Source: Zophobihabitans entericus
GTDB taxonomy: Bacteria; Pseudomonadota; Gammaproteobacteria; Enterobacterales; Orbaceae
Assembly (NCBI RefSeq): GCF_011745665.1
Contig: NZ_CP050254.1
Coordinates: 1-32,446, forward strand
Reading direction: 5' to 3'
DNA: 32,446 nt
Every line of letters begins with the position of its first letter. The first letter of the stretch is position 1. Shown here piece after piece: positions 1 to 32,446 of the stretch. A program made the position numbers and the translations under genes. The notes below the pieces were generated by a model, which saw only the letters and a list, made by a program, of their open reading frames with translations, did not search any database and was not told the origin of the DNA.

Positions 1-729
1 AAAGAACTAACAAGATTATCTCCAATTCTTGAATGTGAGCTACCATTAGATAATTCCCGCTTTGCTGGCCAGATCCCTCCGATAGTTCAAAGTCCAGCGT
101 TTGCTATTCGTAAAAAAGCAAATTCTATTTTTACGTTAGATCAGTATGTTGAATCAAACATAATGACCGAACGCCAATCTTACTTATTAAAGAAGTATAT
201 AAAAGCTCATAAAAATATTTTAGTGGTTGGCGGCACCGGCAGCGGAAAAACAACGTTATTAAACGCAATCATTGACGAAATGGTAAAGATTAATCCAACA
301 GAACGGATTGTTATCATCGAGGATACAGGCGAACTCCAATGCGCAGCTGAAAATTCAGTTCAGTTTCATACCACAATACAAATAACAATGACTCATCTAT
401 TAAAAACATCATTAAGAATACGGCCAGATCGTATTTTAGTAGGTGAGGTAAGGGGAGAGGAGGCATTAGATCTATTAGATGCCTGGAATACTGGCCATGA
501 TGGGGGATTAGCTACATTACACTCAACAACAGCCGAATCAGGATTAACAAGATTAAAGTCTCTTATAACACGCAATAGAGCGGCACCGAAAGATATAGAA
601 CCGCTAATAGCGGAAGCTGTTCACCTAATCATAAACATAATCAGAACGCCAACAGGGAGAAAAATAAACAAAATAATTGAAGTTTTAGGTTATGAAAATA
701 ACCAATATGTCATTAAAAATGTTGAATAA
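1..729 (+). CDS. trbB: TrbB (VirB11-type T4SS ATPase), C-terminal 242 residues
   Basis: This is the C-terminal part of the hexameric traffic ATPase that powers the type IV secretion system at the inner membrane. The frame is open from base 1 and continues the frame that begins at 32210, giving 321 residues in all, about the size of RP4 TrbB. Visible motifs are the Walker [10 protein letters not shown] (about residues 155-163 of the joined protein), an IEDTGEL Asp box, the [12 protein letters not shown]alker B region, and the [17 protein letters not shown]is box. The methionine at 163 is internal, because the codons before it read as ordinary TrbB sequence. It is the last trb gene still downstream of trbA. 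In RP4 the next gene is trbC, but here only the start of trbC follows, at 751. Confidence 0.97.
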
Positions 730-750
730 TAAACAGGAGAAGTTAAATTT

Positions 751-849
751 ATGTCTTATCAAAACTTGTTTTCATTAAAGTTAAACTCATTTTCTCATAC
801 AACTAATTTAGTTCACTTCCTAAAAACGACCGTTTTTGGTAAACCCTGA
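751..849 (+). CDS. trbC: Orphan 5' end of trbC (pilin leader), cut by the inversion site
   Basis: This 32-codon frame starts 21 bases after trbB, with a good ribosome-binding site (AGGAGAAG at 736-743). It reads MSYQNLFSLKLN, later VHFLKTTVFGKP, then stop. It runs straight through the crossover site at 817-842, and its codon 27 (ACC, 829-831) contains the core dinucleotide AC. The same ACC codon, in the same frame, occurs at the other site (12857-12855, minus strand), where it is followed by the body of the pilin TrbC. I therefore read the first 27 codons as the N-terminus of trbC, and the last five (VFGKP) as a dead end present only in this orientation. The leader ends basic-to-polar, and the hydrophobic part of the signal sequence comes from the other half. 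Confidence 0.85.
   Translation: MSYQNLFSLKLNSFSHTTNLVHFLKTTVFGKP
817..842 (+). repeat. Invertase crossover site A (hix/gix-like, 26 bp)
   Basis: The site consists of the 12-bp half TTCCTAAAAACG, the core AC, and the 12-bp half CGTTTTTGGTAA. This is the layout of Din-family recombination sites; from memory the hix halves are TTCTTGAAAACC and GGTTTTTGATAA. Its central 17 bases recur as the exact reverse complement in site B at 12844-12869. The core is asymmetric (AC here, GT on the plus strand at B), so recombination between the two must invert the DNA between them rather than delete it. The site lies inside the trbC leader frame. Confidence 0.9.
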
Positions 850-896
850 ACACGTTCATATATAGACAACCATTTCAAAAGAACAGCTAACCCGAT

Positions 897-909
897 TTTA
901 GCGGCTAAA
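897..909. promoter_or_regulatory. KorB operator (OB), exact TTTAGCGGCTAAA
   Basis: This is a 13-bp palindrome matching the IncP KorB operator consensus TTTAGCSGCTAAA, flanked by a further AT/AT pair. It sits about 95 bp upstream of the -10 element of the 1052-1510 gene pair. It is inside the invertible segment, so its distance from trbB changes when the segment flips. KorB can act from a distance in RK2, so repression of the 1004-1009 promoter is plausible. Confidence 0.85.
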
Positions 910-997
910 ATTAACAAATAAAAATAAACGGTTTTAGTAAAAAAAATTATCTTATCTCATCTCCTACAGTGTATCAAAACTAGTATATTTTTAAACT

Positions 998-1010
998 ATT
1001 CGATATAATG
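998..1010 (+). promoter_or_regulatory. Promoter -10 with TrbA-operator-like motif, twin of the trbB promoter
   Basis: The 13-mer ATTCGATATAATG contains a perfect -10 TATAAT (1004-1009) and is identical to the 13-mer at 32159-32171 in front of trbB. The embedded CGATATAATG resembles the RK2 TrbA operator, which I recall as CGATATATCG. No good -35 hexamer is visible, as at trbB. It probably drives the two small genes at 1052-1510 and perhaps the TrbK-like gene, in step with trbB. Confidence 0.6.
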
Positions 1011-1051
1011 AATTTCTTTGAGCAAGATATCTATATTACAAGGAATTGGAA

Positions 1052-1240
1052 ATGATTAGAAAAGAGGGTGATTTTTTGAGTTTGTCTGAACTCCATGTAG
1101 CATCTTACCTAGATTCATTACGCTTTGAGAATGAAGAGGAAAAAGTTAACGCAATTACGGCTCTGATAAATGTGGCATTGAACGAACTTGAAAAAAGTAC
1201 CTGTAAAAATAATTATCTGAGATATCTAGGGTTAGATTAA
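1052..1240 (+). CDS. Small protein of unknown function (62 aa)
   Basis: I do not recognise this gene. It encodes a soluble, acidic, probably helical protein (MIRKEGDFLSLSELH at the start, NNYLRYLGLD at the end). ATG 1052 is chosen over TTG 1046 because AAGGA (1040-1044) is 7 bases before it. The leader reads TTACAAGGAATTGG, which resembles a CsrA binding site placed over the ribosome-binding site, and the plasmid encodes a CsrA (24446-24634). The gene is followed 9 bases later by the membrane gene at 1250, with which it probably forms a transcription unit. Both lie within the invertible segment. No signal peptide or known motif was seen. Confidence 0.6.
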   Translation: MIRKEGDFLSLSELHVASYLDSLRFENEEEKVNAITALINVALNELEKSTCKNNYLRYLGLD

Positions 1241-1249
1241 GGAGACATA

Positions 1250-1510
1250 ATGTTATCAATAATTTCTATTATCACAATCATCATATCTCTTATATTAGCT
1301 ACTTTATTGATTATAAATGGAATATATTCCTTAAAACCTATCTATACAATTTTTGGCTTGTTTAATACTAACCAAATAGAACAAGAACATATGGAGTGGA
1401 TACAATACAAAAAGGAGCATATATGTAAACTTATTGAAAGAAATGATATTTCAAATAGTTATAAGTGGGATTGTAATAAAATCATTTTGATTAATAAATT
1501 TAAGGAATAA
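1250..1510 (+). CDS. Small single-pass membrane protein of unknown function (86 aa)
   Basis: The protein has one very hydrophobic N-terminal segment (residues 2-25, rich in Ile and Leu), then a polar tail of about 50 residues with charged stretches and two cysteines. A strong GGAG (1241-1244) lies 5 bases before ATG 1250, inside the spacer after the 1052 gene, so the two are likely co-expressed. I find no family resemblance. A role at the cell envelope, for example in entry or surface exclusion together with the TrbK-like lipoprotein downstream, would fit the position but is only a guess. Confidence 0.6.
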   Translation: MLSIISIITIIISLILATLLIINGIYSLKPIYTIFGLFNTNQIEQEHMEWIQYKKEHICKLIERNDISNSYKWDCNKIILINKFKE

Positions 1511-1613
1511 TCAAATTTTGCTATCTAAATAAATAGTTATCGGAGAGTTTTTTTTATATTATAAACAGAGAAGTATACCTTTTTATAAATTTAAAGATCA
1601 GATAAGGGAAACT

Positions 1614-1844
1614 ATGAATACTAAAATAATTACCATAGCATCATTACTAAGCATTTTTTTCTTAGCTGGCTGTGATGAAAAAAAACCTGAGTTATCTATA
1701 GAAGAACAGGCAAAGCAGTATCAATGCAGCGACTACCAAAACATTACTAACGATGAAGTTAAAGCGGCTCTATTAAAGCGTTGTCCGCGTATCAACACAA
1801 ATTTTGTGCCATCAACTAGCAGTAAAGGTATGTTAAGTGAATAA
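1614..1844 (+). CDS. trbK: TrbK-like entry-exclusion lipoprotein (76 aa)
   Basis: A lipoprotein signal peptide with the lipobox LAGC puts the lipidated cysteine at residue 20. Asp at position +2 after the Cys predicts retention at the inner membrane, where TrbK acts. The mature part (C, then YQNITNDEVKAALLKRCP, then NFVPS) resembles TrbK family proteins, which carry a Cys, an ENI-type motif, a second Cys and an FKPS-type end. TrbK blocks entry of a related plasmid into a cell that already carries it. In RP4 trbK sits between trbJ and trbL; here that place is empty and this gene lies on the opposite strand, converging with trbP. Assignment rests on short similarity recalled from memory plus size, so another small exclusion lipoprotein is possible. 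Confidence 0.55.
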   Translation: MNTKIITIASLLSIFFLAGCDEKKPELSIEEQAKQYQCSDYQNITNDEVKAALLKRCPRINTNFVPSTSSKGMLSE

Positions 1845-1855
1845 AACTATAGTGA

Positions 1856-2539
1856 TTAGTAAAAAAACAGATATCCCTGTTGTATCATCAGATGTTTGAT
1901 GACAAGGATTACGGCTAAATGTAGTGGATAGTAGATATAAAACAAATGCTTTAGCCGTACTACCTTTATATCTAGAAGTGAAATTATATAGATAAGTATT
2001 AATCCAAATACTGCATAAATATTACCGTTTACAAACCACAATAAGCATAGACTGATTACGCCAAAAAAGAAAAATTTCATATCCCCTAATTTATAATATA
2101 AGTAAATAGACACTCCAAAACCGATCGATGGCCACCAATATTCAACAAAAGCCCCACAGAACAGAAATAGCGCAGCTGTTAAAACAAAATATTTCCTCTC
2201 TATAGCATAAATAACAAGACTGATGCTCAGTAATGTGAACATGATATTTAATGGATACCAGCCCCATTTCAACCCACCTAAAGCAATAAAGATAGGTGTT
2301 GATAGCGTTCCACATAAAGCCAGTCTCTTTATCACTTTAAAACGCGCAGAATTGAAAGCCAGGTTATAGGCTAAAACAAAAACAAATATTGGCATAGACA
2401 AGCGGCCAAGCTCAAAGCAATAAGATAGTAGGGAGTTATATAGATACTTATTGACATGATCCATAGTCATTAAAAAAGCGGCTATGAGCTTTAGAAGCTC
2501 AATATTGCCGCTTGATAGTTTTGGTACTAATTTATTCAT
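1856..2539 (-). CDS. trbP: TrbP/TraX-family membrane acetyltransferase-like protein
   Basis: This is a polytopic membrane protein of the TraX family, whose F-plasmid member N-acetylates pilin; the IncP member is TrbP (about 230 aa). It starts with NKLVPKLSSGNIELLKLIA and carries the family signature of DHVNKYLY, then LGRLSMPIFVFVLAYN. Eight or nine hydrophobic segments follow. ATG 2539 is preferred over an upstream GTG at 2578, because it gives 227 residues and overlaps the ssb stop by 8 bases, a typical coupled start. It is the last gene of the trb operon. The end of the gene contains a short AACAG/CTGTT hairpin followed by a T run on the minus strand, which may act as the operon terminator. 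Confidence 0.88.
   Translation of the reverse strand: MNKLVPKLSSGNIELLKLIAAFLMTMDHVNKYLYNSLLSYCFELGRLSMPIFVFVLAYNLAFNSARFKVIKRLALCGTLSTPIFIALGGLKWGWYPLNIMFTLLSISLVIYAIERKYFVLTAALFLFCGAFVEYWWPSIGFGVSIYLYYKLGDMKFFFFGVISLCLLWFVNGNIYAVFGLILIYIISLLDIKVVRLKHLFYIYYPLHLAVILVIKHLMIQQGYLFFY
1861..1883 (-). terminator. Possible trb operon terminator inside the end of trbP
   Basis: On the minus strand, AACAG and CTGTT form a 5-bp stem with a 6-base loop, followed by seven T residues. The stem is short and overlaps the last codons of trbP, so this is a weak call. It would separate the convergent trbK-like gene and trbP. Confidence 0.3.
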
Positions 2540-2870
2540 CTGACTTAGGCGCAGGCATTGAAACAATGACTTCACCACTATAGTTCACTACAACTTCAGT
2601 AATGTAATGTTTAACTTTTTGGTCATCTTCCCAGGATCTTGTTTTGATGCTCCCATCAACATAGACTTTACAACCTTTTTTAATAGTACCGGAGATACAT
2701 TTAACAACGTAAGGGTTGTTAACTGAAACCCTTGTCCAGTCGGTTATTTCTTTCCGTTCACCGGACTGTTTATCAATCCAGCTTTCCGTTGTTGCCACAG
2801 AAAAATTGATAAATTTCTCGCTAATCTCTGGATCTTTTCCAACATGGCCAACTAAAGTTACTTTATTCAT
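2532..2870 (-). CDS. ssb: Single-stranded DNA-binding protein (short, 112 aa)
   Basis: This is an OB-fold single-strand DNA-binding protein. It shows the typical N-terminus MNKVTLVGHVGKDPEI, then FSVATTESW, TDWTRVSV, KGCKVYVDGSIKTRSWED and HYITEVVV. It lacks the long acidic C-terminal tail of chromosomal SSB; the final residues SDE are only a hint of the partner-binding tip. Length matches the short SSB (P116) of RK2, but there ssb is upstream of trfA. Here it sits between trbN and trbP, where RP4 has trbO. A good AGGAG precedes ATG 2870. It would coat single-stranded DNA during transfer or replication. Confidence 0.93.
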   Translation of the reverse strand: MNKVTLVGHVGKDPEISEKFINFSVATTESWIDKQSGERKEITDWTRVSVNNPYVVKCISGTIKKGCKVYVDGSIKTRSWEDDQKVKHYITEVVVNYSGEVIVSMPAPKSDE

Positions 2871-2905
2871 TTTTATGCTCCTATAACGTTGATTATCTTC
2901 AGCTG

Positions 2906-3397
2906 CTAATTTGCATCTGGAGATTGATTAAGTTTACTTCCGGTAATACTTACCTTTGTTGTAATGAAATGCTCATCTAACCAATTCGCCCACTTCTCCG
3001 AACGTTTGGCCAGATCATTACGATAAATAGTATTGTAATAGGGTGTTTTTGAGTGATAGTTTGCGGCGCGCTGAAATATCGACCCCTTATCATTCAATAT
3101 GTGGCCTCTTATTCGCCAGGCTGCCAAATCGTATGGATAGCAACTGTTACTGTATCCCTCGACATCTTTCACTGTGATGCTGTATTTAGCTAATGATTTT
3201 AGATATGCCGTATTAAACTGAAGCGGCCCCACGTCGTAAGTACCATTTTTATTTTTGACATATTGGCCAGGTTTTCCCCCCTCTTTTTCAACAACGGCAA
3301 GAAACAGATTCACTGGTACTTCATACTTAACAGCCGCATAAATAGCACATACAACGCTATTTTGCAGGTCTGGCGGCAACTGGATATCAATAAGCAT
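2906..3397 (-). CDS. trbN: TrbN, lytic transglycosylase of the T4SS
   Basis: TrbN-type SLT-fold enzyme that opens the peptidoglycan so that the secretion channel can cross the periplasm. The catalytic Glu lies in LAVVEKEGGKPG (about residues 37-39), followed by the family segments YDVGPLQFNTAYL and NSCYPYDLAAWRIR, and RAANYHSKTPYYN. At 163 residues it is shorter than RP4 TrbN and shows no clear signal peptide, which is unusual for an enzyme that acts in the periplasm. The start at 3397 is one base after the trbM stop, as expected in a tightly packed operon. Confidence 0.85.
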   Translation of the reverse strand: MLIDIQLPPDLQNSVVCAIYAAVKYEVPVNLFLAVVEKEGGKPGQYVKNKNGTYDVGPLQFNTAYLKSLAKYSITVKDVEGYSNSCYPYDLAAWRIRGHILNDKGSIFQRAANYHSKTPYYNTIYRNDLAKRSEKWANWLDEHFITTKVSITGSKLNQSPDAN

Positions 3398-3398
3398 A

Positions 3399-4016
3399 TT
3401 AATCCACCCAACAAGTTCTTTTAACTGGCGTTTGGCCTACAACATCACCATTACTGTTGTAGATGTATTTATAGCCCCTGTTCCAATCCTGAACCGAATA
3501 CCATTCGCCATTACAGACATATTTAGGTTTGTCTATAACGGTATATTCATGGTTTATTAAGAGATCACAGTAACCAGGCATTGAGGCCGTCGTTCTTTTA
3601 AACTCAATACCACAACCACCATCTTTACAAGAACCGCCGCCGCTACGTTGATCAATAATATTATTAAGTGAATTAGCATCACATCGCATTTCTTGGCGTG
3701 CTATCGCTTCAGTTAATGAATCCATTCCACTATTTGCATTAGAACTAGGGCATAGCTTTAAGTAATCACGACGCTTTTTAATCGTATCAGATGGCTTTTT
3801 AGCTTTGATACCAAAGTAAATAGCCAGCGGTTCGTTACACTCAGATGGCCGCTTACTTGATGACATACAAATAATCACTTCACATGCCGTTCTTTCATCA
3901 CCTTTTAATATTTCACTGCCAGGTAATGCGTTAGGAACACCAGGTAAATTTGCATTGATACTTGTTGAAATAACAAACAACATAAAACTCACGCCAATAG
4001 TAAATAATTTTTTCAT
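3399..4016 (-). CDS. trbM: TrbM, periplasmic conjugal transfer protein
   Basis: TrbM-family protein of 205 residues with a signal peptide (residues 1-22, cleavage near INANLP). The conserved core is ACEVIICMSSSKRPSEC, followed by LAIYFGIKAKKP and RRDYLKLCP. About a dozen cysteines suggest disulfide bonding in the periplasm. TrbM is not strictly essential in RP4, and its role is poorly known. The start overlaps the trbL stop by 4 bases (ATGA). Confidence 0.9.
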   Translation of the reverse strand: MKKLFTIGVSFMLFVISTSINANLPGVPNALPGSEILKGDERTACEVIICMSSSKRPSECNEPLAIYFGIKAKKPSDTIKKRRDYLKLCPSSNANSGMDSLTEAIARQEMRCDANSLNNIIDQRSGGGSCKDGGCGIEFKRTTASMPGYCDLLINHEYTVIDKPKYVCNGEWYSVQDWNRGYKYIYNSNGDVVGQTPVKRTCWVD

Positions 4017-5320
4017 AGTTTATCCTCTCTATTACTTTTAATTTTTTCAGCAACTTGCCCGCCGACTGTTTGATTTATCCTGGCATTCATTGCATCTTTT
4101 GCGGTATCTTTTACACCGGTGGCCAGATTCTTTATCCCATCACTAACAGCAGCAGCAAAAGAGCGATCACCAGAACTAACAATAGAACCTGACGAACTGT
4201 CATCACCCATAGCTGAAGATAATGGTGTATCAGAATCACCAGAACCGGACGATAAGCTACCCTCCATTCCAGAACTAGAGCCGGAACCGGCATCACCAGA
4301 TAAAGACCCCTCACTACTTTCACCTGATGCAGATCTAAAGGCTTCCATAATCGCTTTAGCACCGCCACCGGCATTAGCTGCCCCACTGGTAACAAGTTGA
4401 CTAGCCACACCAAAACCGGCGGCCGTAGTCGCAGCTGCGCCAAGAACAGCACCAGACGCAAAACTACCTATACCCTGACCGCCAACACTAGCGCCGGTGA
4501 TAATGCCAGCCATTAACGGTGGTAACTTATTAACAAGTAAAAGCAGGGTTAAAGCGACAATGAACATGACAGCTAATTCACTGAAAATTATTGAGTCAGA
4601 CATATTCGTATAATATTGATCAACAATACTTTTCCCGATGCCTATCAATAAAACCATTGTGAAGATCTGAATCGCTATCCCTAATAGCGTCTTGTAGTAG
4701 TTAATGGCCATATCTGACGTCCATTTACTACCGCCAAATCCCAGAAAGAAAATCCCGGCATAAAGCAAGACCCAAGAAGTTATTAGTAGTAGCAACATAT
4801 TGATGGCTAACAGCGCGATAATGACCAGAATAATAAGTGCTAATATCATTCCCATTGCACTATCCACCGGTGACCAAACAGACGTTTGATTTGCCACCTG
4901 GTTAAAAATATCAAAGCCGATATCTACAATTGAAGACGGGGAGGGCGTATCAGAAATACCGGCGGCTTTAGCCGCCAGTTGTCCCATACTTTTAATGATT
5001 GAAGAGCCAATTTCAGGAGCATTCTGTAAGATCCAGAGATAAAATCCCGTAAACATCATGAATCTTATAAGCTCACCGAAAAATTCTCCAAAATCAGCCT
5101 GTTTCAGTATTAACTGAGCGAATGTCCAGACCATTGAGATCGCGACTAAGCACCAGAACAGCCAAAGAGCATTACTCATAATAACGCCCTGCCAGGTTGA
5201 TGCTACAGCCCTATATTTCTCCAGAACATTATCTAAAATGTCCTTATTATTAATGGCCGCAAAGGCTGAGTTAGACAGCATTAAAAACAGGAGCGGGAAA
5301 AGATAAGTAAACCTTTTCAT
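4013..5320 (-). CDS. trbL: TrbL (VirB6-type polytopic channel protein)
   Basis: Integral inner-membrane component of the secretion channel. The 435-residue protein begins with a signal-like hydrophobic segment (ends NSAFA) and shows about six further membrane segments up to residue 285 (LWLFWCLVAISMVW, ILALIILVIIALLAINMLLLL and others). The family segment YAGIFFLGFGGSKWTSDMA lies near residue 190. The last 110 residues are Ser/Gly/Asp-rich and of low complexity, as is common for TrbL tails. The first base of its ATG is the last base of the trbJ stop, so translation is probably coupled. No trbK lies between trbJ and trbL, unlike RP4. Confidence 0.95.
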   Translation of the reverse strand: MKRFTYLFPLLFLMLSNSAFAAINNKDILDNVLEKYRAVASTWQGVIMSNALWLFWCLVAISMVWTFAQLILKQADFGEFFGELIRFMMFTGFYLWILQNAPEIGSSIIKSMGQLAAKAAGISDTPSPSSIVDIGFDIFNQVANQTSVWSPVDSAMGMILALIILVIIALLAINMLLLLITSWVLLYAGIFFLGFGGSKWTSDMAINYYKTLLGIAIQIFTMVLLIGIGKSIVDQYYTNMSDSIIFSELAVMFIVALTLLLLVNKLPPLMAGIITGASVGGQGIGSFASGAVLGAAATTAAGFGVASQLVTSGAANAGGGAKAIMEAFRSASGESSEGSLSGDAGSGSSSGMEGSLSSGSGDSDTPLSSAMGDDSSSGSIVSSGDRSFAAAVSDGIKNLATGVKDTAKDAMNARINQTVGGQVAEKIKSNREDKL

Positions 5321-6081
5321 TAATGAAGCATTCCTGATTTATTTGTTGATTTAACAAAAGCGCCGGAACGGACACTTTTAATCGCGGCCGCTTCCTGAGC
5401 CGTTTTGTCATTATCAGCAGCTTGTTTGGTAATAACGGCATTATGTTGAGCTACGAGTAAGGCCCGCATCTGTAGCAACTGGTTAGCTTGATTACCTGCT
5501 AGTTGATTACTGTATTGTAAGGCAGCCATTTGCCCGTCAGCACCCTGCACGGCTCCCTGTAGCCTTTCCAGCTGTTTAGCATCGGCCATCAAGCTTTTTT
5601 GCTGAAGATTGATTGTTGATAAAGCCGCATCATTACTGACTTTTACAGCACCCGCTGAAAATGCTGAGGCCTCATTTAACCGCTCGATATCTTCAGCGGT
5701 GCATTTACCCGTACTTAAACATGGGGCCGTTTGGTAATATTTAACGTCCTGGAACTTATTTAAATAAGAATCGATATCACCGATTTGCCTTTTATATTGC
5801 TCAAGTTTTGACATAGCGGCATTCAGGTTATTCATGGTTTCATTTGCTTTATCCCAAATTTGAACAGCTGGGCCAACCGAGTTTTTTAATTGATTTTCAT
5901 ATTGCTGTAGCTGAGTTTCGTACTCTTCAATCTGCTTAAGAGTTTGATTGATAGCTTCCATCACGTTCATAATATTTTGGCCAAGGTTCAGACCGTCAGC
6001 TACCGGTATCCCAGCTAAGGACACATTCATGTTTAACGCCAGAAAAGAAGCTAATACCAACTTTGTAATTTTGTTTTTCAT
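5320..6081 (-). CDS. trbJ: TrbJ (VirB5-type minor pilus / mating protein)
   Basis: Secreted 253-residue protein with signal peptide (residues 1-23, ends NVSLAG). The mature part starts IPVADGLNLGQNIMN and is mostly helical, with long Gln-rich coiled-coil stretches (residues 43-70, and 165-230). A conserved disulfide-type pair, C in APCLSTGKC, lies near residue 120. In the P-type systems TrbJ is the VirB5 counterpart, found at or near the pilus tip, and is the determinant of entry exclusion by TrbK. It lies 16 bases downstream of trbI. Confidence 0.93.
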   Translation of the reverse strand: MKNKITKLVLASFLALNMNVSLAGIPVADGLNLGQNIMNVMEAINQTLKQIEEYETQLQQYENQLKNSVGPAVQIWDKANETMNNLNAAMSKLEQYKRQIGDIDSYLNKFQDVKYYQTAPCLSTGKCTAEDIERLNEASAFSAGAVKVSNDAALSTINLQQKSLMADAKQLERLQGAVQGADGQMAALQYSNQLAGNQANQLLQMRALLVAQHNAVITKQAADNDKTAQEAAAIKSVRSGAFVKSTNKSGMLH

Positions 6082-6097
6082 AACATATTTCCTTTTA

Positions 6098-7462
6098 TTA
6101 ATAATCGAATGATTTATATGGCTTTGTGAAAGTCATATCTTTAGTTACAACAATGTTAAAACGATAACCTGGACGAATTTCTAGAGTAGGGGCTATGTTC
6201 ATATTCTTAGCTACCAGCTGCATTGTTGTTTGTCCTAGCTGTTGGCCAAGTGCTTCACTTAATGCGCCACTTGCTGATTTATCATCACTGCTATGTTGAT
6301 CCTGGCTATATGAAATACCGGCAGTAATACCGGACAATAGAATTGCCGAGCCAAAAATACGCATATAGTGATTATTTACTTTGTCATTGAATCCGGCATA
6401 GCCGCCGCTGTCTGTGCCTGGCATTGATGTAATATCTAAGGCTTTACCATCAGGGAAAATCACTCGTTCCCAGGCAACCATCACACGAGCCTGGCCAAAC
6501 ACAACCTCACTACTATAGGTTCCGTTTAAACGGGCTCCCTGCGGGATCAATAGATGTCGGCCGGTAGCCGTGTCATAGACATTTTGAGAAACTTGAGCGG
6601 AGATTTGGCCTGGAAGTTCAGAATTAATACCAGAAATTAAAGTACCAGGAATGATAAAACCTGTTCTTATCTCATAAGGAGAAGAGGGCGGCTCAACTTC
6701 AGCATCTAGCTTCCACTTATTTTTATTACTTGCACCTCCAGTTCCGGAAGATATACGCCCACTACCCACAGCAGTCGAAGTAGACGTTACGCTATCAAGT
6801 AAGCCGCTATTTTGCATCATGGCCATACGTTGCTTATATTGCTCCGTAATATCACCACTGGCACCGGAACTATTAGCGTTTATCTTCTGGCGAACTGCCG
6901 CTATCTGAGCCAACATATCATCACGATTCTGAGCGCTAGAGAACGAGCCATAGTTAACCGACCCAGAGCTAACTGGCGCAATCATGTTAACGGCCGTTTT
7001 AGATCGTAGTGATTGCTCAAACAGCTGCATTTTAGCCATTTGGATACGTTCAAAATTCGGATCGGGTTGTGATTGGCCAAGGTTTTGATTAGGCGGTATT
7101 GGTGGCAGATCTAAATTGTCAGGCCTTACTATCGTAATAGGCTTAACCTCACCAGGAGCGACAATATCATTAAGATCCATCGGTTTTTGTGGTGGTAATT
7201 CAGCAGGGATAATACCGTTTTGTGAACTTACTAATTCTTGAGCAAAAGAATTAGAGTTATTCGACATAACAACCGGTGTTTCAGATTGAGCAACATTAGA
7301 CTGGTTAGCTTTTTCACTGGCAATGACAATCATAATCAATAGGAACGCCAACAGAACACCGCCAACAATCAGCATCGGCTTATTGTTGACCCGTCGAGTT
7401 CCAACCTTTCCACCTTTGGCCGTCGTGTCCGGAGACAATACATCATTTTTATCTGTCATCAT
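6098..7462 (-). CDS. trbI: TrbI (VirB10-type channel scaffold)
   Basis: VirB10-family protein that spans both membranes and forms the core channel. Residues 1-27 are cytoplasmic, with one membrane segment at about 29-48 (MLIVGGVLLAFLLIMIVIAS). A Pro-rich periplasmic linker follows (LPPQKPMDL and NLDLPPIPPNQN). The C-terminal VirB10 beta-barrel domain begins about residue 260 (SSPYEIRTGFIIPGTLISGI) and contains LLIPQGARLNGTYSSEV, VAWERVIFPDGKALDI, and GYRFNIVVTKD near the end. It overlaps trbH by 4 bases. Length (454) is close to RP4 TrbI. Confidence 0.97.
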   Translation of the reverse strand: MMTDKNDVLSPDTTAKGGKVGTRRVNNKPMLIVGGVLLAFLLIMIVIASEKANQSNVAQSETPVVMSNNSNSFAQELVSSQNGIIPAELPPQKPMDLNDIVAPGEVKPITIVRPDNLDLPPIPPNQNLGQSQPDPNFERIQMAKMQLFEQSLRSKTAVNMIAPVSSGSVNYGSFSSAQNRDDMLAQIAAVRQKINANSSGASGDITEQYKQRMAMMQNSGLLDSVTSTSTAVGSGRISSGTGGASNKNKWKLDAEVEPPSSPYEIRTGFIIPGTLISGINSELPGQISAQVSQNVYDTATGRHLLIPQGARLNGTYSSEVVFGQARVMVAWERVIFPDGKALDITSMPGTDSGGYAGFNDKVNNHYMRIFGSAILLSGITAGISYSQDQHSSDDKSASGALSEALGQQLGQTTMQLVAKNMNIAPTLEIRPGYRFNIVVTKDMTFTKPYKSFDY

Positions 7463-7923
7463 TGGCCTCTGTCTTGCTTAGTCCAGAACCCAAGACTTAC
7501 GACCTTACCGTCTTGAATAAGAAAGCCCTTAGTAATAGGCAAACCATCAACAAATAAGGTAACCCGATAGATATTCGCGTCTGTCTCATCAATAACATAA
7601 GCTAATGAGTGCGTATCTGCGTTAAATTCAGGCGCTTTTTCTGGCGTTTTATCTTTATCTGCCACAGGAACAGAGAGGGCATAGCCCGCTTTTTGTAACT
7701 GGTCAGATAAATGACTACCAAATAAGTCTGAAAATTGATGTGTTAAGTTGAATCGTGTTTTACCTGGCGCGTATAACGCCGATAGTTGAGCAAACGCATT
7801 ATCAGCAAAAGCAATATTCACTTCATTTGATAAAGTTTCAGCGCTGAAATTGCCATATTTGGCACTTGAAACACAGCCACTTAAAACAATACTCATCAAT
7901 AATATTAAGAATAATTTTTTCAT
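7459..7923 (-). CDS. trbH: TrbH (VirB7-like outer-membrane lipoprotein)
   Basis: Lipoprotein of 154 residues with lipobox VLSGC, so lipidation is at Cys17, and Val-Ser follow, which permits export to the outer membrane. The rest holds a domain with FNADTHSLAYVIDETDANIYRVTLFVDGLPITKGF. By position between trbG and trbI, and by lipoprotein signal and size, it is TrbH, which stabilises the outer-membrane core complex in the role of VirB7. It overlaps trbI by 4 bases and starts 3 bases after trbG. Confidence 0.88.
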   Translation of the reverse strand: MKKLFLILLMSIVLSGCVSSAKYGNFSAETLSNEVNIAFADNAFAQLSALYAPGKTRFNLTHQFSDLFGSHLSDQLQKAGYALSVPVADKDKTPEKAPEFNADTHSLAYVIDETDANIYRVTLFVDGLPITKGFLIQDGKVVSLGFWTKQDRGQ

Positions 7924-7926
7924 TAT

Positions 7927-8811
7927 TTATTCCTTAGTAATTGTAATTTTGGATTGGCCAGAACCGACACCAGTAATCAAAATTGCTTTATCAAAGATGG
8001 CATCAACAATGTAACGATCGCCCTGTAAGCGATAGTTGACCATGACTGTTTCATCTTTATTAAACAGGCCTTTGTTTTGACGAATAACTAATAAAGTAGG
8101 AGCTTCTTTATTAGCCATTGAGGAGGGCATTTGAATGATAGTTTTAACACCATCGTTATAGACGCGAACCGGTTTCCAGGAAGCCGAACCAGAAATAGAA
8201 TATTTAAAATCTAAATTACCTAAATATTCACCGGTTTGCGGGATAATATTATCTTCAAACTGCTTTGTTGTTTGAGACTTAATTAAATCCCACTTAGCAA
8301 TAGCTTCTTCCGGATAAGTAAAGCTAACTGCCGGCATATACTGTGTTCTATGAGACTTTAAATTAATATTATAAGTACGACGATTAGTCGCGATAAAAAG
8401 GGTTGTTTCAAGCCCGACGTCAAAAGGTTTGATAAGAACATGGATAACTTCTCCAGCCCCACTTCCGGATACGGCCGGTTCAATAATCCAGCGGCCGGAA
8501 TCACCAACATGTAAACCGTTGACTAGTTCGCCTGGTTGTAAGGCTAAATCACAAACCCGCATTACAGCACATACAATACTGACCTGTTGAGCGCCAAAAA
8601 GGTATTTAATAGAGCCATCAGCCCCCCGAACCGGTTTCATTCCGGAGGAAACATCACCGGCCCATTTTTCGGCGATCGCAATAGCCGCTTTTTCCTGGGT
8701 TGTTAATTTTGGATCGGCATTACTAAAATAAAGATCGGCTAACTTATCTGTAGAACTGGCAGCAGCTGACAATGAATAGAATATAAAAAGTGATAATAAA
8801 ATTTTCTTCAT
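7927..8811 (-). CDS. trbG: TrbG (VirB9-type outer-membrane channel protein)
   Basis: Periplasmic / outer-membrane core-complex protein of the VirB9/CagX family, 294 residues. A signal peptide covers residues 1-18 (ends SAAASS). The family segments are GSIKYLFGAQQVSIVCAVMR, DLALQPGELVNGLHVGDSGR, IKPFDVGLETTLFIATNRR, and the C-terminal domain with SASWKPVRVYNDGVKTIIQM and PTLLVIRQN. In the operon it lies between trbF and trbH, as in RP4. Confidence 0.96.
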   Translation of the reverse strand: MKKILLSLFIFYSLSAAASSTDKLADLYFSNADPKLTTQEKAAIAIAEKWAGDVSSGMKPVRGADGSIKYLFGAQQVSIVCAVMRVCDLALQPGELVNGLHVGDSGRWIIEPAVSGSGAGEVIHVLIKPFDVGLETTLFIATNRRTYNINLKSHRTQYMPAVSFTYPEEAIAKWDLIKSQTTKQFEDNIIPQTGEYLGNLDFKYSISGSASWKPVRVYNDGVKTIIQMPSSMANKEAPTLLVIRQNKGLFNKDETVMVNYRLQGDRYIVDAIFDKAILITGVGSGQSKITITKE

Positions 8812-8821
8812 GCTAATAACC

Positions 8822-9574
8822 TTAATTTAATCTTGACCACGAAAAATCACGAACATAGATATTCACTGGATTATTGTTCATATCTTCCAGTGTTTTTTCT
8901 GATTTAGGTTCTGCTTGATACACAGTGACTAAAGCCCGCATAATAAAAGGGGTTCCAACTAATGCGCCCTGGCGATCTCTGGTTGTTTCAACCCATTCAA
9001 TTTGCCAGGTGTCGGCGGTCTGAGGTAAGACTGATCTAATCTCAATGCTTACAAGTTCTTTGGCCGCTCGTTCAAATGGTGTTTTACCGTCAGCACGCAT
9101 CCATTCATTCATTTTTGCAAATGCTGGATCGGTATCAGTGAGCATGGAATAGACTTTAAAAACGGCTTTACGCTGCATTGCGGCATCAGCTGTAACAAGA
9201 CGGGAATAGAAAATATAATCAGAAACGGCAGCCTGGAACATAATCTTTTCTGGCCGTTCTGCTGGATAAGCAAGTTGGCCACCTGACACGCGGCCGGTAC
9301 TCACATTATGTTCCACAATGTAAGGAATAAACTTAGATTGTGATCCAATCGAAATAATGCCATACACCGCATACAGTGAGATTAACAGCGCAATAATACC
9401 TACAACTTGCCAGGATAACCGGCTAGACATAAGAGAACCGCAATGTGAGTTCCACGCTCTTCTGGCATTAAGATAAGGATTTAATTCTTCCTTATCCTCG
9501 CCAGTACCTTTACTAGTAGAAACATGCTCATGCTCTACCTTTTCTTTCTTTTTAAATAGTGATTTAAGATTCAT
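8822..9574 (-). CDS. trbF: TrbF (VirB8-type inner-membrane assembly factor)
   Basis: VirB8-family bitopic protein of 250 residues. A charged cytoplasmic N-terminus (KKKEKVEHEH) precedes a membrane segment at about residues 56-76 (WQVVGIIALLISLYAVYGII). The periplasmic NTF2-like domain contains QAAVSDYIFYSRLVTAD, ADGKTPFERAAKELVSIE and a C-terminal PVNIYVRDFSWSRLN. It overlaps trbE by 4 bases, so translation is probably coupled. Confidence 0.95.
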   Translation of the reverse strand: MNLKSLFKKKEKVEHEHVSTSKGTGEDKEELNPYLNARRAWNSHCGSLMSSRLSWQVVGIIALLISLYAVYGIISIGSQSKFIPYIVEHNVSTGRVSGGQLAYPAERPEKIMFQAAVSDYIFYSRLVTADAAMQRKAVFKVYSMLTDTDPAFAKMNEWMRADGKTPFERAAKELVSIEIRSVLPQTADTWQIEWVETTRDRQGALVGTPFIMRALVTVYQAEPKSEKTLEDMNNNPVNIYVRDFSWSRLN

Positions 9575-12147
9575 GCGGCCTCCTTACAATAATCATTTAA
9601 ATCCAGGTTCTTTTTCTTAAGCCATTCATCAACCCAATTTTCGCCATACACTGATTCAAGCCGCATAATTTCATTAATTGACTCTTTATCTGAGGCGGCA
9701 ACAAACGACAAAGCCAAAGGCCCCAAAGCCAAATCATATAAACGCCGTCCTTCACTTGAGGCAAAATAGTATTGACGTTTGGGAATAGCTGAAGAAATGA
9801 TGTCGATCTGGCGCGAGTTAAGCCCCATTCTTTTATACAGTTTCGCGGTTTCTTCTTCGTTTGCTGACGAATTAGGTAAAAAGATTTTTGTAGCCGTAGA
9901 TTCAACAAGAACGTCGATAATGCCGGAGTTCTCAGCATCAGATAGGCTCTGTGTAGCCATGATCACAATGGCATTAGCTTTTCTAAGGACTTTAAGCCAC
10001 TCTTTAATTTTTTCTCTAAAGACAGGGTGTCCGAGAAGTAACCAAACCTCATCAAGAAGAAGAACACATGGCTGGCCAGTTAAGGACATTTCAATACGCT
10101 TGAATAGGTATAACAGAACGGGTAAAGCGTACCTATCGTCCAAATTCATTAGGTTTTCAATTTCAAAAACCGTAAAATCAGACAATTCTAGTCCGTCCTG
10201 TTCTGCGTCCAGGAGATACCCCATAGAACCATCAACAGTGTATTGCTGTAATGCTTCTCTTATGGCGTTATCCTGAATTGCATGAGTGAAATCAGTTAAG
10301 GTTTTACCACCGTTCTCACTCATACTCACTAAAGCATCATTAATACCATTGCGTTGTGATGCTGAAGTAGTTAAACCATTTAACGCCAAAATAGTATCTA
10401 TCCAATCTGCCGCCCAAGCTCGATAGGAGCGTGAACTTAAATACTGAAGAGGACAAAAAGCTAATTTGTTATCGTCTGACGCAATATCAAAATGTAAACC
10501 ACTTTTTCCATTAGTCTTAGCTCGTATTCCCGCTGCTAACGCATATAAAGACCGGCCTTTATCAAAAGCATAAATAGACATACCTTTATATCGTCTGAAT
10601 TGTGCGGCCAGAAAAGCAAGATGAACTGATTTACCGGCACCGGTAGGGCCAAACATCATCGTATGGCCAAGATCGCCAACATGTGTATTTAACCGGAACG
10701 GTGTTGAACCCGATGTAACAACATGAGCTACAGCTGGAGAGTTTTTAGGGTAATAAGGACATGGCGCTTTATCTTTACCAGACCAGATCGATGATGTCGG
10801 TAAAAAGTGAGTTAAGTTCAGTGTATGTATTAACGGCCGGCGCACGTTCTCAACACCATGACCAGGCAAACTACCTAAATAAGCATCAACCGTATTAATG
10901 GTTTCTACCCTGGCATTAAACCCTAAACGATTAATGGTCTTGCTGATAACCTCAGCGCTATGTTCTAACCGTGCTCTTTCAGCGTCCATCAGAATGATAA
11001 CGCTAGTATGATACCCCTCTGCGACTAGGCCGCTTTCAACTTCAGCAATAGCATCTTCAGCGTCAATAACCATAGCAACAGCATCTTTATTAACCTTATC
11101 TTTACCTGTGTTAAAGATCTGATCAAAAAAGCCCCTAACTTTCTGCCGCCATTTTTTTCGAAACTTATTTAAATGGTCGATAGCTTCATGACGATCCATA
11201 AAAATGAAACGGTTCGACCATCGATATTCACAAGACTGTTCAGCTAAGGCAGATAAAATACCTGGATGAGAATCGAGCGGATAACCATCAATAGCTACAA
11301 CCTGAATAAACTTATTACCTATTTTAGGAACAACGCCAGTGTAAAATTCTTTCCCTCCAATGACTTTATCTAAATACATGCCGTTATTAGGCAATATTAC
11401 AGGGTGAATATCACCAGTAATGCAGAACTGGAGCCACCGGAGAAAATCATCATGAATGGCTTTACTACCATCTTCATTAACTTTTTCATGAGGCATTAAC
11501 CGCTGTATTTTTAATACGCTAGATAAATTGGATTCAATATTTCTACATTCACGCTTAAAAGTATTAAGTATCTCTTGGCCGTGCTGAGTCTTGCTTAATG
11601 ACATCTGATCATCATCAAACATCATTTCAACAAACTTACGTTGCGCCAGTAATGGCGGAAAATAAGTAATAGTTAAAACAAAATAGCCCTCATACATTTC
11701 ATCAAGGCCGTTAAAAAACCGGCGCCGTTCTTCATCGATACCGGCACAGATTTGATCAGGAAAGTCTGATTCTTCAGGAGTTGAATATTTATTAGCTGGC
11801 CGACGAACAGCATCGACGTGAACCATCCAACCATTGCCTAGCTTTGATAAGGTTTGATTGACTCTAAAAGCAACGTTTTCACGCTGCTTGACTGTGGCAC
11901 TAGCGTTATCGTCTCCCTGATATAAAAAAGCCATCATCAAAGAGCCATTTTTATTAAGAATAATGCCAGGATCGATCACTGAACCATAATTAAGTAAGTC
12001 AGCGAATCCTTCAGATTTAGAACGGTGCTTAATTAGCTTATTAGCTGCAATACTTTTTCCTGCTTGCAAGAATAAAATAATAACCAGTAACGAGCTTAAT
12101 AAAACAACCGTAATAGTGATCAGCTGCATAAGTTGAGAATCATTCAT
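9571..12147 (-). CDS. trbE: TrbE (VirB4-type T4SS ATPase)
   Basis: The largest ATPase of the secretion system, needed for pilus assembly and substrate passage. The 858 residues match the 852 of RP4 TrbE. A membrane segment occupies residues 9-29. The VirB4 N-terminal domain follows (DLLNYGSVIDPGIILNKNGS). Walker A GPTGAGKS lies at about residue 500, and Walker B PCVLLLDEVWLLLG near residue 697, followed by KANAIVIMATQSLSDAENSG. It overlaps trbD by 4 bases at its start and trbF by 4 bases at its end. Confidence 0.98.
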   Translation of the reverse strand: MNDSQLMQLITITVVLLSSLLVIILFLQAGKSIAANKLIKHRSKSEGFADLLNYGSVIDPGIILNKNGSLMMAFLYQGDDNASATVKQRENVAFRVNQTLSKLGNGWMVHVDAVRRPANKYSTPEESDFPDQICAGIDEERRRFFNGLDEMYEGYFVLTITYFPPLLAQRKFVEMMFDDDQMSLSKTQHGQEILNTFKRECRNIESNLSSVLKIQRLMPHEKVNEDGSKAIHDDFLRWLQFCITGDIHPVILPNNGMYLDKVIGGKEFYTGVVPKIGNKFIQVVAIDGYPLDSHPGILSALAEQSCEYRWSNRFIFMDRHEAIDHLNKFRKKWRQKVRGFFDQIFNTGKDKVNKDAVAMVIDAEDAIAEVESGLVAEGYHTSVIILMDAERARLEHSAEVISKTINRLGFNARVETINTVDAYLGSLPGHGVENVRRPLIHTLNLTHFLPTSSIWSGKDKAPCPYYPKNSPAVAHVVTSGSTPFRLNTHVGDLGHTMMFGPTGAGKSVHLAFLAAQFRRYKGMSIYAFDKGRSLYALAAGIRAKTNGKSGLHFDIASDDNKLAFCPLQYLSSRSYRAWAADWIDTILALNGLTTSASQRNGINDALVSMSENGGKTLTDFTHAIQDNAIREALQQYTVDGSMGYLLDAEQDGLELSDFTVFEIENLMNLDDRYALPVLLYLFKRIEMSLTGQPCVLLLDEVWLLLGHPVFREKIKEWLKVLRKANAIVIMATQSLSDAENSGIIDVLVESTATKIFLPNSSANEEETAKLYKRMGLNSRQIDIISSAIPKRQYYFASSEGRRLYDLALGPLALSFVAASDKESINEIMRLESVYGENWVDEWLKKKNLDLNDYCKEAA

Positions 12148-12455
12148 AGGTAACGATTCCCTTGCAGTGTTGTATTTTCACGAAAGGGGCTACTATAAGG
12201 AGCATAATAAGCCTGGTACTTTCTATGTCGTAAATAAACAAACCGCATTTTAGGATCGGACTTAGCCATTAGCCGTAAAACATATACAGAGAAAAACCAC
12301 AGCAGAACGCCAAAGATAGTAGCTTTCAAATCTTGCGCGCTGAAAATTAACGCAACAGAAAGAAGCCCCGCCATCATAACCAGTTCCCTATCGCACTCTA
12401 AAAACAAGTTATCTCTATTGCCGACCCGTCGAATAGGTACAGATTTTATTTCCAT
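12144..12455 (-). CDS. trbD: TrbD (VirB3-type inner-membrane protein)
   Basis: VirB3-family protein of 103 residues, usually associated with VirB4/TrbE. The N-terminus IKSVPIRRVGNRDNLFLECDREL is typical of TrbD; two hydrophobic segments follow at about residues 28-42 and 45-63, then KSDPKMRFVYLRHRKYQAYY. A GGGG-containing ribosome-binding site lies just before ATG 12455. It lies 9 bases after the end of trbC and overlaps trbE by 4 bases. Confidence 0.95.
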   Translation of the reverse strand: MEIKSVPIRRVGNRDNLFLECDRELVMMAGLLSVALIFSAQDLKATIFGVLLWFFSVYVLRLMAKSDPKMRFVYLRHRKYQAYYAPYSSPFRENTTLQGNRYL

Positions 12456-12464
12456 GTAAGCCCC

Positions 12465-12857
12465 CTATTCATTTACAATATTTCTTAAAACATTCTTTAA
12501 AAAATCAATTACATCTTCCTGCATTTCAAACAGATCGGCTCCACGGCCAAAGAAACCTGATAGCAGGTTATTAGCGCCAACTAAGAAAGACATAACAAGA
12601 ATGAGATAAACAAGGGTTTTAAAGAAAGCGTTTAGTTCACCACCAAAAATTAAGGTTGAACCAGCAACAACAATACCAATAATAGAAACAGCAAAAGCAA
12701 CTGGGCCCGTTAAGGAGTCCTTCAACTTACCTAACCACCCCTCATAAGGTAAACCACCGCCGGAGCCCTCAGATGCTGCTGCACACTGAGTAAGCAAGAT
12801 ATAAAAAAACAATGCACACAGTAACTTAAAGATGATAGAATCTTTCTCAAAAACGGT
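12465..12857 (-). CDS. trbC: TrbC (VirB2-type pilin), body separated from its start
   Basis: Major subunit of the conjugative pilus. The segment [18 protein letters not shown], then [22 protein letters not shown] and SGFFGRGAD is nearly diagnostic for RP4 TrbC. In RP4 the propilin is trimmed and cyclised by TraF, also encoded here. In this orientation the gene has no credible start: the first possible one in frame is TTG 12812, without a ribosome-binding site and within the signal sequence. The frame instead stays open upstream through the crossover site at 12844-12869, to a stop at 12890-12888. Joined at the shared ACC codon to the 27 codons at 751-831, the protein is 156 residues, close to the 145 of RP4, with a continuous leader (hydrophobic stretch [13 protein letters not shown], then a cleavage region at QCAAAS). 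Confidence 0.9.
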
Positions 12858-12869
12858 CGTTTTTGAGAA
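12844..12869 (-). repeat. Invertase crossover site B (26 bp, inverted relative to A)
   Basis: On the plus strand the site is TTCTCAAAAACG, core GT, CGTTTTTGAGAA; the two 12-bp halves are perfect inverted repeats. Read on the minus strand, the central 17 bases equal those of site A, including the AC core, and the flanking ACTTC is also shared. It lies 130 bp upstream of the invertase gene, the usual place for one of the two sites in Hin/Gin-type systems, and within the trbC frame. Confidence 0.9.
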
Positions 12870-12879
12870 GTAAATGATT

Positions 12880-12909
12880 TTGATAAATTAACTTATATAT
12901 TGGTGTAAT
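12880..12909 (+). promoter_or_regulatory. Candidate promoter of the invertase gene
   Basis: TTGATA (12880-12885), an 18-base spacer, and TGTAAT (12904-12909) make a plausible sigma-70 promoter reading toward the invertase. The same interval holds TTTTGATAA (12878-12886) and its inverted copy TTATCAAAA (12928-12936), plus TTCTCAAAAC (12915-12924), which nearly repeats a crossover half-site. Binding of the invertase here could repress its own gene. Confidence 0.4.
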
Positions 12910-12923
12910 GTTTATTCTCAAAA
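12895..12923 (-). promoter_or_regulatory. Possible leftward promoter toward the trb operon body
   Basis: Read on the minus strand, TTGAGA followed after 16 bases by TATATA could be a weak promoter pointing at the headless trbC and the rest of the operon. If active, trbD-trbP would still be transcribed at some level in this orientation, although the pilin would lack a start. The AT-rich context makes chance matches likely. Confidence 0.25.
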
Positions 12924-12999
12924 CTCATTATCAAAACCACTTTAAAAATTAACGGTAATCTGATGAGTTATGAGAATTTAAAATAGGGAAAAGAAAAAA

Positions 13000-13557
13000 A
13001 TGCTAATTGGCTATGCTCGAGTGTCAACTAATGATCAAGATTTAACCTTACAGATTGATGCACTTCAAAAAAATGGTTGTGACAAAATATTCACGGACAA
13101 AATAAGTGGATCTAAAACTCAACGCCCAGGATTAACTGAAGTGTTAAACTTTATACGTGAGGGTGACAGCCTCGTCGTCTGGAAGTTAGACCGATTAGGC
13201 CGAACAATGAAAGGCCTGATAGATCTAATAGAAGAATTGAACGAAAAAAAGATAGAGTTCATCTCATTAACTGACGGCATAGACACTAAAGGAGCCACCG
13301 GTAAATTTTTCTTTCATGTAATGGCTGCCTTCGCTGAAATGGAACGAGAACTGAACAGAGAACGTACACTTGCCGGTCTTGAAGTTGCGAGAAAAGCCGG
13401 TAAAACGGGCGGCAGGCCAAAAGCGATGACAACTAAAAAATTGAAAGCTGCTAAAAAGCTCTTACTTGACGGAATGCCACCCAAAGATGTGGCTCAATCG
13501 CTAGGGATATCACTATCAACACTATATCGGTATTGTCCAGCAAGTGATAACTATTAA
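13000..13557 (+). CDS. Serine recombinase, Hin/Gin-family DNA invertase
   Basis: A 185-residue serine recombinase closely resembling Hin, Gin and Pin. The catalytic serine is Ser9 in GYARVSTNDQ; further resolvase/invertase motifs are WKLDRLGRTMKGL, SLTDGIDTKGATGKFFFHVM and FAEMERELNRERTLAGLEVAR, the dimer-interface helix. The C-terminal helix-turn-helix reads PPKDVAQSLGISLSTLYRYCP. The SLTDGIDT to FFHVM region and the C-terminus favour invertases over Tn3 resolvases. It lies 130 bp from crossover site B and most likely flips the 831-12855 segment. Fis-dependent control by an enhancer inside the gene is expected for the family, and a Fis-like site is seen at 13033-13047. A weak AGGGA precedes ATG 13000. 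Confidence 0.95.
   Translation: MLIGYARVSTNDQDLTLQIDALQKNGCDKIFTDKISGSKTQRPGLTEVLNFIREGDSLVVWKLDRLGRTMKGLIDLIEELNEKKIEFISLTDGIDTKGATGKFFFHVMAAFAEMERELNRERTLAGLEVARKAGKTGGRPKAMTTKKLKAAKKLLLDGMPPKDVAQSLGISLSTLYRYCPASDNY
13033..13047 (+). promoter_or_regulatory. Candidate Fis site of a recombinational enhancer
   Basis: GATCAAGATTTAACC fits the loose Fis consensus GNNYRNNWNNYRNNC at every fixed position. It lies within the first 50 bases of the invertase gene, where the hin enhancer is also found, about 180 bp from the core of site B. A second site at the usual 48-bp spacing is not clear, so this is tentative. Confidence 0.4.
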
Positions 13558-13592
13558 TAAAAACTTGACTAATTTTTATTTTGTATTCACAA

Positions 13593-13602
13593 TGTGCGCA
13601 CA
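13593..13602. promoter_or_regulatory. Perfect palindrome TGTGCGCACA upstream of the antitoxin gene
   Basis: A 10-bp perfect palindrome lies 28 bases before the antitoxin start, near a possible promoter (TTGACT at 13565-13570 with a -10 around ACAATG). Type II antitoxins of the DinJ/RelB family bind palindromes in their own promoter, so this is the likely operator of the pair. Confidence 0.5.
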
Positions 13603-13630
13603 AAATGATTTTTTTAGAGGTATCTATATC

Positions 13631-13903
13631 ATGAATGCAACTAACATCAATACACGTATCGACGCCGAACTTAAAGCCGATGCCACCAATATTCTAGGCG
13701 CTTGTGGTCTTACCATGAGTACAGCAATTAGAATTTTTTTAGAACAAGTTGTGCAAACTCAAGGTTTACCTTTTGATGTTAAAAGAACTCCGTCCGCAAA
13801 AACGGCCAGGGCATTAAAAGAAGCAAATGAGTTAGAAAAAACAGGAAGTCATCGTTTCGACTCTATCAATGGAATGGTAGAGGATATGACGAGTGACAAA
13901 TAA
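13631..13903 (+). CDS. RelB/DinJ-family antitoxin
   Basis: A 90-residue RelB/DinJ-type antitoxin. The N-terminal ribbon-helix-helix segment reads NINTRIDAELKADATNIL, followed by LTMSTAIRIFLEQVVQTQGLPFDV, the hallmark of the family; the C-terminal part (ANELEKTGSHRFDSINGMVED) would wrap the toxin. ATG 13631 is chosen because GAGG (13616-13619) precedes it and family similarity begins there, although the frame is open further upstream. It overlaps the toxin gene by 11 bases. The pair stabilises the plasmid by post-segregational killing and is likely autoregulated. Confidence 0.93.
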   Translation: MNATNINTRIDAELKADATNILGACGLTMSTAIRIFLEQVVQTQGLPFDVKRTPSAKTARALKEANELEKTGSHRFDSINGMVEDMTSDK

Positions 13904-14201
13904 AAAAAGGGCAAATTTACCACGCAGGATTGAATACACAAAAGAATTTAGTAAATCGTGGAATCGATATAACAAGGCTGGCCGCCGTAACATGAATGAT
14001 GCAATTATTATTATGCAATTATTGTTTGCTAATAGAACAATACCAGCTGAATACAACGATCACTTTTTAGCTGGATCAGAGTGGGACGGAGCAAAAGAAC
14101 TTCATATAGGCGGAGATTTTCTATTAATTTACCGCATTGATGAAAAACAAAATCTAATAACATTTGTTGATATCGGTAGCCATAGTGAGTTATTCGGTTA
14201 A
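13893..14201 (+). CDS. YafQ-family mRNA interferase toxin
   Basis: A 102-residue RelE-superfamily toxin, close to YafQ, which cuts mRNA on the ribosome. The motifs are YTKEFSKSWNRYNKAGRR, PAEYNDHFLAGSEWDGAKELHIGGDFLLIYRI, and the C-terminal GSHSELFG. The last of these contains the His equivalent to the catalytic His87 of YafQ; the Asp-Trp of YafQ appears as Asp-Phe. It starts with GTG at 13893, overlapping the antitoxin by 11 bases, and is probably translated by coupling. The module sits between the invertase and the Tra1 region. Confidence 0.92.
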   Translation: MTNKKRANLPRRIEYTKEFSKSWNRYNKAGRRNMNDAIIIMQLLFANRTIPAEYNDHFLAGSEWDGAKELHIGGDFLLIYRIDEKQNLITFVDIGSHSELFG

Positions 14202-14261
14202 TATAAACCTGTTATTGATAGAAGACTTTAAAACTAGCTTAAAAAAAGAGCTGACAGTCAC

Positions 14262-14277
14262 TTGTTTTCACAAGTTC
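14262..14277. terminator. Weak hairpin between the toxin gene and traC
   Basis: ACTTG and CAAGT with a six-base loop lie in the 104-bp gap between two converging genes, and AGAGCT/AGCTCT flank them more widely. It could terminate one or both transcripts, but no strong T run follows directly, so confidence is low. Confidence 0.25.
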
Positions 14278-14305
14278 TTATTAGCTCTAGTATTAATACA
14301 TTTGA

Positions 14306-17248
14306 TTAAAGTTTTAAAGTATTTTTCTTACTCTTCTCTTGCTTATTCGACTTAGCTATTTGTTCCACTTTAATATTTTTGATAGCCCCCTCTATTTGGC
14401 GTTTAATTGCTTCAGGCCCTAAAGAGCTTTTAACAGCCAGATCGTTAAAGTCAGTTAACGTTTTTTCTTCTTCCGGAGCAAAGATAGGAAAGATAGCAAT
14501 ACCATTTACTGCTTTGGCCGCATCTACTGCTTTTGTCCGTCCTGGATTGATGTTCTGGCTCTCTTCCAGCTTACGATCATCATCACCGGCAATAACAATT
14601 TTCTTATCCGGATATTTTTCATGTAACGCCATAGCAACGGCTTTTAGATTACCAGAATCAAACGCCGCTACCGTTGAGAACCCAGCGGCTTTAGTAATAC
14701 TCGCGGCCGTTGCGTACCCTTCTGAAATAATGATGACCGGAGATTTAATTAATTCGTTCTGGCCGCCAATAACGTGGAAACACCCTTGTTTTTTACTCCC
14801 TTTTTCAAAACCTTTCTGGCCATCTTCTTTTATGTATTGCGTTGTCCATTGTTTACCGTCTACATCATAGGCCGGAACATAGGTAATACTCTTTTTATCA
14901 TCAGTGGCCAAACCAGGATAAACATCTATTCCCTTATTGGCTAAATAAGGAGTAAGGGTTTCAACAGGTAATAGGTTTTTTAATTGGTTCTGAACTCTGA
15001 CTGAAGATGATTCATAATCGCGCTCTTGCTGCTCTCTGCGCTCTTGTAGTTTAATAGCGGCCTCAGCTGTCAACTTGGCCTTTTCTTCATCAGAAAGGCT
15101 ATAACCTTTCGATTTCCACTTAAGCTCTGAACCGGTGCGATTATTTTTGATATATCCGGCGGGGTGACCGTCCAGGAACGCTTTATAAAAGCCAGCCTTT
15201 GCACCATTAGCATCACCAGTAACAGCTATTCTATGGTTTTGGCCGTCCATGATAGGGTGTTCTCCTGTGAGTATGGCCCCCATTGATTCTAATGCTTCTG
15301 CAAATTCTTGCCTTGGACTAAGGGCATTACTTGTACTGGATACATTCTCAGGCAGCCAATTTTTCAGCTTATCTAAATCTGCTCCAGGTTTCGCTATCCA
15401 TACTTTATTTTCTTTATCCCATTCAATAGCATTTTGGCCATTCTCTAATTTACCGGCAATTTGTTTCACTGCCGCCCGCTGCTCATAAGGAATAGCTAAA
15501 ATTGTCCTTTCTGTTGCCAGGTTCTTACTCTGTTGAACTTCAACTGTAATTAGCCAAGGTTTTAGTTTATCCAAATCTGTACCAGGTCTGGCAAACCATT
15601 GCTTTTGTGTTTTATCCCACTGAATAGCGGGTAATCCATCAGGAAGCTTACCGGCAATTTCTTTGGCCGTTTCTTTTTCGGCAAAGGGAATATTTAACGG
15701 TATATTTTTTGTTGCGATAGTAGTTCCCTCCCCTAGTTCATCTTCTTTTAATTTATACTCATTAGTAGCATTATTATATGTAATGCTACTTGTCCTTTGT
15801 GTTCGTTTATTAATTTCAGATTCAAACATAATGCGATTATCATCTTTATCAATCAAATATCGTTCATTTCTTTTAACACGATCAAGATCGAATATTGGGT
15901 CTTTCTTTCTATCATACCATTCTTGAGCATCAACATACCGATCGGTGTCTTTAATATCACCGTCCGCCCTTATTGTTGTAAAGGCTGGTAAGTTATGTTG
16001 TCGTTTGCGTTTATTCATTTCAAAGCCAGGCGCTAAAGTAATTGCTTCTTTCAACATCTTACCGCTTAATTCAATATCTGACGTTGGCTTTTCACCAGGA
16101 ACAATCAGATCATTGATACAGGTTGACGCTCTCCCGTCTGCATAGATTTCTGTTGTAATTAAATAATTAGGAGTATCAAGGCCAATATAATCAATTTTAT
16201 ATAAGCAATCCTCACCATAATTAACATTAATTTTTAGATCATATTCTTCAGCTACTTTTTTTAAATGGCGATATAGATCTGAATACTTATCATCTTTACT
16301 TAATTCATACTCAACTATATTTTCTATTTTGGCATCTTGTTCATATTGCAAATTAATCTCCAATTCGCGTGACAATACATAGTTTTGAATTTTTTCCGCA
16401 TCAGCTGCCGCTCTAAAAATTTCGAGCGGGTCATTCTCCAAAATGCGAATCCAGTGATCTATATAAGCAACATGTTGAGCGGGATCATGCCCTATATTTA
16501 ATTCCTCACCCAAAATCATACTTGCTATTTCTGCCCTAAGTTCTTCTTTTGCGTACCCCTCACTGCCAAACGGGTGAGCCAAATCCCGATTTAACCGAGA
16601 CGTTGCACCTGTCCAGTGAGCAAACTCATGTAATGCTGTTGCATAATAGCGATCTGCCGTCTCAAAATTACTTTTAAGCGGTAAATGTATTTCATCTTTA
16701 ACTGGAGAATAAAACGCTTTATTTTCTTGATCGTGAAAAAATAGAGCCCCTGAGCCAGATAACAGAGATTCAGTCCTCTCTATTGGGTTCCAGGTAATTT
16801 CTCTGGCTGGCAATGGTGGCATATTATCAATTTGTGTAGCATTAAAAACATAAGCATAAAACACTTTAGGTTTATCTAACTGAACCTCCAACTTAACCGG
16901 CTTACCCTCATCATCTAAAACGGGTTTACCGTCCTTATCAAGTTGTTCTCTTAGCTCTGTAAACTTCCAATACTGTACAGCTGTAGCTTGTTCGCCATAC
17001 CGAACCTGAGCCCCCAAGCTAGCAGCTTGCTTATAAGTAAGCCAACGGGGATCTGAATATCCTTTAATAGAGCTTTCAGTCATTAAATTTAGCGTATTAA
17101 TACCTTTATAACGCTTACCGCTAATAGGATTCATAGGTAAAGTATTCTGTCCTGGCGTCCAAGGTTTCTGCCACGGTGCAGCCCCCTCTTTAAGCTGTTG
17201 AATAATTTTTTCAGCTACAATATCAGAAAATGGTTTTTTATTATTCAT
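14306..17248 (-). CDS. traC: TraC, conjugative DNA primase with ArdC-like N-terminus
   Basis: A 980-residue IncP-type TraC primase, which primes synthesis on the transferred strand and travels to the recipient. Order of domains: ArdC-like N-terminal DNA-binding domain (residues 4-140, PWQKPWTPG, ATAVQYWKF); zincin-like metallopeptidase domain with HEFAH at residues 207-211; two tandem copies of a roughly 50-residue motif (about 519-566 and 581-629), each with IQWDK or IEWDK, then W, then a PGTDLDKLKPWL or PGADLDKLKNWL end; then the Toprim primase core (VIIISEGYATAASI near 832, KKIVIAGDDDRK near 885). ATG 17248 is chosen because GGAGGGG lies just upstream and it overlaps the preceding gene by 8 bases; the frame is open up to 17293. 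RP4 TraC1 is 1061 residues. Confidence 0.93.
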   Translation of the reverse strand: MNNKKPFSDIVAEKIIQQLKEGAAPWQKPWTPGQNTLPMNPISGKRYKGINTLNLMTESSIKGYSDPRWLTYKQAASLGAQVRYGEQATAVQYWKFTELREQLDKDGKPVLDDEGKPVKLEVQLDKPKVFYAYVFNATQIDNMPPLPAREITWNPIERTESLLSGSGALFFHDQENKAFYSPVKDEIHLPLKSNFETADRYYATALHEFAHWTGATSRLNRDLAHPFGSEGYAKEELRAEIASMILGEELNIGHDPAQHVAYIDHWIRILENDPLEIFRAAADAEKIQNYVLSRELEINLQYEQDAKIENIVEYELSKDDKYSDLYRHLKKVAEEYDLKINVNYGEDCLYKIDYIGLDTPNYLITTEIYADGRASTCINDLIVPGEKPTSDIELSGKMLKEAITLAPGFEMNKRKRQHNLPAFTTIRADGDIKDTDRYVDAQEWYDRKKDPIFDLDRVKRNERYLIDKDDNRIMFESEINKRTQRTSSITYNNATNEYKLKEDELGEGTTIATKNIPLNIPFAEKETAKEIAGKLPDGLPAIQWDKTQKQWFARPGTDLDKLKPWLITVEVQQSKNLATERTILAIPYEQRAAVKQIAGKLENGQNAIEWDKENKVWIAKPGADLDKLKNWLPENVSSTSNALSPRQEFAEALESMGAILTGEHPIMDGQNHRIAVTGDANGAKAGFYKAFLDGHPAGYIKNNRTGSELKWKSKGYSLSDEEKAKLTAEAAIKLQERREQQERDYESSSVRVQNQLKNLLPVETLTPYLANKGIDVYPGLATDDKKSITYVPAYDVDGKQWTTQYIKEDGQKGFEKGSKKQGCFHVIGGQNELIKSPVIIISEGYATAASITKAAGFSTVAAFDSGNLKAVAMALHEKYPDKKIVIAGDDDRKLEESQNINPGRTKAVDAAKAVNGIAIFPIFAPEEEKTLTDFNDLAVKSSLGPEAIKRQIEGAIKNIKVEQIAKSNKQEKSKKNTLKL

Positions 17249-17438
17249 TATGCCCCTCCAGACCATCAATAGCGCTTTCTTCAGCTTCAGCAATCAATAA
17301 AGCATCTTCCTGAAATGCGCCGGCTCTTTCGGCCTCTTCAGGGGTAAATTCGATTAATAACGTAGGAACGGATAAGTCTTTAAGTTTTTCAATCACAACT
17401 TCATCTATTCCAGATTGTTCTAATTTTTCTGTAATCAT
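17241..17438 (-). CDS. Small acidic protein of unknown function in the traD position (65 aa)
   Basis: I do not recognise this 65-residue, very acidic protein (TPEEAERAGAFQEDALLIAEAEESAIDGLEG). It lies between traE and traC, where RP4 carries traD, but I see no clear similarity to TraD, which is about twice as long. It overlaps the traC start by 8 bases, so its translation likely feeds traC. It has no signal peptide or membrane segment. Confidence 0.6.
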   Translation of the reverse strand: MITEKLEQSGIDEVVIEKLKDLSVPTLLIEFTPEEAERAGAFQEDALLIAEAEESAIDGLEGHNE

Positions 17439-17463
17439 TTGAATATCCTTAATAGGTATATAT

Positions 17464-19485
17464 TTATTTTCTTCTCGGCCGACCGTTTAGATCAGAATAG
17501 GTTTGTGTACACTCAGGAGCGCCGGAACATTGCCACCAAAACGAGCCAGGCTTTTTACCGGCCAATTTGTACAGCCCCTTACCACAGAGATCGCATTTAT
17601 GGAGATTTGAAACTTTAGGAATATGGCCAACTTTAATAGAACCCTCATTGGCCTTATTTACTTGATCGGTGATGTATTGAACCTGTTTTGCCAGGAACTC
17701 TTCTTCAGTAAACGTTCCTGCGGCAATGCCTTTCAGCATTCGCTCATATATGGCCGTTAAAACAGGGCTTTTTACAGACTCAGGTAAAGCATCAACTAAT
17801 TCTCGGCCAAGTTTTGTACTGATAATTTTTTTCCCGTCATATGTTAAAAACCCCCGCCGAACAAGCTCACTAACAATCGTTGTTCGGGTAGCTTCAGTAC
17901 CTAAACCATCTTCTTCTTTTAAGATTTTTTTATGTTCCGGATCCTCAATAAAACGGTAGATATTAGACATGGCATTATTCAAGGAACCATCCGTAAAACT
18001 TGATGGAGGTTTTGTTTTTAAGGACTTTTTAACAGGAGCAATACAGGTAACTGAATCGCCTTTTTTCATTAAAGGAAATTGCTGTTCCTCTTTATCGTCA
18101 TCTTCAGCTGATAGATCCTGGTCATTAAGATAGACATCTTTCCAGCCGTTGAGCGTAACAATATTACCGGCGGCTACAAAGGTTTCATCAACAATACCCA
18201 CTTCAACGGTTGTTCTTAAAAACTCATGAACTGGATAAAATTGGGCGATATATGACTTAATAATAAGATCATATATATTCTTCTCCATTTCCGATAATTT
18301 GGTAGGATCACCTTTATGTAGCGTGGGTACAATCCCGTGGTGGGCTGTTGTTTTTTCATCATCCCACGTTTTAGATTTTATTTTTATATCCGCTTTATCT
18401 ATTAATGCAGAATATGAGGGATTAATACTTTTTAGAATTGCCAGGATAGTACCGGCATCACTAAATTGCGACTCTGGCAAATATCCGTTATCTGTTCTCG
18501 GATAACTGGTTAATTTATGCCGTTCATAAAGAGACTGGCAGGTATTCAAAACATCTTCACCTTTATATCCAAACTTATTAGAGGCGACTAAAATTAAATC
18601 TGATAATGAATAGACTTTAGGGTGATATTTTTTCTTTGGCGTTTTATCGAAGACAGTAATTGTTCCGGATTGATTACTGATTTGTTGAATAACGTCCTCA
18701 ACCTTAGAAACATCAATTAAACGCCCCTCTTCATCTTGTCCTGGCTGTTCATCTTTCATCTTCCAGTTCGCCAGGAACTCTCCCTGTTCATGTTTAATAG
18801 TTACGCCAATAGAGTAATGCGGAATTGATTTAAAGCTCCCTATATCTCGGTCACGCTTAACAACCATAGCTAAAGTTGGCGTTTGTACTCGGCCAACGGT
18901 TAAAAGCGTCCTGGAACCGCCTCTAATCGCTTTCAAGGTATATGCCCTACTCAAGTTCATACCTATTAACCAATCTGCCTTATCACGCGCAGCGGCCGCC
19001 CTGCCATGACTAATATAATCAGCATTATTCCTTAACGCACTTAACTCACGTTCTACTGACGTTCTGTCGGCTGCATTCGTCCAATAACGTAATACTGGCG
19101 AAGTATTACTAAAATGGTCTAATACCTCATCTACCAGTAGCTGCCCCTCACGATCAGGATCACCGGCATTGACAATAACAGACGCTTTTTTGATAAGCCG
19201 GCCGATATTGGCCAACTGCTCTTTAGCATCTTCACGGGGTTGCTTTACCCATTTATCCGGAACAATCGGTAAGTCTTGCTCACGCCATTTTTTCTTACCA
19301 TTTTCATTTTTAGGTACATCATCAGAAAGATAATGATCTGGCTCGGCGGATTCCAAAAGATGGCCAAAACACCAGGTAACATAATCGTCACCACACACAA
19401 TATAACCGTTGCCTTTATCGGTACTACCAAGAACTTCTGCAATAGCTTTTGCTACAGACGGCTTTTCTGCAATAAATAATCTCAT
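17464..19485 (-). CDS. traE: TraE, DNA topoisomerase III (TopB-like)
   Basis: Type IA topoisomerase of 673 residues. The Toprim domain shows MRLFIAEKPSVAKAIAEVLG with the catalytic Glu7, and NAGDPDREGQLLVDEVLDH with the metal-binding acidic residues. The active-site Tyr is in LTSYPRTDNGYLPES. LLTVGRVQTPTLAMV and GLGTEATRTTIVSEL are further signatures. A four-cysteine zinc ribbon closes the protein (CDLCGKGLYKL and WWQCSGAPEC). ATG 19485 is preferred to an upstream start at 19530, because family similarity begins there and it overlaps the preceding gene by 4 bases. RP4 carries traE at the same place. It may resolve DNA intermediates during transfer. Confidence 0.96.
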   Translation of the reverse strand: MRLFIAEKPSVAKAIAEVLGSTDKGNGYIVCGDDYVTWCFGHLLESAEPDHYLSDDVPKNENGKKKWREQDLPIVPDKWVKQPREDAKEQLANIGRLIKKASVIVNAGDPDREGQLLVDEVLDHFSNTSPVLRYWTNAADRTSVERELSALRNNADYISHGRAAAARDKADWLIGMNLSRAYTLKAIRGGSRTLLTVGRVQTPTLAMVVKRDRDIGSFKSIPHYSIGVTIKHEQGEFLANWKMKDEQPGQDEEGRLIDVSKVEDVIQQISNQSGTITVFDKTPKKKYHPKVYSLSDLILVASNKFGYKGEDVLNTCQSLYERHKLTSYPRTDNGYLPESQFSDAGTILAILKSINPSYSALIDKADIKIKSKTWDDEKTTAHHGIVPTLHKGDPTKLSEMEKNIYDLIIKSYIAQFYPVHEFLRTTVEVGIVDETFVAAGNIVTLNGWKDVYLNDQDLSAEDDDKEEQQFPLMKKGDSVTCIAPVKKSLKTKPPSSFTDGSLNNAMSNIYRFIEDPEHKKILKEEDGLGTEATRTTIVSELVRRGFLTYDGKKIISTKLGRELVDALPESVKSPVLTAIYERMLKGIAAGTFTEEEFLAKQVQYITDQVNKANEGSIKVGHIPKVSNLHKCDLCGKGLYKLAGKKPGSFWWQCSGAPECTQTYSDLNGRPRRK

Positions 19486-19817
19486 GAGTTTGTTCCTTGA
19501 TTTTGGTTTAAATATTTGGGTAGACGGCATTCACCTAGAATCTTAGGTCTAGGCCTTACGAATTCTCCGGTTCTCGGATCTGGTGAGGGATAAATTGATT
19601 CATTGGGGAAGTGGCCATAACAGATATTAAATAATCGCATTAGATAATCATCTTGCACTGCCATGTGGCCAATATGCCAAAAGTGAGTTTTAAATAAGGT
19701 AGTGTTATCTCTAATGCTCTCGACAAGTTCTCTATGCTCATCGAGCCGCTTTCCGACACTTCGGCAGAACTGTAATAGTTTTTTTATTTCACTCTCTTTT
19801 ATATGTTTCAAATTCAT
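19482..19817 (-). CDS. Hypothetical protein between traF and traE (111 aa)
   Basis: I do not recognise this gene. The product is soluble, with a helical N-terminal half (NLKHIKESEIKKLLQFCRSVGKRLDEH), a His/Trp-containing middle (FKTHFWHIGHMAVQDDYL) and a Pro-rich tail (YPSPDPRTGEFVRPRPKILG). It overlaps traE by 4 bases and lies 20 bases after traF, so it is part of the Tra1 operon. RP4 has no gene that I recall in this place. No signal peptide or membrane segment was seen. Confidence 0.65.
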   Translation of the reverse strand: MNLKHIKESEIKKLLQFCRSVGKRLDEHRELVESIRDNTTLFKTHFWHIGHMAVQDDYLMRLFNICYGHFPNESIYPSPDPRTGEFVRPRPKILGECRLPKYLNQNQGTNS

Positions 19818-19837
19818 CTTGCTTACTCTCTATTTCA

Positions 19838-20371
19838 TTAAAAAATTAAAACAGGCGTAATTACGCCTTTAATTTGCTTACTTTCTAAAATGCCGAAATA
19901 ACGAGCATCAAAAGATGTCTCGCTAACGTCAGACATAAGTAAAACTTCTGTAGGCTTTAAGATCTGATTAAGTCTTAAAGTGGGAAGTTCACGGCCATAG
20001 GAGTCTGTTTTAAGCGGGGTACTGAACGCCAGTAACTCAGCGTTTACAAATACGCCCTGCTCAGTCAGAGTGACAATGTCACCCCCTTTGGCCATAATTT
20101 TTTTCATTAGATAGCCATAGCTATCTGGACAGATACCGGTGTTGATATAACCGCGACGTTTAGCCTCTCTGAATATTTCGATGTCCGGAGGGCAAAAAAG
20201 AACATAATCATATTTATCTGGCGTTTTGCTAGATTCTTGATAAATACCGATAGGAATGCTTTTAGTCGTATTCACTTTATAACCGGCTAAATAAACAATG
20301 ATGAGAATTCCACTTACAGCTAATAAGATTAAAATGATGATAGAGCGTATTTTTTTTATTATTTTCATCAT
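19838..20371 (-). CDS. traF: TraF, pilin-maturation protease (S26 family)
   Basis: Signal-peptidase-like serine protease of 177 residues that in RP4 trims TrbC and joins its ends to form the cyclic pilin. An N-terminal membrane segment (residues 9-30) is followed by the catalytic serine in TTKSIPIGIYQ (about residue 38), and the catalytic lysine in YLMKKIMAKGGDIV (about residue 90). The box near the C-terminus reads SFDARYFGILESKQIKGVITPVL, with the S26 family pattern D-R-Y-F-G. Its start follows traG by 2 bases. Two adjacent ATG codons are possible (20371 or 20368). Its substrate TrbC is complete only after inversion of the trb segment. Confidence 0.95.
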   Translation of the reverse strand: MMKIIKKIRSIIILILLAVSGILIIVYLAGYKVNTTKSIPIGIYQESSKTPDKYDYVLFCPPDIEIFREAKRRGYINTGICPDSYGYLMKKIMAKGGDIVTLTEQGVFVNAELLAFSTPLKTDSYGRELPTLRLNQILKPTEVLLMSDVSETSFDARYFGILESKQIKGVITPVLIF

Positions 20372-20373
20372 GA

Positions 20374-22266
20374 TTAAATCCTGATTTGATTAGCTGGCTT
20401 TACTTGTCGCAAAATGTCACTAGTAAGCGGCATATCGACTTGTGAACGGGCCAAAAATACAGGGTCTTGGAAGAACAGAGGTTGTTTACCATAAATAGCG
20501 GGATAACCGGCAACGTAGACGATCATGTCTCCGGCCTCTTCTATTTCTCCATTAGCATTTTTAACCGGCCCAGGCATTCGTAGACATTCATCAGCCGTTA
20601 ATAAAGGCCGTTGAACTTCTTGAATATGTCGAGAAACACCGGTATGGAATAAACCGGCTCGTTTTCCACTTGTTGTTATGTTTTCTTTAATAACGGTTGT
20701 TATGCCGGTGCTTTTTGAAAGGTGTTCCGCGGTTTCAATTCGGTTCGGTGGGTAAGCATTTTGGATATGGCAATTTGATGTGATAGTTTCATCTTTACCA
20801 TACCCTGTTTTTTCACTTTTAAGCTGATTAATATCCTGGCAAATCAAATAAAACTTCATTCCATAACCAGCTAAGAAAGCTAAAGACTCTTGTAATATTT
20901 CTAATTTTCCCAAGCTTGGAAACTCATCTATCATGCCTAGTAAACGATGCTTATAAAGCTTCTTAGAACGGCCTTTAACGAACTCCATCTTATCGGCCAG
21001 CAAACGTATTATCATGTTAAGCATGATGCGAACAAGCGGCCGTAAGCGTGCTTTATCGTTTGGTTGAGTAACAATATAGAGGCTGATGGGGCTATCGTGA
21101 TTCATCAGATCTTTAATCTTAAAATCAGATTTACTAACGTTATTTGCAACCACTGGATCACGATATAAAGCAAGATAGCTTTTAGTCGTTGAGACAATCG
21201 AGGCCAGTTCTTCTTCAGCGCGATCTAACATATCTCTGGCTGAAGCGGCTACAACAGGGTGAGTCCCTTTATCACCTAAATGCGGATAGGAAACCATATC
21301 CTGCCATAGTTCCGAGTTACTCTCTTCAGGATTGGCAAGGATTCCATCAAGCGTAGAAAGTGAAGCTGTAGTTCCTTCAATTTGAGATTTATAGAGCAGA
21401 TGAAGAATTAACCCAACAAATAATGACTGACTGGTTTTTTGCCAGTGATCTACAAGTCCTTTACCGTCAGGATCAACAAGCAGTGTTGCCAGATTTTGTA
21501 CATCACCTACTTCATATTCAGTATTTATGCGTATCTCGTCTAAAGCATTCCAGTGAACACTACCCAATAACGCCGCTGGCTCGAATTTTAAAACTTTATT
21601 TTTCGCATATTTTTGACGCCAACCCGCAGTTAAAGCCCATAATTCCCCTTTTAGGTCGGTAATAACCGCACTTTCAAGCCAAGAAAGAAGCGTTGGAATT
21701 ACCAGGCCAACCCCTTTACCGCTTCGGGTCGGTGCATACGTTAAAATATGTTCAGGGCCATTATGACGTAAGTAATGAAAATTACCTTTGTCATCAATCC
21801 AAGCGCCAACATATACGCCCTCTGCTTTATCTGGCTTTAACAGCTTTTTAAAAAAGCCATCTCTAGGCAATAGACCTGCCGCCTGTATATCTTTTTTAGT
21901 AGCCCATCGAGCGGAACCGTGAAGATATTCATTAGATTTACTGGAGTTGGATAAAATTACTGACGTTACAGATATACCCAACATACCAAGAGAAGAGAGA
22001 ATGATTCCTGGCGCTGTTGCTTCATAAAAAATATTTTGATACTGCTCTCCCCAACGATAGCCCCAATCGATAATAGAAAGAGGAGAATAAATACCGTGGA
22101 AATTATCACCCAGTGCTGGGTGATAGTTAAATTTATGAGCAAATAGTTGAGTTGATGTTTGTAAACCCATAGTGACAGATAGAGCCACCATTGAGGGTAA
22201 TAAAACGTTATTCTTTTTTTTCTTAGTTCGTTGTGGGCCGACGTGATTATTTAAATTTTTAGCCAT
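20374..22266 (-). CDS. traG: TraG, type IV coupling protein (VirD4 family)
   Basis: Coupling ATPase of 630 residues that links the relaxosome to the secretion channel. Two N-terminal membrane segments (about residues 23-40 and 85-105) are followed by HGSARWATKKDI, Walker A (YAPTRSGKGVGLVIPTLLSW, about 175-185), LKGELWALTAGWRQKYA, and Walker B (LLGMIDEFPSLGKLEIL, about 440-455). The late region includes ITSNCHIQNAYPPN and IQEVQRPLLTADECLRMPG. Length and motifs match RP4 TraG (635 aa). It begins directly after the traI stop (TAAATG), so translation is probably coupled. Confidence 0.98.
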   Translation of the reverse strand: MAKNLNNHVGPQRTKKKKNNVLLPSMVALSVTMGLQTSTQLFAHKFNYHPALGDNFHGIYSPLSIIDWGYRWGEQYQNIFYEATAPGIILSSLGMLGISVTSVILSNSSKSNEYLHGSARWATKKDIQAAGLLPRDGFFKKLLKPDKAEGVYVGAWIDDKGNFHYLRHNGPEHILTYAPTRSGKGVGLVIPTLLSWLESAVITDLKGELWALTAGWRQKYAKNKVLKFEPAALLGSVHWNALDEIRINTEYEVGDVQNLATLLVDPDGKGLVDHWQKTSQSLFVGLILHLLYKSQIEGTTASLSTLDGILANPEESNSELWQDMVSYPHLGDKGTHPVVAASARDMLDRAEEELASIVSTTKSYLALYRDPVVANNVSKSDFKIKDLMNHDSPISLYIVTQPNDKARLRPLVRIMLNMIIRLLADKMEFVKGRSKKLYKHRLLGMIDEFPSLGKLEILQESLAFLAGYGMKFYLICQDINQLKSEKTGYGKDETITSNCHIQNAYPPNRIETAEHLSKSTGITTVIKENITTSGKRAGLFHTGVSRHIQEVQRPLLTADECLRMPGPVKNANGEIEEAGDMIVYVAGYPAIYGKQPLFFQDPVFLARSQVDMPLTSDILRQVKPANQIRI

Positions 22267-24456
22267 TTATCGTTTAACTTTTTTAGTTGATGTAACTTTG
22301 ATACCTCCTTTAGTAATAGTTATAGAATCACCAATAGCGCATTTGCGTAATTTAGTTTCTATTGCTTTTGAAACTGGTATAACAACAATAATATCGTCAC
22401 CTGTTTTTAATAAAGCCAGTGCATTATTATTAATATATCGCATTCCACTATAACTAACTGTTTTAGAAGTACCACCTAAATTAAGTTCATTATAATGTAT
22501 ATGTTTCTTTATATCGAATATTTTGTTTGATTTACTATTTCTTTCTTCAATATATTTTTTAGCCGCTAAAATAGCATCATCACTAATTATTCCTCCGAAG
22601 ATTCTTGTCCCAGAAACAGGCCGTCGCATAGAACTAGTGTCTCTGGTTCCTCGCTCTTCCAAATCATTACCTGCATTACGCGACAATAACACTTCAGTTC
22701 GCTGTGTGATGCTATCCATACTGAGTTCGGACAGACTTCGCACAGTGTTGCTTCTTCCGGTAATCGGGATTCCGGTATTTCTTCTAATGTTGATAGTTCC
22801 TGATAGGGCTGTTCTCTTAAATTTGGTTTCTCTGGTTCTGGTTCTTGCTGTACTGGTGTTTCTTTCTCCTGATCTTTCTCTTGTGAATCTATTAACTGTA
22901 GTGCCGCTTCTATGTCGTTGTTGTCTGTCATTTTGAGTCTCCAAATTTTGTCTATATTTTTCAATAATAGGATCGTTGAATGTAACCTTAATACCTTTCT
23001 TAACAACTAATTCAATAACTTTTCTCTTAAAGTCGTCAGTACCAGATAATGCCAATTTATTACCATAGCGATACTGAGCCATTAAAATGGCAGCCTCTAA
23101 ACCATTTGACGTAACGCCATTTGATACGGTCAGTTTTTTTCCATCGTCTATAATTGTGGAATTAGCTACTCGATAGACCACATTCCCTTTTTTCGTTACA
23201 GTATCAATCCTAGCGCCAGGCACTATTTTTTCATCTGCGTTGTATTTAGAAGAAAAAGAATTGCTATGATGTGTTGTATTATCAGATTCGGTACGGTTAC
23301 GTAATAATGCTAGAACGTTCTTATCGCCAGTCTGTTGAGCCTCTTTTTTTAACCAGTCTAACCAGGATATATTTTTTATAATTTTAGCGGCTAAAATTTC
23401 TTGCTGGTAATTTCCTTTAGCCCTTTCTATATCTTTTAAAAGTGTTGCATTGATAGAACTATACAGGTTCTTCTTAAATGGGTTAGATTTAGTTAACTTC
23501 AAAACTTCCCTTTTTAATTTAGCTCTCTTCTTCGCTTCTTCAATTAGCCGATCTCTTTTCGCCCGTAACTCTTTATATATTTTGCTATTATTATCCCTAT
23601 TATTTTTCTTCTCACTTAAATATTTAGAATATATAGCTCTTGAATCAAGATAACTAACAGGATTTCGACGGTAATTTTTAACTGCCTTAATAGGTTCTTT
23701 ATTTGGCGTAAATATACCTAATTGTGTTTCTAACTTAGATTTTGAATATCCAATAGAGCTCGCTTTTGTTGTTAACCCTGTTTTAATATCTTCAATGATC
23801 AGCCCATTACCTTTTAACTTAATATCTAAGCCTTTTTCATTTAAATTTTTATGGAGTTCTTGCCAGGTACTAACTAATTCAAAATCACACTCTCTTTTAA
23901 TATATGTAATTAGGCTTTCAATTCCTGCTATTCTCTCCATATCATTAGCATTGGATTGACCCTTAGATTTTTTAGACTGATGATTATCTTTTTCTAGATT
24001 ATATTTTTCCTCAAGATAGACACACATCTGATCACGAGTGTAATAATCATTATAGGGCTCATGTAATGTAAGCTTTTCAGGGTGGATTTTATTGATGGCA
24101 ATATGTATATGAAGATCATCAGTATCATTATGAATAACGCTTATTCTTTGATGTTCTTCATAACCAATACTCTTACATATTTCACTTTCAATAGCTTTAA
24201 GGGTTTCTAATGATGGCTGTTCGCCAGGTCTAAAGGAAATAAGTAAATGATATGTTTTATCTGATACGGCTCTTGTATTTAATTTTTGGGTAGCCTCTAT
24301 TTCAATCTTGGCCCATTCAACACTATTACTATTACAGTTAGTAATTGAAATTTCAGCTACCCTATTCTCTTTTGCCTGGCTATCACTAATATAATCAACC
24401 AGTCTTGAAAAACTGCTTTTTGAAGCATTTTTCATATCAACTTTTTTAGTGATCAT
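22267..24456 (-). CDS. traI: TraI, MOBP-type relaxase
   Basis: Relaxase of 729 residues (RP4 TraI has 732), which nicks oriT and stays bound to the 5' end. All three relaxase motifs sit at RP4 positions: catalytic Tyr22 in FSRLVDYISD; Ser74 in YHLLISFRPGE; and His116 and His118 in HNDTDDLHIHIAINK. NDMERIAGIESL follows near residue 170. ATG 24456 is chosen because it gives the RP4 N-terminus (MITKKVDM) and overlaps csrA by 11 bases; the frame is open up to 24564. The C-terminal third is diverged and also encodes traH in another frame (22587-22931). Two exact KorB operators lie inside the gene (22558-22570 and 23383-23395). Confidence 0.98.
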   Translation of the reverse strand: MITKKVDMKNASKSSFSRLVDYISDSQAKENRVAEISITNCNSNSVEWAKIEIEATQKLNTRAVSDKTYHLLISFRPGEQPSLETLKAIESEICKSIGYEEHQRISVIHNDTDDLHIHIAINKIHPEKLTLHEPYNDYYTRDQMCVYLEEKYNLEKDNHQSKKSKGQSNANDMERIAGIESLITYIKRECDFELVSTWQELHKNLNEKGLDIKLKGNGLIIEDIKTGLTTKASSIGYSKSKLETQLGIFTPNKEPIKAVKNYRRNPVSYLDSRAIYSKYLSEKKNNRDNNSKIYKELRAKRDRLIEEAKKRAKLKREVLKLTKSNPFKKNLYSSINATLLKDIERAKGNYQQEILAAKIIKNISWLDWLKKEAQQTGDKNVLALLRNRTESDNTTHHSNSFSSKYNADEKIVPGARIDTVTKKGNVVYRVANSTIIDDGKKLTVSNGVTSNGLEAAILMAQYRYGNKLALSGTDDFKRKVIELVVKKGIKVTFNDPIIEKYRQNLETQNDRQQRHRSGTTVNRFTRERSGERNTSTARTRTRETKFKRTALSGTINIRRNTGIPITGRSNTVRSLSELSMDSITQRTEVLLSRNAGNDLEERGTRDTSSMRRPVSGTRIFGGIISDDAILAAKKYIEERNSKSNKIFDIKKHIHYNELNLGGTSKTVSYSGMRYINNNALALLKTGDDIIVVIPVSKAIETKLRKCAIGDSITITKGGIKVTSTKKVKR
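22558..22570. promoter_or_regulatory. KorB operator (OB) inside traI
   Basis: Exact TTTAGCCGCTAAA, located in the 3' part of traI, about 290 bases upstream of the traG start and just past the end of traH. It could let KorB control a downstream promoter for traG or serve as a partition site. Confidence 0.8.
22587..22931 (-). CDS. traH: TraH, encoded inside traI in another frame
   Basis: A 114-residue acidic protein read from a different frame of the same strand as traI. It begins MTDNNDIEAALQLID and ends with a Cys-rich motif, CEVCPNSVW, then KCYCRVMQVMIW, then VLCDG. This corresponds to TraH of RP4 (119 aa), which is likewise nested in traI and, as I remember it, has the same CxxCP-SVW and CYCRVM motifs. 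GGAG (22942-22939) precedes ATG 22931 by 7 bases, a good ribosome-binding site. TraH stabilises the relaxosome by contacting TraI and TraJ in RP4. The frame is also open upstream to 23006, but similarity starts at 22931. Confidence 0.88.
   Translation of the reverse strand: MTDNNDIEAALQLIDSQEKDQEKETPVQQEPEPEKPNLREQPYQELSTLEEIPESRLPEEATLCEVCPNSVWIASHSELKCYCRVMQVMIWKSEEPETLVLCDGLFLGQESSEE
23383..23395. promoter_or_regulatory. KorB operator (OB) inside traI
   Basis: Exact TTTAGCGGCTAAA in the middle of traI, about 450 bases upstream of the traH start. As an intragenic site it may act at a distance or in KorB spreading rather than at a promoter that I can see. Confidence 0.8.
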
Positions 24457-24634
24457 GGCCCTGCTGCGCTTCTTGAATTCTCTTGTAGACTTCCTCTCTA
24501 TGAACGGATACGGATTTAGGCGCTTTAATACCAATCCAAACCTTATTTGACTTATCATCAACATTAAGAACTGTTATTTTAATATCACTATCAATGATAA
24601 TTTTTTGATCTATAAAGCGAGTTAGCACTAACAT
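24446..24634 (-). CDS. csrA: CsrA/RsmA-family RNA-binding regulator
   Basis: A 62-residue CsrA homologue: MLVLTRFIDQKIII, ITVLNVDDKSNKVWIGIKAPKSVSVHREEVYKRIQEA. The RNA-binding strands are conserved, with Leu4/Arg6 in MLVLTR and the Arg44-type residue in VSVHREEVY. CsrA dimers bind GGA motifs in mRNA leaders and usually block translation. ATG 24634 has AAGGAG 8 bases upstream and matches the family start; the frame is open to 24652. It overlaps traI by 11 bases, so it is part of the traJ-traI operon. RP4 has no such gene. CsrA homologues on mobile elements (for example RsmQ of pQBR103 and CsrT of Legionella elements) are known to regulate transfer or host traits. The target could be plasmid transcripts, host transcripts or both. 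Confidence 0.93.
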   Translation of the reverse strand: MLVLTRFIDQKIIIDSDIKITVLNVDDKSNKVWIGIKAPKSVSVHREEVYKRIQEAQQGHDH

Positions 24635-24638
24635 AAAA

Positions 24639-25118
24639 TTACTCCTTATCAATTTTTAAGGAGTCTCTAAATTCTTGTTTTCTTTTCCAAGAATTTATTT
24701 CTGACTTAAGTATAATTAACTCTCTATAAGTAAAATTGAAATTATCAGAATTAACTAAATTAATTAGTTCTGATTTTAATTCATCTGACGTTTTGCTTAA
24801 TTCTTGAAGATCACTATCAGAAACCATTTCATTTGATGCCATAGATTTCATAACGTCTTCTACAGTGAAAGTTGGCTGAAAGGCCATAATAGACAAATAT
24901 ACAAAAATCCCTCCCGATATTACCCAGGTAAAAAGATTACTAATAAATATTGCAAATATAAAAGATGAAATAGCTAAAACGCTGACTATACCTAAAAAGA
25001 GCCTTTCAGATGAATTAAGCTTTTTCTGTCTAATAAAAGCTTTTTCATAAATTTTATTAAGTATGTTATCGATAATATCTGAGTCGTCATTTGCAGATTC
25101 TAAATTTCTATATTCCAT
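24639..25118 (-). CDS. Membrane protein of unknown function between traJ and csrA (159 aa)
   Basis: The protein has a charged N-terminal region (residues 1-40), two adjacent membrane segments at about residues 41-60 and 63-83 (LFLGIVSVLAISSFIFAIFI; LFTWVISGGIFVYLSIMAF), and a polar, helical C-terminal half (SDLQELSKTSDELKSELINLV). I do not recognise the family. It lies in the Tra1 operon, 4 bases before csrA, whose ribosome-binding site falls in its last codons. RP4 has no gene here. A KorB operator lies between it and traJ. Confidence 0.7.
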   Translation of the reverse strand: MEYRNLESANDDSDIIDNILNKIYEKAFIRQKKLNSSERLFLGIVSVLAISSFIFAIFISNLFTWVISGGIFVYLSIMAFQPTFTVEDVMKSMASNEMVSDSDLQELSKTSDELKSELINLVNSDNFNFTYRELIILKSEINSWKRKQEFRDSLKIDKE

Positions 25119-25138
25119 AATTGTCTTATCTCCAAAAT

Positions 25139-25151
25139 TTTAGCCGCTAAA
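25139..25151. promoter_or_regulatory. KorB operator (OB) between traJ and the next gene
   Basis: Exact TTTAGCCGCTAAA, overlapping the traJ stop codon and lying 20 bases upstream of the membrane-protein gene at 25118. It is placed to control a secondary promoter of the csrA-traI part of the operon. Confidence 0.85.
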
Positions 25152-25494
25152 ATTTACTCACTTTTTGATATAACAACTCCTGTGTACGACTTATTTCATC
25201 TAGAAGTTTTTCAATTGAATCTTTATCCCAACTTTTCAATTTTTCATCTTTAGTCAACCATAATTTTAACAATCCTCCCAATCGCCCAAGATCTGCATTC
25301 ACTTTAACAATGTCTATTACAGCCTGCTGATCTATCACCCCATTAACAACTATGTTCAATCCCAAGCTGCGTAAAAATGCTGAATTTTTTAAGCCGTGCT
25401 GTTTTGCATTATTCGTGATGATTTCTTTTTCATCAGGAAAAACCCATACCTTTATCGGTGTTGTATTACGTCTAGCATTAATACTTTTTTTCAT
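25147..25494 (-). CDS. traJ: TraJ, oriT-binding relaxosome protein
   Basis: A 115-residue oriT recognition protein. PIKVWVFPDEKEIITNNAKQHGLKNSAFLRSLGL forms a ribbon-helix-helix-like N-terminus. VNADLGRLGGLLKLWLTKDEKL is nearly identical to the RP4 TraJ segment and is the family hallmark. In RP4, TraJ binds one arm of the inverted repeat next to nic and recruits TraI. Here a perfect 19-bp inverted repeat lies 87 bp from its start. It is the first gene of the leftward Tra1 operon. Confidence 0.95.
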   Translation of the reverse strand: MKKSINARRNTTPIKVWVFPDEKEIITNNAKQHGLKNSAFLRSLGLNIVVNGVIDQQAVIDIVKVNADLGRLGGLLKLWLTKDEKLKSWDKDSIEKLLDEISRTQELLYQKVSKF

Positions 25495-25580
25495 TTATCA
25501 GTAATCCCGTTCATTACATCAGGCGGCAGCCGTTTAAACCTCGTAGAGCAGGACACGTTGAGCCACGCGAATAAGTCTTA

Positions 25581-25620
25581 GTGAAATAGTCCTACATCTG
25601 AAGATGTAGGACTATTTCAC
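25581..25620. repeat. oriT inverted repeat, perfect 19-bp arms
   Basis: The arm GTGAAATAGTCCTACATCT (25581-25599) and its exact reverse complement (25602-25620) are separated by only GA. In RP4 a 19-bp imperfect repeat at the same distance from nic is the TraJ binding site. The right arm ends in ATTTCAC, directly next to the nic core. Confidence 0.92.
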
Positions 25621-25640
25621 CTGTCCTGCCCGTTTTAACA
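25614..25640 (+). other. oriT: oriT nic region, predicted nick between 25628 and 25629
   Basis: TTTCACCTGTCCTGCCCG differs from the RP4 nic region (TTCACCTATCCTGCCCG, from memory) by one base over the core. RP4 is cut after the G of ATCCTG, which maps here to 25628^25629 on the plus strand. The strand would leave with its 5' end at 25629, so traK-M, the kor genes, oriV, trfA and trbA-trbB enter the recipient early and the Tra1 genes late. The diverging traJ and traK genes on either side are also as in RP4. Confidence 0.93.
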
Positions 25641-25664
25641 ACTTTATTACGCCAAAAATAAACC

Positions 25665-25715
25665 TTGAAAAAATCGATATATCATATTTATGATTCGATC
25701 ATAATCAATATATCG
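25665..25715 (+). promoter_or_regulatory. traK promoter with TrbA-operator-like motifs
   Basis: TTGAAA (25665-25670), a 17-base spacer and TTATGA (25688-25693) form a plausible promoter for traK-L-M. The spacer contains CGATATATCA (25675-25684), and CAATATATCG follows in inverted orientation at 25706-25715; both are within one or two bases of the palindrome CGATATATCG that I recall as the TrbA operator of RK2. The surrounding 150 bp is very AT-rich with phased A tracts, fitting the bent region bound by TraK. Confidence 0.5.
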
Positions 25716-25812
25716 AATAAAATAAAGAAAAAAACAACAAAATATCGAATTTTTAATATATTATATAGCGAATATAAAGATAGATTATTGAAAGAATATA
25801 GGTAATTTATAA

Positions 25813-26181
25813 ATGACTAAAAATCTTAGTGAACGAATAGCTGAAAGGATAAGAAATAGGAAGCCTACGAGGAATGCTAAAAATAGAGCTGATTTTCTTA
25901 TTTATAAGGAAGACATAAAACAAGCAATAGCTGACGGCTGGTCAGTAAAGATCATTTGGGAAACCTTATCAGAAGAACAAAAAATATCAGTAAGCTATGC
26001 TGCATTTAATAATTATGTAAATAAGCTCATCAATAATGCTGGCAAGAATAAAGTAACTAATCCGGCCGAGAAAGAATTAATTAAGTCTCCAGTTCCGGCA
26101 AGTGAAGTAACTAAAAAAGCAATAAGTAACACTTCAGGATTTTCATTTAATGCAAAACCTGATACCGATTCATTAATCTAG
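25813..26181 (+). CDS. traK: TraK, oriT-binding accessory protein
   Basis: A 122-residue basic protein, a little shorter than RP4 TraK (134). The N-terminus is LSERIAERIRNRKPTRNAKNRADFLIYKEDIKQAI, followed by GWSVKIIWETLSEEQKISVSYAAFNNYV, a helix-turn-helix-like segment typical of TraK. TraK wraps the oriT region and stimulates relaxosome formation. It diverges from traJ across oriT and is followed 6 bases later by traL. It should be repressed by TrbA and KorB if the motifs upstream are functional. Confidence 0.88.
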   Translation: MTKNLSERIAERIRNRKPTRNAKNRADFLIYKEDIKQAIADGWSVKIIWETLSEEQKISVSYAAFNNYVNKLINNAGKNKVTNPAEKELIKSPVPASEVTKKAISNTSGFSFNAKPDTDSLI

Positions 26182-26187
26182 GAAATA

Positions 26188-26916
26188 TTGAAAATGAAAA
26201 TACATATGATATTACAAGGTAAGGGTGGCTGTGGTAAGTCCTATATCAGTTCACTAATTGCACAATATATTTTATCTAAGGATAAACCGTTAGATTGTGT
26301 TGATACAGATCCGGTAAACTCAACGTTTGCAGGCTACAAAGCATTAAATGTAAGAACATTACACTTACTGGACGATGATCAGATTAATACAAGAAACCTA
26401 GATACCCTAATAGAGTGGATAGTCTCAGCCGATACAGATATGGTCATTGATAATGGTGCCGCTACATTCGTACCCCTGGCACATTACATCATCACTAATG
26501 GAATAGCAGATCTTTTGGCTGAAATGGGGCATGAGCTAATAATTCATACCGTCATCGCCGGTGGTCAAGCCCTCGTTGATACTATTAATGGTTTTGCTCA
26601 ACTAGCGAAACAATTACCTGACGATATATCGTTTGTAGTTTGGCTTAATGAGTTCTATGGAAAAATCATTTATCAAAATAAAACGTTTGAAGAAATGAAA
26701 GCTTATAAAGAGGTTAAAAACAGGATCTCGTCTATTCTGACCTTGCCACAAGTGAAAGAAGAAACCTATGGCCTAGACATTGAAGAAATGTTGAAACTCA
26801 GAAAAACATTTGACGAGGCTATAAACGATCCATCTTTATCAATAATGACAAGGCAGCGGTTAAAAATATACCGAACAAATATGTTTAACCAGTTAGACCT
26901 GGCGGCGGTGATATGA
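26188..26916 (+). CDS. traL: TraL, ParA/MinD-like P-loop ATPase of the transfer region
   Basis: A 242-residue P-loop ATPase with a deviant Walker A (ILQGKGGCGKSYISSLIAQY, residues 8-27) and an acidic box (DMVIDNGAATFVPLAHYI near residue 90). Length matches RP4 TraL (241). The exact role in transfer is unknown; the family resembles partition ATPases. It overlaps traM by 4 bases. Confidence 0.92.
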   Translation: MKMKIHMILQGKGGCGKSYISSLIAQYILSKDKPLDCVDTDPVNSTFAGYKALNVRTLHLLDDDQINTRNLDTLIEWIVSADTDMVIDNGAATFVPLAHYIITNGIADLLAEMGHELIIHTVIAGGQALVDTINGFAQLAKQLPDDISFVVWLNEFYGKIIYQNKTFEEMKAYKEVKNRISSILTLPQVKEETYGLDIEEMLKLRKTFDEAINDPSLSIMTRQRLKIYRTNMFNQLDLAAVI

Positions 26917-27341
26917 GAGATAAGCAGCAAGAACTAATAGAATTAATAGCAAGGAAGAACAACGTTCTTATAGGTTCTGATGATCCTATTTTAATGCTCC
27001 TTACTGCTAATGAGTTTATTATTACTGAAAACACTAAGGCACTTAGTGAAGCATTAAGCGGCTATAGTTCTAAAATAGAGGTGATCTCGTCTCAATGGGA
27101 TAGTCTAGCAAGTAAAAAAGCTGAAAAGATACTGAATGCCTCTCTAAATGCCAGTAAACAGGTATTAAATGAGCACCTGGAAGAATCAGCATCAAAAATA
27201 AAAGCATTGATTTCGTCAGAAATTTTAGCCGCTAAAATTGAGATTGAAAGAGAGAAGAAGCGAATAGGGCTCATGAGTCTTATTAATACGTTATCAGCAT
27301 TACTTATTTTTGTTTCAGTTATAGTTTATTTAGTTAGTTAA
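26913..27341 (+). CDS. traM: TraM, accessory transfer protein with C-terminal membrane anchor
   Basis: A 142-residue protein (RP4 TraM has 145). The N-terminal half includes DDPILMLLTANEFI, typical of TraM. A long coiled-coil follows (residues 55-115), and a single membrane segment lies at the C-terminus (SLINTLSALLIFVSVIVYLV). It is the last gene of the traK operon and overlaps traL by 4 bases. An exact KorB operator lies inside the gene (27224-27236), encoding part of EILAAKIE. Confidence 0.88.
   Translation: MRDKQQELIELIARKNNVLIGSDDPILMLLTANEFIITENTKALSEALSGYSSKIEVISSQWDSLASKKAEKILNASLNASKQVLNEHLEESASKIKALISSEILAAKIEIEREKKRIGLMSLINTLSALLIFVSVIVYLVS
27224..27236. promoter_or_regulatory. 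KorB operator (OB) inside traM
   Basis: Exact TTTAGCCGCTAAA within the traM coding sequence, about 400 bp from the end of korB. As no promoter lies next to it, it may serve as a partition (parS-like) site or act at a distance. Confidence 0.8.
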
Positions 27342-27347
27342 TTACTA

Positions 27348-27380
27348 AAGTAAAAAGCGCATAAAATGCGCTTTTTACTT
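27348..27380. terminator. Bidirectional terminator between traM and the kor operon
   Basis: AAGTAAAAAGCGCAT (27348-27362) and its perfect reverse complement (27366-27380) flank a 3-base loop. The stem has a GC core with A and T tracts on either side, so it can end transcription from both sides. It lies 6 bases after traM and 4 bases before the end of the converging gene at 27385. Confidence 0.88.
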
Positions 27381-27384
27381 AACT

Positions 27385-27588
27385 TTAAATTTTTTTCATC
27401 TCTTGGCCCAAAAGATAACATTCTCCTTCAGTTAATAGATGGAAATCACTTAAAGCTCTTACATATCCAGAAAGAAATGTATAAGCCTCATTTCGTTCCG
27501 TTCCTTCCCAATTATCTAATCTAGTAGTTCTTATACTGTTATTGATTAATTCCATAACTCTAGCATAGCAATGATTATCATAATTCAT
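27385..27588 (-). CDS. Hypothetical protein after korB (67 aa)
   Basis: I do not recognise this small soluble protein (NYDNHCYARVMELINNSI, then LDNWEGTERNEAYTFLSGYVRALSDFHLLTEGECYLLGQEM). The helical pattern with conserved-looking aromatic residues suggests a true protein. It lies 31 bases downstream of korB, ends at the bidirectional terminator, and so is probably the last gene of the korA-incC-korB operon. Confidence 0.6.
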   Translation of the reverse strand: MNYDNHCYARVMELINNSIRTTRLDNWEGTERNEAYTFLSGYVRALSDFHLLTEGECYLLGQEMKKI

Positions 27589-27619
27589 GTTATAACTTCC
27601 TAAATAATTGGTTTAGAAA

Positions 27620-28621
27620 TTACCCTTCAATTATAGATACAATCTCAAGTTGCTTTAACTCTACTTCAAATTCCTCACCATTTTCATCATATTTAATCCA
27701 GCCCATTACTTCACTAGATGGCCTTTTACTCAATACTAGGCGTCCAGGCTGCCCCATATGTTCAACCATAACAATAGCCTTAGAAAATTTAGTAGAGTCT
27801 TTAGAATTAGATTCAGACTCTTTTTTAGCCTTAGTATCAGGCGTATCATCTTCAAACACTTCATCACTTGATGCAGATTCATTATCGGATATACCAGAAT
27901 CTCTTCCTGATTCATCTAAAAATTCTTTAAACAGCTTATATGTATTTCGGTTAACTTCCTGAGACTCATCAGATAACCATGAATCGACCTCAGAGGGTTT
28001 CTTTTTATGTAATGCGGATAGGTCATTAAGTAATGTAACGTCATTACATTTTCCGCTTTCAAATAAATTAGCTATTGCCCCAGGTAAAGCTAATAAAGCT
28101 GCATATTGAGTAATAAAAGAGTTAGATTTACCTAGTGTTTTAGCTAAATCACCTTTCTTTTTACCTTTTTTTAGTTTTTTTCCAATCCAGGTAGCTATCT
28201 CAATAGGACTTAAGTCCTCGCGCTGAATATTTTCAACCATCTGGCTATCTTCAACATCATCTTCATCAAACGGTGTAGTATCGATAGTAGCTCTTATCTT
28301 CTTCATTTTCCCCATGTTAGAGGCTATATAACGACGTTCCCCATACTTAAGAATATAATGACCTGGTTTATCAGGGTTAGGCCTAACGGTGATAGGTTGT
28401 TCTACACCACGGGGCTTTCCAGTACCAGGAACAATATAAGATATAGAATCAGCTAAATTTTGTAATTTCTCTTCATTAAAAACTGTACGAGGCTGATTAG
28501 GATCTCGCTCAATAAGATCCAAATCTAATTCAACAATACGATCATTATCATCATTATTAGCATTGGTATTATTTAAAACACTAGATACGTTTTTCAAACC
28601 GCCTAAAAAATCTTTGCCCAT
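27620..28621 (-). CDS. korB: KorB, ParB-family global repressor and partition protein
   Basis: A 333-residue KorB. The ParB N-terminal domain includes IERDPNQPRTVFNEEKLQNLADSI, GYILKYGERRYIAS and ENIQREDLSPIEIATWI. The central helix-turn-helix is KKGDLAKTLGKSNSFITQYAALLALP (about residues 155-180). An acidic linker is followed by the SH3-like dimer domain of KorB (VEHMGQPGRLVLSKRPSSEVMGWIKY). ATG 28621 is chosen over TTG 28639 because AAGGA lies 7 bases before it. KorB binds TTTAGCSGCTAAA operators, and six exact copies are found in the plasmid. With IncC it also partitions the plasmid. Confidence 0.96.
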   Translation of the reverse strand: MGKDFLGGLKNVSSVLNNTNANNDDNDRIVELDLDLIERDPNQPRTVFNEEKLQNLADSISYIVPGTGKPRGVEQPITVRPNPDKPGHYILKYGERRYIASNMGKMKKIRATIDTTPFDEDDVEDSQMVENIQREDLSPIEIATWIGKKLKKGKKKGDLAKTLGKSNSFITQYAALLALPGAIANLFESGKCNDVTLLNDLSALHKKKPSEVDSWLSDESQEVNRNTYKLFKEFLDESGRDSGISDNESASSDEVFEDDTPDTKAKKESESNSKDSTKFSKAIVMVEHMGQPGRLVLSKRPSSEVMGWIKYDENGEEFEVELKQLEIVSIIEG

Positions 28622-28631
28622 TTTTAATTCC

Positions 28632-29438
28632 TTATTCAATATTCATTTTTTCAGAAATGTATTCGTACAATGCTTTCATTTCTTGATTAGCTAACCTGGC
28701 CGCTGACTTTTTAACTCGCCACACAGGAATTTTTTCTTCTAACGCTTCACCTATAGCGTCTCTATTATGTACTTTCAAAGGTGCTAGAAGCTCAGGAACT
28801 TCATTAACCAGGATCTCATAATTTCTTTTTTGTCGTGGTTTCCCAAAATCAACTTTAAAAGGTAAAATCCCTAAAAATTCTAGTTTTGGATTAATACTAT
28901 TTTTAAAGTAAGACAATGTTCTTACAGTTCTCTCTATGCCATTTATACTATATTTGGCTAATTCAATAGGGGAGATTAAGCAGTCGATAACTGACATCAT
29001 AGCAACTATTTTATGGCCAACCGCAGCCCCCGAATCGATAAAGCATACATCATATTCAGATGATAAAAACTCAATATTCGATTTAAAGTTAGTTGCTACT
29101 TCATTTAGATCAAGTTGATCCAGATCTACAAGAAGCTCGTCAGCAGGAATGACTGTTATATTTTCAGCATATAATTCAGCATTTATACCCATTTCAGGCG
29201 GTAATTCTGCAAGATCCACTTTCTTTTTAGGTAATTCAGTGATTTTTTTTGTAAATAGGTCACTGGCTTTGATGTTATAAGCTTTAAAATAGCTAAGAGA
29301 ATATGAAGTATCGCCTTGTATATCAACATCAATGGCAATTACCTTTTTCTTTCTTTCAGCAAAGTAATAAGCACCATGAACAGTACATGTAGTTTTACCA
29401 ACCCCGCCTTTTTGTGTTGAAAAAAGAATTGATTTCAT
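28632..29438 (-). CDS. incC: IncC, ParA-family partition ATPase
   Basis: A 268-residue ParA ATPase with deviant Walker A (FSTQKGGVGKTTCTVHGAYY), IAIDVDIQGDTSYSL, and CFIDSGAAVG. Size is between the two forms of RK2 IncC (259 and 364). It acts with KorB in segregation and strengthens KorB repression. It lies between korA and korB, 10 bases before korB's ATG. In RK2 korA is nested within the long incC frame, while here korA is a separate upstream gene. Confidence 0.96.
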   Translation of the reverse strand: MKSILFSTQKGGVGKTTCTVHGAYYFAERKKKVIAIDVDIQGDTSYSLSYFKAYNIKASDLFTKKITELPKKKVDLAELPPEMGINAELYAENITVIPADELLVDLDQLDLNEVATNFKSNIEFLSSEYDVCFIDSGAAVGHKIVAMMSVIDCLISPIELAKYSINGIERTVRTLSYFKNSINPKLEFLGILPFKVDFGKPRQKRNYEILVNEVPELLAPLKVHNRDAIGEALEEKIPVWRVKKSAARLANQEMKALYEYISEKMNIE

Positions 29439-29452
29439 AAGAATATCCTAAT

Positions 29453-29740
29453 TTATGTATTCTTCTTTGTTTTATCCCATTGTTTAACAATGAATGCTTT
29501 ATGCTTGGGAAGAATAACTGTTACTTTTTCGTATCCAGCTGGAACATTATCATGATACGCATTAAAAACACGGCTAACCGCTTGAGATATTGCGCCCTTA
29601 CTAAGACCTAATAATTTAACGAAGTGTGTTTGTGCTGTACCTTTTACTAACACTTCATAAGCAATCATTTTAGTTTGTTCATTAATCCGGGCTTTCTTAA
29701 CGGCTAAGTTAAATTGTTCTTCAGTTAGTTTTTTTTTCAT
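29453..29740 (-). CDS. korA: KorA (TrfB-family) transcriptional repressor
   Basis: A 95-residue KorA. It has the typical start MKKKLTEEQFNLAVKKA, a helix-turn-helix (THFVKLLGLSKGAISQAVSRVFNAY, residues about 38-62) and the dimerisation end AGYEKVTVILPKHKAFIVKQWDK, a segment shared with TrbA. KorA binds GTTTAGCTAAAC, one exact copy of which lies in its own promoter. It heads the central control operon korA-incC-korB, autoregulated by KorA and probably KorB. Confidence 0.95.
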   Translation of the reverse strand: MKKKLTEEQFNLAVKKARINEQTKMIAYEVLVKGTAQTHFVKLLGLSKGAISQAVSRVFNAYHDNVPAGYEKVTVILPKHKAFIVKQWDKTKKNT

Positions 29741-29795
29741 AATAAAGACTCAATAGTTATCTCCTGATTAGCTATAGTTATTCATTAAGTTAATA

Positions 29796-29829
29796 AACTC
29801 TAGTTTAGCTAAACATATGTTAATGTCAA
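29796..29829 (-). promoter_or_regulatory. korA operon promoter with KorA operator (OA) at 29803-29814
   Basis: On the minus strand a consensus -35 TTGACA (29829-29824) is followed after 16 bases by -10 TAAACT. The exact 12-bp KorA operator GTTTAGCTAAAC (29803-29814) overlaps the -10, as in RK2. Upstream, ATTCGATATATTGAAT (29857-29872) is a near palindrome that contains a TrbA-operator-like CGATATATTG. Confidence 0.88.
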
Positions 29830-29984
29830 TAAATAGATGGTTAAAAACCGAAAATAATTCGATATATTGAATTTGATTAGATCAACTTAGATCCTTTTTT
29901 AATCCCTTTCCTTTGGCGTAAAACATAACTATGAAGATCCGATGATTCTGATATTAGCTGGATTTATTTAAGAGGTATATTTGC

Positions 29985-30130
29985 TGATTATCTGCGCCCT
30001 AGCGAAGCTAGGAAGTGCGCAGGCATGATTGGGTGAGCCGTAGGCGAGGGCGTAGCCCTGGGGGATGGGAGCGCGCAGCGCGGGCGGGTTCGAAAAGGGG
30101 GGAACCCCCTTTGGCGACGATCTGTTGGAC
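29985..30130. other. GC-rich structured island next to oriV
   Basis: This 145-bp block is far richer in GC than the rest of the plasmid. It can form a hairpin from 29992 to 30022 (CTGCGC and CCTAGC arms), a short AGGGC/GCCCT hairpin (30047-30059), and AAAGGGGG/CCCCCTTT (30094-30112). Its order of elements (TTGGGTGAG, then AGCCCTGGGGGATGGGAG, then GGGTTCGAAAAGGGGG) closely follows the sequence beside the RK2 oriV as I remember it. No protein-coding frame is convincing. It may be a priming, replisome-loading or RNA element. Confidence 0.7.
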
Positions 30131-30173
30131 AGCTTTGGAGCTAATTTTTAGCGGGTTGATTAATTTTCGTACA

Positions 30174-30230
30174 GTTAGGTTATAATTAGGTTATTTTTGG
30201 TTATATAAGGTCTAAAGGTCTAAGGTTAGA
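30174..30230. other. AT-rich repeat region of oriV (probable unwinding element)
   Basis: The stretch holds four GGTTA repeats (30178, 30189, 30199, 30224) and two AGGTCTA repeats (30208 and 30216) in an AT-rich context, between the GC-rich island and the first iteron. RK2 has a comparable AT-rich region with GGTTWWAA repeats beside its five-iteron cluster, where the strands first open. Confidence 0.6.
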
Positions 30231-30286
30231 GTCATAAAAAATAAGACCTAATAAATTGATTAATAAGGAGTTATTCTTCAATTGCC

Positions 30287-30704
30287 GCCCCTCAAAAGTC
30301 AATATTTTGCCCCTCATAAATCAATATTTTGCCCCTCAAAAGTCAATGAAGCGCCCCTAATAAGTCAATATTAGCGCCCCTGATAGGTCAATACTTGGGC
30401 CCCTCAAAAGTCAATAAATATCCTGTAAAAACACAGGGTTATCCACAGATTTTGTGGATAACTTCATAAAAAATAGCGCCCCTCAAAGATCAATACGCCA
30501 TATCAACAACAAAGCATTATTCATGTAAACATTATAATCCTTTTATAATCATTTAGATAGGCCTACGCCCCTCAAAAGTCAATGAACCAAAATAATTTGC
30601 CAAATTAATAAATTGGCCCCTCATAAATCAATAGCAACGAATCAAAGCCAATAAGAAAGGGCGCTAAAGCGCCCCTCAAAAATCAATATGCCCCTTAAAG
30701 GTCA
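30287..30704 (-). repeat. oriV: Eleven IncP-type iterons (TrfA binding sites), oriV
   Basis: The repeat reads TGACTTTTGAGGGGC on the minus strand, matching the RK2 iteron form TGACANNTGAGGGGC. Copies with 15-base cores lie at 30287, 30309, 30331, 30353, 30376, 30399, 30478, 30567, 30616, 30671 and 30690. The first six are spaced 22-23 bp apart, two turns of the helix, and form the main cluster; the others are irregular. The last reaches within 5 bases of the trfA stop, so initiator gene and origin are adjacent, whereas in RK2 they are apart. Confidence 0.93.
30439..30461. promoter_or_regulatory. Two inverted DnaA boxes in oriV
   Basis: TTATCCACA (30439-30447) and TGTGGATAA (30453-30461) are perfect consensus DnaA boxes in inverted orientation, 5 bases apart. 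They lie right after the six-iteron cluster, fitting host DnaA recruitment as at RK2 oriV. Confidence 0.93.
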
Positions 30705-30708
30705 ATAG

Positions 30709-31527
30709 CTAACGAACACACTTAATATAATCATTATCAACCCAAATGGCCTTTACCAGCTTACTTTCTTCTAGTTCTTTACAGGCTTTTTTAGTCATTT
30801 CTCGCCATTTCTTTAATGTTTTTACATCTGAAGCACAGATAGATTTAAAACTATCTAACGCCAAAGGAAAGGGCTCTTTATGAGTAGAAAAATAATCATA
30901 CATACGTCTGGCTATTGGTGATAGTTCTCGATATTCAAGCCATGAGATACGTGAATAATGATTACCAATAAACAAATTAACCATATCTTTTGATATTTTG
31001 ACCTGGCATCTTGATTTAGATTTATCTCCACGATTTTGAACACGGAAGCGATCAAGAAATGAGATAGATTCTAAATCTGTTTTATATAGTCCAGGTCTAT
31101 TAGAAGTAAAACGAACAGCAGAGGCTTGCAATCTAGATAGACAATCTTCCGCTTTTGCATAATAATTGCCATTAATGGGCCAACCGATCTCTTTACATAG
31201 TTCGTAAAAAGTAAATTCAACCCATTCACCAAATACGGTACGTTTAGCAAACTCAAGAACCTGTTGCCAGACTAACTCATCATCTTCTGCGCGAAGTTCG
31301 ACACCGGTATAAGTAATTGTTACGTTTTTATTAGCACTATAAATTGGTTGATTAAGAATAGCTGTTCTTTTTACTCTTTTATTTCTTACAGTAAAAAGAG
31401 CAGAGCGAGCATAATCATTGGGGATACCCCGCATTTCATCATTCCAGGGCGCAACCTGAAAAAGTGAAAGCGACATTTGATCAGAAATGACATTCTCATT
31501 ATCGTTATCGTTACTATTATTTGTCAT
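30709..31527 (-). CDS. trfA: TrfA, replication initiator
   Basis: A 272-residue IncP TrfA, about the size of the short RK2 form (TrfA-33, 285 aa). Close matches to the family include NDYARSALFTVRNKR, VTITYTGVELRAEDDELVWQQVLEFAKRT, FTFYELCKEIGWPINGNYYAKAEDCLSRLQASA and LSPIARRMYDYFSTHKEPFPLAL. TrfA binds the iterons at 30287-30704 and loads the replicative helicase. AGGGA precedes ATG 31527. No long form with an N-terminal extension is seen, and ssb, which precedes trfA in RK2, is elsewhere. It diverges from trbA. Confidence 0.96.
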   Translation of the reverse strand: MTNNSNDNDNENVISDQMSLSLFQVAPWNDEMRGIPNDYARSALFTVRNKRVKRTAILNQPIYSANKNVTITYTGVELRAEDDELVWQQVLEFAKRTVFGEWVEFTFYELCKEIGWPINGNYYAKAEDCLSRLQASAVRFTSNRPGLYKTDLESISFLDRFRVQNRGDKSKSRCQVKISKDMVNLFIGNHYSRISWLEYRELSPIARRMYDYFSTHKEPFPLALDSFKSICASDVKTLKKWREMTKKACKELEESKLVKAIWVDNDYIKCVR

Positions 31528-31771
31528 ATAAATCCCTACATTACGGATATGACCCGATTTAAGCTTATATTTTAAAATTGTTCTACCAATAACACAAGTT
31601 TAGTTTAGATATTTTATTCTATTTATCGAAGTTTAGCTACTTATAGTTAGATAAGCTAATCTTATTTAAATTAATTAAAATGAATATATGCTATTATTAG
31701 TTCTTTTTTGCTAATTGAGTTTATTGTAAAATAATCGATTATAAATTTTAGCCGCTAAAATTGAGATAACC
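31528..31771. promoter_or_regulatory. Divergent trfA / trbA promoter region
   Basis: This 244-bp region is very AT-rich and holds no gene. On the minus strand, TTAGCT, an 18-base spacer and TAAACT could form the trfA promoter, within which GTTTAGCTACTT (31631-31642) is a degenerate KorA operator (9 of 12 bases). On the plus strand, TTGAGT (31715-31720), 17 bases, and ATTATA could drive trbA. An exact KorB operator follows directly (31747-31759). Confidence 0.45.
31747..31759. promoter_or_regulatory. KorB operator (OB) at the trbA promoter
   Basis: Exact TTTAGCCGCTAAA ending 12 bases before the trbA start and just after the likely -10, so bound KorB should block trbA transcription directly. 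It may also act at a distance on trbB, as known for RK2. Confidence 0.88.
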
Positions 31772-32119
31772 ATGTACAGCGAAATATTCCTATTTAATTT
31801 ATTAAAAAAATTAAAAGATAGAAATTTAAATAAAGCCCAATTGAGTGAATTATCAGGGATTTCTCCATCATTTATTTCTGAATTAACAAATGGTAGGGCC
31901 AATCCGTCACTAGCAATGTTAGAAAAGATTGCGGTTTCACTTAAAACACCGCTTTATGAAATGCTTCTACCTGAAGAAGTAAAACCCGAAGATTTACAAT
32001 ATTCACGGCCCGAATCTTTACCAGATGGAGTGGTTAAAATAACAGCCATTTTACCAGCTCATAAAGCATTTATAGTAAAGAAATGGGAAGAAGAAACAAA
32101 GAAACAACGGAAAAAATAG
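31772..32119 (+). CDS. trbA: TrbA, repressor of the transfer genes
   Basis: A 115-residue Xre-type regulator (RK2 TrbA has about 120). Helix-turn-helix at residues 20-44 (LNKAQLSELSGISPSFISELTNGRANPSLAMLEKI); the C-terminal part (LPDGVVKITAILPAHKAFIVKKWEEETKK) is the KorA-like dimerisation segment that marks TrbA. It represses transfer operons such as trbB and traK in RK2; CGATATA motifs at 32162, 25675, 25706, 29860 and 1001 are candidate operators. It precedes trbB by 90 bases, as in RP4. Confidence 0.94.
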   Translation: MYSEIFLFNLLKKLKDRNLNKAQLSELSGISPSFISELTNGRANPSLAMLEKIAVSLKTPLYEMLLPEEVKPEDLQYSRPESLPDGVVKITAILPAHKAFIVKKWEEETKKQRKK

Positions 32120-32158
32120 TAATTAATTTAATTTATTCACTATTCATAGTTTTATTTT

Positions 32159-32171
32159 ATTCGATATAATG
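32159..32171 (+). promoter_or_regulatory. trbB promoter -10 with TrbA-operator-like motif
   Basis: ATTCGATATAATG includes a perfect -10 TATAAT (32165-32170) and repeats exactly at 998-1010. No strong -35 is seen. It should transcribe trbB and, when the segment is in the other orientation, the entire trbC-trbP operon. In the orientation given here the transcript would run past site A into the antisense strand of the operon. Confidence 0.6.
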
Positions 32172-32209
32172 TATATTATTATATTAATATAGTTATTCGG
32201 ATAATAGAG

Positions 32210-32446
32210 ATGACCCCCAATCATATTGATGATATCGACTCATCAAAAAAAAGAGCATTACTTAAATTAGAGCGTGATCTCGGCGATATTGTTACATATT
32301 TAAAAGATCCTAAAACAGTAGAAGTAATACTCAATCCTGACGGCAATATCTGGCAAGAAAAACAAGGCGAACCTATGAAAAAGGTAGGTTCTCTATCGTC
32401 GTCCAGAGCTGAATCAATAATGAAAACCATTGCTGCATATCACGGA
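32210..32446 (+). CDS. trbB: TrbB (VirB11-type ATPase), N-terminal 79 residues
   Basis: This is the start of trbB, which runs off the window end and resumes at base 1 with the frame intact. The N-terminal domain reads LLKLERDLGDIVTYLKDPKTVEVILNPDGNIWQEKQG, then SSSRAESIMKTIAAYHG, as in RP4 TrbB. Only a weak purine stretch (AGAG) precedes ATG 32210, so trbB may be poorly translated. It is the gene that in RP4 opens the long mating-pair-formation operon. Confidence 0.95.
   Translation, partial: MTPNHIDDIDSSKKRALLKLERDLGDIVTYLKDPKTVEVILNPDGNIWQEKQGEPMKKVGSLSSSRAESIMKTIAAYHG

Follow-up and report, generated by a model that had tools for sequence, protein, structure and literature searches.

RESULTS

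An IncP-like plasmid with a reversed transfer operon

The DNA analyzed (32,446 bp; hereafter the window) is the complete second contig of the two-contig, 2.67-Mb genome of Zophobihabitans entericus. A single trbB frame runs over the contig ends on the plus strand, with its 5′ part at positions 32210 to 32446 (methionine codon at 32210) and its 3′ part at positions 1 to 729 (stop codon at 727 to 729). Because trbB is open across both contig ends, we read the contig as a closed circle. Genes were assigned by matches to Pfam or NCBIfam models, some of them under NCBIfam curated cut-offs. The features of an IncP (RP4-like) plasmid were all found, namely TrfA, KorA, KorB, the TraI relaxase, the TraG coupling protein, and the Trb transfer proteins (TrbA, TrbB to TrbJ, TrbL to TrbN, and TrbP). 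Also encoded are a ParA-type partition ATPase, a NikA-like protein, a topoisomerase, and a protein in which ArdC and Toprim domains are combined.

The genes trbC, trbD, trbE, trbF, trbG, trbH, trbI, trbJ, trbL, trbM, trbN, ssb, and trbP lie on a predicted invertible segment (829 to 12857), all on the minus strand. Apart from the pilin gene trbC, described below, these were identified by profile matches as trbD (12144 to 12455), trbE, encoding the VirB4 ATPase (9571 to 12147), trbF (8822 to 9574), trbG (7927 to 8811), trbH (7459 to 7923), trbI (6098 to 7462), trbJ (5320 to 6081), trbL (4013 to 5320), trbM (3399 to 4016), trbN (2906 to 3397), ssb (2532 to 2870), and trbP/traX (1856 to 2578). The gene for the TrbA regulator (31772 to 32119, plus strand, above the NCBIfam cut-off) and trbB are outside the segment. 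An earlier note on this DNA had claimed that the operon points away from trbA-trbB and that all mating-pair-formation genes but trbB are enclosed by two recombination sites; the strands of all trb genes agree with the former, and the Pfam and NCBIfam matches place trbC to trbP inside. Adjacency of trbB and trbC on one strand, a usual though not strictly diagnostic IncP trait, is absent as sequenced and present after in silico inversion, which also reproduced the predicted restoration of the trb operon order behind trbB. The relaxase, coupling protein, replication, and partition genes all lie outside the segment, so a switch would touch the pilus and transfer channel only. Two further open reading frames, at 1052 to 1237 and 1250 to 1510, had no Pfam or PHROG match, and a protein search with the latter found no homologue except itself.

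Two inverted crossover sites split the pilin gene trbC

The left crossover site (817 to 842, plus strand) reads TTCCTAAAAACG-AC-CGTTTTTGGTAA, with its core at 829 to 830. The right site (12844 to 12869, minus strand) reads TTCTCAAAAACG-GT-CGTTTTTGAGAA on the plus strand, with its core at 12856 to 12857 (AC on the minus strand). Sites of Hin and Gin have a 12+2+12 layout, and both 26-mers fit it. The left site is identical to the reverse complement of the right site at 22 of 26 positions, including the common core AC, and to the right site in direct orientation at 20 of 26. Given the AC and GT cores, the two sites are inverted relative to each other. The window thus holds a pair of imperfect 26-bp palindromes, oppositely oriented and each with an asymmetric core of 2 bp, and alignment and a pattern scan both bear out the earlier description of them as Din-family sites. 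The scan used a general Din-family pattern, TT-N4-AAANC-N4-GNTTT-N4-AA, composed with both sites already in view; it fit the window exactly at two places, whereas 200 dinucleotide-preserving shuffles averaged 0.015 fits and never gave more than 1. When a tighter pattern was run over the whole genome with up to 3 mismatches, it matched the two plasmid sites exactly and one chromosomal place (C1:2193044) with 2 mismatches. The site pair also ranked second (32 nt, 84%) in a listing of 296 inverted repeats of at least 18 nt; many of the others are due to chance, and some are longer and less similar. The cores are 12,025 bp apart, or 12,029 bp with the cores counted.

Both sites sit within the trbC reading frame, a detail beyond the earlier description. 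Downstream of trbB, an AGGAG ribosome-binding site precedes an ATG at 751, which is 21 nt from the trbB stop codon. This stranded trbC start (751 to 849, plus strand) encodes MSYQNLFSLKLNSFSHTTNLVHFLKTTVF through the left site, which is read in frame, and stops after three further codons (GKP). The pilin body (12465 to 12843, minus strand; PF04956) lies at the other end of the segment, where the site is again read in the same frame as in the stub. No ATG, GTG, or TTG occurs upstream of 12812, an in-frame stop lies just upstream on the right flank, and the hydrophobic stretch of the signal peptide has already begun at 12812, the first possible start. In silico inversion of the 12,029 bp joins stub and body in frame into a 156-amino-acid TrbC and so completes the gene at the site. 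The rejoined precursor has 61 residues before the motif LPYE, compared with a median of 43 among the 118 of 120 listed homologues that have the motif. Just two TrbC records are nearly identical, P0002 (from the window) and P0003 (from a contig of 32,421); both lack the N-terminus, and neither represents the joined, or ON, form of this plasmid. They are annotated with different guessed trbC starts.

A Gin-like invertase gene adjoins the right site

The earlier claim of a Hin/Gin-type invertase gene 130 bp past the second site agrees with a gene at 13000 to 13557 (plus strand, outside the segment), whose 185-amino-acid product contains PF00239 and PF02796. It belongs to the invertase branch of the small serine recombinases, with a PHROG DNA invertase match at 4.7e-80 and a best PDB match to 4m6f, presumably Mu Gin, at an E value of 8.5e-60, compared with 3.4e-27 for gamma-delta resolvase. 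No second recombinase matching this invertase was found in the genome at E 0.001. The leader of the gene (12870 to 12999, plus strand, outside the segment) contains two half-site-like repeats, at 12915 and 12928, and a candidate promoter noticed by eye, TTGATA-18-TGTAAT. This candidate is missing from the output of our promoter scan, which accepts a second hexamer only with A as its second letter.

The invertase frame is intact, and its FFFHVM stretch, whose residues we take to be the counterparts of Hin Phe104-Phe106 and Met109, aligns with that of 4m6f. Substitutions at positions 105 and 109 can release Hin from Fis (PMC4513852). Since the stretch is retained, this invertase is likely to be Fis dependent. 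The host genome encodes Fis (163 bits against a curated cut-off of 99). Between positions 12701 and 14300 we found four Fis-like sites, none paired 40 to 56 bp apart, using a strict consensus that is a poor detector. The only pair in the window spaced 46 to 50 bp apart (9238 and 9284) lies in trbF, far from both crossover sites.

The closest invertases, P0124 (80% identity) and P0125 (76%), are from Gilliamella sp. B2894 and Gilliamella sp. HK2. The nearest named relatives of TrbC are likewise from Gilliamella, which makes a host of the Orbaceae type, living in insect guts, likely. The longest contig is 29,605 in the records of both P0124 and the TrbC relative P0005, a pairing based on size alone. 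P0127 (71%), which was called with a long N-terminus, reads SQKRSFLR, matching the right site in the same frame at 8 of 8 residues, and its site core is about 126 bp before the invertase start, compared with 143 bp here. The site beside the invertase is thus conserved in relatives. P0128 and the TrbC relative P0017 both come from 3,448-bp sequences; if these were one molecule, trbC would adjoin the invertase as in the OFF arrangement. This is a hint, and sizes of short sequences do coincide by chance, as for P0119 and P0165 (both 3,573, from different sources).

Among 30 viral contigs with AAAAACGACCGTTTTT, there were no trb matches, and two had a recombinase match. On L071, the exact 16-bp site center lies about 145 bp upstream of the start of an invertase with 49% identity; on L070, the 16-mer lies about 107 bp behind the matched part of a recombinase with 38% identity. 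Neither locus has a second exact copy of the 16-mer, and protein scans of viral contigs found no relative.

TrbC relatives change abruptly at the crossover site

A TrbC protein search gave 1,432 matches, and the figures here are from the 120 listed. Eight of these have the motif KTTV near the start: P0002, P0004, P0005, P0006, P0007, P0009, P0011, and P0017. P0004 (156 amino acids) is 61% identical to the rejoined TrbC over 99% of its length and is continuous over the site. Upstream of KTTVF it shares 13 of 24 residues with the stranded stub, which none of 1000 shuffles equaled; without the two site residues, a hand count on the same alignment gave 11 of 22. P0004 is therefore a TrbC already joined over the site, with an N-terminus homologous to the stub, and we regard it as the strongest item of evidence.

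P0004 and P0005 share 97 of 132 residues from KTTV onward but nothing recognizable upstream, where 715 of 1000 shuffles scored at least as well. The upstream piece of P0005 instead resembles the invertase-side flank of the window, at 5 of 8 residues, including 2 that belong to the site, and none of 1000 shuffles did as well. This short match, consisting of FIK and the site arm, weakly suggests that P0005 carries the invertase-side flank. P0005 has a full-length TrbC frame with its own ATG in what seems to be the invertase-side orientation, so the second state of some relatives may be a changed one and not a silent one.

We compared the upstream pieces of the two window flanks and seven relatives in all 36 pairs, with 1000 shuffles each. 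Six pairs were equaled by no shuffle, namely the left flank and P0004, the right flank and P0005, P0006, P0007, and P0009 among themselves (three pairs), and P0011 and P0017; the pieces of the KTTV relatives fall into four groups. Weaker resemblances linked P0011 with P0006 and P0007 (7 and 16 of 1000 shuffles as good) and the right flank with P0009 (46 of 1000). P0011 and P0017 have a common N-terminus yet different site arms (FL and FS), so arm and flank are not always linked. P0017 matches P0006 and P0007 at 94 and 91 of 109 residues after KTTV, whereas before it 89 and 151 of 1000 shuffles, respectively, were as good. Such a change exactly at the site, with the remainder conserved, is what inversion would predict.

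The sites are not a general trait of IncP trbC genes

Through a TrbE scan of genome contigs, we fetched 46 related loci, many of which end before 10 kb, such that a distant recombinase could escape. trbC follows trbB on one strand in 41 of the 42 loci holding both genes, which makes the orientation sequenced here the unusual one. No crossover site within 3 mismatches occurred in the 46 loci; L057 has one place with 4 mismatches, and L062 and L063, scanned alongside, have no site. Three of the 46 have a recombinase match (26 to 45% identity), at least 8 kb from trbC. In L050 (Candidatus Accumulibacter contiguus), trbA-trbB is reversed relative to trbC, but there are no sites or recombinase match, and the junction is adjoined by trbA rather than trbB; we did not count this locus as support. 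At the order level, 30 of 394 genomes (G000 included) have a TrbC match. We inspected 11 of these loci: none has the site, and all 10 holding both genes have trbB and trbC co-oriented. Sites within trbC are thus not a general IncP trait.

Among 44 genomes of the same family, TrbC of this type was found in G000 only, as was a close invertase; three others have matches at 31 to 38%. A PLSDB search with positions 1 to 14300 of the window returned no near match.

Putative regulatory elements of the plasmid

The palindrome TTTTAGCSGCTAAAA, which we take to be the KorB operator, has six exact copies in the window, compared with 0.17 expected with up to 2 mismatches. One such operator-like copy (31746 to 31760, plus strand) lies just upstream of trbA. 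Another (896 to 910, plus strand) is enclosed by the segment at a distance of 53 bp from the left site, and inversion would shift it to 12776 to 12790, about 210 bp before the invertase start. KorB might then hold the invertase back while the operon is ON but not while it is OFF, which would stabilize donors.

A promoter-like match on the minus strand (13027 to 13000) is directed into trbC as sequenced and could drive the operon in this orientation. The scan found six promoter-like sites on both strands, compared with 2.8 expected (standard deviation, 1.6), so a single such match is weak.

DISCUSSION

A predicted ON/OFF switch for mating-pair formation

The earlier note read this arrangement as an ON/OFF switch for conjugation. 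Our analysis supports and sharpens that reading, in that the flip also rejoins trbC with its start codon and ribosome-binding site. Probably, a Gin-like invertase flips the 12,029 bp that split trbC and thereby toggles the mating-pair-formation operon. The sequenced form appears to be OFF: trbC to trbP are directed away from trbA-trbB, and the trbC body lacks a start codon, a ribosome-binding site, and the beginning of the signal peptide, all of which are stranded behind trbB. Crossover at the AC/GT cores would place trbA-trbB-trbC through trbP on one strand, encode the 156-amino-acid TrbC, and turn the operon ON. With the invertase and its likely promoter outside the segment, switching should be possible from either state. 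Bet-hedging is a likely use: the majority of carriers would save the expense of a pilus and escape pilus phages, and a minority would transmit the plasmid. That inversion takes place, that the OFF state is silent, and that carriers benefit are points we infer from the sequence.

Other explanations deserve consideration. Each orientation might give trbC another 5′ end, and perhaps a promoter, so that the leader or the level of the operon changes. P0005 and P0017, with full TrbC frames and other N-termini joined at KTTV, are consistent with such an arrangement, as is the minus-strand promoter-like match at the invertase start. In this plasmid, however, the right flank offers no ATG, GTG, or TTG before 12812 and has the in-frame stop just upstream, and a single match is weak when the promoter scan returns so many by chance; we consider this explanation improbable here. 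It is also conceivable that the 5′ ends of trbC were replaced independently in different plasmids rather than inverted, and the KTTV relatives are indeed distinct plasmids.

Still less probable is that the invertase or its sites are dead and the plasmid is stuck as a transfer-deficient derivative. The OFF form alone was found for this plasmid, and there is no Fis-like site pair near the invertase, but the invertase frame is intact with its FFFHVM stretch aligned to the PDB invertase, both sites are present, the trb frames are open, and stub and site are conserved in relatives. We think it very unlikely that the recombinase serves plasmid dimer resolution next to an incidental inverted site pair. 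Although 8 of 60 listed plasmid records with a relative annotate it as a resolvase, its sequence is closest to invertases, there are just two sites, inverted and in frame within trbC, and the site is conserved in the trbC of relatives. There is just as little reason to suspect that the segment was joined the wrong way round during assembly. Short inverted repeats can mislead assemblers, but these 26-bp repeats carry 4 differences and are presumably short relative to the usual read length, the genome is in 2 contigs, and were the join wrong, neither the split frame nor the sites would be affected.

Relation to known inversion systems

The predicted ON/OFF switch has parallels in several characterized systems. 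As in the Gin system, the invertase gene is situated beyond the segment, and flipping would make one gene whole in frame. As in Hin-mediated flagellar phase variation of Salmonella and inversion of the phage Mu G segment by Gin, a serine invertase is encoded next to a pair of inverted 26-bp sites whose cores are 2 bp long, and the host has Fis (for Hin, PMC3798978 and PMC4513852). Unlike in those systems, the segment is a 12-kb transfer operon and not a promoter or part of a tail fiber, the site arms differ (AAAAACG-NN-CGTTTTT), and a canonical enhancer was not found by the strict-consensus Fis scan, a poor detector. The trb operon of RP4 and other IncP plasmids is regulated by TrbA and KorB. 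Our plasmid resembles these in gene order after inversion, in its TrfA, KorA, KorB, TraG, and TraI homologues, and in its KorB-operator-like palindromes, and differs from them in that the related loci are without the site and seldom have any recombinase match.

The Rci shufflon of I-complex plasmids (R64 and TP114) likewise involves plasmid DNA inversion at a pilin gene and conjugation (PMC9045228), but there a tyrosine recombinase exchanges the C termini of the PilV adhesin, thereby affecting which recipient is chosen, and the transfer operon is not connected or disconnected. We reject identity with the shufflon, which is defined by a tyrosine recombinase and multiple C-terminal pilV cassettes, as the recombinase here is of the serine type and the plasmid has two sites only. 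In the bistable competence of ICEclc, transfer similarly occurs from a small subpopulation (3 to 5% of cells), although the switch is regulatory and the opening of the abstract names no DNA rearrangement (PMC7423338). PinQ inversion of the e14 P segment also has a serine invertase producing a chimeric gene, one that affects phage adsorption, but the segment is a 1,797-bp prophage region, and the abstract names no conjugation genes (PMC12529663).

DNA-inversion switches are thus known, and in the open-access literature, with subscription papers and preprints mostly outside this scope, we found none governing a whole conjugation operon. In passages of a review of phase variation published in 2025, conjugation comes up once, for elements that bear phase-variable loci and not for transfer genes (PMC11868660), and passages of a genome-wide inversion study give R64 and p15B as examples on plasmids (PMC5903667). 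On pRAS4 of Aeromonas salmonicida, two hin genes are said to sit upstream of the virB operon (PMC13381706). In a honeybee study, T4SS genes were reported for a few strains of Gilliamella, and one of these transferred an IncQ plasmid (PMC9063374).

Implications

A plasmid family, likely from bacteria of the insect gut (Gilliamella, for example), probably phase-varies its whole conjugation machine, such that a minority of cells would be donors and the rest would be invisible to pilus phages. In such plasmids, trbC may be misannotated or overlooked, and one sequenced in the OFF state would appear transfer deficient without being so. Donors in a population would be countable by junction PCR. If the model is true, conjugation itself would be under a heritable, reversible genetic switch, by which a plasmid would evade phages specific for the pilus and spare itself the expense of the transfer machine, yet could still spread.

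Features around the invertase gene

The leader of the Gin-like invertase gene contains two half-site-like direct repeats at 12915-12939, TTCTCAAAACTC and TTATCAAAACCA, each with 3 mismatches. These repeats are possibly autoregulatory binding sites for the invertase. The same stretch reads as SKLIIKT, which is common to the window and to the extended form of P0127, a 71%-identical invertase called with a long N-terminus. Two promoter-like matches lie nearby. The minus-strand match, at the start of the invertase gene (13027-13000), is directed towards trbC; the plus-strand match lies within the end of the segment (12813-12841) and is directed towards the invertase only in the sequenced orientation. 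Immediately behind the invertase is a RelB/DinJ-YafQ-like toxin-antitoxin pair (13544-14201).

On a viral contig (L071, 99-789), an invertase of 49% identity is accompanied by an exact copy of the 16-bp site centre ~145 bp upstream, the layout also seen in the window.

Features in and beside the predicted invertible segment

The start of the split trbC was called differently in the window's own TrbC (P0002) and in the near-identical P0003, both starts being gene callers' guesses. The source contig of P0003 is 32,421 bp long and probably stems from a different assembly or from a close relative. Two other plasmids (L029, ~9005; L038, 1-300) carry additional partial trbC-like matches upstream of their trbC genes. 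In a Candidatus Accumulibacter contiguus contig (L050, 1-2800), the orientation of trbA-trbB is reversed relative to trbC-E, and a search of this region for Din-type sites found none.

Inside the invertible segment, two small ORFs (within 1052-1510) lie downstream of trbB in the sequenced orientation only. Neither matched a family, and a homologue search with the ORF at 1250-1510 returned none. The window holds six exact KorB-operator-like palindromes (896, 22557, 23382, 25138, 27223 and 31746). The palindrome at 896 is located within the invertible segment, and inversion would give it new neighbours.
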